A DNA stretch of 64,000 nucleotides from Nereocystis luetkeana (Eukaryota > Sar > Phaeophyceae > Laminariales > Laminariaceae), in contig JARUPZ010000016.1 in NCBI GenBank assembly GCA_031213475.1, positions 10,060,270 to 10,124,269 on the forward strand, read 5' to 3'. This document shows, in pieces, positions 1-64,000 of this stretch. Within the stretch, counting starts at the first letter, position 1. Each line of letters begins with the position of its first letter. Position numbers and translations under genes: made by a program. The notes beneath the pieces are model-generated. The model was not told the DNA's origin, searched no databases, and saw nothing but the letters and a program-made list of their open reading frames with translations.

Positions 1-354
1 CTGCCGGGGAAATGCTTCACATCCGTATACGTAGAAGAGGCTTCAAGTTATTTGAACCCACAGCTGATAGCCCAATTAAAATACGTCTGAACTCGCCACA
101 TACGACAGCAAACTGCCGTCTATCGCACATTAGCATATCAAGGCATCTACAGGTCTGCCCCGGTGCAACGACTACTACTGGAGAGTACTCGTAGGACCAA
201 AAAAACAAACTGCTGCACTTACTGGTGTACCAGTGTTACCGAGCATCGCTACTAATATATATATGGCTGCTGGCTACTGCGAAACTGGTATGAAATACTA
301 CTACTACTGTAATATCTAACGTAATTTCTGACACAAGGTATCAATTTAATTGTC

Positions 355-576
355 ACCGTACCCATAGCGTGGGTAGGCACAATTCGATGCGAATCGACGA
401 GGGAACAAAAGGCTGAAATTTTCTCGCGATAAAAATGAAGGCACGTACCGTAGCGGGAAGGGGGGAGAAGAGCCTGCTATGTGACCCCGGATCTGAGTTA
501 CGAGTTGGAAGGAGAGAGAGAAGAAGATGTGCGAAGATAATGAATGGGATGAGAAAAAAAATATATATATATATAG
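355..576 (+). mobile_element. Family D SINE, 5'-truncated
   Basis: Body GTGGGTAGGCACAATTCGAT through CTATGTGACCCCGGATCTGA to an A-rich and (AT)n tail, about 95% like the 32-kb copy by eye. tRNA head missing. Confidence 0.8.
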
Positions 577-597
577 AAACACTGACGTGACACAATC

Positions 598-1140
598 TCC
601 TGCCCCAACAACGTTTTGCCATTTTGCGCCGTTAACACCAACAAGTCTTGTTACGGCGTGGAAGTACTGGAGGACTTGCGCAACGCGTCGAGACCGGCGC
701 TAGATCGGTGGCGAAAAGAGGAGGTGAGTATTTTGAGGCATGGGTTAGAGCACGCCTACGTATCGACCAGCTTTGTGGTTAAAGTCACACAGCTGCCGTA
801 TTTTAGCCCTGTGCTGAAACAACTTCATGGGTAACAAAAAAATGCTTCCCTCGACACTTGGCCTTAGGGTATGGCTCCGCTGGTTGTCGGCAAATAGCGC
901 GATGGTATGCTGCACTCAACTGCGGCCGGATTTCAAACAATAATAACCCTTGCTGGTACGCTAAAACCGTGGGCGGCTCAATATACTGTAGACTAAAGTG
1001 TGCTCAACTAACACGCGTAAGCTGGTCTCGGATCGGATCGAACCGGATTCCCGATGCATCAGGTGCCCAAGTTAAAAGCGGCCAAGGCTAACATTCGTCT
1101 GGATTTCATGTTCGCAGACGTCATGAAGCAACAGGGCTGG
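598..1140 (+). CDS. Possible two-exon fragment of an unknown plus-strand gene
   Basis: A frame from about 598 to 723 (GVEVLEDLRNASRPALDRWR) ends at GAG|GTGAGT. A second stretch, 1063-1140, follows GATGCATCAG and reads VPKLKAAKANIRLDFMFADV to TGG|GTGAGG. Phases agree and the joined peptide is plausible and helical, but there is no homology I can name, and no start or further exon. Confidence 0.3.
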
Positions 1141-2859
1141 GTGAGGGAGGCGACTCTATTGTTTGTTCACACAAACTTCTCGGCGGTGGATTTGCGAGAC
1201 CTACGAACAAGAGCGGGTGGTATGCAGGTGCAGATAGTCCTCTTTACCTGTACATGAAATGACAGGGCATAAAAAGCAGACATTTGCATCTGCGACTGAC
1301 TGCACATCTCCCATACAACCCATTTGAGTAACGAGAACGTGTACGTTGTGTTCAGGAGAGTAACGAGAGTTTCTTTTCGGGTAGCTTTTTTTTCAACTTT
1401 TCGGCATTAGTTTCGCGCAATTTCTCAATCTTCCATATTTTCCTGATTTTGTTTTCCAAATATTGGAAGGTTAGCGAACTTGATATTTTTGGTTCTGGAG
1501 AATTTCACGAATAGTGACAGAACGCCTCCGTATATTTATACATATCCCCAATTATTTCCAAACTTTGGAAATTATGGAAAAAACGCTCTCCGATAAGAAT
1601 GAACCTTACTCCCTTTCGAGTAGCGAGAACGCTTTAATCCTTTTGACCAATATGAAAAACGTGTGATCACTCGAGGAACGAGAGCGCTCACATGTTCGCT
1701 TGAGTAACGAGACGCTGGTATTGAGTGGCGAAAACGAATTTAGGCTTATGGCAGCAGGGACCCTAGAATATACCCTAGGGAAGATGGACGGACGGCAGCA
1801 CGTGCTCCAGTACCGCCGAACGAAGACACGACCGCTTCGAAATCGAGGCAGCAGACGAAAACCGACCGGAAAACCACGTTCGACGCTCGCTACTATTCCG
1901 AGGGCCTTTCTGGCGGGGCCCAGTTGGTTATATGTCGCTACGAGTACGATTACTATACCCATACACTACGTAGTCGCGAGGCATAGTGGTGGCGCAACAC
2001 AACCCAAACAGACCTAGAGAATGCACCTCTCATCGATCATCGTACTTTGAACCGATTCGCTGCCCTCACAGCTATTGTTTTTATCTGGCATGTGTCCAGA
2101 TTGGGGCAATTTGCCTGTCCGTATCGCTCGCGGCAGTCGACGACGACAAGTGGGGATTGCTGGCGGTAGAGGATGTTGACACTTCGTGGGGCGCCACAAA
2201 GCTCTACATACACGAGAAGATCGCCGAGTAACGGTGGGGGCGTCGAGGCCTTCCTGGAGACCTGCGCACAGGGGGGTCTTATATAGCGGTACACGCTCAA
2301 GGGATATTGTATTGAATCCCATGGACGGTTCCGCATCGGGTGCGCAGCCTTCGTTTGTCGCAAGACGGGGTGGTTCGTCCTACTCTACTGAGGTCACAGG
2401 CCGCGTCAAACGCGAAGTGCTCGCGCGACACATGGACCGGGTTGTTTCGAAATATTTAAATATTCACGTCTCTTCCTCGCTGTGTCTGCTGTGAGCTCCG
2501 ATATATCTACACATGCTATGTAACGGCAGATACGGCCGGCAACACTGGCGGTGAATGCGATGGGAAAATGGTCGAGCCGACCTCCGATGTACTGTACATA
2601 GCTCCTGTAGGGAAAGATAAACTTCAAGGGTAGGCACATTGCTGGAATTGACTCGCACCGCAGGGTTCCAAGTAAAATAGTAGCAGTTCCGGCGTACGGC
2701 GCCAAACCGCGTCCTTCCGGATCAAACGTGCGCCGACAACAGGACACGTATCCTAACCATGACCCTCGCCTTCCTGGCGCCCTTCCCGCCCCTTCAGCGT
2801 CACATCGCTTGTATACGAGTATATATATAGCCAAACGGACGTTGCCAGCCAAGCTTTTA

Positions 2860-2976
2860 TCACAACCGCCGGACAATCTCCGCGATTTCTTTCTTGATCT
2901 GAGCTCGCAGTTCCGAAAGGTCTATCCCTGACTTGCGCTCTTCCGCAGCCGCCCTTTTGAGTTGTTTTTCAAGAAG
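2860..2976 (-). CDS. START gene terminal exon
   Basis: 38 codons and TGA, LLEKQLKRAAAEERKSGIDL and on, a predicted charged coiled coil. Acceptor GTGCGTGTCAG. The intron before it is 2.6 kb with no further exon recognised on this strand. Confidence 0.85.
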   Translation of the reverse strand, partial: LLEKQLKRAAAEERKSGIDLSELRAQIKKEIAEIVRRL

Positions 2977-5900
2977 CTGACACGCACGTCGGCGAAATCG
3001 TGGGTCGAGAGGATGGGACGAACGACAAAACACGCACACACACAAAAACAGTAGCATTGGTCAGCGCACCGCGACGTTGCCCTCCTCTATTGGAGACTGA
3101 GCCTACCAGTACAACATCTTGAGCCCGGCTCCGGGAGAGCACTGCCACTTTCCGGTTCGGAAGCATCGGGCGTCCGTATGGCAAACCGTAGCTTAGTGTT
3201 CCAGTGGAAAGCGTGGAAACCTAATCGATACGTACAACTCACGAACTTGTTGCCGTAGGTTGAAACGTCATGGTGATACGCAACTGCTGCTATGAATAAT
3301 GCCGACGCAAGAGTTATGCTCCAAGCAAGGCAATACGATGTACTCCATTGCGTCGTGCGTCGCTAGCATCTTGAGCTGGCAACCGCTTGCTCTGGCACCA
3401 AGCCCGCCTTTTTGGTCGAGCTTAGCGTAGACACGGTCAAATCTTGGCAAGCAATGCAGCGACCGACACCGTCAGGAAGAATGGTCGGTTGGGTGATCTG
3501 ACCTTTTTTGTTTCCAGCAGATCCTCCCTTGTCGCCCAGGCCCCAGCTAATGGCCCCTCCGCGGAGCTCGTTTCACTCTCCCTCCGCTGTACAGCATGCT
3601 GGGCGCACGGGAAGCAGCGGGGCAGGCGCAGCATAGGGTATGCAAGTGGCGAGGTACAACACGCACAACAACAACAAGACACACCGCTTCGCGAACGTTT
3701 GGCTAATGGCATCAGAGAAATTGACACTCTTGTGGGATTATCGTTCACCTGCACGGAGTATGCCGCCCACATAGACACGAACGGCCTGGGTTTGGCCGAT
3801 GACATCAGCAAAACTCTACTCTGCGCATTCTAGTGTAGCTTCGACTGCTAAAGCAGGCACAGGCCCGGACCGCCAACGGAGTAAATTGCATTGCGGAAGA
3901 GGATCCGCTGCAGTAAACATGTGGAGCGAAGGTACCGAAAACCATTCGGAGGTACTGTAGAAGCGGTCGGCGCCCACGGCTGCCCTTCGGGATATGTATA
4001 AACTGATAGAAGGACCAAAAGGGCAACCGCCGGCAGCGGCATGGGCAGTGCAGTACTGCACACTCAATATATAGGACTTTCTCACAGCCATTCAGCGGGA
4101 AACGTGCGGCAGTGCTGGCGAAATTGTAAAGGTTCACTTGTTATCCGTGGTCAGACCCGAATCGGCGAGGATCTCGGCCCAGGGTCAATTCGCCGCTGAG
4201 GCTAGCTTCACACCAAGAGTTCCTATCAATATTTCCAGCAGAACTTACAGCGAACGACAGCTGCTCACTGAGAGCTCCCACGTTTGTTTCCAGCAGAAAC
4301 GTACATAGAGAAAATGCCACCCAACATCACAGTTGTTTTTTCGTCTCTCATGCCGCGTACAAGCGGTGACACTGACACCAACAAATAATGTAGGACACCA
4401 AAAATCCTTCGCGCGCTCAGAACAACTCCTGCACGCGTGCACTGCATAAAACGACTGACCAAGAGCAATCCGAACAACACGAACATTCTGACATATCAAG
4501 GGTGCTATGGAGGCATTGCCTGGACAACGCCTTTCATTTAAGCTATCCAACATCGTCTAGTCACCAAAACTGGCCGAGTTATGCCCGGGTCTTACCAACA
4601 ACCCCCTTCCGCAGTACTGTAGATGAAACCGCACCCAAAGAGCGACAAACAACGGCACAGAGCCAATACACCACGGAACCTGCACGTCAAAAAACGATAC
4701 ATATCTTCATGCGTGTAGCGAAGCTCAACCAATTGCTGTGCTCTGCACGACTCCCCGACTGCGGCAACCGAACCAACACGGGTATGTACAATCAAAGAGC
4801 ACCAGTCTGTGAGGCGTGTCAGACGCGGATATTAACACACAAGCTTTCGCTCCGCCACAGCCATAAAGGCAACCAACAAAATACAAGAAAAAAAAAACAC
4901 TGACCCTTTTACCGCCGCAAAAACAACCCCACACCTAAAAGCAACTAGATTATCCCCAAAAAAAGTGGGTGCGATTCTTAAGCGCGGGGTCAACAGCACA
5001 GCAGGACGAATGCACATTCCCCCACACGCTTCATTCTGAGCCCCGCAACACCTCTTACCATTCCCTCCAAACCGTCGAACAGACAACGGCCGCGATCTAA
5101 GCATCTCTGCTTCGCGAACCTTCAAGGGGACATGTCGACCTTCCCACCCACCCTCCCATACCAAGCTACGCTAAGCTCCGAGTCTGGGCAATGAGACACC
5201 CCAGTGACACCTCGGCAACATCCCGGCAACGTCGCTTGAAACTCTCCTGGAATTCGGATGAAACAAGGCGCGATCAAAGCTTGGCGCCCTGCTCCCCTTG
5301 ACACCCATACCCCACGTGGACCTGACTCCACCCGGACATGAACCATCCAACCTGAGACTGGAAAAAAAAAAAAGAAACCGCCGGCAGGGTCCACCAACAA
5401 CCTCGATTCCACGCCGAATTTCGACACCACCCTGACCTCCGCCCGCGAGTTTTGGGCTAGCTATGGTTCTCAGGAACGTTCCCAGAATTTTCCTCACTGA
5501 GGCTCTTGTGATCCGACCTCGGCTTCGCGACCCCTGAAGATTGGGGACTCGGAGGGTGAAAATGAAAAAATGAAAATCATACCTTGGCCGCAGCATCGGG
5601 GGTAAGAGAAGCCTCTTCGCTTAGCTCTTTTTCGATGTGATCGCGGAGAACGGCAAGAGTGAGCGGCGTCTCGTCGGCCGCAGCTTTCACCACCTGGAGT
5701 CGGGAAGGCCAGGCGGCGCGAAAGGCACCGATTTTCGTTCACTCAAGTCAGTGTCGTGAGTAACTACATAAGCCACACGAGAAACGTTGGGGAAAAGGAC
5801 TACTCATACAACACGGACGGAACATGGTAGTACATAGTAATCGGAATCCATCATGCAACCAAAAAAACGCGTATCTCTCTATGTTTACGCACCGTATTTT

Positions 5901-8900
5901 GGTTCTAATCACTATGTATTACTATGCTCCCTCGTAACACTACTACCGGTTTTTGTCCCACAAGCGAAAGTCTGCTATTGGAACAAGCTCATTACAACGA
6001 CCTTCAACTACAACAGGACAATCTATACTAGCAGTGGAGTCGCGTGCAAGTGTCTCTCGGATTTGACATCCTGCTGCTTTTCCGTGACAGCTGTGGCATC
6101 TCTTTGGGTAGGCGATGTTTTGCGACGCACCTTGATGGGCAGCCACCCTTTCACGTCCAGCTCGATCGCATAGTACGCCTGTCCAGAAGGTTAGCAGAAA
6201 AGTGCACGAGATCACAAATGCGTGCGCTCAAGATGCGGGTGTGAGTAAAATCGCAAGACGAAATCAAGCGCGCCAACGCCTCCCTGTAAAGCAGGCACTA
6301 CAAAGCGAGGAGATCAGTTTCCTGGCCATGGAGTTGAGAAGGGTCACGCTATCTAGTGCGCATTTTCACGAACACTAGCCTACAGCACGTCTTCCCCGAC
6401 AACCAGCAAAAAAAGTGGCAAGCCCCTCGGCCATGAAAACAAGGGTTACCAGACGGCCAGGACAACAAGGCGCCCCATGCGGCTGGGTGATTGGCCGCAA
6501 GCCTCACCTTCGTCGTGAGGGGGCCGATGGGCACCAGCAGCAAAATCGAGTTGACATCCCCCCTGGTGCTGGCATTGTTGGGAGGCACTTCGTTGGCAGT
6601 GTTTGCCTGCCGTGGCGACGGGTCACGTCGCGGGTTGCGCGTGTGCCAAACACGTGGTATAAACGGTGACCACTTTACATTTTACATGCACATCTTGTCG
6701 CGCACTGAACCCGCGTTTTCAGGGGACATAAACACATAGAATTAGTGTGGAATAGTGTTTGCAGTACTACGGGGGGCCCTATTTAATAGGACCAAATATT
6801 GTTGGTAAAAATGGCTAAATATATAGTTTTTAAATGTATACCATAGGCCCTGTTAACTATGGCCCCCCGTAATGGTGCAGGGGTCAGAGAAGCGAACGAC
6901 CGGCACAGAATCTCATCAACGTCGGCATCTCGAATCGCGGCCACTGGGGACGGACGGACGATCCATGCTCAACAAAAACCCTCGAGACCAAAAAAACAGG
7001 TTACACTACTGGACCAATCCCCGTCAAGATAGGTGTCCCGCCACACCTCACCCCCTCCCCGCACCGCAGCACCGCATCGCATCACACCTGCACGAACAAC
7101 ACGCTCCCGGCCTTCGCCCCCACCAGCTCCGGAGGCGCCCTGCGCGGTCCCCAACAAATACGCGTTTGCGGTAAACGATAGAAACTCAAGGATCAAACAG
7201 CTGCCCCCAGGGAGAGCAAAGAGTACACCAGTTAGCCTTGGCCCCTGAGTCCAGTATCAGGCTGATAGTGCCATTGAAAGCGCCTTAGCAGGGGCATATC
7301 AGTACTTGCTTACAACCTCTGGGGGGGGGATCTGGAAAGACGATGTATTCACGAATGGTTTCGGGGTATCCGAGGCAGCGCGATGGGCAACGTTTCCTCC
7401 ACGAGATCCGTGGAGGTCCCGAAACAGCGGTCACGCCGACGAGCACCTCGTAGTGGAGGAGGCACATAGCTTCCTGCTCCGCCACCGACAAACAAGAACG
7501 GACTCATGGCTGCCAAGCGCAAAACATCGGCATTAATTCGAGTCTCACTTGTACATGACGTAGCAGAAATCTCTCGACGAAACAATGCCCCCTTTCTTGG
7601 GCTTGCCCCGGAGGTACACCAGCCTGGCGTCGGGGGCCAACGAGCGGACCAGCTGGGAGTCCTGCGTGTTCACGGAGTCCCATTCCTGGTAGGCAGCAGT
7701 GTCACCGACTGTCAATCGATTTCATTGTTAACCTAGAAACTCGGGCTGAGAATTAGGAGCTAGAACCGAGCGCACACTGTGTTATTGTAAACCCTTCCTT
7801 TGCGTTGGTTAGAACGAAAAAATTAAGCAGGGTCGCAATTGCAACGTACGGTGTGGAGAAGGAGCGTCACTTCCATCGAGACCCCGCCGTACCAGATTAC
7901 CAACACACTGGAACAACAGCCCCGAACCTGGATCGGCAACGTACGACTTTCTCGCTTTCCCCATCTGCCTACACCGACAGCAGCAGCAAAAGTTTGCATC
8001 AACAAGAGGCGAAAGCCTAGCGGCAAAAAAAGGAGTACCCCTCGTAGTGTTCACGACTTGGCCCAGCTTCTGCAAAAAGGTTGATAGTCCACACTAACTC
8101 CTCATCGCATCTCCATTCCAAAATGGTTGATAGTCCACACTAACTCCTCATCGCATCTCCATTCCAAAATGGTTGATAGTCCACACTAACTCCTCATCGC
8201 ATCTCCATTCCAAGAAAATTCCGATAATCAGACAATCTCGAGAAATTTCCCAGGCCGTCGGGGTTCGGGTTATAGGGTTTCAGTGTTTAAAGCCAAACAT
8301 ATCTCAATCATTCTGTAGAAATTGGGCCAAGGTCTACACGGCCCAAAACAAAGACAATGAAGCCGCCGTGTGCAAGAATAGCTACGATTGATCGCTCGCC
8401 TTGCGTCTGGCCGCCTGCCACCAGCACAGGGCGACGTCTTCGATGGGGGCTTTGATAACCGCCTCCGCCACTCGGACCACCGGCAGGCCACCGGCAGCCT
8501 TGTGCGCAGCTTCGTCCGTCACGCCGTAAACCTTGTCCGTCGAGGAGAGGGAGCAGGGCCAGCCCGTAGCACGGTCGGCAGCGCACAGCCAGCAGAAACA
8601 TCAGAGGGAGATCGTTCGCCTAATACGGGGGGGCATAGTACATAGGACTCACGGTACACACAAAAAGCGGTATTTTCCTATTTTCACTAACAAGATTTTG
8701 TCCTATTTACTATGGTCCCCCGTAAATAGGTCGCGGGCGAAATGTTGCTTGCTGCTGTCCGTCAGTCAAAGCACCCGCGCACAATGTTTACTGCAGTGCT
8801 TCTATTTGTGTTAAGTTGATTGCCTTACTGCTGTTGCCGACTTAATAGCAATACGCACTGCTGGTCTTGTCAACTTGGGTGCATTGCTGTGTTTCGTCAA

Positions 8901-9785
8901 CCCGATTGCATTGCTGAATGCTGCCCATTTGGTTGCACTTACTCTGGTGTTGTCGATTCGACTACATTCCCGTTGTTGTTGGCAAAATGATTGATTGCAG
9001 TACTGTTGGTGCCCAATTTATTGCAATATTGCTGGTGTTGTCAACTTGAATACAACGCTGCCGTTGTTTTTAACTTCCTTCCATTTCCTTTGTTGTCCAA
9101 ATGACTACCGGTACATTTCCGCTGTCGTTGACAACCTGACTGAGTGACCGGTACTGGTGTCAAAATGAGATGGACACCAACGACGCAGGTGGTAAGGGGT
9201 GCGGGAGCCGACGCACCGGCTCAGACCACGTTAACCCTCTGCCTACAGCAAAAAAAAAAAAAAAAAAAACATTCCCACACTAATTCCGAGCAGTGTGTCC
9301 CGAATGACAATTTGTCGTACGTACCTCGTAGGAAAAATGATTCAGAACCAAAAGATGTTCCCGGGGTTTCAATCGGTGCGTGAAGTTAGTTATGGTCCTA
9401 AACCAACGTTCACAAATTGAAATTAGCCGCCTCGCCCCTGCGGGTATATACTGGTACGGTGCTACAGGGGTCAGGGGCATGCCTGGTAAAGCAGTGCTAA
9501 TGCGCCAGCCGGGGTCACCATGCAGTTGGGCCTACTCATACAAGTAAGCGGCGCGTTCGCTGCTGTTGGCGACCGACGATGTCACCCTCGAACAGATCGG
9601 CAGCGTGATGCACTGACGGCATGGAGCAGACCAGAAAGAGAATGTCCTGAATTCAGCACGCAAGCGATATAGCCCGACGGTACGCAAACGTTGCTCACCT
9701 TGATCCCGAGCTTGTCGGTACGCAGGGTGACCTTGTCCGGATGGTGGATGTCCGCCACGTATGGCCCAAGACGCTGAGCCACTCC
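2860..9785 (-). CDS. START-domain lipid-transfer protein, 5' end unresolved, 8 exons seen
   Basis: START domains bind a single lipid or sterol in a hydrophobic tunnel and move it between membranes. Exons 5' to 3': 9785-9699, 8531-8400, 7685-7549, 7509-7447, 6562-6508, 6178-6131, 5693-5583, 2976-2860, giving 249 residues to a TGA. Family pattern in order: GLPVVRVAEAVIKAPIEDV, ARRK|EWDSVNTQD, VSSRDFCYVMY, GDVNSILLLVPIGPLTTK, IELDVKGWLPIK, VVKAAADETPLTLAVLRDHI, then a C-terminal coiled coil of about 55 residues rich in Lys and Glu. Two junctions are unusual: a GC-AG intron (8399-7686) and a 39-nt intron (7548-7510). The N-terminus is not settled. A phase-compatible but speculative path uses ATG 14097, donor at 14052, and a 29-nt exon at 10462-10434. 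The lipid ligand cannot be predicted. Confidence 0.85.
3518..3833 (+). CDS. Possible coding exon inside the START gene's last intron (opposite strand)
   Basis: Open for about 105 codons after a strong acceptor (TTTTTTGTTTCCAG): SSLVAQAPANGPSAELVSLS, later QQQQDTPLRERLANGIREID and EYAAHIDTNGLGLADDISK, then TAG. Reads like protein, but no family, start or partner exon was found. May be chance. Confidence 0.25.
5583..5693 (-). CDS. START gene exon, C-terminal START helix
   Basis: 37 codons, VVKAAADETPLTLAVLRDHI and on, phase 0. Acceptor GACTCCAG, donor AAG|GTATGA. Confidence 0.92.
6131..6178 (-). CDS. START gene micro-exon, AYYAIELDVKGWLPIK
   Basis: 16 codons, phase 0 both ends, acceptor CTGGACAG, donor AAG|GTGCGT. 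Matches the D-x-K-G-W-L-P motif before the last START helix. Confidence 0.9.
6508..6562 (-). CDS. START gene exon, GDVNSILLLVPIGPLTTK
   Basis: One base plus 18 codons. The LVPIGPLTTK core is typical of the START beta-sheet. Donor AAG|GTGAGG. Confidence 0.9.
6767..6872. mobile_element. Family A (Stowaway-like, TA) MITE
   Basis: Ends CTACGGGGGGCC and GGCCCCCCGTAA flank the A+T core (ACCAAATATTGTTGGTAAAA). 5' TA present. In a START intron. Confidence 0.85.
7447..7509 (-). CDS. START gene exon, short
   Basis: 20 complete codons, HESVLVCRWRSRKLCASSTT. Phases match both neighbours through AG|GTGCTC. It lies 39 nt from the previous exon. An alternative acceptor 36 nt further in (GGAGCAG) would shorten it, so the boundary is less certain. 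Confidence 0.6.
7549..7685 (-). CDS. START gene exon, EWDS...SSRDF
   Basis: 45 codons plus two bases. EWDSVNTQD and VSSRDFCYVM are START hallmarks. Acceptor GCCTACCAG, donor AA|GTGAGA. Reading through meets TGA, so splicing is required. Confidence 0.9.
8045..8330 (+). repeat. Family K repeat with tandem head (3 x 46 bp)
   Basis: The 46-bp unit with GGTTGATAGTCCACACTAAC and CTCATCGCATCTCCATTCC occurs three times (about 8,078-8,213), then ATTTCCCAGGCCGTCGGGGT. In the START gene's GC-AG intron. Confidence 0.8.
8400..8531 (-). CDS. START gene exon, first half of START domain
   Basis: 44 codons with GGLPVVRVAEAVIKAPIEDV. The 3' end is AAG|GCGAGC, a GC donor. This is the only in-frame site that joins ARRK to EWDSVN, the usual START sequence. 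Confidence 0.85.
8623..8725. mobile_element. Family A MITE
   Basis: Inverted orientation of the core. Left end is mutated (ATACGGGGGGGC), right end CCCCCGTAA intact. Lies about 90 bp from the 5' side of a START exon. Confidence 0.8.
8812..9135 (+). repeat. Degenerate minisatellite, unit about 38-45 bp
   Basis: Seven or eight loose copies of a unit containing GATTGCATTGCTG and TTGTCAACTTG. In a START intron. Confidence 0.65.
9699..9785 (-). CDS. START gene, first resolved exon
   Basis: 29 codons, GVAQRLGPYVADIHHPDKV and on, phase 0 both ends. Acceptor TGCTGTTTCAG, donor AAG|GTGAGC. Confidence 0.8.
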
Positions 9786-12700
9786 CTGAAACAGCACCGA
9801 CGATAGAGGCGGACGCGGCTATAAAAGTCGTTTCCTGGGTATAGAGGATGAAAACGCCACTGTTACCACTCTGTCTCTGAAAGAGACGGATAGCTTGTAC
9901 ATACGTACATAATCCAAACGTTCATCATATTTGGGTTTAGAGCCGTACGAAGTACTCTACAAGGAAGCGTAGGAGACCCGTGCGAGAGGCGTTCTTATTT
10001 CTTATGCCGCAGAATAAGTTGTGGCCAAAGAAGTTCGGAAACCGCGAGTTCACGCCTTGCCTGACCGCCCCCAACGCTAAAACCAGTACCAACGCTAAAA
10101 CCAGTACCATAAGGCCAAAGGAAGCCTTGACCTGTCCAAAAAGACAGGTTTCCTACATTCGACTAGTCGCGTCTTGAACATGATTGGTCCTGTACCGAAC
10201 CACCGAGTTGGTTCGTTGAGAATCCCCTTTGAGTGGTTTGCCCTCCTGTCATCGTACCCAGTTATGGTGCGCACAAACGTTGGGGCCAAGCGTCCGGGGA
10301 CGCCGAGCCAAGCCGACTTCAGCACCAATCGCACGCAAACTCATTGCAACATCCATTATATCCTCCAAAACCGCCCGTGCTGAAAACAAACACTCGTCGT
10401 CCGTACAACGTGACTAGCAGCTCGGCCGCGTACCTGTGCGCCAGCGCGCCGTATACACCATACTAGCAGTGACAGGCCGTGAACTTGGAGACTTTATGGG
10501 CGTGAGACATCCACAGACCATGTACAACACCTCGCTTAAACACAAGTCAATACTGCTGTGCACGTGTTTGTAATTTTCTCCGCGCAACAAAAAAGGAGCT
10601 ATACCCCTTGGTTGAAGCCGCATCGAAGACCGAGGTTCTACGACCGTCGACCGAGGTTCATCCCGACGACCGGTGACCAAGGTTGAAAAAAAAACACGCA
10701 CACACCTGAGAACTCCGAGATCGAAAAAATCATTGAAAAACTCAAAGTTTGCAAGCTTTGTGTGATATTCCGATTCTCCACAATCACCAAACCAACCAGC
10801 ATGGGGCCGGCACGGACTAATGGTAGAATACGACACACGCACTCCTTGATTCCTGCAGAATCAGATGTTGTCTTCTTCGTATGCAAAATGTATATCCTGC
10901 ATGATGAGGCCATATAAAACCCGTAGTGCGCGAGATCAAAGTATCACACACAGCTTGCACAGATGAGTTTCGGCGAAATCCTCCAACCCACAGCTGTTGC
11001 GCACTTTTCTATTTTGCAAACACGGGAGAGCATCTCTGTAACCCGCGGGTTGCACAAAATGTGATGTAACCCCTACCGAGAGGCACGCCCTAACCCTAAC
11101 CCTAACCTCATACACCACCTTTACCCCCACCCCTACCCCTGCCCCTACGCCGAATCATACCCTCCGGAAGCTGCATAGAGCATTGCTGCGGATGCCATAG
11201 TAGAGTACCAACCACTCAATCGGTCGAACTCACAGCGGACGTGTTGCAATAGATGTAAGGAGTAGTATGCCGTATGCGGCTACCCGAAGGCATGATTCGG
11301 GGCTAGGCGCAGAGGGTAAGGTGGTGTATACGGCTAGGGCTGGGGTTATGGCGTGTCTCTCGGCTCTTTCAGCCAAGGGTGACGAAAAAAACGTGCAACC
11401 CAGCTAGGGGTTTATACAGGATTGTGTGCAACTCGCTGGTAGCAGTGATGCATGATACGATTGGCAGCATTCTTCGTAAGATTTTTGTCATGGTTACCAT
11501 TACCTTGAGTCCGGCGTGAGGAACGTTCGGCGCCTCGCACTCAGCTTGACGCCCTTGTCCGCTCCTATCGATATAGTTGTACAGACAGGCGCTTGCACCT
11601 CCGGCCGCGGCTGAGCACAACACAAGCACAACAAAAACAAGCACAACAGGAGCACAACAGGAGCACAAGCGAGTTGGCGCCGCCCACGCGAAAGCAAATG
11701 GGAGATGACGCATAGGCTTCCTTGCGTGGAGAAAGCATACACACAGTCAGGAGCTCGTGCAGCAGGATATTTGAAAACTGTCATCAACGTGTGTGCGTTG
11801 GTGGGTATGGGAAATTAGGAAATCGTACATTGAACAAGATTCCCCTTCGGGATAGGGTTGACTTAAAACCCCGGGGGCGTCGCAAGTTGAAAAGGGGGAG
11901 CACAGAACACACGCATTCCTCTTATGTATATAAGCGTATGTGAGGTTAGCTGCTGCTGTTGCTGCTGCTGTTGATCCGTCCCTGTCAGACAGTATTCTGG
12001 AATTAGGGCGGATGGTTGTGAAATTCAAAGGAAGTGTTCGGGGGATGAGCTGCTGCCGCCTGGATGAGCTGATGCTTCTGCTATGATGCCCAGGTTGTAT
12101 GCGATGTGGCTCGAGGTGGCAGCTGAAACAAACATCAAGGTTCCCAGATCGGCAGATGAACCCGCAGGAAAAATGCATCCCCAGCAGGAACACCAAAGCA
12201 AAACCAATTGCACCGCTGTTTGTGATATTTTTCCTGAAACACCCACTCATAAACACCAAAGCACTGCGGCACGAGGAAACGAGCTCGAAGCGTGGCTGCC
12301 GGTGCACGCGAGGAGAGCGGAGGTGCAAGCGAGGTGGCGAGGCGGCGAGGCGGCCACACTCGAGGTGCGAGGTGGCCAGCCAGGCGACCAGGCGAGGTGC
12401 GAGCTGTTACACTCAGCGAGAAACACGCGAACACCTGCTGCTCTTTTTTTGTGTGGGTTTCCATTGCCCCGCTAGGCTATGGTTGGGCGGAACACCTCCC
12501 CGCGAACACTTGCCAGATTTCGCGACTTTGAACGCCTAGAGCACGCGCCACGGAGCCTGGCCAAGAAAACCACACATGCGCCGTGGTGTACCCGCGCCCC
12601 CCCCCCGCGTGCCCCGCAGCCAAGAGCGCCAGAAAATACCCACGACCGGAAGATAATCATGGCCGATGTACAAAAAAAAGTCAATTTGATGCATGTAGAC

Positions 12701-14051
12701 ATAATCTCCGCGGGCGATCGTAGAACCTCGGTCGTAGATCCGGTTTGAGCCACCTCGAAAAGGGTATGTATATACGTGGTACCTTTTGGGGCGGGGCGGT
12801 GTATATATATATTAGACTCTTGCGTTCGGCCGAAAACAAGCTATTAAAACCAGGTTGAACTGCTACCTACACACGATAGGTCTGCCGCTGTACATGCCGT
12901 GTTCGATGTGGGGCTCCGCTATGTGTACTCGTAGAACATCATCGTTGCGCGGGTTTTTGCGTCACCTCTATTTAATATCGATAAAATCGTGTTGATTACG
13001 ACGTTAGCTCTGCCCCTTTGGGGCCCCGAGAGGGCGACAAGAACAACTGCCGGTACCAGGTACCTTTTAATACCACTCTGAACCTAAAGATAATGATCGA
13101 TTGTACACTAATAATCAACACAAACGGCACTTATTTTTCGGGAAAGAGTGGTCGCAGGCACCAGGTATTGTTTTGATGTCACCTGAAAGCAGTAGTGGTA
13201 TCAACATTTATACGAGCAGGGTGAGCACCCAGCAGTATGTAAGGGCAGGATCATGTCGCGCACGTGCTGTGCGACTCTTTGCGTTGTAACTCGGACAACA
13301 ATTTTCATCATCCCCATCCCCCGATGGCGCAGTGGCCGTTGCTGTAATCATGGTCACTTCTTACCGTCAATTTTGTCTGATCAAGTCCCGACAGGGAGGG
13401 TTGGTTGCTCACAAGCAGAACAACAAGTCCACAGCAGCAGTAGATGCCCCCTCCTTATTCCCATCCCCCATGAAGAGAGATCATGTGTGTCCAAGTTCCA
13501 TCTTGCGCATGTGCGCTGTCGTCGGAGAGGTGGCAGGTAGTCGTCTCGGTTGCCGTGCCGTGCTGCATCATGTCAACCCCCGGATTACCCATGTTTGATT
13601 TACACTGCTGCAATCTGCTATTAATACCACTGCTATTGTTCAGCGTAAAATATGTACCAGGGTACCTGGTATGCAGGAGTGGCTGTATGTACGTACAGGA
13701 GTAGATTCGTTGATGTTCTTGAAACTCGCCTCAATTCTCCTGCTTCAACCTTCACAGTTCAACGAAGTTGCAGCCAGCATTCAAGTCACCATGCTCGAGA
13801 AACACCCAGCGAATACAACAGAAGCAATGAGACAAAGATGGGTTTCGACCATGCGTGCAGCTCCTGACACTAGCAGTAGCCGGAGGGAGATAACCACACG
13901 CAACAGGAGGCACGCAGTAAGAGGTTTGGTTCTTCCCCCAACGATAGCACGCGATGTTGAGAGATGGCCTTTCGTGTAAAGCCAAAAGGCGGCGGGATGC
14001 GAAGAAAATGTTTGTACCTGGTACTTTGGTCGTGTCGAGGGTCTCACTCAC
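9786..14051. other. Unresolved 5' part of START gene / non-coding
   Basis: Repeat-poor compared with the rest. Contains short telomere-like (CCCTAA)n at 11,088, CAG/CTG-type runs near 11,950 and several ACCAGGTA motifs from 13,050 on. No exon could be proved. Confidence 0.5.
11088..11107. repeat. Interstitial telomere-like repeat
   Basis: About 3.3 units of CCCTAA, followed by degenerate CCCCTACCCC. Confidence 0.8.
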
Positions 14052-14097
14052 CGATGGCCAAAGCAGGTCGCCGAGCAATTGATGCCACCCCGAACAT
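14052..14097 (-). CDS. Candidate first exon of the START gene
   Basis: ATG then MFGVASIARRPALAI and a perfect G|GTGAGT donor, 312 bp from the divergent CCT1 start codon. Its phase can be carried to the first resolved START exon through a 29-nt exon at 10462-10434. Speculative. Confidence 0.25.
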
Positions 14098-14408
14098 GAT
14101 CCTGTAGGTTTTTGCTTTGGGTGGAAGTGCAGTCTATCACAGAAGGAGGAGGGCGGTAGACTCACAATCGACGTCCAGTTTCGCGATGCCGGTCGGCGTT
14201 GGATTTTTGGTCATTTTTCTTGGTGTCCCATGTCCCACGTCCCATGCCAAAACACGCCTTTACTAGTAATAGGAAACCTGTTTGTTCGCGCGCCCGTCCG
14301 ACCGTCCGTCCCCACTCGTGCAATATCGGCAGCAAGCGAGCAAAAGAGGGACGCTGGAAGTGCAGGTGTCGCTGGATCACCAGTTTTGATAGGGTTAGCA
14401 GCGGCAAG

Positions 14409-14450
14409 ATGTCGGGACTTGCTTTGATGGGAGATCGGACGTCTGGTCAG
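14409..14450 (+). CDS. CCT1: CCT1 exon 1 (start codon)
   Basis: Encodes residues 1-14 and ends in frame at a CAG|GTGAGC donor. This ATG is chosen because the 14 residues join exactly to the conserved DVRTQNV of exon 2 and parallel the N-terminus of animal TCP1. A GTG-initiated reading just upstream of exon 2 is not needed. Confidence 0.9.
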
Positions 14451-17400
14451 GTGAGCCCTGCCGCCAAATCCGATCGAAATCGAAAATGGAAGCAGATCCA
14501 AGGGGCGTTGGATTGCCTTGTCCATAGGTCAGTCTCCACCAGGTACAACCGAGCAACACCGCCAAGGCCTGATATCTGACCAGCACAGAGGTGCTGGAGC
14601 TTGGTGGCACATTATGCTGTGTGCAAGGTACAATGGGAAGGGCGTGCGTTTTTCACGTTTGTGCATATAGCGTGTTCCACACCAGCAAGCAGCAGCGAAG
14701 CGTATTTTGGTTTTCCTTGGTCGGGTGCGTTGCCTCGAGACCACCAGCTGTCCATGCCCACCGCCCAACTGGGGCTCCAGGCGCACCGGCCTGCGAGAAC
14801 ACGCATGGGATGCTGACGATAGACTGCTGTTGTTGTGCAGGGCATTAAATTTTGCTCGGATTGAAATCTCCGGTGCGAGATCCATGTTTTCTGTTGTGGG
14901 TGGAGAAGGCCTCTATTTGTACGCACGTTTTTTTTTTGTATTGAAAATACTCTATTTTCTAGATCGAATCCAACCCGATCACCTCAGAGCCGCGCATCAC
15001 AGCGGCAGCACAGGAAGCAGTGCATCAGCCTCATCAGTTCGGTATTGCAAATTGGACATTTGTACTCCCAAAGGACAAATACCTGGTACCTGGTACAGCA
15101 GTATAGGCCCACGCCCGAGGAATAGCCTAATAAGAATAAGAGCACCAGGCTCGTTTTTTGTGGGGGACGTTAACAAATCAAAGTGAGAAATCGTGCCCAG
15201 GGGCGAGTGCTGCACTAAAACCTATACCCTGGTATACGATAGTACTGCTGTTTGGAGTCTATGCTCAAGGTTGTTCAAGGATGTTGTCACAAAAAGGTTC
15301 TACTGCTGTATTGATAAGGGTTTGCTCAGTGTAGCTGTTTCTTCTTGGTGGGCCCATACCGCAATTAAGTGTAATGCTGTACGGTACGCACGTTTACAAG
15401 TAGTATTCATACTAATAGCATCATTTCAGTAGTAGTAAAATAGTTCAGAGGTTGCTCGAGCGCCGAAGCGACTAGTGTCCTCTCCGTGTCGCGTGCTCTG
15501 TGGCCGTTCTCCCCCCGCTGCTCTGTGTCACAGGACGTCCGAACTCAAAATGTGACCGCAGCGACGGCCATCGCTAACATCGTCAAGTCTTCCCTCGGAC
15601 CAGTAGGCCTGGACAAGATGCTCGTCGACGAGGTGAGAGCCGTCGACTCGCTCCATCACTTGATCCATACGTCGTGCATGTCGTTGTCGTTCTTGTTCTA
15701 TTACCCGTACTCTTGACATCAGGCAGGATTGCTGGGAAATGACCTCGTCATGTGAGAACACCATCATTTTATTGAAGCCCCTCTCAATCAATCAGTGCTT
15801 TGACGACTGGCTGGTTGATTTCGACGGTCTTAGTGTCGCTCGTACACGTACAAGCATGTACACACCCACAGCTATTCCTTCGCAGACGCCTCCTCGTACT
15901 ACGAGTATTAACTATTAACAATAATACGTACCAGGTACCAGGTATCAGGTACACGTTTACCCTGGTATGTGTTTATACTCTTAGGGGGGGGCATAGTAAA
16001 TAAAACCAAATATTGTTATTAATAGTAAAAATAAGTACATATATACTGGTAGGTTTTGTGTGTGCGGTAGGTCCTATTTACTCTGGTCCCCCGTATACAA
16101 TCGTATCCACTTCGGATTTTTGTTCGCTGACGAATTGCCGTGCGTAAAGTACCCCCTCCCGGAAACGGTTTCCGGCGGCAACGAGTTCCACTGCTGTGAT
16201 ATTTATGATGTACCTGGTATAAGATGAAAGGCGGCAGTTAGATACCTGGTACGAAGTGAGTTTAACGCACGGTTTGGTGGTGCAAAATTGTGTGGAAACC
16301 CCTCTTGGCCGCGTGAGTGCGGGCACTACACTATAGTGTACAATGCAGGTACACGGCGGACGTGGAAAAGCACGTAAATGTCAATGTTTTCTGGGTACAG
16401 GCGCTTTGAATAGCAACCGTCTGGCTGGCAAGGGAGGCTTGAGGCCTGACAGTTATTGATAGTTAGCTTCCCGAAGAATAAGCGTACGTAGTAAACCATG
16501 CCAGCGCCTCGTGTTCTCGCAATGTCACGTTAAACGTAACGGTTGAGCGCTCTTGCCGTTGCCACATCGTTGTCGCTGAAAGCTGCGTAGCTGTACCAGA
16601 GCCCTAACGACGAGATGGATGGTTGTTTTTTGTCCCTTTGGTAAAGGTTGGAGATGTGACCATTACCAACGACGGGGCGACAATCCTGAAGCAGCTCGAC
16701 GTCGAGCACCCCGCTGCGAAGGTGCTGGTGGAGCTGGCGGACCTACAGGACCAGGAGGTGACCATATATAGACATCCCTTCCAGGATGTGCTCGAAATCG
16801 CGATCGTCCAACGGCGCCTGAAGTATTATCTGGAGCACGCCGTGCGGTACACCTATGTAGACGAAAACGTGCGATGTGATTGATCGACTGCGCGGCTTTC
16901 GGTGTTCGGGACCGGCACACCTTTCTTGACGGAACTCAATACAGTGCACTGGAAAAAATAGGCGTGCGCCTAACTCTACAACTCTCGATCAGTTGCTTGT
17001 TCTGCACTCTTTAAGCACAAGGTCTCGATGTCTGGGTTATGAGACCAAGAGTCGTGAAAGAGGCACTTTTAGCCTGGGATTTGGTCGGGCTGCCGCCGTT
17101 GCTGTAGTTTATGTATCGAGACTGATGAATGCGTGTACGTGAAGTCCCGGAACTTTGCACTTTTTTTTTGGTCACGGAAAAAGCTTTTACAAATGCCACC
17201 TTTTTTGTGAGCAACTTGGTCGAGCTGCTTTTGTTATTTTTTTTGCTTGGTCCAGATATTGATGGATGGATGTACTGGTATTATTAATAATAGCCATTAA
17301 TAGCTGCTCTTCGCGCTTATCACGATAGTACTAATACTGACAGCTGGCGCCAAGATATCACAGATGCCCGCCTGTACGGTACACTTTTGTTACGCGAGTT

Positions 17401-17534
17401 TTACGAATGCGTCAGCTGTGAGTTCGATCGAGAATGCTTGCCTATCGCCACTACTGCCATTCTGTCGCGCCACCTGTACGTGACACTTTCGAGGCGCTTT
17501 CGCCCTTTTGGCTCGTTTTTTCTGGTCGATTCCG

Positions 17535-17572
<38 letters not shown>

Positions 17573-20500
17573 AACTGCACTCTGCACTCATCACTCGTCA
17601 AGGTGGGCGACGGGACGACGTCGGTGGTGATCGTGGCGGCAGAGCTGCTGAAGAGGGCGAACGAGCTCATCAAGAACAACATCCACCCCACCACGGTCAT
17701 GGCGGGTTACCGACTGGCCCTGAAAGAGGCCGTGAAGTACATCAAGGCCAACCTCTGCGTGCCGGTTGACAAGCTGGGCAGGTGAACCCAACCGTGGATC
17801 TTCCCCACCTGGGACAGATAATTGATTTCTCACTTGATTATGTAGCTATTTCAGGGAAAAGATAGATCCCTGATCTGTATGATCTACCGCAGATATTTAC
17901 AGGGCAGATAGATCGCTGATCTGTATTATCTAGCTCGCGTTGTTGTCGGGTGGGAGCCATGTAATCTGCATGGTCTAGGATTTTTTTTCTGGGTTGGATA
18001 TGCATTTGTCGTATACAGATCCTGTACGGCTCCTCAGAACGGCAGGTTATGATCTGTGTGATCTATCTGATATGTCTGGTGTTTGGAAGCTTCCAGCGGT
18101 GGTGCGTGCGCACGGGCAAACTCTGCGGCACCCTGCATACACCAAGCGGCCGACGCGGGCACGTTTGCGAGGTGTCCGCATGGGCGGGTTCGGCACGGAC
18201 TGCTCGCTCTGTTAACCTTGAAGGGCGCTCCGCTCCGTCCCGCCCCGCCCAGCGCTGCCCGAATGATGACGACGGATGTAATCTCCTCCCGTCACCCTTG
18301 GTGGGAACTACCGTAGCACTGTATGCACATGTCGGAAAGGTCAGATCTCTCATGTCATGGTCTAGGCCTCATAATCTAGATCTTTTACGATCTAGATCAT
18401 GGAGTGATCTAGATCCTTCGGGGTAGATGTATGCTTGATCTATACATGATCTGCACGATCTGTGTCATACTTTAGAGGTGGAATACGTACATGACATGGC
18501 TCTTGCGCCCGCACATCTTTGCTGGGTGGGATATGTATGATTTGTATGAACCGGCTCTTGCACAACATCTCATACGAAAAATTTAGGATCCGTGAAGGTG
18601 ATCTATCTGTAGATGATCTATCTGTTTGTGATGTAACTGTCCGATGTGTGGAAATATGTGCGTGTTTTATTCTACAGGCCAAACCTTATTAACGCGGCTA
18701 GGACCGCAATGAGCTCTAAGATTCTTGGACCGGAGAGCTCTTTTTTCGCGGAGATGGCGGTGGATGCCGTGACCGCCGTCAGGATGGAATCGGGAGGCGA
18801 CTTGGGCAAGAAGGTGAGCTCCGGGTGTGCAGTAAGACTGGCACCTGGTACCTGATGCCAGGCATGTGGCAAGATATGTGTAGCTCTCGCTGAGCACTCT
18901 GATGGTGTATTGATTTGACCGAGGTAGGGTAGAGAGCAGTAGAGCTTAAAACCACTTACTTCGAGAAAATGGTTGACACACTCTGTGCACAACACGAAGG
19001 AACTGTAGAGTTATACCCATTGGTTGACTGGGTCTGATCTGATTGGCTTATGAAATAGTTGTATTCGTCTCGTGCGCACAGAGTGGCCCTCAACCACTTT
19101 CTTCCGAAAAAGTGGTGGGCTTCCCTGGTTGGGGATCCAGTCCGAAACGGCGTCGTGACTCGGAAGTACAGGAGTAAGAGTCACAGGAAGAAAAGAGGGT
19201 GGGGTTGAGAGCGAGGGGGGTGAGAGTCAAAGGAAGAAAAAGGAGCAGGGGTGACAGGCAAAAGAAGAAAAGAGGGCAGGCGTGACAGTCAAACAAACGC
19301 CGACACTGCTTGTTACACGGTACGTCTATCACATCATAAGGCCGTTGAAGGCACGCCTCTAGGTCTGGTAGACGCGTTTGCACGCGTTGGACAGATTACA
19401 TACAGATCATGATCTGCTACAGATCATCTATAGATCCTCACCTGCCGTTACCAGATGCTGTGCGGGGTCTATACAGTACAGATCCAACCCGGGAGGATTG
19501 CCTTAGATCATGCAGATTAAATGGCTCCCATCTGGCAACATAAAGTACATAGATCATGCAGGTCATGCAGATCAGGAATAGATTATATATCTGCCCTGGA
19601 TGAGCTAGATCAGGAATGTAGTAATCGATTACCTGTCCTCGGTGTTGTTGTTTGTAATTGTCGCCAACTGCGTGCGCTCTTGGAATGCATTGCATAAAAG
19701 TCTGCGCTGCCGGCTGCTGTTTGTTTTCTGATTCGGTTCTGGTTGTGGTCTCTGTAGTTGTCGTGATTGTTAAAAAACCGAAGGAGAAAAAAAAAACGGA
19801 GGTTCTCGGTCGGACAGCGCGGAGACCCAGCTATAGATCTCCGGGTTCACACACCTCGAAAGAGAACAAACAAATTGACCCCCCCAGCATCGTAGGTATT
19901 TTGAATTGGGGAGCGTGTTGAGATTAATCCTTTTAGAGTACTGCAGTCTCGTTTGGGAACCGAATCACTCATTTTTAAAGTACTTTATCCCCAAAATTGG
20001 CCTAAAGAAAGACTGCGGCACTAAAAGCGTTGAGGGGTATGTGGTAATTGGTGCGTTTTGAAAACATAGCGTGGCGGGCGTTGTGTCTATTATTAGTTCT
20101 TCTGCTCTCCCGCGCGCGCTTGGAAGAAACGAAAAACCACGGCGACAAGGAGGTGAATGCCTGGTTGTTGTTGTACGAAGTACGAGCCGTTCTCGTAGTT
20201 TCGAACGAATGTTACACCAGCAGCACGGCGGCCACGAAAAACATGCATCGGACAGATCATCTACAGATCATGATATATCTATCTATTTATCTACGGTAGA
20301 TCATCTAGATCGTGAAATTCCTCACCTGCCACTGCTGTTGTAAAAGGTCGTGCAGGATCTGCACAATACCGCATATTGTGCTAGATCATGCAAAATACCT
20401 GGTATACGGGTCCCACCCGCTAGATCATACAAGGTCGGGGATAGATGATCTATCTGTCTGGAAATATCTAGACCATGAAGTGGGAATGCTCTGTGCATGA

Positions 20501-23500
20501 TCTGTCCCTGGTGTGAAACATTCTGGAGGAGGGCGGGGGGGTGGGGGAGAACCGCGGGCGGGGTGGTGATCAGGAGAAATACGTTTTAGAGGAGGAAGCC
20601 GACGTTGACAAGATGAAAGGGAAATATATCGTACCTGGGACAGATCATGCACAGATATTTCTCGCAGTTCATTATCTCTCAGGGAAGATGGGTTCCTGAT
20701 CTGTATGATCTATATGATCTAGCCCGTGTTGCCGGGATGGAAGCCATACTGTCTGCACGATCTAGGGCATGTTTCCTGGGTTGGAGCTGTACTACAAAGA
20801 TCCTGCATAACATCTCACAACGGCAGCTGAGGATTTAGATGATTTATCTGTACATAATATAGCTGTAGATGATCTATCTGTACATGATATATATATACAT
20901 ATGTATATGTCACATGTGTGAAAGTTTTTGGGATTTATCTCGGGACGGGCAGAGTGACTTGCCCCCAGATTTAACCGCGGGTGGCTTGATACCCTTCTCG
21001 TCCTGCTTCTGGCCTGGCTGCCACGCGGGAAGCACGCTTGCACTTCAGAACAGAGGTTGATTCCAGGACTCTTTACCCGCGGGTCGGGTCCGAGCAGCGT
21101 TTTGTTATCTCACGGATCGGGTCGACTCGGGTCGGGTCGGGGCAGGAGGGTTTTAAACTCTAACGGGTCGGTTTGGGTCGGGTCACTCATACCCGGGTCG
21201 GGTCGGGTCGGGTCACCTGTACCCGACCCAACCTGACCTGACCTGACCTGACCTGACCTGACCCGCGAGGTTTGACCCGCGAGGTTTGACCCGACCCTTA
21301 AACAGCCCCGGTCATTTCCTTTGGTGCAAGAACTGTATTTGCACAAGGGGGACGAGGGTTGATTTCCTCGGAAGAAACGTCGTGGTATACGTGTAGTCCA
21401 CCGACGTACCTGCTGTAGCAACGGGTTGTTGCTTTTTTTTCGTTGGGCGCAAGGAAGACTTCCAACCGGCGGCGTCACTCTCGCTCGTTCCCGTGAATGT
21501 TCTCTCTCTCCCTCCCTCTCTCCCTCCCTCCCTCCCTCTGACCTGCGTGTTTTCTTTCAGGTGGTCAAGTACCCCGTGTCTTCGGTACACATCCTCAAGT
21601 GCCACGGGCTGAGTCTGCTGGACTCCAGAGTTGAGCCCGGCTACGCGCTGAACTGCGTCCGGGCGTCGCAGGGCATGCCGACGTCCGTACAGGGCGCGAA
21701 GATCGCCTGTCTGGACATCAACCTGCAACGGTACAAGATGCAGATGGGGGTGCAGGTGCGTGCGTGCGTTCGTGCATCGGAAGGGGGGAGATAATTGAAG
21801 AAGAAAGTTACGGCATCACAAAAAAAAAACGGTACCCGGTATTTTCGAGGCTCTGTTTCTGGGGGAGATCATAGTATGGTTTCTAGCCGAAAATCGGTGC
21901 GTCCGACTTTAACCCTCTTATTCTACTCCTATGTTTTGCCCATTCTGATTCCAAGTGTCTCCCCTAAGCGGGGGTGCACTGGCATATAAGGGTTAACCCT
22001 TTTAGAACCGCAGTCCCGTTCTGGGGACAATCCAGTCAAATTTCAAGTAGTTTTGTCCCCAAACGGGACTGCGGTTCTAAAGGGGTTAAGGGCAAGGAAT
22101 ATATTATGCATCCCTTATCCCCGTGTTTATGGGTGACTGTAGTTTCTAGGGGATTTTCGTCGGTGCAGCCGGGGGAGAGATTAAAACATGAAGTGTGTCT
22201 AAAAAACTATCAGGGAGTTATCTTCTACCACACGCGTGAGTGTCCGAGGCACAAAACGGGCGACCGATACCAGGGCCACAGGACGCAGTAGTGTTTTATC
22301 CCCTTGACCCAGCTTCGACTAAAATGTTGATGCTCCACACTACCTGGTATTCAATATTGATTACTTTTTATTGCATCTACGGAGAAAATTCCCTATATTG
22401 TTTTCCGGAAATTTCTTAGGCAGTCGAGGTTACGTTGTGGGGGTTGGTGAAGGGTTTACAGTCGAGTACATTTCAGCCCATTTTTTCCCCCGATGTTGTA
22501 CGTACAGCCTTGTTAACCAAATGCTGTGGCCAAAACCGCTGCATCCGACTTTAGCTTTTATTGTCCACGACTGCTCTTGTAGGAAGGGCACATGGGCGCG
22601 CGGCACCGTTTTGGCGCTGTGCTTGTTATCATTGTAGGCGGGAGGCGAGGGCTGGGCATGTCGCTGGCTCTGTCGCCAATTCAACCGGGCCTGGGCTGCT
22701 CGTGCCTGCCTAATTGATAGATAGTTTAGCTGTCGCTAGGCACTGTGGCGACAGGATACTTGTAACATGTTGTCAACTTGTGTGTGTGTTGATGGAAGAA
22801 GGTACTATGTAAACCAACCCACCCCAACCGAAGTGATTTTTTCGTTCTTATTTTCGCGTGAATTGGTTCAGGGAGCGTTTCGGCGTTCGGCGGACGCTTC
22901 GGGCATCTCCAAAGTATTCCCTTGTTTTTTTTTACGCCGTCAAAACTATTAATAGACACCGTTCTTAACGTTCGCTCGCAAAACGATACCCGGTACGCTT
23001 CGTACACCTGGTACCTAATAGGGCGTGTCTTAACTCCCACCAAAAAGCATGGGAACGGTCGGAACGGAACGAGGCTGTTCGTGGTCATCCGTTCCGTTCC
23101 TATGTAAAAAAACGTGTTTGGGTCCATGCAGAATCCTGGGCCTCGCCAGCCGAATCGGCACGAACGGTATATTTTGCACATGCCACGGCAAATTGATGTC
23201 CACTTCCATCTTCGGTGGTGTCCATCTACATCGAATAGAATTTTATTTGTTCCCGTTCGGTCGGGCCGTTCGGTCCTCCCAAACAAGCAAAAGGAGTGCA
23301 ACACTTCTTCCTCTCCCTAGACATCCTGTTTTTCTCGGGCTGCACTGGATCTATTCGTTTCCCACGAGCAATCAACACCAATTCATGCGGCAAATAATAT
23401 TCCATTCGGCTCGTTCCAATGCTCTCTGGGGGGGTTAAGACACACCCTTAATTGTGCGTGAGTGTTTTTGCGGTTACCACGGCTGGGGGTCGAATTTGTT

Positions 23501-26500
23501 CACTTGTGCGCGGTGGAGAAGCTTAACTCCGCACGAGGGGGAATGGGCGTATCGCGTATTGTGCATATGGCATATTAGGCACTCACGCGGCAGTTACATA
23601 GTGCCACTCTGTTCCTAAATATTAGCGTGTTTTATATTCTAGTATGTACCCCAAGTATTCATTATTATTCGGGGCAGAGTGGTATGCTCATTGCTGCCTG
23701 GGAGTGGCCACACCAGAAAACAAAGCAATCGATTCGACGTTGTCTTCCATATGCAAGTAATCCCGCTTCACAAGCGGTTCTTAGTACTAATAGGATGCAG
23801 CTCGCCCTTCATGCGACTGGCGCAACACCTCGCGGCGCTTCGCGCTTGATTCAAGCAGTGTCTGTCTGGTCGGTGAGAACCCGACATGCTCCGTCCCGGC
23901 ATTAGAGGGATGCGAGGGTTTATGGTCATACGATTACGGCCATGCATGAGACAAAGACAATCCCCCCCCACCAGCGCGCGCGCCCAAATGTCGGTGGTGT
24001 CTCTATTGGGTGTTGGAACGATTATCCGTCTGGATGCGTTTTCAGTGGTCTAATAATTAAGGCTACCGACAAAATAAGTACCCCCTCCCCACACTCGCTT
24101 GACGTTTTTATAAGGTTGTCGTGAACGACGTAAAAGAAGTCGACGCCATCCGACAGCGGGAGATGGACATCACCAAGGAACGCATCGAGAAGATCCTGGG
24201 CTCGGGCGCCAACGTGGTGCTCACGACAAAGGGCATCGATGATCTGTGCCTCAAGTACTTTGTTGAGGCGGGGGCCATGGCCGTAAGGTAAGTATCAGCG
24301 TGTGGACACTTTTTTTCTATTACTAGGGTGTGTGGAGTTTCATAGATTCGTAGTGTACTCCTCGGGACTGAAAATGGAAGGCCCCTCGGGGGCGATGAGG
24401 GGTGTGTAAAACCGGCATCAGATTATCGGCTGTTCTCGAAATCACAAGCGGTTTGCGAGAAAATACGTTTTCGGGGATGTTGTGCTGGCCCCTGGCGAAC
24501 AACGCCTGCATGTATACTGGAAAGCCATATTTTTTCGGAGTTTTAGAGCTCCTTTGGTAATTTTTGGTAGTAGTTGTTAAACAAAACTACCAAATAACTC
24601 CTTTTTTCTCGGTTCCGATTTGTTGCGAACGGTACCCCGCGAGTATTTACCACTCTGGACGGAAATGTAAGGACCTTTGGAGTATAAATATGAAGTCAAA
24701 ACGGTCCTTACGTTTCCGTCCACAGTGGTAAATACTCCGGGGGGTACCCGGGTACATGCCCCGAGTATGACCGGTGATCGCGTGTGTCGCCTATTCTTTC
24801 GGCAGCGAGAGGGGGTGCTGAGAAGTGTCGGGATGATGGCTCCGGGAGCCACCGTGCTGTGGTGGTTTCATTATGTTGTTGGGGGTTGTGGGGTTTGCTT
24901 GAAAGTTGTCAGGCCTTGGTTTGCTTGAAAGTTGTGGGTGGGGTTTTTGCAGCCGACGGTCGTCGTACTGCGGTGGTGCGACGACCGTACTGTACTGTAG
25001 TGCGGATGTGTGTATGTATGTATGTATGTATGCATCGCCAATGCTCTTAACCCTTTTAGAACTGCAGTCTCATTTTGGGGACAATCCACTCAAATTTCAA
25101 GTACTCTTTCCCCAAATCGGGACTGCGGTCCTAAAAGGGTTTAGTAGGACGTGTGGCTCACTGTGTGCTTCGTGCGCTGCACCGGTTGTCTATGCGGGCT
25201 GGCGGTATCGGTTTGTTGGAATGGTTGGTTGTACCGGTTGGTTGCCCGTAACGGTGGGTTGTCCGTAACGGTCGGCAGAAATGGTTGGTTGTAACGGTGG
25301 ATTCTACCGGTTGGGTATTAACGGCTGATTGTCCGTAACGGTTGTCTGTAACGGTTGTCTGTAGCGTTCGATTGTAACGGTTGATTGTACCGGCCGGCAG
25401 CACGTGCCGGTTGTTCGTGCCGCTTGGCGAATATTGAAAAGTAGGCCGCCAAGCCGGCCCCGTAGGTCCTAGCCTTCACCCACGCTGCAGACGCTTTCAG
25501 GCACGTAGAGATGGGAACACCGCAGGCGAAAAATAGTGAGACTGGCATGTTGATAGGCATATGCCTGAATGCGCCTTAACCCTTTTAGAACCACAGTCCC
25601 ATATGTTGGGACAAATCACTAAAATTAGAAGTAGTTCGTCCCCAAAACGAGATTGCGGTCGTAAACGTGCCTATCTACTTGAGCCTGGTGCTTCGGACAC
25701 GCTTGTTTCAGAACAGGTAATTCAGCCTTATTTTTCAGGCATGCACAGACCCCCCTCAAATTGCATCCCCTTCCCCCTCTGATGTTGCGAGTTGCGTTAT
25801 TTTTCGGTGCCTCCAAGTGCGTTCAGGCGCGTGTCTGGATAAAGATTGGCAAAATAGGCACAAAAACAGTAGATCAGGCACGCCTGTTGCAGAAAACGTA
25901 GTTCAGGCATTTTTTTCAGGAATCCCCTGAAGGCTAGGTAGGGTCTACCGGCCCATGCCCTCCGACACTCTGTGCTCGAAAACGTTATCGTTTCAGCTGT
26001 AACTTTTTTCTTAGCCAGCACGGCGTTGTTCTTTTTCAGGGTATCGCTCTGGAAGGCGAGAGTGGTGCATGGTATGTACCTTGTTTGCTCGTGACTCGTG
26101 TCTGTTTGTTGCCGAACCCCCGCCGCCGGTGGTGTCCTTCACGAATAGGCGCGTAAAGAAAGAGGACATGCGGCGTATCGCCAAGTCGACGGGCGCGAGC
26201 ATCGTGACGACCCTGGCGGACATGGAGGGGAACGAGACGTTTGACCCCAGTGTGCTGGGAGAGGCGGAAGAGGTGAGCGCCCTGCCTTAACCCTTGATGT
26301 AACCCTTTCTACATAAAACATACTATAACGGGGGGACCATAGCAAATAGGACCGAATATTTCAGTAAAAATAGGTAAATATATAGTTTTTTTTGTGTATA
26401 CCATAGGTCCTACCTGGGATTAACTATGGTCCCCCGTAATAGCAGTAAAATCTGACTCTAGTTCTGGGTGTCTCACCCACTGTTAATGGTAGCAAATATG

Positions 26501-29500
26501 ACTCTAATCCCAAGTGTTTGGTCCCCAGAACGGAGGTGCCGTCCTAAATGGGGGTAGCCCTTGTCTTAACCCATTTAGAACCGCGGTCCCGTTTTGGGGA
26601 CGAACTACTTGCAATTTGAGTGGTTTGTCCCCAAAGCGGGACTGCGGTTCTAAAAGGGTTAACCCTCTCCCCTCAACCCTTGTGCTGTTGCGACAAAATA
26701 CCCGACACTAATTTCAAGCAATTTATCTCGGAAAATGTGAGCGCGGTTCTGAAGGGGCTAACTATCCCTTCCTTCCCTTTTGCCCTTGTGGACTCGAGAC
26801 TCGAGATATACCTACGACCTACTCGGTACAGAGCGGCAAGCGCGGTCTTCGCAACCTAGCAGGGAGAGCGTGAAGCAATACAAGTATCGCCATTGCCCCG
26901 CGCGTGCCCGTGTGCCGTGCCGTAAGGAGTAAGCCCGTTATATTTCGCGCTGGGGTGCTGTCGCTTCCCAGCAATCGTTTTTTGTCTTAACGACGGGATC
27001 CCAGCAGCCCGTGCTGCTGTGTGTTGTAACCGAGAGATGCTGGCATCGTCCCTTTTTTGTTAGCTTGTCTTGGCCACGCGCCCCCCTTGGCCCTACTCCC
27101 TCCGCTTGATGTCTTCGCTGCCCGCCCTCGCCCTGTGATACCGCCACTGCCGACGCCGCCGCCGCCGCCGCCATTCCGATGCCACTCCAGGTTGCCGAGC
27201 AGCGTGTCGGCGACGGTGAGTTGATCTTCTTCAAGGGAACCAAGACGCACGCCTCCTGCACCATCGTGCTCCGTGGGGCTAACGATTTCATGCTCGATGA
27301 GATGGACAGGTGGGTTGGGGGGGTGTGGTAGGTGGGTAGGGGGGGTGCGGTGGGTATAGGGGGAGTGGGGGGAGTGTGGGTGGGTGGATAGGTGACGTGG
27401 GAACGCGTGGAGACGCACGGCGGACGGTGCAGTTTTGGTGCGGGTCTGGTGATATCGCTGCTGCCCTCGGTGTGTCCGCTGCTCCGGCTGTTGCACCCGT
27501 GGTGAGTGCCGAGCGCCGATTTCTGTTTGCTGGACGGGGTTAGGGTCCTGTGCGGTCCTGAGCGCTATATAGCTTGTACGCGTTCGCATATGCCCCGGCC
27601 GGTCGGCTTTGTTTTTGTTGCTGTGTCTTGCTGTTGGAGGGCAGCCTCCGAAACTCAGCCGGTACTCGCATGACATCGCGAGCTCATTACGGTGTTCACT
27701 GCGATATGTCTTACGTTGCACATTGTTTTTAGTACATCGTGCTACGCTACGCTACACTGCAATACACTACACTACACTGCAATACACTGCACTACAGTAT
27801 GTACACTATACCACACTACACATCACTAAACTACACTACCCCTCCCTACCCTACCCTTCCCTACCCTACTCTTGCCTACCCTACCCTACCCAATCCTACC
27901 CTACCCGACCCTGCTCTACCCCTACCCTACCCTACCCCCACCGTACCCTGCCCTGCCTTGCCCTACCCTACCCTACCCTACACACAACGAAATTCCACAA
28001 GTATCACCCTAAACAAGACCTTTTCCCTCCTTTCTCTCTGCCTCAGGGCCCTGCACGACTCTTTGATGGTGGTCAAGAGAATGCTCGAGAGCAACGTCCT
28101 CGTGGCGGGAGGAGGCGCAGTCGAAACGGCGTTGTCCATCTACCTCGAGAGCTTCGCGACTACCCTCGGCTCGCGCGAGCAGCTGGCCATCGCAGAGTTC
28201 GCAGAGGCTCTGCTCGTCATCCCCAAAACCCTTGCAGTCAACGCCGCGCAGGTGACAACTCAGAGGACATACAGTAGTAATGGTCCCCCTATAGCGCGAG
28301 TATGCCGACAATACCGGCACTATATATAGCGGCAACCGGCACTATATAGCGTCAACCGGTTGCTGCGGCCTCTGTCGATAGTGTTTCGCGACTTGGCGTA
28401 TATATAGGCGGCAAAATGGTTGATAGTTCGCACTACTGTAGTAAGTCCTGATTGGGTTTGTTCTTGCGGCGTTTCTCGCTGCTGCTGTGGCCTCTGTCTG
28501 TAGTGTGTATTTATGACTAGGCCCAGCTTGGACCAAATGGTTGATGACCCACACTAACTCGTCGTTGCGTCAACCATCTTGATTCCCGAGATTTTTTTCC
28601 AAGCGGTCCGGCTTAGATTTTACGTGGGTTAGGGTTTGGTTTGTTGATGTCGAGTATGTGTCAACTATTTTATCGAAGAAGCGGGGCTTAGGTCTATCTA
28701 TATACGGACTCGCGAATGCTGCGAAGCGGAAACGATAGGAATGTGTATGTTTTTTTGTTCTTGATGTCAAGGAGATAGCTTGTATCATAGGTCAGCTATA
28801 TCTGCAAACACGAGCGTACAGAATCATGATGTTACACTGTAATTTGTCAAGTAGGATGTTGGACGGTGTAACTTGCCAATAGTTTACCGGGTGTTAGAAA
28901 GGAGAGACCCAGCTGTCGTCCGCTTGATAGAACCCTGTTGTTATTTTCGTGCGTGGTGTTATCGCAAGAGGTGGCTGACTCCTTGGGCCGGTGCTTGCAA
29001 TAGCAAAACAACTGTTTCGACTGACTTGACCACTCCGTGCTGGAGGTCACGATAGGAAACCTACCTTGTTTGTTTCGGGCTGTAATCTGAGTCATTTTAG
29101 TCCCGACAACGCTCCGCTTAAAGCTATTGATAGGATTTGCCCGGGATCATATTCTTGTGGCAATATAAATGGGTAGGCACTACGATCCTATATCATTTTT
29201 TTCGTGCGATTGTACTGGGTACTCGTACGATTGTAATGTTTACTCTCTGTATCTAAATCCGTTGCTGAGGTTGTTGTGTACGCATGGTTGCATAGGTTTC
29301 AGATGCGTGGGCCGAACTTGTCCGGTTCGCTGACAGGAGAAGGTTCGTGTAGCATTTGGTGTGCAGCAGTATCCCCAAAACATACAGGTACGTATATACG
29401 CAGGATATGCTAATTGTGGTGACACGATACCGAAGGCGAGATTGTTCTTCTCGAGACACCTTTCAACCGTAGCCTCTTGAAACAACTCAGGGGATTCGCT

Positions 29501-32500
29501 TTTTCAATGAAACAACTCAGGGGGTTTGTCTTTTCAATCTGATCCAAATCATCGATTCGTACTTCATCACCTGCTATAGATGTTTCAGGGCGTATACATT
29601 CCTGATCTGCATGATCTACAGTAGTGCATGTTGCCAGGGGGGGGTCGTATAACCTGCACGATCTACAGTAGTTCATGTTGCCAGGTGGGGGTCGTATAAC
29701 CTGCATGATCTAAGACAGTTTTCCTGAGTGGGATCTGTAGTGTACAGAGCATGCACAACATGTCGAAACGGCAGGTTAAATATGATATATCTGTAGATTA
29801 TCTGTCCGACGTGTGGATCCATCAGATCCACCCCCCACCATCTTAAACCGTACCTCTGTTTTTTTTTTTTTATCCTCTCCCCCGACTTTTTTGTTCTGCG
29901 AGCAGGACGCGACGGATCTGGTGGCGAAGTTGAGGGCATACCACAACACGTCTCAGCTGCAGGAGGACAAGGTGAACACATGCGCTTGCTTCTCACGTTT
30001 GCGTGAATATCTCCTTCGCTGTACTCGCAAGCGCGGGTACTGCATGACGGACTGGACCAGGCCATATGGAACAAGCATAAGGGCAGCCTTAATGCGTCCC
30101 CCCCATGTGTTTCCCTTGCTCTCGACTAATCGTCTCTCGACTACTGAGTCGCACCGTATGCACGTGCTCTCTCTCTCTGTTTGTTTTTTTGTTGTCGATG
30201 TGAAAAGACCGAGTACCGTCATTACGGACTGGAGCTTGTCGAGGGGAAGGTGCGCGACAACCTATCTTGCGGAGTGGTGGAGCCCGCCATCAGCAAGATC
30301 AAGTCCCTACGCTTCGCCACGGAAGCGGCCATCACCATCTTGCGTATCGGTGAGTACTTCCTGCTCGCGCACGCCAAGAGGGAGGGAGGGGAGGAAGGAC
30401 GGGCAAAAGGAAGGAAAGACGGACAGAAAAAAAGGAAGGAAGGGATTAAAGAAGGCAGACAATTTTTTAGCGAGGATGGGAGGCTATGGGTGTATTTTTT
30501 GGTACGGTAAGGGTATGGTATGGTGAGATTATGGTATACCAGGTAGTAATTTTCTGCTCGCTGGCCCCCTCCCTGGGTATGTTTTCTTAATTGAGCCCGT
30601 GAAACGTGGAACGGAGCGATTGGGTCGTTTTGCTTCCAGTGCTGATTTAAGTTTTTTTTTTTGTAGATTGGCCCACGCGGCCGTTAATCCTGGCGTGTCC
30701 ATGCTGCTGATGGTCGCATGGTGGCAACCCCCCCCGACATAACGTATCACACGTGTGAAACTATTCATAAGACAACACACCCGCCTCGGACGGACGAATT
30801 TCAAAGCCAATTTTCTCGACAATGGGGAAGGTGCAAACACCGAGCGATGCGTATATGGGAAGATGTTCAGGAGATATTTCCAAAGCCACCATTTTCGTTG
30901 TATGTGCCCCCTTAACCCCTTTAGAACCGCAGTCCCGTTTTGGGGACAATCCACTATAATTTCAAGTACTTTGTCCCCAAATCGGGACTACGGTTCTAAA
31001 GGGGTTAAGGCATGGTCTAGAGAAATTCGAGTCGGAAATTTGTTTCAAGGGGTGTGCTATCTTACCACCCGTGGGATAGGGTATACGGTATAATATTGCC
31101 ACCTAGTGCGATTCCCTGAATATCCCCCGCTACGTGCTTTCATAACCCACTTCCTCTTGGAATTTCCTCTGAACTTTCTTTCAAGGCACATGGTTGATTG
31201 ACTGCTAAAAGTGACCGCTAAAAGAAAGGAAAATATTATTAGGGACCGGGAACCGACACGAGAATATTCTGCTGCTTGCTGTCGTAGAGAGAATTCGGCG
31301 TTTTGGTTCATATTCTTGGGCTGAGTACGTAATGCGTCATTTTCTGGCGACAGTCAGTCAAGACGTCTTCAATCGAGTGATGCCGACCGTGTTGAGGTGC
31401 GATTGCGCGGTCATAAAGGCTACCAGGCTCAAGTTGGTAGCACTGTTGTATGTTTACGAAGCGAGGTTCGGGGTCCTTGTTCTGAGCTAGGTGAGGGTGG
31501 CGGAGCCGTTGCTCTTATGGTGGCTCTACTTACTGGCATGCCATCCAGCGCTGCCTAAACACGCGCCACTTTTCTCATACCGTTGATGGGGGCAAGTAAG
31601 AGCGTGAGGATATAGTCAGGCGTTGCAGGCACCGAGAGAAGTAGCTGAAAAGTCGGGGCGTAACCCCAATAAAGAGCACGCCCTCCATTTGCTGAGGATA
31701 GGAAATGCCTCGGCACTTGCGGCTGGAGATGACATGTCGGAACGAGGAAGTCCTATGCATAAAAGGTGTACACCCGGAAAAATACGGACGATGCGGAACA
31801 TGTGTCTCATGAACTATTACTGGGGACCATATTAAATAGGACACATAGAAACACCTACCTGGTATATATATTTCGCTATTTTTAGTGGACACATAGAAAC
31901 ACCTACCTGGTATATATATTTCGCTATTTTTAGTAACAAAATTTGGTCCCATTTCCTATGGTCCCCCGTAATAGTAGCTGGCAGGGGTTCGCATAGGCAG
32001 CCAGGTCAAGGTACTGTAGGGGGTAAGCCGGTCGCCCCGGTGGTTCAAGTGGTTAACCTCGAATTCTACTTGTTTGAGTCCTGGGTTCGAGCCCCAGGTG
32101 GGTCGGTCTTTGACTTTATTTGCAAAAATAAAAAAGGATTCAATTGTTGAGAGCGCCTTGCAGCGTGGGTAGGCACAATTCGATGCGAGTCGACGAGGGA
32201 AGAAAAGGCTGAAATCTTCTCGAGATAAAAATGAAGGCACGTACCGTAGCGGGAAGGGGGTAGAAGAGCCTGCTATGTGACCCCGGATCTGAGTTACGAG
32301 TTGGAAGGAGAGAGAGAAGAAGATGTGCGAAGGTAATAAATGGGATGAGAAAAAAAAAAAAAAACTGTAGGGGGTAAACTGTAGAAGTCTCCGAGTAACC
32401 TCCGCTGTGGAGAGGTACAATGGTGTTGGACAATTGAGTGTCTCAGTCGTTCGAGAGTTCGTCCAATAGAACCCAGAGAGTGAAGGGAAGGAGATGCGTT

Positions 32501-32794
32501 CATGAGCAAAGACATGTGGGTATGACACAGAGTTGGATTATGCGGTAGACATGTCAGCCAGCTGCTCTCCCTCCCAAGCCGCAGAAAGTGACAATAGTAT
32601 GCGAACTTCGAAAGATATACAAGGTAAACAGCAACTTGCTTTTTTTGTTGCCGCCCCCAACCCTTCCTCCCTCGCTCCCCCCCTCCCTCCGTCTCCCCCG
32701 ATTTCCAGACGACATGATCAAGCTGGACAAGCAAGAACAAGAGGACCCTCGCGCTCGGGGCGGCGGTGGGATGGGGGGCATGCCGGGGATGTAA
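14409..32794 (+). CDS. CCT1: CCT1 / TCP-1 alpha subunit of the cytosolic chaperonin, complete, 13 exons
   Basis: Subunit alpha of the eight-membered CCT/TRiC ring, which folds actin, tubulin and other cytosolic proteins using ATP. Exons: 14409-14450, 15534-15632, 16647-16757, 17603-17781, 18678-18813, 21561-21755, 24115-24287, 26149-26272, 27191-27309, 28047-28251, 29906-29971, 30208-30349, 32709-32794. All introns are GT-AG and all phases agree, giving an intact 558-codon frame; human TCP1 has 556. Group II chaperonin signatures in order: start [14 protein letters not shown] then DVRTQNV (residues 1-21), NDGAT (55-59), GDGTTS (86-91), the apical segment with [20 protein letters not shown] (414-419), and NAAQ-DATDL (about 458-466). 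Alpha identity rests on [25 protein letters not shown] and the final RIDDMIKL, all close to animal and plant CCT1. The C-terminus ends in a Gly-Met-rich tail instead of the usual charged tail. Introns 5, 6 and 12 exceed 2.3 kb and carry many repeats. Confidence 0.96.
15534..15632 (+). CDS. CCT1: CCT1 exon 2
   Basis: Residues 15-47, DVRTQNV to MLVDE. Acceptor TGTGTCACAG, donor GAG|GTGAGA, phase 0 on both sides. Encodes the first equatorial helix region. Confidence 0.97.
15981..16095. mobile_element. Family A MITE
   Basis: CCT1 intron 2. Left end degraded to TTAGGGGGGG, right end CCCCCGTA. Core AACCAAATATTGTTATTAAT. Confidence 0.8.
16647..16757 (+). CDS. CCT1: CCT1 exon 3
   Basis: Residues 48-84 with the NDGAT nucleotide-binding loop. 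Phase 0 at both ends, acceptor TAAAG|GTT, donor GAG|GTGACC. Confidence 0.97.
17536..17571. repeat. (CTG)n microsatellite
   Basis: About 11-12 units, ending 31 bp before CCT1 exon 4. Confidence 0.95.
17603..17781 (+). CDS. CCT1: CCT1 exon 4
   Basis: Residues 85-143 plus two bases of Arg144. Contains GDGTTS, the ATPase motif of group II chaperonins. A (CTG)n microsatellite lies just 5' of the acceptor. Confidence 0.97.
17810..18085. mobile_element. Family C (GATC-rich) element
   Basis: Starts GGGACAGATAATTG, carries TGATCTGTATGATCTA, GGGTGGGAGCCATGTAA and CAGAACGGCAGG in the family order. CCT1 intron 4. Confidence 0.65.
18330..18652. mobile_element. Family C element
   Basis: Many AGATC/GATCT units, ending GATGTAACTGTCCGATGTGTGG just before CCT1 exon 5. 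Confidence 0.65.
18678..18813 (+). CDS. CCT1: CCT1 exon 5
   Basis: Completes Arg144 and encodes residues 145-189 ([13 protein letters not shown] and the segment after it). Acceptor TTCTACAG, donor AAG|GTGAGC. Confidence 0.96.
19395..19645. mobile_element. Family C element, reverse orientation
   Basis: TACAGATCATGATCTGC, CACCTGCCGTTACCAGATGC and ATGGCTCCCATCTGGCAAC are reverse complements of family features. Confidence 0.65.
19924..20034. mobile_element. Family B (TTAA) MITE, diverged
   Basis: TTAA then CCTTTTAGAGTACTGCAGTC; right end GACTGCGGCACTAAAAGCG. CCT1 intron 5. Confidence 0.65.
20245..20516. mobile_element. Family C element, reverse orientation
   Basis: Begins GCATCGGACAGATCATC and ends CATGATCTGTCCCTGGTGTG, so both ends are visible. 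Contains one ACCTGGTAT motif. Confidence 0.75.
20637..20915. mobile_element. Family C element
   Basis: GGGACAGATCATGCACAG to ATATGTCACATGTGTG, with GTTGCCGGGATGGAAGCCAT inside. Confidence 0.7.
21060..21315. repeat. Family F element built of GGGTC units
   Basis: CAGGACTCTT then ATCTCACGGATCGGGTCG, many GGGTC / GACCC and CCTGA units, ending TTAAACAGCCCCGG. The two halves are complementary, so it can fold back. CCT1 intron 5. Confidence 0.7.
21561..21755 (+). CDS. CCT1: CCT1 exon 6
   Basis: Residues 190-254, the start of the apical domain, including [14 protein letters not shown] and [10 protein letters not shown]. The acceptor follows a long TCCC-rich pyrimidine tract and TTTCTTTCAG. Confidence 0.97.
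21993..22089. mobile_element. Family B (piggyBac-like, TTAA) MITE
   Basis: TTAA each side. Ends CCCTTTTAGAACCGCAGTCC and GACTGCGGTTCTAAAGGGG, nearly a perfect palindrome with a short AT core. CCT1 intron 6. Confidence 0.9.
22306..22480 (+). repeat. Family K repeat
   Basis: GACCCAGCTTCGACTAAAAT, GTTGATGCTCCACACTACC, then AAATTTCTTAGGCAGTCGAGG. Confidence 0.6.
23020..23448. mobile_element. Family E element, 429 bp
   Basis: Ends AGGGCGTGTCTTAAC and GGTTAAGACACACCCT are inverted; TAAT flanks both sides. Body shares long stretches with 37,051-37,466 in reverse. No coding frame of interest. Confidence 0.8.
23820..23975 (-). repeat. Family H repeat (CATGCATGGCCG)
   Basis: Reverse complement of the 58-kb copies: CTCCGTCCCGGCATTAGAGG, GGTCATACGATTACGGCCAT then a C run. 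CCT1 intron 6. Confidence 0.6.
24115..24287 (+). CDS. CCT1: CCT1 exon 7
   Basis: Residues 255-311 plus two bases of Arg312: [29 protein letters not shown]. Donor AG|GTAAGT is a perfect consensus. Confidence 0.97.
24631..24748. repeat. Foldback element
   Basis: Arms of about 45 bp (GGTACCCCGCGAGTATTTAC on the left, GTAAATACTCCGGGGGGTACC on the right) around a 26-bp loop. CCT1 intron 7. Confidence 0.85.
25047..25143. mobile_element. Family B MITE
   Basis: TTAA on the left, TTAG on the right. Ends CCCTTTTAGAACTGCAGTC and GACTGCGGTCCTAAAAGGG. CCT1 intron 7. Confidence 0.88.
25195..25400. repeat. Degenerate TAACGGTTG minisatellite
   Basis: Roughly 14 loose units of GTAACGGTTGGTT with T/C variants. 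CCT1 intron 7. Confidence 0.75.
25576..25668. mobile_element. Family B MITE, right end decayed
   Basis: TTAACCCTTTTAGAACCAC on the left; on the right GATTGCGGTCGTAAACG only. Confidence 0.75.
26149..26272 (+). CDS. CCT1: CCT1 exon 8
   Basis: Completes Arg312 and encodes residues 313-353: [20 protein letters not shown]. Donor GAG|GTGAGC. A family A MITE begins about 50 bp past the donor. Confidence 0.97.
26326..26439. mobile_element. Family A MITE
   Basis: CCT1 intron 8. TAACGGGGGGACC to GGTCCCCCGTAA, flanked by TA on both sides, with a small internal insertion (CTACCTGGGA). Confidence 0.88.
26576..26662. mobile_element. Family B MITE in a decayed cluster
   Basis: TTAA both sides, well-kept ends. 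Flanked by two much older half-copies (about 26,460-26,560 and 26,665-26,760). Confidence 0.88.
27191..27309 (+). CDS. CCT1: CCT1 exon 9
   Basis: Residues 354-392 plus two bases of Arg393. Contains ELIFFKGTK and [15 protein letters not shown], the conserved intermediate-domain stretch. Confidence 0.96.
27725..27980. repeat. Low-complexity CTACA / CCCTA tract
   Basis: First CACTACACTG-type, then CCCTACCCTA-type repeats over about 250 bp in CCT1 intron 9, ending about 70 bp before the acceptor of exon 10. Confidence 0.85.
28047..28251 (+). CDS. CCT1: CCT1 exon 10
   Basis: Completes Arg393 and encodes residues 394-461, with GGGAVE (414-419) and [19 protein letters not shown]. The usual Pro before GGGAVE is Ala413 here. 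Confidence 0.97.
28396..28700 (+). repeat. Family K repeat, double
   Basis: AAAATGGTTGATAGTTCGCAC near 28,413 and AAATGGTTGATGACCCACAC near 28,533, the second with the CGGTCCGGCTTAGATTT body. Confidence 0.6.
29550..29820. mobile_element. Family C element with internal duplication
   Basis: Ends TATCTGTCCGACGTGTGG. A 48-bp stretch (CATGTTGCCAGG, GTCGTATAACCTGCA) is repeated in tandem at about 29,608-29,703. CCT1 intron 10. Confidence 0.7.
29906..29971 (+). CDS. CCT1: CCT1 exon 11
   Basis: Residues 462-483, [14 protein letters not shown] and on. The leading Asp is the conserved ATPase-site residue of chaperonins. Acceptor GCGAGCAG, donor AAG|GTGAAC. Confidence 0.95.
30208..30349 (+). CDS. CCT1: CCT1 exon 12
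   Basis: Residues 484-530 plus one base of Asp531: [16 protein letters not shown] and [15 protein letters not shown]. Acceptor TGAAAAG, donor G|GTGAGT. Confidence 0.95.
30912..31008. mobile_element. Family B MITE
   Basis: TTAA both sides, ends almost perfect. CCT1 intron 12. Confidence 0.9.
31817..31971. mobile_element. Family A MITE with internal duplication
   Basis: CCT1 intron 12, TA on both sides. Longer than usual because a stretch of about 58 bp with ACCTACCTGGTATATATA is present twice in tandem. Confidence 0.85.
32027..32363 (+). mobile_element. Family D SINE, full length with 14-bp target duplication
   Basis: A tRNA-like head carries box A (TGGTTCAAGTGG) and box B (GGGTTCGAGCCC), then a body shared with other copies, then a run of A. 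ACTGTAGGGGGTAA flanks it exactly at 32,013-32,026 and 32,364-32,377. In CCT1 intron 12, same strand as the gene. Confidence 0.92.
32709..32794 (+). CDS. CCT1: CCT1 exon 13 (stop codon)
   Basis: Completes Asp531 and encodes [12 protein letters not shown] followed by a Gly-Met-rich end ([12 protein letters not shown]) and TAA. The acceptor follows a CCTCCCTCCGTCTCCCC pyrimidine tract. Confidence 0.93.
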
Positions 32795-33825
32795 ACGGGG
32801 ATTTTGCGAGGAGGAGGGAGGACGTAGTATCAAGAATGCTGATTTTTGAAGAAGTGGTTTAGTCAGCGGACTGGAGCTTTGCGTTCGGCCTTGTTTTTTG
32901 TCGTGTGGCGTTGTGTGCCGCTGGTGGCGACGTGACGGGCTTCGGAAAATGATTGGTCGACGGGTTAATGCGACGGAAAAAAAATCCGATCATGTTTTCG
33001 CGGACGTTTCATCAGGCCATGAACGGTCATGCCGCTTATATATGCCAAATCGGGATGCGAATTTTCGATCCTTCCGCGTGCATGAGCGACAGTAGTTCAG
33101 GTGCCCGGTACGTCTACGCCGATGACTTGCTGCGTACGGCTGACTACAAACCACACGCTACACGCGGTAGTCTGGAACAGGACGGAGATGCCCGAGCGAA
33201 ACATCGAACACGTTTCATGGTACCCTGACCCGTACGCATTCAGCTGTGACCTGACATCTATGTGTAACTCTGGCTCCAGGGTTCGTTTTTACACTAATAA
33301 TACCGCGCAGGCTCGGACGACGGAGCAGACCATTCGTCACAGCAGTTTCACGCAAATTAGCAGCATGTTATCACTCTCAGACGTTCGTAAGTCTTTTTTT
33401 AACGATACTGTACATAGCGGTCTTGAAATACTGTACAGCAGCTAACAGCAGTACAAGATTTTTGCGCTTGCTTAAGGTCGGTAGCATCCCATGGGAACCC
33501 GTTGGAAGTGCCGCGGGATTTCCCGTCAATCACTATCAATACTCGTTTTTGGCTGTGTTTTTCTGGGAGCTCCTATTAATAATAGCATAACCCCCCTGTA
33601 GGTCAACCAGCAGGCTAAACGCAAACCCATAGCGGCATATGCGCATGCCTACTCATACTCTGCAGGGTCGCATGACTACTCATCATAAACTGCAGGTATA
33701 CTAGGAGGCCGTCGTGCAAGTACCTCCGGGAAACGTCAGCCTATTCTGCTGTGTAGACCCTAATGCACACGTGGGACGAATCACCGAGCAGATTTTCTTC
33801 CAGCCACGGGACACAAACAACGATA

Positions 33826-33918
33826 CTTCCAGAAGATGGTGCTTACTTTGAAAGGCGGGTCTCGTCGACGTACTTGCAGAAGATGGTGCTTACTTCAAAA
33901 GGCGGGTCTCGTCGACGT
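33826..33918. repeat. Tandem direct repeat, 2 x about 47 bp
   Basis: AGAAGATGGTGCTTACTT then GGCGGGTCTCGTCGACG, twice. Confidence 0.85.
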
Positions 33919-34229
33919 CTCTCCGTATTGTGCACAGCATATCTGATTCGGCGTTTGAGCTCTCTACATTCGTTGCTGAGAGAAAACCATCCAGCTTCAT
34001 CAATGGTGTGACGGTGTCCCCTACTACTGTGAGCTAAAGGGGTAAAAGATCGATTAACTACCCAGCCCGGAGTATAATCCTTACAACACTCTCCCCCCCT
34101 CTGAACGGCGGGATTTTTGGGGGCGTCGGAACCGTATACGTCTGTACGCTGACCTACCCGCTCCGTTGCATTATTACCTGGGGAGGAAGGGAGATGTGTT
34201 TTGTTTTAGGCACGCGCAAGCGTGTCTGT

Positions 34230-34318
34230 GAAGAAACGTTCGAAGTGAGGTTCGAACCCCGTGACCTGGACGACGTAAAGTGGGAAGCTGAAGGTGTTAC
34301 CTACTGAGCTATATATAG
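34230..34318 (-). other. tRNA-like sequence, possible tRNA relic or SINE head
   Basis: On the minus strand box A TAGCTCAGTAGG and box B GGTTCGAACC are perfect and properly spaced, but no clean D or anticodon stem folds. GGGGTAAAAGATCGAT occurs on both sides (34,038 and 34,317). Confidence 0.55.
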
Positions 34319-34762
34319 GGGTAAAAGATCGATCGAATACCCAGCCCAGGGTAATCGCTTTCACATTCGTCCGAAGGCTTGGGTTATCTTATTACACGTG
34401 AGATAGCGTTGTACAGTAGATAGTGGTGGTAGTGTCATGTTCGCCCCCATTTCAACCTGGGGAAAATGGTACTGTGATACTTGCTGTGTACCAGGCAATC
34501 CTAATAAAAAGGCGTTTCCGTGTTTCATGTGGACGAGTCCGCCGATACCTTATTGCGTCGACGGGTAATATCCTGATGATGCCCTGATTCTTCGAGCTGC
34601 AGAAAAAAAAAACGTACCAGGTACGAACCACGAACGAATAAAGTATCCGCCAAACTTCACCTTTAACAATCTGGGAGAAGGGATCTTTAGGCTGGTAGGC
34701 TGTTCGGGTGTTTTGGTTCCTGTTGGGATCAGGATACGGGCGAAGACCCAACCCCACCCCTG

Positions 34763-34786
34763 ACTCTAACCCTAACCCTAACCCTG
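34763..34786. repeat. Interstitial telomere-like repeat
   Basis: Three to four CTAACC units then CTGACCCC. Confidence 0.8.
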
Positions 34787-35850
34787 ACCCCAAACCGCAG
34801 CCAAAACGGGCCAAAACTCGCCATAAACGCGGCTGCGCCGAGTTTGCATCGAACCAGGAAATTTCTCAGTTGCGGACGACGATTCCGAAGTGCAGACCAC
34901 GCTACACATTTTTCAAGTAGAAAACATCCTTAAAAATCCCTTCTCCCAACCTGCTAAACCTACTCCAAACTTTTGTGCTGCATACCTGGTACCTGGTACG
35001 TTTTTTCAACGTTTACTGCTGTCTGTTGTTGTGTTGTACTGGTGGTATACTGTCGGTTGCCCCGGTCTCCCTCTTACAATAAATATAATAATAAGTACAA
35101 ACGAGCTGCGTGTCTTGCGTGACATGCAGCCCTATGATATAACGTATTCGTTCGTGTGTCAAGGATTCTCACTCGTGCGTACTACGTACGTGCTACTATT
35201 AATAGACGAGGTGGGCAGCAGGAAACAACCAAAAAAAGATGGCGAAAGATAACGGAACTAATAACTACCAGGTACCATCTTTTTTTTTACCACGTAACTA
35301 ACGGTCGTCCCGAGTGCCGAAGTCATGCAATGCGCGCTTTGTGGGCACTTGCCGAGGTGTTGATCGTGATTGCAGGGTCGCGTACTCGGCGTGCCACAGG
35401 GTCCAAGGGGGATAATGTCCGGATTGACCACCCGGGGCGCTGCTCGGAGAGAAAACAGAAAACAAATAAATGCGAGCATTTATCTACGCGCACAAAAAGT
35501 GCCTGGTACGTACCAAAAAACAAAACTGACACAGCGCATACAAATCTGCACCCCGAATCCCGAATTCTTTCGGCCAACGAGGAAATACGAGACCTACATA
35601 TAGTAGTTTCGCCGCATCGCATCGACCCGCTTAGTCGGGAGTCGGGAGTGACAGAGTGAAGTGCCTCTAGGTGATCACTACTCCACGTAAGCTGGTGGCG
35701 ACGGAGCTACCCGCAAGTCCTCGTCACGACGGTTGCCATCTTCGTAGCTAGAGGTTGTCGACGCGCAAGTCTGGCCCGTCTTTGGGAGATTGAACATTGA
35801 ACCCTCCTTCTCGAAGGCGTCTTTCGTACGTGATCCTCCGTGAGGACAGC

Positions 35851-35928
35851 ATGGCGAGCTTGAACGAGCTTGCGGAGCAGGTGCCGCTGTGCACGCTGTC
35901 CGTTGCTACCCTGTGCATCGGTCTCCAG
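35851..35928 (+). CDS. Rhomboid exon 1 (start codon)
   Basis: Residues 1-26, MASLNELAEQ then the first hydrophobic helix. CAG|GTGTGT donor, phase 0. An in-frame ATG 54 bp upstream exists; this one was preferred because the protein then begins right before the helix. Confidence 0.75.
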
Positions 35929-38900
35929 GTGTGTACTGGTATTCGTGGCGGGTTTTTACGCGAAGTGCGCCACGATGCGAGATACGCTAGAAGGAACCCG
36001 TAGACGTTGCGGGTACTTACGTTACCCAGCCCATTCTCTCGACTGCCGCAGCATGCTGCTGTTGTACATATTTTGCACGTCTCCCAAAGGTCTCCAGAAC
36101 CCAATGGCGGTGTGTCAATCGTACAGGCTCGATACAGCAGAGCAGCAGTGCAGCAGCAGCAGTACATTCTCGGATTACATCCAGAGTTGCATCGTATCGT
36201 CGCGTGCCATGGTTTACGGGTACTCGCCAGTACAACCGTCTCTCCACGACTGACTAGGGAACCGGATGCATCCACGCAATAAGAAAGGGCGTGGCGTGTC
36301 CAAACAGAGAATCGAAAAGCGAAATCGAAAAATCGAGTTCACTTCGATTTCGATAAAAATTAGCCGAGGTGTCCAGATTAGAAATTGAAAAGTGAAAATA
36401 GAAATCCAGGCGAAAAACATCGGAGAGCACAACCAGCTTGGGCCGTTCGCGACTGTGCACACATGCCGGCAATCTAGCGCTCGGCAACACAGATCCGCCA
36501 CAGAAGCAGGCAAACGCGACTGTAATTCGATTCCGGGACGTCGTTGGGCCTCCCATGGAGGTGGTGGCGCGTCCAACGTTGACGCCCCGAGATCAAACTG
36601 GATTTCGTACTGAGTACGAACTTCCGACCTCGTTCTCGGGTGTATCACCCAGAATTTCCCCCGAAATATGTTCGCTTTGGCTCGAACGCCGGGAAACAAA
36701 GGCCCGAGAACGTCGGGGCTGGTGTTGTGGTTCGCCTGCTGGCTGTTTACGTAGGGTCTGTGCGGCTGTGTTGCCGTGCTAGCTGTGGGTTGGATGCTGT
36801 GTACGACGGTCCTGACGTGATATTTTGACGTGGCTGCGCTGACCAGTAGGACGCGCTGAATTGTTGCTGTCCGTGTTTTCGATTTGCTTTTCGATTTCCA
36901 GCCGTCAACTTTTTTTATTTTGCCATTGGGTTGTAAATCGTTCATTTTCTCGGAACTTAAAAAACGAAGTGGAACATGTTAGGGCCAAGGGCCAATCAGC
37001 GCCTTGTTATCATTTCGATTTCGATTTTCGATCATGTTTGGACACGCCCTAAGGGCCCCCAGAGAGCGGTCGAAACCGAATAGGCTATTATTTGCAACAT
37101 GAATTGGTGCTGATTCGTTCTTGAAAACGAATAGATCCAGTGCCGCCGGAGAAAGCAGTATATCTGAAGGAGAAAGAAGAAGTGTTGCACCCCTTTTTCT
37201 TGTTTGGGAGGACCGAACGGCCCGACCGAACGCGAACGCATAGCATATCAGTTGATGTAGATGGACACACCACCGAACATGGACGTCGACACCAAGCTGC
37301 CGTGGCATGTGCAAAATAACCGTTCGTACTGATTCATCTGGCGAGGCCCGGAATTCTGCATTGGATCCAAACTCGTTTTTTTACATAGGAACGGAACGAA
37401 TGACCACGAGGAGCGTTCCGTTCCGCTCGTTCCCATGCTCTTTTGTAGAGGGTTAAGACACGCCCTCTAATTCTTGTGGGGCACAGATTCCCTTTCGACC
37501 GTCTGGTGTGTAACACGTATGATGAGATAGCACACACCCCTTCGGACGAATTTTTGAAATATGGTGTTCTCGACAGTGGGGAGAGTGTCAACGCCTACAT
37601 ACATATATAAACATGTGAACCTTTCTTCTCGCCCACTGAGAGAGCGATATTTGGAACACTTGCTCACTCTAACACCCGGTACATGAAAGGATACTTCCGC
37701 TAGAAAAATATCGCGCGAAGCCGAGACTCCGCTCGCTTCACCGGTGCCCCCCCCGAGTGGGGGACAGAGACTCCCCACGAGCGCGCGCCGCATGGGCGGA
37801 GCCCGGCAAATTTTAAACGTCACGGGACAGCTTTCGCGGACTTTAGTTGCGCGCCGCGCAATGCATATAAAAACCCTGTTCTGGCAGGCTCTGGAGACCA
37901 GAGGCAATTTTTATTATAATTCTCGGCAGACATCGATCAACGAAACCCAAAACCAACGACGCCGTCATGGAATCTGAACGGAACGCGTTGGTTAGGGCCT
38001 CCAACCCACCCTAGTGTCCCAGTGCTCACATCTCGGTCGGTGGTATGTGGCGTGGGCCGACCAGGCACCTAATGAAAAAATAGTTTGGCATCTATCGACA
38101 AACCCAACGACTGCGCCATGAACTCTGAACGAAGCGCGCTGGTTAGGGCTTCCGACCCACCCTAGTTAGTACCACAGTGCTCACACCTCGGCCGGTGATA
38201 TGTGGCGTAGATGGGCCAGGCGTCTACAAAAAATATATTTGGCAGCTGGTGTGTAGAAATTGACGACGAAAATCCTCGATTCCTCTCAGTTGGCGCAAAA
38301 CAGACTTTTTTTAATGCTTGGACGAGGAGCGTAGGACGCCGCTGCCACCCTCTCGCCCCCCTAGACCACGGATTCCCATTATTCCTTCGAGGCCATCATT
38401 TATACTCATTGGCCTTGCCCGGTGCGAAGCTCGTTTGATGGCGGGTTGATTACGTGTCGAGATCGAAGGTCAATCGTCCCGCGACTGCGGGTGTGCGAGT
38501 TGCGAGCTGTGTCTGTCTTGTTAGTGCTTGTGTGCGGCGTGATTTCGCGTGGTTCTCGTTAATTCAGCGATTTCATTGGGAGGTGGCTCTCGTCGTTCGC
38601 GGTATTTCAGCCTATTGATTGGAAGATAGCTGGCGTCAACTGCCCCGAATTATTTTAGACTTGCCTGGAGCCCTTGAGGTTCGAAGCTGGGGCGGAAACC
38701 CGAGGCGTGCGCCTGCTGGGGGCACAGCCCCTCGAACGCAAGAAGTTTGAAACGTAGCATCAAGATAGAAGAGACGATATTCTTACGTTGAAGTACGCAG
38801 GCGTGGATGGCAGTCGCAGTAACTCCTCGGACTCATTGATTTTTTGGCGAATGACCATCGATTGATTGAGTTCACTTCGGGCGATGTACTCCTGTAGTAG

Positions 38901-39522
38901 GTTGGCCTTGGCTCCAGACACAGGACCAGCCCACGACAGGCCTGCTTCGTTCCTGACAAAGCCTGGAAGCAAGGAAGGTGGGCTCGAAGAGTTTAAGTTG
39001 ACCCAATGATGGCCAACGAGCCCAAAGATCTTACAGCATTACGTGCACATCACATTCAACTACTGCTGTTTATCGATTTCCAGATCTCTATTAATAGTTT
39101 AAATCATTATTTGTACCGTTTTGTTAGAATAAACAAGGATATTTTAATCTTCATACGAATTGAACAACGATAATTGTATTCCCGGACATTGTGGTGTAGG
39201 TGTTGCTGCGCACGTACCTCTCCCCTCCCCCGATCGCCCTTTGCTACTACGTTGCAAAGCTCGACAGCTCGACCCACGCCGACTGTGCCTCGTGTAATAT
39301 GGCAGAACAGCAGTAACGACTACTTTGCCAGGTAGTCCTTATAACAATCTGAGGGGAGAAATTGGAATACCCCCAACATGGGGTACGGATAATGTTTCGC
39401 TTAAAATATGTTGCCGGTGTGAAAACTAAAGGCGGTGGTACCGGGTACCAGACATACAGCAGCAGCGGTAGCAGCGGTATGATTACTTTTCTGGCACCAC
39501 GGCAGTAGAAAGCAGGAGAGGC

Positions 39523-39560
<38 letters not shown>

Positions 39561-42500
39561 TGGAGTAGGAGCAGCGGTCACCCCTAGCCTCCCTGTGCAA
39601 CGGCGCTGTGCTTGGTTTGGGCGTTAGGAGTTTAGTGAGCTGCGTGCCGATGCTCCTGCAGCTGTGTGCTGTGCTTCGAAGAACAAATTACGCGTGATGC
39701 TCTGCACTTTCTGCTGACTGGGCTGTGCGTGCTCTTTTTTGTTTATCGAGGTTGTCACAGGATATATGTTGCAGGTTGATTGCCGACACAAGAAATACCT
39801 GGTACGCGGATAAACCACCAGTATATACCACCAAGTAGTTGGATTCCAGTTGGTCGCCGATGTTTACGCGAGTCGACGAGGGAAGAAAGGGCTGAAGCAT
39901 TTTCGCGATAAAAATGCCTCCCAAGGCAAGAAACGTAGTGGGGAGGGGCGAGAAATGCCTGCTGTGTGACCGAGGATCTGAGTTACGACTATTATGGGGG
40001 GCTATAGTAAATAGGACCTATGGTACACACAAAAACCTATGTATTTACCCAATTTTACTGACAATATTTGGCCCTATTTACTATGGTCCCCCGTCATAGT
40101 CGGAAGGAGAGAGAAGAGAAGGACGAATATTATTAAGGGGATAGAAACAAAACTGACTGTCAGAAAAGTTCCCAGTGACACAGGTATATATACCCACCGG
40201 CAATGTCTCCTCTGCTGCTGCTGTATCGTATCGTATGTACCTGGTATACAACAACAGAGGCAGAGCAGGAGGAGTGTCCGTCGTACTACCAGCACGCACC
40301 TGATAGTAGTAGTATCGTTTTGGCATGTTTTTTCGTGTTCGGTCCGGGAGCGTGTGTGCCCCGTCGACCTTCCAACACTTGGCATTGTATTTGCCCCCGA
40401 ACACCCACGGATATCAACTTATTGCAACATAATGATGCCTCCGAAGTAGAACTCTCGGCCACTCAGCCCCTTCACCCCTTCCCGGAACATGCGTGCAGGC
40501 GACAGCCTGCACACATACGCAGCCGTGTACGTCCATAGAAATGTAGATCGACAAGACATTTCCAACGTCACCATATTGGTTGTGTGCGCCCCCCTCCCCC
40601 CCCCCCCCCCCCGCCATGCTTTGGAGAAAATCTGCTCTTGATATCACCCCAGGAGGAGGTGTGTTGTATTAACCCTTTCAGACTTTTAGAAATGCAGTCC
40701 CGTTGTGGGGACAAATCACTCAAATTATAGGTAGCTTGTTTTATAGACGGGACTGTGATCCTAAAAAGGGTGAAGTGTAATTGGTGCAGCGCACGTGCGG
40801 AGACCTTTGTACTGCATGGTGTGACAGTCCGAGTACCGGGTGCATCCCGTAACTCAGCAGCCGGAGCTGCTTGGTGTTACCAATGCTGTGATGGTCACTT
40901 TCTCCCCCCACATGTCCCCCCTGACGTCCCACAGCCACTGTTGGTTGTGTCGCACTACAGCAGTGCCCGCTCCTGCCGTTGTCTTTCAATGTATCTGGGT
41001 TGCTAGAGCGTTTGTGGTGTGCCTGTCGTATCCAGTACGAGGGCATGACATTGCATTGTCTGCTCTGCAGTATCTCTGTGTCGTAGTTTTGTGACCACCT
41101 ACTTTGTATCTCTCTTCTATTTCGGGGGACCTTAGTAAATTGGACCAAATATTGTTTGTAGAAAGAGGGCAATATATAGATTCTTGTGTGTACCGTAGGT
41201 CATATTTACTTTGGTCCCCAGTAAATAATAGGATGAAGAACCGGCCCGGACACTGGGTGTGCTGGATGTCGACGGGTAGAAAGAGCGGTTCAATGTGAAG
41301 AACACGCTCACGCCACACCAAGTCGCGTGATTCCCCAACAGGTTCCGAAGTCCCTGAAGGGCTGAACGAGTTGATTAGCTCTGGCTCCAATATCGATTGC
41401 GCACTCGCTTGGTGATCGAACACCTTCGACTCACGGCAAACCCATCCCACCCTCTGCCCTTGCGGCTTGTGTTGTGTCCTCCCCAGGTGTACGTGAGTTG
41501 GTTCGACACCTCTGTCAACAACTTCACATTGGCCGCGGCCAACGTCATCTACCTGGGCGAGGTGTGGTATGGAGAATGCCGCCAAAGTCAAGCTGTATGA
41601 TACGGTATTGAATTATATTTTACGTGCGGACGAGGGTCTCTATCGGTTTTGTCGGCGTTCTTTAAATACGATATACCTGGTTTGTATACACCGAATGAAC
41701 CGCGGGGGCGAAGCCGAGAGGTGAGAGCCGCTGCTTTTCCTTCGCTTGAAGGGCTTCGCCTCCCGACAACGGTCAGCGGTTAATGCGTTGGGTGCTGCTT
41801 CGACCGGACTGTCGTGAAGGACTATATGTGTCGCACGAATCTCTCACGTGCAGCATGCATGCATACCGGGTGCCACGAACCAGGTATAAGGTATATATTG
41901 TATGTTCATCGACCAGGTATGTTGTTTGCTGCCGGAAGGGTTCCAGGGTAGGCCGACATCCAACCAGACGTACACGGTGGGGGCCGGCCCTATGAATGGG
42001 TGACGTTCGCCGTTCAGCATTGGCAACACCTTCAGTTGGTCGAATGCACGCATACTCGGAGACGCCTGATGTCATGGTTGTTTATTTTATACCAGGTATG
42101 GGGTACCAGGGACGGGGTACCAGGGACGGCAAGGAACCACGGGCCATACATTGCCTACGGAGGGGGGGCGCTACTCTCCCCATCCGTAGGCAATGTGTGA
42201 CCCGTGATAAGCCCCCGCCCACAGAGTGTGAACGGATTGTGATCCCATGCTCCAGGTGTTTTACGTAGGCCCAAACCCATCACTACCAGCTGCACGTCCG
42301 ATCAAGAAGTCAACTGAACGTGACGGTTTCAATCTTGAATCGATTTCGAGCAATGGTTGTAGGGCCGCAAGATGTAGCCAACTCTGATCGCAAGTAGTTT
42401 GTCCCCCTCAAACTCTGCGTGCAGGCGGCCACCTAGCTGTGTAAAGGGGGGTCGATCTCAAACCGCAGTCCACGCGCCCCCCGTTCGCCCTGTCCTTGTA

Positions 42501-45425
42501 ACGTACCTGGTATTTTCTACCCGGTACAATGTATTCCGACTTTGAAAACGTGGGTTTCGGTCGGCAGTATTACCGGGTCCTCTCGGCCGCTCTGCTGCAC
42601 GGGGGCCTGATGCACATCGCGTTCAACATGATGTCCTTCCTGTCCATCGGGGCAAACCTGGTGAGCAACCGCTGGAGCGATGGCGCGCTTTGATGATCTT
42701 TGCTGCCACGAACAGTGTCGGGCACCGGGAGGGGCTCAGAAACAAAGATGCCATCATATCACAGGAGATCGGTTATTTTTGGGCGCGTCAAGGCCTGTCT
42801 TGGCCTTATTATACTATATTTAGTGAAGGGGGCGGTCAGTCGAGGGGTCGAACGGCGGTCTAGGAGACCGGTATTTCGGGCGTGTCAAGGCCGCTTTTGG
42901 CGGTGTTGTGCTGGTTTTAGTGTATGGGGCAAGTCAGTCAGTCAAGGGATAAAACGGCGGTCTAGGGGGCCGGTCTTATGGGGCGTGTCAAGGCCGCCTT
43001 CGGCCTTGTTCTACTGGTTTTAGTGGTGGGGGCAGTCAGTCAAGGGGTCAAAACCGCGCTCTCCTCTTTAATTATGTACCAGTAGAACGTTTGTGAAGAA
43101 GAAGTCGGAAATGCTTGTAGCGGTGAGGCGTGTGCACGGTTACCTCTTGTGCTCTCGCGCCAGAGTGTCCCGGGTCTCTCGAGCAGCCCATCATCGCGAC
43201 CGTCGGACTTCGACCTTTGCCGACCCTACGGCAGCATAGGCATGATCATAAAAACCTCGATTAAAGCCACATTGAACTGGGTGAAGCCGGAGTTCTTGTA
43301 CAATATGTGAAACAGGAGATTCTCGCCGTTCTAAAATCTCCTTTCTTGATTTTTTTTAATTATTTTTTAGCCCTTGCACCAACGCGCACGGTTGACGAAA
43401 GTTGCAGATACCCAGGGCTCTTGATGGGTCAGGAAGCTTTTGAAATATCACGGATCGGATCGGGTCGGGTCACCCTAACCCGACCCGACCAGGCCCGACC
43501 CGGCCCGCGAGATCTGACCTGACCCGTGAACAGCCCCGCCAATATCGACCAGCGCGAGTTCCTCGCGATAGTTTCAGAATCGAGCTCTACACCAATACCC
43601 CCGCCTGCCTACAGTGCGTGCTCGCCATCCCCTTTCACGCCAGCCCCGAGTACGACCGCTCCCGTTTCCACTGGAACGCAGGAGAGGAGCATTGGAACTC
43701 TGGCGCTGTTTTTCATTGTCCTGTGGTCCATCATCTTGGGGGGCGTTATCTACGTGGGGGCTGAATGGTGAGTGAAAATGTTTTAGTGCTGTCGCCCGCC
43801 GTATTGTGTTCTCGCCCCGAGGTGCTTCTGTTCAAATGCTTTACACGTCGGACAGATCTGATTCATAGATCAGGTAGATCATCTACAGATAGATCATCTA
43901 GATCCTACAGTAGCCTGCCGTTATGAGATGCTGCGCAGGATCTGCGTAAGTACAGATCACCGCAGGAAACGTGCCCTAAATCATGCTAATTGTACATCTC
44001 CCACGCGGCGACATGGGCCAATCGTACATCATACAGATCAGGGATCTGTCTGTGCTGAAATACCTAGATCATGCAGTGGGAATGATCTGTACATGATCTG
44101 TACATCATCTGTCCGATGTGTTAACTGTTTGGATATCCCCGTTGTATGGTGTGAAAGTCTGGGTCTGCCCGCTTTACTGTGTAAAACGTTTGCGATCTAC
44201 CCGTTATATTTGTTGGTGAAATGATAATGTTTGGATCCACCCGTCATTTTTCACTCTCGATTATAGTGGAAACCCTTTTGGGGACCAGGAATATGTAGCG
44301 ATCAACGATGTAAGACGTGCGGTTTCTTCCAACATTAACCCCTCCAGAGCTGCACCCATGTTTTGGGGGGGCAAAGAGTAGGTCACTTATCGGACAGACC
44401 CTCTGCAGATCATTCCCATTTCATGTTCTAGATCTTTCACGGCAGATAGATCAGATATATAATATATTTCTGATCTGTATGATCTAGCTCATGTTGCCGG
44501 ATGAAAGCCCTATAACCCGCATGATCTATTAGTAGAAGATGTTCCCTGGGTTCGATCTGTATTTTATTTACGGATCCTGTATAGCCCATCATAACGGCAG
44601 CTTAGGATCTAGATGATATATAGATAAATAGATGTATCATGCTCTGTCCGGGGTGTAAACCGCGTGGAATTTGTATCTAATGAGTTTCCCTGTTCTGTAT
44701 AAGAAGCGCAGAAATGCCAGGTGCTAAAGCTGCTTCGCAAGCTCTCATGTCCTCTATTTTTTTGCAGGTTGATGACGTGGGTGACCAATGACGCGCAGTA
44801 TGTCCACCAGCGCGTTGTCGGCTTCAGTGGGGTCATCTTTACGCTGGCTGTTATGGAGAGCTACAGATCAACACAACCCACACGCTCCGTGTTCGGCATG
44901 GTGCGAGTGCCCACCCGGGTGTATCCCTGGGTTCTCTTGATTGTGTTATCGGTGAGTAAAATGACCCAGCTGAACCGTAGAGGGGGGAAATATCGACACA
45001 AAAGTGATAATTACTGCGGTAAATATCAATACCATAGCAGTGGTCCCTCTATAGTACCGGCTCGGTAGTGCCAGCTGCCCGCTGTATACAGTGCCTGCTG
45101 TGAAATGGCTTGGCACAGATGGGATTATTGATCAGTGTGGCAGTGTACAGAGTACCGGTAGTGCCGGCTGCCGCTACATATAGTGCCGGCATTATTGCCT
45201 GGCGCATACCATACCGGCACTATAGAGGGAGCTTTACTACTGTAGTAGAGAGACCCTTTCGGTATCGCCAACACAAAACAGCCCGGGCTTCCCAGGTACG
45301 GGGCTTTCCGAAGCGTAACCAATATAAGGAGGCGTGTGCTGCCATGGGGCCATAGAGGTACCACGTTTCAGCCAAAAGTTGAATAATCTCTGTCTGACAG
45401 GGCTGCTCAGCTGAGCAACTAGCCA

Positions 45426-45471
<46 letters not shown>

Positions 45472-48400
45472 CCAGGTATATATTATGTATATACAAGGCG
45501 CTTCGCTCCGCGGGCGGCGTACGCTCGCTCAGGAAGGAAAAAAGTACATCAAATTATGCGAAGTGACAGAGGTCCACGATTGAGTTTAGGTCGTAATTGC
45601 AAACCGGCGACTTGATAATGCCAAGAGTCCCGCCGGCATGCTTCAGGAACAAACAGGTCCGACGCCAGCTCGAATGCCACATATGCGCTTCGCGTCGCGG
45701 ATGTCGTACGTACGTACATACCCCAGGTAGGATACTGCTGTCTGTACTTTTTTTCTTCTTTCGATATACTCTTATGTCTGTACACGTATACTATATAGGA
45801 AGAAGGCGAAATCACAGCACGGCACAGCAGCAAAACGCAAATGAAAATGAAACCGAAAACTCGGAAAGGGAAAAAAATCCCCGTCCCCTCTCGTGTAATA
45901 AGTTTCTGCCTGATTGGAACACCTTGCACCCGGTCAAAAAGAAGAAAAGAAAAAAAACGCACAGAAGAGCTTCTCTCTCAGCCTCGTACGCCGTCTGCCC
46001 CTCTCGCGACCACCTCGCTACCGATTCGGTCCGGGTAAAGCTTTTATCACTCTCTGCCACAATCAGCCCCGTCGCCCGCCCCGCGTGAAGCCCGGTGCTC
46101 ACCGTGGCCGTCGTTCGCCAGCTCGATAACGTTGGTGTTCCAACTGCACACCTCCCTCTTTCAACTTCAGCGTGGTCGCAAAAATAAGCACCGCTATAAT
46201 AGCATATTGCCCTCCTGAACGACCTTTATAAACTCGTACATACTCTATCAACAATCATAAATCGAAGCCAGACAAAGCCCGTTCATGCATCCCTCGTGTC
46301 TCGAGGCACACGCGACGCCTAGGCACGAAAGCGGCGACCGCGCTCCTTGCAACCTCCCCTCTACCCGCCAGCACCCGCTGACACCCGCGACGGTGCCGGG
46401 TCCTCCCGCGATGCCGTGCTCGGAGAACACGCACGCACACGAAACGAAAGAAGAAAAAAGGAAGAAAGGACCGAGAAAACAAAGAACAACTGCTGGAAAG
46501 GTCCGGCAAGTAATGAAAGGAGGCGGTTTTGAAGTGGGAGCTCTGAGAGGCCAGGGATGCACCAACCGAGCACGCTCAGGGGTTGTGATCTAAGTATGTA
46601 GTTCTACATTTGTTTTTGTTCAATCTGTTTCGGGTTATATAGTATCAGTGCCCAGAATGATTATGAAAATTGGCCTGTTGACCCGAGTAGCATCCAGGGG
46701 AGTCACTGGAAGGTTAACAAGGAATTACAGACCCTTGTACAGAATACGCGAAAACGGCTTATCGTACAACTTGTAAAATTCAGTAAAAATAGGGTATAGA
46801 CGAGACGTATTATCGTATGCAGCTTGCAAAGTTGAGTATCAATTACTTAATCAGTCGAACTCACAGCTGACGTATTTCATCATTTTATCAAATCTGTTTC
46901 GTCGTATACCTAAGGCCATGAGACCGGGCCGTTCATCAACTGTTCATGTCCTTTGGACTGGTCGTTCTTGTGTTTCTTGAAAAAAAACATTTTTCTTTGT
47001 TCTGGATGAGGTACAGGTACAGGTAGGTCTAGAGATCCTGTACTCGTAGCCTTTAGAACCGCAGTCCCGATTTGGGGACAAAGTACTTGAAATTTGAGTG
47101 GATTGTCCCCAAAACGGGACTGCGGTTCTAAAGGGGTTAAGAGTCAGAGACAAATACAGTTGACCCTACCTTATGGGAAGGCGTCGAGGAGATGTACTTA
47201 CTGATTGATTGGCACGCTCTTATATACTATTACGGGGGACCATAGTTAACAGGACCAAATATTGTTAGTAAAAATGGTGAAACATATAGGTTTTTATGTG
47301 TATCATAGGTCCTGTTAACTATGGCCCCCCGTAATAATAGGCACTACAGTAGTACACTTCTATTACATACTGGTGCATAGTAATACATACTATTAATATT
47401 ACGGGGGGCCATAGTTAATAGGACCTGTGGTATACATCAAAACCTATATATTCAACCATTTTTACGAACAGTATGTGGTCCTATTAACTATGGTCCCCCG
47501 TAATTTTTTTTTAATATTTTTTTCAATATTACGAGGGACCATAGTTAAAACCGGTAGGACCAAATACTGTTCGTAAAAATGGTATTTATTACGGGGGACC
47601 ACAGTTAATAGGACCAAATACTGTTCATAAAAATGGTTAAATATGTAGGTTTTTATATTACGGGGGGCCATGGTTAATAGGACCAAATATTGTTAGTAGA
47701 AATGGTTGAATATATAGGTTTTTATGTATACCACAGGTCCTATTAACTATGGTCCCCCGTAGTGGAGTACGATCAAGGAGGCCCATATTAAGTAGGCCCA
47801 AAACAGGCCCAAATCACCCACTTTGGAAATGAGCTAATCTTGAGAACAACAATCCACGTTCGTCGCCACCAGGCGGTCATGCCGGACATCTCTTTCATGG
47901 GCCATCTGTCGGGCATCCTCGTTGGGGTCCTTCACGTCTACGGAGCCACGAAGCCGCTCCTGCCTTCTACAGGTCAGCCAGCCCGAAACAGCTCTGCGGT
48001 AGCTATTCCGTGCTTGCCGAATGACCATTATTTTTGCCGGCGCTGACCTGCGTTGGGTTGCGGTTCATGTAGCATCTGCGCGGGAGTTATTCCGTGCTTG
48101 CCGAATGCCCGTTATATTTGCCGAATGCCCAGTACTACTCGTGCGGTAAGGCGGCCGAATCTTACGGCTTTGGTTTCCGTAGGCTTGATGACTTGAAGCC
48201 GTTAATCGTTCGTTACACGAGCGAAGTACGGACCAGCTCTGGCATGTACCTGTTAGCTACGTGTGGCCTCTTTGCCTTTTCTATGGCACGTTATTTCTTG
48301 TATAACTACTCCTTGTGGCACGAGACCGATTACTCCTGTTAAGTACCGCCGAAATGATCCGACACGGATTCCAAGTACTTCCCCCCCAAAAAAAATGGGT

Positions 48401-49039
48401 GCAGCTGTTAACGGGTTAGTTATCCTCTGCCGCATGTTAATCGGAACGGGCTGTATCTACCAAAGTCCTGAATATTACTCTTACCCTGTCTGTTTTAACA
48501 CTTGATACTGACTTTGGTTCGCAAGCACATGCACTCGCGCAGAGTCGAATCCGATCTTTCGAGCTTAACGCTAGCCTTTACCCCTGTCTGTTTCAACGCC
48601 TCATACTGACTTTTTCTCGCAAGTACATGCACTCGCGCAGAGTCGCATCCGATCTCCCGAGCTTAATCCTAAGTTTCCCCCCCCCCCCCCGCGCCTATTT
48701 TAGTACCGCACATCGAGCTATGTTTGACCTACCGTAGATGCATTCGCGCAGTGTCGCATCCGGTGTACCAGCTACGTGCATGTGGAGCTTTTTCTAACCG
48801 GATGCAGCGTTTACAATGTGGGCATCTGGTGCATACGTACGCCGACTTCACTGTCTTTCTTATTTGAGGTGCACGATGTGCTTCAGTTATAATGTGTATC
48901 GTACACACCGTTTTGTACCAGGTATAGCATTGGCGAAGAAAAAAAAAATCGTGAGGCATTTTTCCACTCCATCGTTTTTTGGCAGCCTACCTGTCCTGTC
49001 CCCACAGATTTCATTTCGGCGATGACTTGACGCGAAAGC

Positions 49040-49110
<71 letters not shown>

Positions 49111-50532
49111 CTTCGTGGCGCTGTTGATCGATATTTGCGACCCCCCTTTTTTGTTGGTCTCTCTCTCTTGTGATTATTACGGGGGACCATAGTTAACAGG
49201 ACCTATGGTATACATAAAAACCTATATGTTTAACCATTTTCACTAACAATATTTGGTCCTGTTAACTATGGCCCCCCGTAACAGCTCACTATGCCGAGAT
49301 GGAGAGCTGCGAGTGGCTCCGGCACAATGTAGGGCAGAGGCGCAACTTTGTTTCCTGCCCTCTGGCGCTTCCGACAACCGGCGACGGATCGCCAGCTTCA
49401 AGGTGATGCCAATTTCCCGGTGCTCTGTCGCGTGGCGTCATAATCCGGCTTCGCTTTTTTTTTTGTGCAGTTCGATTGCTATCAACGTACCATGCTTCCC
49501 ATATATATATATGTGTGTATGCCGTTTGGATATCCATGTGATGTGCCATTCGATTCGTATCAACGTTCCTCCCTGCCGTTACATATCAGGACCGTTGGGG
49601 TTTTCGTATTTCTCAACCTGTCCTTTTATATAGTACCGGACAGAGTGCCATGATACGTAGAACTCGGGATTCCACGTCGCGAACCGATATTCCACGTCGC
49701 GAACCGATGGCGTTTTGAAGCTACAAAATCGATTCGTACACTACTTTACGTATCAGGTCTTTTGTATAGTACCGGGCAGAGTGCCATGATACGTAGAACT
49801 CGGGATTCCACGTCGCGAACCGATGGCGTTTTGAAGCTACAAAATCGATTCGTACACTACTTTACGTTTCAGGTGGGATACGAAGTCGGTGCTACGTACA
49901 CACGAGAGGTTGGGCATCCTGATTCGTTTTTGTTTTTTGTTTGTTTTTGCGTTTTTACGTGTTTTACGGCCAGCCCCTCAAAGTTTGATGCTAATCTGCT
50001 TCGCGAGACCGATGTATCCACCTCTCGGTGGTCAATTGCCGCTGCCTTCCCCCCTGCCCCCCAAGGTTCCCGCACCTTACGCGGCGATCTTCAACTGCGA
50101 CACAGATGGCCAGGACCCCCCCCCCCGCCCCTTGCACAATGTGGGCGTAAGCAAATCGTTGTGGAGACATTGAACAATGTAGCAAACCCCACAAGGTGTC
50201 AGCAACCTCTCAATTCGATACGCCTAGAGGTGTGCTACATTCTTCAATTTCTCCACAAGGCTTTTAATTACGCCCGTCATTGTGCAGAGGGAGGAGAGTC
50301 CCCGCCACCTGTGGGGACAGCCCAGCCCGGCCGATGAAAAGAGAGTGTGGTTGTCGGTAACTGTCGTCAACTCGCGCATAGGCGTACCTCTTCTCGTCAA
50401 ATTCTGCGCGTGTCGCCGGAAAGTCGGTCTCTTCAACCATCTCGAACGCGGTCTCTAACCTTGGCACCGTGCATGTTTTTCATAGAAACTTGAACCTGCA
50501 TTCGCACGTTGTCGAAGTTACGAGCAGGGCCT

Positions 50533-50598
<66 letters not shown>

Positions 50599-50897
50599 CC
50601 TCTCTTTCTCTATCTTTATCTCTCTCTGTCTCTCTTTCTCTCCCTCTCTTTCTTGCTCTCTCTCTCTCTTCCTCCCTTCCTCCTGTCCGCCGTCGACGTC
50701 ACAGCCCTTCTTTCCGACGGTCTTGCGGTTCAATATGCGTGTCAATCGGGACAGCTCGCCGATCGCTGCATGCCTTCGCTAGCAACACGGCTGCTGGTAT
50801 GCGCGGCTGGCGAAATGACCAGGCGGGGGCTGGAGCTAGAGATACTCCGGCCGGGGGGGCAGAAGCGAGCGGGAGGCTGCTAGACCCTCGAGCGTAA
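35851..50897 (+). CDS. Rhomboid intramembrane serine protease, RBL15-like, complete, 8 exons
   Basis: Membrane-embedded serine protease cleaving substrates within or near their transmembrane helices. Exons: 35851-35928, 41487-41561, 42568-42660, 43682-43767, 44768-44951, 47873-47972, 49285-49402, 50705-50897; 308 codons, all junctions GT-AG with matching phases. TM1 is VPLCTLSVATLCIGLQV (about 11-27). Exon 3 holds the HGGLMHIAFN motif (His62, His67, Asn71). Exon 5 holds GFSG with the nucleophile Ser131 and the string TRSVFGMVRVPTRVYPWVLL. Exon 6 holds MGHLSG with catalytic His183. The closest family known to me is plant RBL15 (At3g58460), by that string and by exon 7 (EMESCEWLRHNV). RBL15 ends in a UBA domain; this protein stops after a Gly/Ala/Arg-rich tail and none was found. 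Intron 1 is 5.56 kb. First and last exons are the least certain. Confidence 0.9.
36286..37050. mobile_element. Family E-type element, 765 bp
   Basis: AGGGCGTGGCGTGTCCAAACA-type left end and TGTTTGGACACGCCCT right end. Sub-terminal CGAAATCGAAAAATCG / CGATTTCGATTTTCG repeats are also inverted. Lies at the start of rhomboid intron 1. Confidence 0.75.
37051..37466. mobile_element. Family E element, reverse orientation, left end lost
   Basis: Reverse complement of the 23-kb copy from CCCCAGAGAGC to GGTTAAGACACGCCCT. It abuts the 765-bp element directly. Confidence 0.75.
37930..38240. repeat. Tandem duplication, 2 x about 135 bp
   Basis: ATCTGAACGGAACGCGTTGG and CTCTGAACGAAGCGCGCTGG open two units that both run through CACCCTAG, CAGTGCTCACA and GGTGGTATGTGGCGT. 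Confidence 0.75.
39519..39561. repeat. (CAG)n microsatellite
   Basis: About 14 CAG units in rhomboid intron 1. Confidence 0.9.
39861..40150 (+). mobile_element. Family D SINE, diverged, interrupted by a MITE
   Basis: TTACGCGAGTCGACGAGGGA, then CTGTGTGACCGAGGATCTGA, a MITE, then GGAAGGAGAGAGAAGAGAAG. Head absent. Confidence 0.75.
39992..40096. mobile_element. Family A MITE nested in a SINE
   Basis: TTATGGGGG to CCCCCGTCA with TA on each side, splitting a family D copy between GAGTTACGAC and GTCGGAAGGAGA. Confidence 0.9.
40669..40774. mobile_element. Family B MITE
   Basis: TTAA left, TGAA right; a few bases inserted after CCCTTT. Rhomboid intron 1. Confidence 0.8.
40985..41300 (+). repeat. 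Dispersed repeat M, copy with MITE insertion
   Basis: GTGCCTGTCGTATCCAGTAC and GGACACTGGGTGTGCTGGAT are shared in order with 51,627-51,985. Confidence 0.75.
41120..41225. mobile_element. Family A MITE with a paralogous empty site
   Basis: TTTCGGGGGACC to GGTCCCCAGTAAA with TA each side. The related sequence near 51,890 lacks the element at this place. Confidence 0.88.
41487..41561 (+). CDS. Rhomboid exon 2
   Basis: Residues 27-51, VYVSWFDTSVNNFTL and on, the loop after TM1. Acceptor CCTCCCCAG, donor GAG|GTGTGG, phase 0 both sides. The fit to the RBL15 loop is modest but phase and order are right. Confidence 0.8.
42138..42207. repeat. Perfect hairpin in rhomboid intron 2
   Basis: CACGGGCCATACATTGCCTA pairs with TAGGCAATGTGTGACCCGTG with one or two mismatches, loop about 22 bp. 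Confidence 0.85.
42568..42660 (+). CDS. Rhomboid exon 3 (HxxxxHxxxN motif)
   Basis: Residues 52-82, YYRVLSAALLHGGLMHIAFN and on, TM2. The acceptor CGGCAG is short. An ATG 33 bp upstream would give a frame lacking TM1, so splicing to exon 2 is preferred. Donor CTG|GTGAGC. Confidence 0.92.
42775..43062 (+). repeat. Tandem repeat, 3 x about 90 bp
   Basis: Units contain GGGCGTGTCAAGGCCG, then TTTTAGTG and GTCAGTCAAGGGGTC, then ACGGCGGTCTAGG. Rhomboid intron 3. Confidence 0.85.
43400..43545. repeat. Family F element, short form
   Basis: CAGGGCTCTTGATGGGTC, ATCACGGATCGGATCGGG, CCGTGAACAGCCCCGCC. Rhomboid intron 3, about 135 bp before exon 4. Confidence 0.7.
43682..43767 (+). CDS. Rhomboid exon 4
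   Basis: Residues 83-110 plus two bases of Trp111, ERSIGTLALFFIVLWSIILG, TM3. Acceptor GGAACGCAG, donor TG|GTGAGT. Confidence 0.88.
43843..44121. mobile_element. Family C element, complete
   Basis: ACACGTCGGACAGATC to CATCTGTCCGATGTGT, an inverted repeat of about 16 bp, 279 bp in all. Rhomboid intron 4. Confidence 0.82.
44335..44385. mobile_element. Family B MITE fragment
   Basis: TTAACCCCTCCAGAGCTGCA with ATGTTTTGGGG, left half only. Confidence 0.5.
44383..44662. mobile_element. Family C element
   Basis: TATCGGACAGACCCTCTGC to ATGCTCTGTCCGGGGTGT, opposite orientation to the neighbouring copy 260 bp away. Confidence 0.78.
44768..44951 (+). CDS. Rhomboid exon 5 (GxSG nucleophile)
   Basis: Completes Trp111 and encodes residues 112-172 with RVVGFSGVIF (Ser131) and YPWVLLIVLS. 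Acceptor TTTTTTTGCAG, donor TCG|GTGAGT. Confidence 0.96.
45040..45235. mobile_element. Small inverted-repeat element
   Basis: GGTCCCTCTATAGTACCGGC against ACCGGCACTATAGAGGGAGC, with GTGCCGGCTGCCG repeats between. A related half is near 28,282. Confidence 0.65.
45429..45468. repeat. (TA)n microsatellite
   Basis: About 20 units in rhomboid intron 5, running into ACCAGGTATA. Confidence 0.95.
47048..47140. mobile_element. Family B MITE
   Basis: Right TTAA intact, left replaced by TAGC; ends otherwise perfect. Rhomboid intron 5. Confidence 0.87.
47230..47334. mobile_element. Family A MITE
   Basis: First of a cluster in rhomboid intron 5. Both ends perfect, TA each side. Confidence 0.92.
47399..47503. 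mobile_element. Family A MITE
   Basis: Second of the cluster, opposite core orientation, TA on the left. Confidence 0.92.
47528..47762. mobile_element. Three family A MITEs, two truncated, one complete
   Basis: Left-end fragments start near 47,528 and 47,585, each cut off after the core. A full copy runs 47,658-47,762 with right end CCCCCGTAG. Looks like serial insertion of the element into its own copies. Confidence 0.85.
47873..47972 (+). CDS. Rhomboid exon 6 (catalytic His)
   Basis: Residues 173-205 plus one base of Ala206, AVMPDISFMGHLSGILVGVL. His183 of MGHLSG completes the Ser-His dyad. Acceptor CGCCACCAG, donor AG|GTCAGC. Confidence 0.94.
47990..48130. repeat. Short tandem copies of TTCCGTGCTTGCCGAATG
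   Basis: The 18-mer occurs twice, with a further TTGCCGAATGCCC, in rhomboid intron 6. Confidence 0.7.
48480..48765. repeat. Tandem repeat, 2-3 x about 110 bp
   Basis: CCTGTCTGTTT, ATACTGACTTT, CATGCACTCGCGCAGAGTCG, TCCGATCT, CGAGCTTAA repeat twice; a third CATTCGCGCAGTGTCGCATC follows. Confidence 0.85.
49038..49110. repeat. (CAA)n microsatellite
   Basis: About 24 units in rhomboid intron 6. Confidence 0.95.
49177..49281. mobile_element. Family A MITE against a splice acceptor
   Basis: TTACGGGGGACC to GGCCCCCCGTAA, TA on the left and CA on the right. The AG of rhomboid exon 7 follows immediately. Confidence 0.93.
49285..49402 (+). CDS. Rhomboid exon 7
   Basis: Residues 206-244 plus two bases of Ser245, HYAEMESCEWLRHNVGQRR and on, matching the region after TM6 of RBL15. 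The acceptor CAG lies 3 bases past the end of a family A MITE. Donor AG|GTGATG. Confidence 0.85.
49621..49873 (+). repeat. Tandem duplication, 136 + 115 bp
   Basis: TATAGTACCGG, CAGAGTGCCATGATACGTAG, then ACACTACTTTACGT, twice; the first unit has an extra 21-bp ATTCCACGTCGCGAACCGAT copy. Rhomboid intron 7. Confidence 0.9.
50095..50235 (+). repeat. Dispersed repeat N, copy 1
   Basis: GATGGCCAGGACC, a C run, TGCACAATGTGGGCGTA, TTGAACAATGTAGC; shared with 52,450-52,615. Confidence 0.7.
50536..50690 (+). repeat. (TC)n tract of about 150 bp
   Basis: Almost pure pyrimidine, ending about 15 bp before the acceptor of rhomboid exon 8. Confidence 0.95.
50705..50897 (+). CDS. Rhomboid exon 8 (stop codon)
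   Basis: Completes Ser245 and encodes residues 246-308, a soluble tail rich in Ser, Ala, Gly and Arg ending ASGRLLDPRA then TAA. The acceptor GACGTCACAG follows about 150 bp of pure CT-type tract. A further exon cannot be excluded. Confidence 0.75.
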
Positions 50898-51626
50898 AGA
50901 CGCCATCCATCTCTTTGTAATCATATTTGTTTCCTGAGGTGTTTTTCCACTCCAGAGTTGTTCTAGGCTGCATTATTATGACCACGGACTGCTGTAGACT
51001 TTGTGTATGACTTGGCGCAAGAACAGCACCGAACGAGACCATCAGATTTCGTGGCCACGGCGGGCTAGATAGATTTCTTGGAAGTCAGCTACGCACGGGA
51101 GTGAAAACATGAGAACATACCTGGTATTACGAACGGACCATGCGGTTAATATGGCGGAACCACGCACGATAATATTTGGCCTAAAAAGGCAATTTTTTAA
51201 TCTGTCGGTACTCGTACCGGTTCGGTTTAGATAGCGAGGACTTGCTGCTTTCTTTTTTAACGTCTGCAGGAAACTTGGTGTCGGGCCTGATCATACGGTC
51301 CGCATCGGCAGCGTTTTTGTACGTTCGGGAGGAAATCCGGTTCGATACATGGCGTTTTTGTACATTTTGAGGAAAATTGCAGTCAAATCTGCTATGAAGA
51401 GTTGCTTTTCGCGCAAGCGTGCACCATCGGTCCTCTCTCTGCCTTGGATTTTCGCCGAATTCATCCATACAATTTCGCTCTGGTGTCTTTGGAGATGGGG
51501 TCGTGCAGAGCCGACGGCCTTCTGCGCTTGGTAGACCGGTACTTTCTTGGTGCCATAAGCAGTGGGGTCGAGCGGTATATACTCCCGAGGGGTTCGCGCC
51601 CGTCTGTGTTTCGATTTTTCTCTCTT

Positions 51627-51985
51627 TCATAAATTGTGCAGCCGTGCCTGTCGTATCCAGTACGATGACATGGCACTGCGTTGTCTACTCTGCTCACTGC
51701 AATAATAATGTTGTATCTGTGCTGTGTCGTACAGTAGCTTTTCATAAATTGTGCAGCCGTGCCTGTCGTATCCAGTACGATGACATGGCACTGCGTTGTC
51801 TACTCTGCTCACTTCATCATAATGTTGTATCTGTGCTGTGTCGTACAGTACCTGGTAGCTTTTTTTCACGACAGAGCTTGTATCTCTGTACATTAGGATT
51901 AAGGAAGAGGCGCGGACACTGGTTGTGCTGGATGTCTACGGGTACAAAAAATGGTTTAAATACGAAGAACACACACACCGCCGTC
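51627..51985 (+). repeat. Dispersed repeat M, copy with tandem head
   Basis: A 114-bp unit with TTCATAAATTGTGCAGCCGT is doubled, followed by GGACACTGGTTGTGCTGGAT. No MITE here. Confidence 0.8.
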
Positions 51986-52089
51986 CCAGTGCTTCGTGCT
52001 TCGCGCCTGTGTACGCCTGTTTTCGGTGCTCTCTCACAGAAGGGTGACGAGCACAGTCAGAAATTATTCACGCATCGGGAAGATCGCAA

Positions 52090-52428
52090 TCTAGACCATC
52101 TAATTAATCTACTATCTTTTCTTGCCGTTACAAGGTCCTGCGCAGGATCTGTCTACAACCTAGCTTGCCGCTGTGAGACGCTGTGCAGGATCTGTGTACG
52201 AGGTGTATCTTGCCGTTATGATATGCTACTGCTGTGTAGGATCTGTAGAGTACAAGACCCGACCCAGGAAACATGCTCTATTAGATCGTGCTGGTTATAT
52301 ACGGTTCCCACCCGGCAACGTTAGCTACTAGGATACAGATCAGTGATATATCGGCCCTAAAATATCTAGGTGATAAAGTGGGATATGATCTATATGTATC
52401 TGATTTATCTGATCTGTTCAATGTGTAC
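52090..52428. mobile_element. Family C element, expanded
   Basis: The segment CTTGCCGTTA...GCAGGATCTGT occurs three times in a row before the rest of the element. Confidence 0.65.
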
Positions 52429-52449
52429 ATTTTTATAAGGCTGTAGTAA

Positions 52450-52615
52450 GACTCAAGTGGCAGCTGTGTAGAAACACAGGTGGCCGGGACCCCCCCCCCC
52501 CCCCTTGCATAATGTGGGCGTAGACGCATCCTTGGAGAGATGTTGAACAATGTAGCGCGCCGGTAGGCGTACCGAATTGAGAGGTTGTTGACACCTTGTG
52601 GGGTGCTCTACAGTG
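52450..52615 (+). repeat. Dispersed repeat N, copy 2
   Basis: GGTGGCCGGGACC, a C run, TGCATAATGTGGGCGTA, TTGAACAATGTAGC; its right part is inverted relative to copy 1. Confidence 0.7.
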
Positions 52616-52734
52616 TTCAAGGCCTCCACTATTAATAGTTGTTTTTTTTCATAGCCACTTTTTGCAAGGGGGGTACCTGTGTTTGAAAGTCAACCCAGAG
52701 GGGGGTCACTACTAATACCGATAGCGTCGGGTTT

Positions 52735-52870
52735 GTCCACTTCTCGGACATACCAAATCAGATCAGATCAGATCTGAATAGATCCCCAATTCATTTTCTA
52801 CAGCAGATTATTCATACATCAAGCAGATCCCCGATGTTGTAAGTATGATCTGCACGATGTATAGTGGATA
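52735..52870. mobile_element. Family C fragment
   Basis: CTTCTCGGACATACC with AGATC repeats, then ATGATCTGCACGATGTATAG; truncated. Confidence 0.5.
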
Positions 52871-52905
52871 ATATTTTCCGGCGGGTGCGATGGGTATGAC
52901 GCGGC

Positions 52906-52993
52906 TCTCAACTATTTTAGGACTGCAGCTCCGCTTGGAGACAAACCACCCTAACTACAATTAGCTTGTCCCCAAAACGGATCTCCTAAAACG
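52906..52993. mobile_element. Family B MITE, diverged
   Basis: ATTTTAGGACTGCAGCTCCG on the left, CCCCAAAACGGATCTCCTAAAA on the right with part of the end deleted. Confidence 0.65.
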
Positions 52994-53123
52994 TTCGCTA
53001 GGTAAGACCAATGACTCCCACGGTAGAGGTTGCAGTTTTTTGCCTTCTGAGGCAGTTTTTTTTCCGACCGGTTGAGGTCCTCAAGTGTCCAACTACCTCA
53101 AGGTTAGCGAGCTATCTTCACTA

Positions 53124-53228
53124 TTACGGGGGGCCATAGTAAATAGGACCAAATATTGTTAGTAAAAATAGGTAGATGCATAGGTTTTTGTGTCTACTGT
53201 AGGTCCTATATACTATGGTCCCCCGTAA
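53124..53228. mobile_element. Family A MITE
   Basis: Near-perfect ends, TA each side, intergenic. Confidence 0.93.
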
Positions 53229-53489
53229 TACTGTTGGCCGGGTTTCGCGAACATTCTTACTCGAGGTAATGCTCCTGATGAGAGTCGGGAGGCATTGCGC
53301 TCCTCGGGGAAGGAGCTAAGGGAATAAGTCACCGCCCCTACCACCGAATCTTATGGCACGGTTCTTGCGCAACGTATGATAACCAGCAAAAAAGTAGGGT
53401 CTCCAGGGTGGATTATCTACCGTACTGTCGATCCTCTGGTCTGTCCGATTTGTGCCCATTATTGGTGTCGGGATTGTGCATCACTACTA

Positions 53490-53594
53490 TTACGGGGGAC
53501 CATAGTTAATAGGACCAAATATTGGTAGTAAAAATGGTCAAATATATAGGTTTTTATGTACACCACAGGTCCTATTAACTATGGTCCCCCGTAA
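53490..53594. mobile_element. Family A MITE
   Basis: Perfect ends, TA each side; an ACCAGGTATA motif touches the right end. Confidence 0.93.
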
Positions 53595-53877
53595 TACCAG
53601 GTATAGTAGTAGTGTCGGGATTGTTTCGGTACCGTTAGTGTCAGGCTCCTGCTCGGGCGATTTCATGTTTTTTTGACGCACAGAGACCGTCTCATATTAT
53701 GATGCGTACACAAATAGTCGCGGTTTAATCTATATCACCACCCTCCTACCAGGCATCGATGGTGTAAACTCTTCTCCGATGGAAAACGCCCACTTGGCTT
53801 TGTTCAAATATACTACTGCTACTGCTGCTGCTACTACTACTAATATGATACTACTACAGTACTACTACTGTACCTGG

Positions 53878-54110
53878 TGCACGATTCGACACGAGTCAAC
53901 TAGGGGAAAAATGAGTACACTAGTTCTCTCGCGATAAAAATGTAAGGTAAGAACCGTACTGTAGTGGCCAGGGGGGAGGAGAGCCTGCTATGTCACCCCG
54001 GATCTAAGTTGCAACTATTGATAAGAGGAGAGAAAAGAAGGGCAAAGAAAATGAATAGGATGGGAAACACATATAGGCCCATAGATACTGAGGAGCGCGA
54101 AACTAAAGGT
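53878..54110 (+). mobile_element. Family D SINE, old copy
   Basis: CACGATTCGACACGAGTCAA, CTCTCGCGATAAAAATG and TGCTATGTCACCCCGGATCT in order. Confidence 0.7.
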
Positions 54111-54479
54111 ATGACGCGGAATTCCCACGGATGCATTCCCACGCGGAATACCCACCCACGCACGCAAAAAAAAACACCCGTGGTATATATATATATACCC
54201 ACGCGGAAAATCATCGGATCATACATCGAAGTATACTCCCAGGCGGGAAGCCGACAGAAAAACCCCACTGGAAAAAATGTGCCAACAACTGGTTTTGGTA
54301 TTTCTGTTCTGGATCGGAACGCGACATTGTGAACGTTTCTTTCTCGCCCGTCTCTTTAGAGCGATTGGTTTTATTTCTCGTGTGTTCTGCCACGTTGCTC
54401 CTTTTGTCCTACTCCAAGAAAAAAAAAAAATGTTCACACACTTTCAGTTCAAGTAGCTTGCCCCCCCCCAAATAAAGTG

Positions 54480-54770
54480 GGTGCAGGTCCAATCCAAATG
54501 AGGTGACCCCTTTCCGGGACCCCGAGACAGGGCAAAACACAATGGTTGGTAACTTTGGTGTCATCAACCATCTACGAGGGGCGCGAGTGAGCGTTCCAGC
54601 AAAAGCACGGGCGGGACCGTTGCTGCTGGCCGTGCTGCCGTACGATTCCTTGCTTTCAACCATCGTAACTCGGACACCAACCATTGCTTCCTCCCCCAAT
54701 CCCGCAAGAGGCCACAACAAATGGTGGACATAACCGTCACTTTTTATCGTATCTTTTTCCCCTCTCAAGT
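54480..54770 (+). repeat. Dispersed repeat P, copy 1
   Basis: GTGGGTGCAGGTCC, AATGGTTGGTAACTTTGGTG, CATCAACCATC, later ACCGTCACTTTTTATC; shared with 55,195-55,410. Confidence 0.65.
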
Positions 54771-55067
54771 ATGATCAAGCCTCGAGGGAATTAGCCCCTG
54801 TAGGAAGGACCTCGCTCCCGTTTCGAGGACACAGCAGCACTACTGTACCACTCGGAAATATAAATGTGTGAAATACGTTTCTGTGGTCATAAGTGCGGCA
54901 CTATATAATAAGGGTTGACGCTGCCACCAGCACGGAGGATGCGCTCTTCGACAAAACATGGTATTGCTGTCATACAGCATCAGCCAAGATACGCCCCCCC
55001 CCCCCGGGGGTCCCAACAAACCTCTCATGCCACACAGGGGGGGGAGGGGGGGGTACTCGATAGGAGA

Positions 55068-55130
55068 GATGTACTCGATCTCATGCATGGCCGCAGCCGT
55101 ATGACAAGGGGGGGGGGGGGGGGGGTTACC
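55068..55130 (+). repeat. Family H fragment with poly(G)
   Basis: GTACTCGATCTCATGCATGG, CCGCAGCCGTATGAC then 18 G. Confidence 0.55.
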
Positions 55131-55194
55131 ATTTAAGAGAGGGAGGCGTGAGGACTAGTAATAGTAGACCTCTCCTGAACCCTTCGGGTGTTGA

Positions 55195-55410
55195 AGACAG
55201 CGACCACACCTATGGTTGGTAACTTTGGTGGCATCAACCATTGAACCGTCTACCATTAATAGGAGCAGCGTGAGCGCCCAGACGTACCGGAACATCGTAT
55301 CACCCTCCTCTTCTCCGAATCACGCAGTGGCGGTTGGTGAAACCGTCACTTTTCACCTCTCAATTTTGCCCCTCTGATTGCCCAACAGGGTCAAACCGGA
55401 ATGGGTGCAG
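55195..55410 (+). repeat. Dispersed repeat P, copy 2
   Basis: TATGGTTGGTAACTTTGGTG, CATCAACCATTG, later ACCGTCACTTTTCACCTC and GGGTGCAGC. Confidence 0.65.
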
Positions 55411-55686
55411 CTTTCAGTGTCCGTGGGTGGGGTACCTCAGGCCACGTAGACCTCCTCCCTTAAACCGGAATGGTCTACTAGTACACTGGTAGCGTTTAGT
55501 ATGACTGCGCGAAAAATCCCATTGAGCCACTCTAAAATCGGCGTTTCTCTTCCAAAAAATCCCATTGACCCTCTCCAAAATCGGCCATTTCTCTTCCAAA
55601 AAAACGAGATCTCCCAGGTCGTGGCAGCAGTCCACACTGGTTGCCCGACTCATCAAGACTAAAATTCCCCCCCTTGGGTGGGACTG

Positions 55687-56062
55687 CTAAACGTCGTGGT
55701 AGATCGAGCACTCCCTCAATTCCTGGAAAATATCTTCAGGCTTTGAGCGCCGCTTTCCCCCTCCCTCTCCGGCCTCCTTTTTCTCATTCCCGTCCGGGCT
55801 TCCGCCTCCTCCCTTGGTCTTTTTTCTCGCGCGTCTGGTAGTCCTGGCTCTAGTTTTCTGGGAAGTTTTAGTTTTCTGGGAAGTCTTTCGGGCGTGCTCC
55901 CTGCCCGCGGCGACGACGCTCTCAGAGCCGCTACTGGCTTTCTCGCCTTCCTGGTTGCTCCTGTCCGATTCCGCCCTATCTTCCTCGCTAGTCTCTTTGT
56001 TCCGTGCTCGCACTTCAGACTCCTTGCGTTTTTCATCGCGACGTCTGCTGGCGGCTACAAAC
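55687..56062 (-). CDS. GCK-like gene, terminal exon
   Basis: Completes an Arg codon and gives 124 residues, FVAASRRRDEKRKESEVRA and on, a strongly charged tail ending ELRECSIYHDV then TAG. Acceptor CCCCCCAACAG. Contains a short internal duplication (KTSQKT twice). Confidence 0.75.
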
Positions 56063-59000
56063 CTGTTGGGGGGTTTCCACATGATAATGAGGGAAGATGA
56101 AAAATAGTGAGGCAAGGTGGCAAGGTGGGCAGACAGAATATAACCCCTCGAACAGATATTGAGTGAGTGTTGGCGAGCGAGATGAGGCAGGGAAGTGTGC
56201 AAGGTCTGTAGCGTTGGACGTCGTCATAGACAGTTTCGATATATCTTAAGTATCGGTGATGCATGTCGTATTGAAAAGTTCACACATCGGACAGATAATC
56301 GATTTCCATTTATGATCAATATTTCTGGGCAGATAGATCAGATAGATAAGATTCTTGATCTGTACGATGCAGATAATGTTTTAGGGTGGGAGCCGTATAG
56401 TCTGTATGATCTAGAGAAAGTTTCCTGGGCTGAATATCTACGATACACATCCTGCACAACTTACCATGACGGCAACTTAGGATCTAGACGATCTAGATTC
56501 TCTATACAACCTAGATGGTCTATCTGTCCGATGTGTGGGAAGTTTCAATACACCGAAACATCGGATTTTCCGATGTATCGCGTTTTGCCCTCCATCCCCT
56601 GGCATCCCCATATGTTTTATGCTCGTACTGAACGAAAAGTTTCGAGGTATCGACATCGAGGTCGTATAATTTGTTTTTTGGTTTTCGTATCGATACAGTA
56701 TCGTAAAAAAAGTGAGAATACCGTATCGAATAAATTTCTCGTTCATGAGAATCGTATTGTATTGAATACATTTTTCGTTTGTCGATACCATATCCAAGTG
56801 CTGTGTCTGGGTTCTTCACGCTACCTCGTTATTTTCTACCCGTCAACATCTACTGCTGTAGACGTATCGACTATCGAAATGATATTTATTGGAATGTTTT
56901 GTGCAATCCATATCGTATCGTATATCGACTACCGAAATCGTATTATTTTGATGTTTCGCTTGTCGATATCGTGTCAAGCTCCATTCTCGTGCGATATCCA
57001 CCACTATTAATAGTGCAAGTAGACTCGGTCGCGGACACAAAAAGAAACAAAACATAAATCCCGGTTACGGATAGAACCAGTAGGAAGGTATGCAGGTAAA
57101 CCTCGTCACATAGCGGCAGTGCTTACGAACGGCTTGGTCCAACTTGGGAAAAAAAACGGTTGAAAGTCCAAATTAACTCTTCATTACCTCAGCCATCTTC
57201 CTTCCAACCATTTTCTCCGGCGGTCGGAGTCAGGGCTTAGGGCTAACGTTAAAGTACTCCAGGACCGTTCACGGGTCGGGTCAGACCTCGCGGGTCAGGT
57301 CGAGTCGGATCGGGTAAGTTTGACCAGGTCGGGCCCGTGAGGGTTTGAAAATCTCCTGACACGAGCCGATCCGTGATACTCCAATTTTTTTCTGGCCCGT
57401 GAAATGCCTCGGTATGTATCTTTCAACCCTTTTAGTCGAACAGGTGGGATAAGGTCTGCTTCAACCATGATACGGCCCTCTCAGTTAGAGAAATGCAAAC
57501 GATATTTTGGAAATGTTGAGCAGTTGCGCAACTTGAGGAGGGAACATCAGGAGCGCCATCCCTGTCGCAGGCAGCACGCGCCAACCCAAACCCTCCCTAT
57601 CGCAGCACGCGTCTACCCAGCGCCTTCAGACCCTCCACCTTCGAAAAATGTCACCACACGGGCTAGCCTCGAAATGCGCGCAGACGGCGCACGTCGAAGC
57701 TTCCCAATCTTCCTCCCTCTTTCCCCCTGCACCCGCGGTATCCCGGCAGCGGGTGGTGGCCCCATCCACCCAATCCGCGCGGCAAATGGTTCCGCTCACG
57801 CTGATGGGCTCTTGCAGCCTGGCATACGCCCCCTCTTCCCTAGGGAACTGTCTGCCGTGCACCAACAAGGGCGAGAGCATGCCCTGCCACAAATCCTGAT
57901 AGAGGGGGGGAGGCGTATCGGGGGGGGGGGGGGGGGGGGGGGGCATTTATTTTTTCGCCGTAGTAAGTTGCACGATTGACCACGCATCCGTTTCGAGACG
58001 GAACACCGTTCCTACTCCTAATGGAAACACCTCCAAAATTTGGGCGCTCAGTACGCTTTTCCTGGATACTACGAGTACATAGATATTGTTTTTGCTTGCC
58101 TCATCCCCTTCCTGCTTCGCCGTCTGTGGCCACCGTCTATCCCCTGAGATGGCGATCGTTTGTCTCGCTACTACTGTATCTAATGCACCCAACTTCTACA
58201 TTGTCACATTCGTCTTTCGTCCTCGTCTCCTCTAGACGGGGGGGGGGGGGGTGCACTCATGGCAGGCGTGGCCGTCGTCGTATGCATGACCATAGACCCT
58301 CGCACCCCTACAATGCCGGGACGGACCACGTCGAGTTTTCACACGGACCACGTCGAGTTTTCACCGACCAGGCAGAAATTGACCGCTTGCACCACAAGCG
58401 CGAAGCGAAACGTGAGGTGTTCGGCGAGTTGAAAAAAGAGCGAGCTGTCTGCTGCATGAATAAGAACCACTTGTGAGGCGAGTTTCGGCACCTTGCGCGT
58501 ACAATCTTGCATATGGGTGACAACATCGAATGGAGTGCGGGGGGGGGGCGTGTACTCGAAATCATGCATGGCCGTAGTCATACGACCATAGACCCTCGCA
58601 TCCCAACAACGCCGGGACGGAGTATACTGGGGGTTTCCACGGGACCAGGCAGACATTGGCTGCACCAAGCGAGGGGGGGGGGGGTGCCCGCTATGTGACC
58701 CCGGATCTGAATTATGAAAGAGAGCGAGCAATAACAACACGTGGGACGGAACCAATCCGAGTGACTACGGGGGAGCATAGTAAACAGGACCCACGATACA
58801 CATGAAAAATCTACCAGTACATATTTCCCTATTTTTACCTTTAATAACAACACATCGTCCTCTTTACTATGGTCCCCCGTACCATGAAAGTGAGAGAGCT
58901 GGAGGGGTACGGCAAAGGCAACACAAGACGGGATGGGGGGGGGGGGGGGGAACGCCCGCCGTGGTACCTTCTTAGTCGCGCCCGCCTGCCTGATCTGCTG

Positions 59001-60101
59001 AATCAGCACAGTGCTCGCAAGGGGCCCCGGCCCATCGTTAATCGCCACCACCGCGTCGCCGACGTCGAGTTTGGGCGATATGTCAATCGCGGCCGACAGA
59101 GACATCGGCTTGACCTCGCCTCCGGCATGGGACACGGAGACGACAAGGGCGCGCCGCCCGGCGCTTGAGGCGTCTCCAGTCACCTGTTTGCGTTTTTTAA
59201 ATTATAATCACGAACGAATGCGAGTTTTTGTTTTTTTTTTCTTCATTTTTTTTTTACGGACGCGAAAAAAAAAGTAGAGACCCCTGCTTTTGAGTTGCCA
59301 GCAACGTCCGCCGAACGCCTTTAAAAGCTCCCCCGAAACACTGTTTCGGGGGATCATAGTTAATAGGACCAAATATTGTCAGTAAAAATGGTTTAACATA
59401 TACCCTGGTAGTTTTTTTTGTATACCATAGGTCCTATTAACTATGGTCCCCCGTAATAGTTTTATGCACGGACGATATAGATTAAGGCGGTGCGGTTTTT
59501 TTTTACAACCAACAACAGCGACTACCGTCCACTGTGAACGCACGCACACAAGCTGATCATGGTCACAAACACCCTGCCGCGCGAGTTCCTGAACAACGAC
59601 AGCGAATCTACTTCAACAATATATCCCACTCTTATTCCAAGTGTGTGCCACACTGCAGTACGTAGTTCGGTCACCAATAAATTCGATGTATTGTGGTCTT
59701 AACCCTCTTAGAACCGCAGTCCCGTTTTGGGGGCAAACCAGTCAAATTATAGGTAGTCTGTCCCCAAAACGGGACTGCGGTCCTATCAGGGTTAAGGCCA
59801 AGGTAGGACCTTTCTATAAATACAACGCACGCGACAAAAAAAACGCTCTGGGAAAAACGACCACGACGAGTTCATTCGCGTCTAAAAAATATGTTGAATT
59901 ACCCTCTTATGATCTATGATTTCTACATTAAGCTTTCACCCACGTATAATTCCGCCGTTTCACACGTTCAGTTGCCGTCTCCTCGGTATTTTTTTTTTCT
60001 GAAAGAAAATGGGAAATGTTCCTCGTCTCGACAAGATGAAAGGAGGCGGTCGCTCTTTCGGAGACAACAGCAGCAGTAGCAGCAGTAGCAATAGTATTAA
60101 T

Positions 60102-60136
<35 letters not shown>

Positions 60137-61689
60137 TAGTAGTGGCAGCAGTAGCAGCGACAGTAGTAGCAACACCAGCAGTACCAGCACCAGCATCGGC
60201 AGACCTCCGCTGAAAGCGACGCTCCTACGCGCGTACCACTATGTCCCAAAATATAACGATCGTTTCGATTGAATAGTAATACACAAACGGTCCGTATACT
60301 TAGGGGCAGAGTGGTAGCGTTCAACGTTATACACCATGCAGGACAACGCAATCTGCCAGCCAGTCCATATACAAGTAGCGGCCAGTCCACATTTTTCGTT
60401 TTTGTAAAAACTGCTGCTTTGGAACACCCCCATGAAACCGGTGCAGCCACGTTTTGACAAACCGCTTCAAACTACAAAAGTAGTACGTAGATATTGATGT
60501 TCTACGTAGATGTTGATCTTATACGTAGATGCTGATACTCTACGTAGATACCGATACTCAGGACCAACGCCCCAACGGGTAGGGTGGACCGTAACTGGTC
60601 CGAGTCCGGCGGGAAGGCCTCATAGCCTTGGTTTTTGTTAGTGGGTGAGCAAACGCAAGTCCCACACTACCCGGGAGAGATGACTCTCCCGGGTGGCTAT
60701 CTCCACCGCACCTGCTCCTCTCGGGGGTCAGGTCGGGTCAACGTGCCCAACTGGGCTAAATTGACACACGACACGAAACTGGGAACGTGGAAGTGTGGTG
60801 AGCTTAAGCTTTATTTTTACCAATCCGCCGGAGGATAAAAAAAAAAAAAAAAAAAAATCTAGGTAGATACTGATACTCTCGCAGACATCGTTTCTGTACG
60901 TAGATTTGATATGCTACTTACTGTAGATGTTGATACCGGACGTGCATAATGATATTCTACGTAGATATTGACATTCTACGTAGATGCTGTCATTCTACGT
61001 AAATACCAGGTACCAGGTATTGATTTTCTACGAAGATGTTGTTTTGATATTCCAGGCGGTACCAAGGGAGAAGGGATGAACTACGAGTATAGCGAACTAT
61101 CCCTTTTAGTACTGCACTGCTGTGCATAACATGTATCTGACTCACATTCCAAGTACTACAAGGGACCATAGTAAATAGGACCTACGGTGCACACAAAAAC
61201 CTATATATTCCCCTATTTTTAGTCACAATATTTGGTCCTATTTACTCTGGTCCCCCGTAACAATACGTCCTTGAGAATTTTAGTACCACAGTCCCGTTTT
61301 GGGGACAAACCACTCAATCAATTTGAGTGGTTTATCCCCAAAACGGGACTGTGGTCCTATAAGGGGTAAGCCAAAAGGCGTGAATAAATCTCACCGCCAC
61401 TTCCGCCCTGCCGCTGAAGAGGTGTCGATACATCTCTCGCTCCGACGCCGAAGGACCGTACTGCAGGACCACCTTCCTCAACTGCCCGTCGCGAGCCTCT
61501 GGGTACTGAGCTTTCAATTTGTCGACGGACGGCTGGTCTAGATACACGGCCACCATCGGGCCGGTGGGGGTTGGAAACGGGGTTTGGTTTTCGCTGTCCC
61601 CTGCAGAGGTGCGCCTCTTACCGTTCCCCTTCGTTTTCGCCGAACGTGGGGAAGACAGGGGCTCGGCTGCGGGTGCCGCGGTTGTTCGC
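55687..61689 (-). CDS. Uncharacterised protein with Cys-rich GCK-like segment and basic tail, 5' incomplete
   Basis: Not recognised as a named family. Exons 5' to 3': 61689-61395, 59183-58968, 57895-57639, 56062-55687, about 380 residues to TAG, all GT-AG with agreeing phases. Part 1 (about 40-90) holds VYLDQPSVDKLKAQYPEA and LRKVVLQYGPSASERE, predicted alpha/beta. Part 2 (about 100-170) holds ALVVSVSHAGGEV and LDVGDAVVAINDGPGPL, vaguely like the carboxylate loop and strands of a PDZ fold. Part 3 holds C-x2-C-x6-C (TCAVCAHFEASPCGDIFRRF), resembling the Cys pattern of GCK-type domains. The last 125 residues are low-complexity Lys/Arg/Glu/Ser, likely disordered, perhaps nuclear or RNA-associated. 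The first exon needs two bases from an upstream exon not identified between 61.7 and 63.5 kb. Confidence 0.75.
56281..56537. mobile_element. Family C element, complete
   Basis: CACACATCGGACAGATAATC to CTATCTGTCCGATGTGTG, 257 bp, clear inverted ends. Inside the last intron of the GCK-like gene. Confidence 0.82.
57128..57250 (+). repeat. Family K repeat
   Basis: GCTTGGTCCAACTTGGG, CGGTTGAAAGTCCAAATTAA, then TCTCCGGCGGTCGGAGTC. Confidence 0.6.
57255..57385. repeat. Family F element, reverse
   Basis: CCGTTCACGGGTCGGGTC to GAGCCGATCCGTGATACTCC. Confidence 0.65.
57639..57895 (-). CDS. GCK-like gene, cysteine exon
   Basis: 85 codons plus two bases, with CRADWVDGATTRC and CAVCAHFEASPCGDIF. The acceptor CTATCAG follows a long C tract. 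The donor AAG|GTGGAG sits just before an in-frame TGA, so an unspliced form would end in RRWRV. Confidence 0.75.
57920..57943. repeat. Poly(G), 24 bp
   Basis: Longest of several G or C runs; it is the C tract before the acceptor of the GCK-like cysteine exon on the minus strand. Confidence 0.95.
58238..58400 (+). repeat. Family H repeat
   Basis: 14 G, then GGCCGTCGTCGTATGCATGA and CCATAGACCCTCGCACCCCT; a 24-bp stretch with CACGTCGAGTTTTCAC is doubled at about 58,326-58,365. Confidence 0.55.
58535..58735 (+). repeat. Family H head joined to family D tail
   Basis: ATCATGCATGGCCGTAGTCA, the CCATAGACCCTCGCATCC stretch, a G run, then GCTATGTGACCCCGGATCTG and AAAGAGAGCGAG, which is the SINE tail of family D. 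Confidence 0.65.
58765..58881. mobile_element. Family A MITE
   Basis: CTACGGGGGAGC to GGTCCCCCGTAC; extra CCAGTACAT inside. In an intron of the GCK-like gene. Confidence 0.82.
58968..59183 (-). CDS. GCK-like gene, PDZ-like exon
   Basis: 72 codons, phase 0 both ends. LDVGDAVVAINDGPG is the most conserved-looking stretch. Acceptor ACGCAAACAG, donor AAG|GTACCA. The joint GRAEVA|VTGDASS reads smoothly. Confidence 0.8.
59343..59456. mobile_element. Family A MITE
   Basis: TTTCGGGGGATC to GGTCCCCCGTAA, with ACCCTGGTAG inserted in the core. GCK-like gene intron. Confidence 0.85.
59699..59795. mobile_element. Family B MITE
   Basis: TTAA both sides, ends CCCTCTTAGAACCGCAGTCC and GACTGCGGTCCTATCAGGG. 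GCK-like gene intron. Confidence 0.88.
60065..60200. repeat. (AGC)n-type microsatellite
   Basis: About 40 imperfect AGC/AGT triplets in the GCK-like gene intron. Confidence 0.9.
60475..61050. repeat. Interrupted 19-bp minisatellite TACGTAGATRYTGATATTC
   Basis: At least ten units in two blocks (60,475-60,560 and 60,860-61,050) separated by unrelated sequence with a hairpin and a poly(A) run. Confidence 0.8.
60667..60694. repeat. Perfect short hairpin
   Basis: ACCCGGGAGAG, loop ATGA, CTCTCCCGGGT. In the GCK-like gene intron; no function proposed. Confidence 0.8.
61157..61261. mobile_element. Family A MITE
   Basis: Left end eroded (CTACAAGGGACC), right end CCCCCGTAA. Sits 10 bp from a family B MITE. 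Confidence 0.85.
61271..61370. mobile_element. Family B MITE beside an exon
   Basis: TTTTAGTACCACAGTCCCG to GGGACTGTGGTCCTATAAG; TTAA lost on both sides. 25 bp from a donor of the GCK-like gene. Confidence 0.82.
61395..61689 (-). CDS. GCK-like gene, first resolved exon
   Basis: 98 codons, a Pro/Ser/Lys-rich start then VYLDQPSVDKLKAQYPEA. Acceptor TTCTTGTCCAG, donor GCG|GTGAGA. A family B MITE lies 25 bp past the donor. Confidence 0.75.
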
Positions 61690-63594
61690 CTGGACAAGAA
61701 CAGGCGAGTGAAGGGTATGATCGCCACACTTTTACGTGATGTGTTCCAAAGATTTCTTCGTCGGCAGGATTTCGCCACCAAGAACCACCGGTAATCGTTG
61801 GGTGTCGTTAGCCAACTAAGTGACTTTAGCCGGCAAGTCGGCTGCCGGAGCCCGCTGATGGCCGGCCGGCTTGTCGACTGCAGAAAGGTGAGCCGAACCA
61901 GTCCTCCCCGGCCGACGGAGGCCCGCCCGAACACGAACAAATGTAGCCCGCATTCTACTACCCTTCCTACAAGTATGGAAACCCATTAAGTCGGATAGTC
62001 GGTACCTCCCGGAAACGCCAAACTAATAGTCGGACTATAGTAGTGAGAACTGGTCAGTAACGAATCTACGGGATATCCCAGCATGTCCCCCGATGCCACA
62101 GACTTCAATACCATCGCACAGAGCGTTGAGTTTTCGCACGGGGTAGGGTGCGATCGTTTTTCAGCGATATCGATCGTTTTCTCGACAGCGCTAAGGATGC
62201 TATTAATACGAGTCCAACATTTTACATTGATACATTTAGGAAGGCTCTCGATTACAGCAGTATTAATATATACCGGTATTTCCGAAAATGTCTCCTTGTT
62301 CGTTTTTCGCAGCCTTCCCCTTCTGGCTAAATCGAGCGCTGGATAACGATTGCACCCTCGCGCGTACTCAACGCTCTCTACAGGTACGGTTTGTGCGTCA
62401 GCGAAATAGGGCAACACAGACAACAACCATCTGAAGCCCTGGCATCGCAGTATGCAGTATCATATCGTAATCCATAGAGAACAACCATCTGAGGCCATGG
62501 CATGGCAGCATCATGTCGTATGTTCCTATCTACAGAAGCAGCAGTGTGCTCCGTATACCGGTACTGCTGGTGTACACCGGTGCAGCAGTATCAGACACCT
62601 GGTATGCCACTACATCAAAGGCACTGTTCCACTGCTGTGATCTGCGACGGCAGCGGCCCCTACAGCAATACGAAGAGACTGCACCGCTGGTGTTGGGTCG
62701 GTACTGGGAAGTTTGACATCCGTTACACAGCCGACCAGGGGTCGCCTTTGTCGAGACTGCCCAGACTGCCCGGCAGGCATTGGCTTGTACGAGCCCAAGG
62801 GCTCGAACTACACGGCACAAGCTTGACTACTGCTCACGTAGCCAGATTGTCGTTAGAGGCGGTCCAGACTGCTCTCAGTGGCGCTGCTACCAACCCGGTA
62901 AAGAGCAGTATACACACCAGTACGTTATTACTCGTTGTACGACAGTAGTGTATGGACATACAGGAGAAGGTGCTCTTTTGTGTTGCTCGCAGGTCTCCGC
63001 TTGCTCAATAGCATACCCTGCTGCTACTCTTGTTGCTGCCTGGTGTGTGCTGTACATATGTGTACCAGCATCGGAAAATCACGGAAAAACCACGCGCAGC
63101 ATTTGTTTGTTGGCTCGTTGCTCGCCGATGGACTCACGTCTCGAGTCTCGTGGACGAAGCCCACAGTCCCGCCGCGGTAGCTGTCAAGTATGCACCTCTG
63201 GAGCGGAAATACATGAAACTATGCATCGCAATCTCACGGTTGACTGCTGGTGGCCGCGGTGTGTTGTCGCTGTGGTGCAATGGAAATGCCGTGCACTGCG
63301 CACTGCGGGGATTCTTTCACTGGGTGTTCCACAAATATTGAGGCGGTGCATCTACAGGAACTCAGGGGTTACTTTCGTGCTCTCCTGGGGTTGGACAAGA
63401 CACCGACAAGCCAAGGGCATAGCCGACACAGCGGCCAAACAATATCGTGAGCACCCCTACGCTGTGCTCAGCTGTAGCAAATATTTATGAGCTGCTTTCC
63501 GTGACCGTTCTCGGGAGGGCCAAGAGCCGAATTTGGAACGGCTAACTTGCCTCCTGCGTCGTTGGTATTTTAGGGTATGATATCGAGCCTCCAG
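61690..63594. other. Unresolved 5' region of GCK-like gene and start of next gene
   Basis: Should hold the first exon of the minus-strand gene. Contains a pair of repeats sharing CAACCATCTGA near 62,427 and 62,484 and a possible RNase H remnant near 63.3 kb. No start codon proved. Confidence 0.4.
63230..63490 (+). pseudogene. Possible retroelement RNase H remnant
   Basis: One frame gives VTFVLSWGWTRHRQAKGIAD followed by TAAKQYREH, reminiscent of the last RNase H motif of LINE-type elements (W-x-x-G-H then G-x-x-x-A-D-x-A-K). The usual acidic residues and a reverse transcriptase are not visible. Weak. Confidence 0.25.
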
Positions 63595-63781
63595 GTGGCA
63601 AACAACACGACGATGGAAGAAGCGTATGCTACCGCCAACCTGGCCATAACTCGACTTGCATCGGACGCAGAAGAGGAAGCTGGGTATCTGGAGAGCGAAA
63701 TTATCTTGCGATCTGTGCTGCACCGCCGACCTGTCGTTCTGGGTTTTGTGATGTCTACCTTTGCGAAGAGGCTTCAAGATG
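63595..63781 (+). CDS. Exon of an unidentified gene running off the window
   Basis: 62 codons plus one base, VANNTTMEEAYATANLAITR and on, then EIILRSVLHRRPVVLGFVMS. Acceptor GAGCCTCCAG, donor ATG|GTGAGC. Helical and acidic, and it looks like true coding sequence. I do not recognise the family; neighbouring exons would lie beyond 64 kb or upstream. Confidence 0.5.
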
Positions 63782-64000
63782 GTGAGCGTGGAGCGAAACG
63801 CACCAGGGGTGAGAGATGAGAGAGAGCGCAGCAGTATCGGCATGGGTGTGATGTGTCAAGGATAACCTTCTTGGATCGGATTGTTGTTTATGCTGAAGGC
63901 GCGGCAATGTATTACAGCAGTGGTGTAGGCGACAGCCGTAGCGTAGCGGAGTTGGCGTTGGATTGTGCACGTGCTAGCTTCAAGGTCCTGCGACCATTCC

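Follow-up and report, generated by a model that had tools for sequence, protein, structure and literature searches.

The window analyzed here, a stretch of 64,000 nucleotides on the plus strand (G000:C16:10060270-10124269) of a 465-Mb assembly of 1,987 contigs, which was also the genome searched, carries a gene for an RBL15-like rhomboid protease. Joining its exons gives a match to the Pfam rhomboid domain (PF01694, E 1.6e-26), and the sequence contains both GFSG and GHLSG, the GxSG and histidine motifs of rhomboids, which we take to have catalytic roles. On the plus strand, exon 4 lies at 43682-43767, exon 5, with GFSG, at 44768-44951, and exon 6, with GHLSG, at 47873-47972, where it ends in the donor CTACAG/GTCAGC; the exon boundaries, those of exon 7 included, were read by eye, and the phases are consistent across exons 4, 5, 6, and 7. 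Exon 7, of 118 nt (49285-49402, plus strand), begins CTCACTATGCC and ends in the consensus-like donor CAAG/GTGATG. It is separated from exon 6 by an intron of 1,312 nt that starts at 47973. When the donor at 47972 is joined to 49285, the frame is open across the resulting junction, AVMPDISFMGHLSGILVGVLHVYGATKPLLPST/AHYAEMESCEWLRHNVGQRRNFVSCPLALPTTGDGSPAS, which bears out the statement in a preliminary description of this DNA that the reading frame is unbroken. Four AGs lie between 49140 and 49300, and a single one of them, the CAG at 49282-49284, keeps the frame. Exon starts at 49193 and 49200, behind the two AGs that lie within the MITE described below, run into in-frame stops, and use of the AG that ends at 49298 would put the exon out of frame.

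The placement of exon 7 can be judged against an unverified Arabidopsis RBL15 sequence. The alignment to this protein is ungapped across the exon 6-7 junction, with a one-residue gap later, within exon 7. Exon 7 scores 41 against the tail of this RBL15, a value reached by 7 of 20,000 shuffles, compared with 17 and 18 for the two remaining frames; it is also the best RBL15 match among the plus-strand open stretches of at least 15 codons from 47973 to 52500. Its codon usage is weak (-0.09, versus 0.05 to 0.68 in 15 training exons), with 180 of 5,000 intronic segments scoring as high or higher. A Pfam scan that included exon 7 returned no credible match, and a simple search for motifs of the C-terminal UBA domain of RBL15-like proteases in the unspliced plus frames from 49403 to 64000 returned no UBA-like match. 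A protein search of the genome recovered five exon stretches of the gene within the window, on contig C16, a single clear, distant paralogue on contig C20 (E 9.7e-9 and 3.7e-4), and five further weak matches (E 0.07 to 4.4); no empty allele or second copy of the rhomboid locus emerged from this one search.

The last part of intron 6 is formed by a MITE copy of 105 bp (49177-49281, plus strand), TTACGGGGG...CCCCCCGTAA (also written TTACGGGGGACCATAGTTAACAGGACC...GGTCCTGTTAACTATGGCCCCCCGTAA), which begins 1,204 nt downstream of the intron start. The element ends in ...GGCCCCCCGTAA, with its last base at 49281, the CAG follows at 49282-49284, and exon 7 starts at 49285; the direct succession of element, acceptor, and exon reported in the preliminary description is thus what the locus contains, with no gap. 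The copy is bounded by terminal inverted repeats of 27 nt (left, 49177-49203; right, 49255-49281; both on the plus strand), which differ by one mismatch and make up the 5' and 3' arms of a predicted RNA stem, and it is too short to encode a transposase. Its boundaries follow from flank variation and from two copies, at loci L005 and L006, that are nested inside other copies of the family. The element represents a genuine family, chance being excluded by the copy counts: the element end followed by YAG has 22,927 exact matches in the genome (11,457 + 11,470) and the reversed pattern has 0. The family thus shows the high number of near-identical copies that is typical of MITEs. Among 100 listed matches, the YAG at the element end is TAG in 98 and CAG in the other 2. 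Viral contigs yielded six pattern matches, none of which was confirmed.

Our sample of the family consists of the window and 70 loci, which together hold 109 distinct copies, distinctness being judged on the element together with 25 nt of flank at either end. At least 11 other fetched copies, in distinct places, are identical over all 105 bp to the copy at 49177-49281; they come from the best-scoring matches of a similarity search, in which 40 of 1,344 candidates were scored. These 11 identical copies indicate that the family has been active recently, and the insertion at 49177-49281 itself looks young. Family copies also occur in arrays. Whole and partial copies, both head to tail and inverted, form a cluster within intron 5 at 47225-47769, immediately upstream of exon 6, and locus L026 (859-1712) holds a tandem array of several near-identical copies with shared flanks at a spacing of about 214 bp. 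A second short inverted-repeat family, D4, has seven copies in the window (21993-22097, 25047-25151, 26566-26670, 30912-31016, 40677-40781, 47044-47148, and 59699-59803).

The anatomy of the copy can be read directly from the DNA; the history of its insertion we infer from the flanks of the family. TA stands on both sides of 84 of the 109 distinct copies, as is characteristic of a MITE target-site duplication, and TA on the left is paired with CA on the right in 12 of the 109; (C/T)TA...TAG flanks are found in 48. By source, TA/TA flanks are seen in 22 of 23 copies from loci picked by pattern for a YAG at the element end, in 57 of 71 from loci picked by a similarity search whose query contained the CAG, which over-represents CAG flanks there, and in 5 of the 15 window copies, which are mostly older, so that the rule is poorly visible in older copies. 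Both the element boundaries and the TA duplication are fixed by the two nested copies, which read ATTGTTA, element, TAGTAAAAAT, versus an uninterrupted ATTGTTAGTAAAAAT in the family copy at 47225. TA duplication is a mark of the Tc1/mariner superfamily, and by this duplication and its inverted repeats the MITE appears to be Tc1/mariner-like.

Because the family duplicates TA, often within (C/T)TAG, the copy in front of exon 7 would sit within the acceptor's own TAG. The TA at 49175-49176 would be the left copy of the target duplication and the CA at 49282-49283 the right one, presumably after a change of T to C, and the acceptor CAG at 49282-49284 would be made up of the duplicated TA (now CA) and a G of the host (all on the plus strand). 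That the CAG might be element sequence was considered and rejected: the bases beyond CGTAA vary among copies, and the nested copies at L005 and L006 indicate one TA, not two, where the site is uninterrupted. Since the flanks of this copy are TA/CA, the target-duplication reading requires one substitution. The simplest empty site is accordingly TCTCTCTCTCTTGTGATTAG/CTCAC, followed later by a single change of T to C; a less simple alternative begins with gattaCAG/CTC and loses a TA later, and here too the acceptor AG would be host sequence. That the element arrived by insertion, as the preliminary description proposed, agrees with every criterion that the genome itself offers. A right-hand CA in place of TA recurs in copies from several loci (49282 in L001, and L027, L028, L030, L032, L033, L034, L039, and L040), and these copies differ elsewhere. 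The same base would thus have changed from T to C repeatedly, although part of the excess comes from the CAG-containing query.

An insertion of this kind would leave the splicing signals of intron 6 rearranged. The putative old polypyrimidine tract, TCTCTCTCTCTT (49158-49169, plus strand), now lies 107 nt farther upstream of the acceptor than before the insertion. On an ad hoc pyrimidine count, the acceptor obtained by joining the flanks, TCTCTCTCTCTTGTGATTAG/CTC, has a tract score of 13.4, level with the highest among 12 other acceptors, whose scores run from 6 to 13.4. Nine of these 12 come from the CCT1 gene of the window and were placed by eye on a tblastn alignment with an unverified human protein sequence, a tenth CCT1 acceptor being left out of the set. 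By the same count, the present context scores 7.4, with three of the 12 acceptors weaker and nine higher. The preliminary description had the earlier acceptor context replaced or displaced. Displacement, by 107 nt, is the part that stands, and not replacement. All of the 105 nt preceding the CAG are indeed MITE sequence, but its view that the terminal repeat provides the pyrimidines goes further than the sequence shows: the tract there scores 7.4, its C-run falls in a predicted stem, and the old tract could still be usable if the hairpin closes. Within the MITE, CTAAC at 49243-49247 (plus strand) is a good branch-point candidate: its A (49246) lies 38 nt before the acceptor G, no AG intervenes, and it is predicted to be unpaired with a probability of 0.91 to 0.99. 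Upstream of the old tract, no clear branch point is seen, with one TTGAT in 60 nt. The CCT1 (TCP-1 alpha) chaperonin gene itself occupies 15522-30399 on the plus strand of the window, with at least 11 exon stretches by tblastn with the human protein and Pfam Cpn60_TCP1 matches in three frames.

The RNA of the MITE has a predicted folding energy of -51.6 kcal/mol (z -9.7). In context, the predicted stem spans 49177-49281, flush with the CAG, and takes up the C-run of the right terminal repeat. The two internal AGs (49191-49192 and 49198-49199, plus strand), the use of which leads to in-frame stops, are paired in this stem, with an unpaired probability of 0.00 in all nine of the folds completed. 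Among 25 random AGs of intron 6 taken as a control, six also had an unpaired probability below 0.01, so the hidden AGs of the MITE are nothing special in this respect. The CAG is predicted to be accessible where the RNA ends at 49284 (unpaired probability 0.90 and 0.96) and to be mostly paired once the exon extends beyond a few bases (eight of the nine folds give 0.03 to 0.42). The TAG of the joined flanks is likewise predicted to be mostly paired.

We favor, with a probability of about 0.5, an explanation in which a recently active, TA-duplicating MITE inserted into the TA of a TAG acceptor of intron 6, with the acceptor rebuilt and splicing kept. One copy of the duplicated TA would have stayed at the left end of the element; since the TA is duplicated on insertion, the acceptor (now CAG) would have been rebuilt on the far side, at the right end, with the coding frame untouched. 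Splicing would then still join 47972 to 49285. In the further steps of this proposal, the strong old pyrimidine tract might continue to direct the first splicing step, and the MITE transcript would form a hairpin in which both internal AGs are concealed and 105 nt are folded away, such that the CAG at the hairpin foot would become the first accessible AG. Taken alone, the combination of a first step driven by the old tract and a hairpin that bridges to the CAG is tentative, its odds falling somewhat short of even. Work on yeast describes stems that lie between the branch point and the AG, and one that covers a cryptic 3' site (PMC12350175). It is conceivable, if quite improbable, that the MITE is altogether self-bridging and splicing neutral, its (C/T)TAG target and TA duplication fitting TAG acceptors, its hairpin hiding its own AGs, and the later T-to-C change having been selected because it strengthened the acceptor.

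Much the same signals admit a reading, possible and yet on the unlikely side, in which the MITE supplies a full new 3' splice site from the CTAAC, a weak tract, GGTCCTGTTAACTATGGCCCCCC, and the rebuilt CAG, with the old tract unused. The spacing of the CTAAC, the lack of an AG between it and the acceptor, and its predicted accessibility would suit such a site, and a tract of 7.4 is inside the range of the other acceptors; however, this tract and the last 27 nt make up the 3' arm of a stem that is predicted to be very stable, and most of the other acceptors (9 of 12) score above it. Alternatively, the insertion may have damaged the gene, an outcome that we regard as unlikely. The old tract would then pick the AG at 49192 or 49199, or exon 7, whose 118 nt make its loss frame-breaking, would be skipped, and most transcripts would carry early stops from a young allele that is perhaps not fixed. 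In-frame stops do follow both internal AGs, and identity to 11 other copies implies that selection has had little time to act. A SINE at an intron-exon boundary that leads to an alternative acceptor in the canine Merle allele, according to the accessible part of that report (PMC6091007), provides a precedent. Both the pairing of the internal AGs in nine of nine folds and the rebuilding of the acceptor as a CAG weigh on the other side, though damage is still compatible with them.

It may also be asked whether 49285 is a real acceptor at all, or whether exon 7 has been misread, with the true exon elsewhere and the MITE an ordinary intronic copy. The weak codon usage of exon 7 and the absence of a credible match in the Pfam scan that included it would be in line with such a misreading. 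Against this, the junction aligns without a gap to the RBL15 sequence, no open stretch from 47973 to 52500 matches that protein better, the phases fit, and the donor CAAG/GTGATG is consensus-like, all of which leaves this reading highly improbable.

If family ends served as acceptors in general, donor motifs should be found behind them in excess. For the one motif and one length band covered, AGGTRAG at 85-115 nt behind the element end plus YAG, the 22,927 ends yield 49 matches (29 + 20), at least two of these matches being one sequence that occurs on two contigs. The expected number is 69.5, given that 582,968 strand-bases contain 57 occurrences; hence, there is no excess. In a local test on 126 copies (some counted twice in overlapping loci) with 242 fully flanked ends, 50 of these ends are followed by an AG, an open frame, and a donor-like site. 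None of the 50 candidate stretches, versus 23 of 1,263 control stretches, has a codon usage of at least 0.2, and no convincing second case is found among them; exon 7, at -0.09, comes tenth in this set. Open frames of at least 35 codons begin at an element end in 84 cases; with 10 near-duplicates omitted, the other 74 were scanned with Pfam and gave no credible match, the best being to a low-complexity family (E 0.0029); since Pfam finds nothing credible on exon 7 either, this frame scan is insensitive. One candidate for a second case, a CVVCLEEY frame after CCCCGTAATAG at 2360-2256 on the minus strand of L006, was dropped: the one upstream donor seen by eye would lead to a stop after four codons, and it belongs to no Pfam family. 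With neither a donor-motif excess nor a second case, we reject the notion of family ends as general acceptors. On this evidence, acceptor insertion is a rare event and not an introner-like system. At G000:C3:14157479 and G000:C737:27699, which carry the same stretch, the element end lies about 30 nt before an acceptor-like CGTTTTCCTTCCCACTCACAG, and this copy may be near a branch-point position.

Several known systems show partial parallels to the preferred reading of a MITE within a TAG acceptor. The predicted hairpin resembles the yeast intron stem between branch point and AG that is proposed to shorten the effective distance; judging from the available portion of that work, however, the yeast stems are native intron structure backed by probing data (PMC12350175), whereas the stem here is predicted and would be contributed by a mobile element. 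As far as the accessible description goes, the non-autonomous Mariner-Tc1 elements of Ectocarpus are like this family in being abundant, short, DNA-type elements in an intron-rich genome; the likeness is one of description, and the example given measures 217 bp versus 105 bp here (PMC12477816). No splice-site case was found among these elements within the same portion of that source (PMC12477816). The canine Merle SINE in PMEL likewise lies between the old signals and the exon, at an intron-exon boundary, in the parts of the reports available (PMC6091007; PMC7349775). Merle, though, is a retroelement with an oligo(dT) tract, and its alternative acceptor adds 162 bp, again from the available part (PMC6091007); the present MITE is a DNA-type element with a TA duplication and a putative acceptor rebuilt in frame. 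In a literature search of open-licence papers, seen in part, no case came up in which an element that duplicates TA lies within a TAG acceptor.

Though it concerns one locus, this case suggests that a mobile element could become compatible with a splice site merely through the target it chooses: insertion into (C/T)TAG with TA duplication would leave a YAG behind, and the target preference coincides with the acceptor motif. The hairpin idea is open to testing, and the 22,927 exact end matches make the tolerance of hairpin-forming insertions at acceptors testable genome-wide. A further comparison is with introners, which the accessible text of one study describes as short, inverted-repeat DNA transposons that generate introns and whose splice sites may come from the target-site duplication (PMC9860276). 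This MITE shares with them its short inverted-repeat form and a splice site that would derive from the target duplication (PMC9860276). Its copies do not serve as splice sites in numbers, as the 49 donor motifs against about 70 expected and the lack of a second case indicate, nor has it created an intron in coding sequence, as the intron starts upstream and no donor stands at its left end. Whereas an introner, on that account, becomes a whole new intron (PMC9860276), this MITE is placed at the 3' end of a preexisting intron of 1,312 nt. A MITE lodged in an acceptor in this manner might represent a half-step towards introners.
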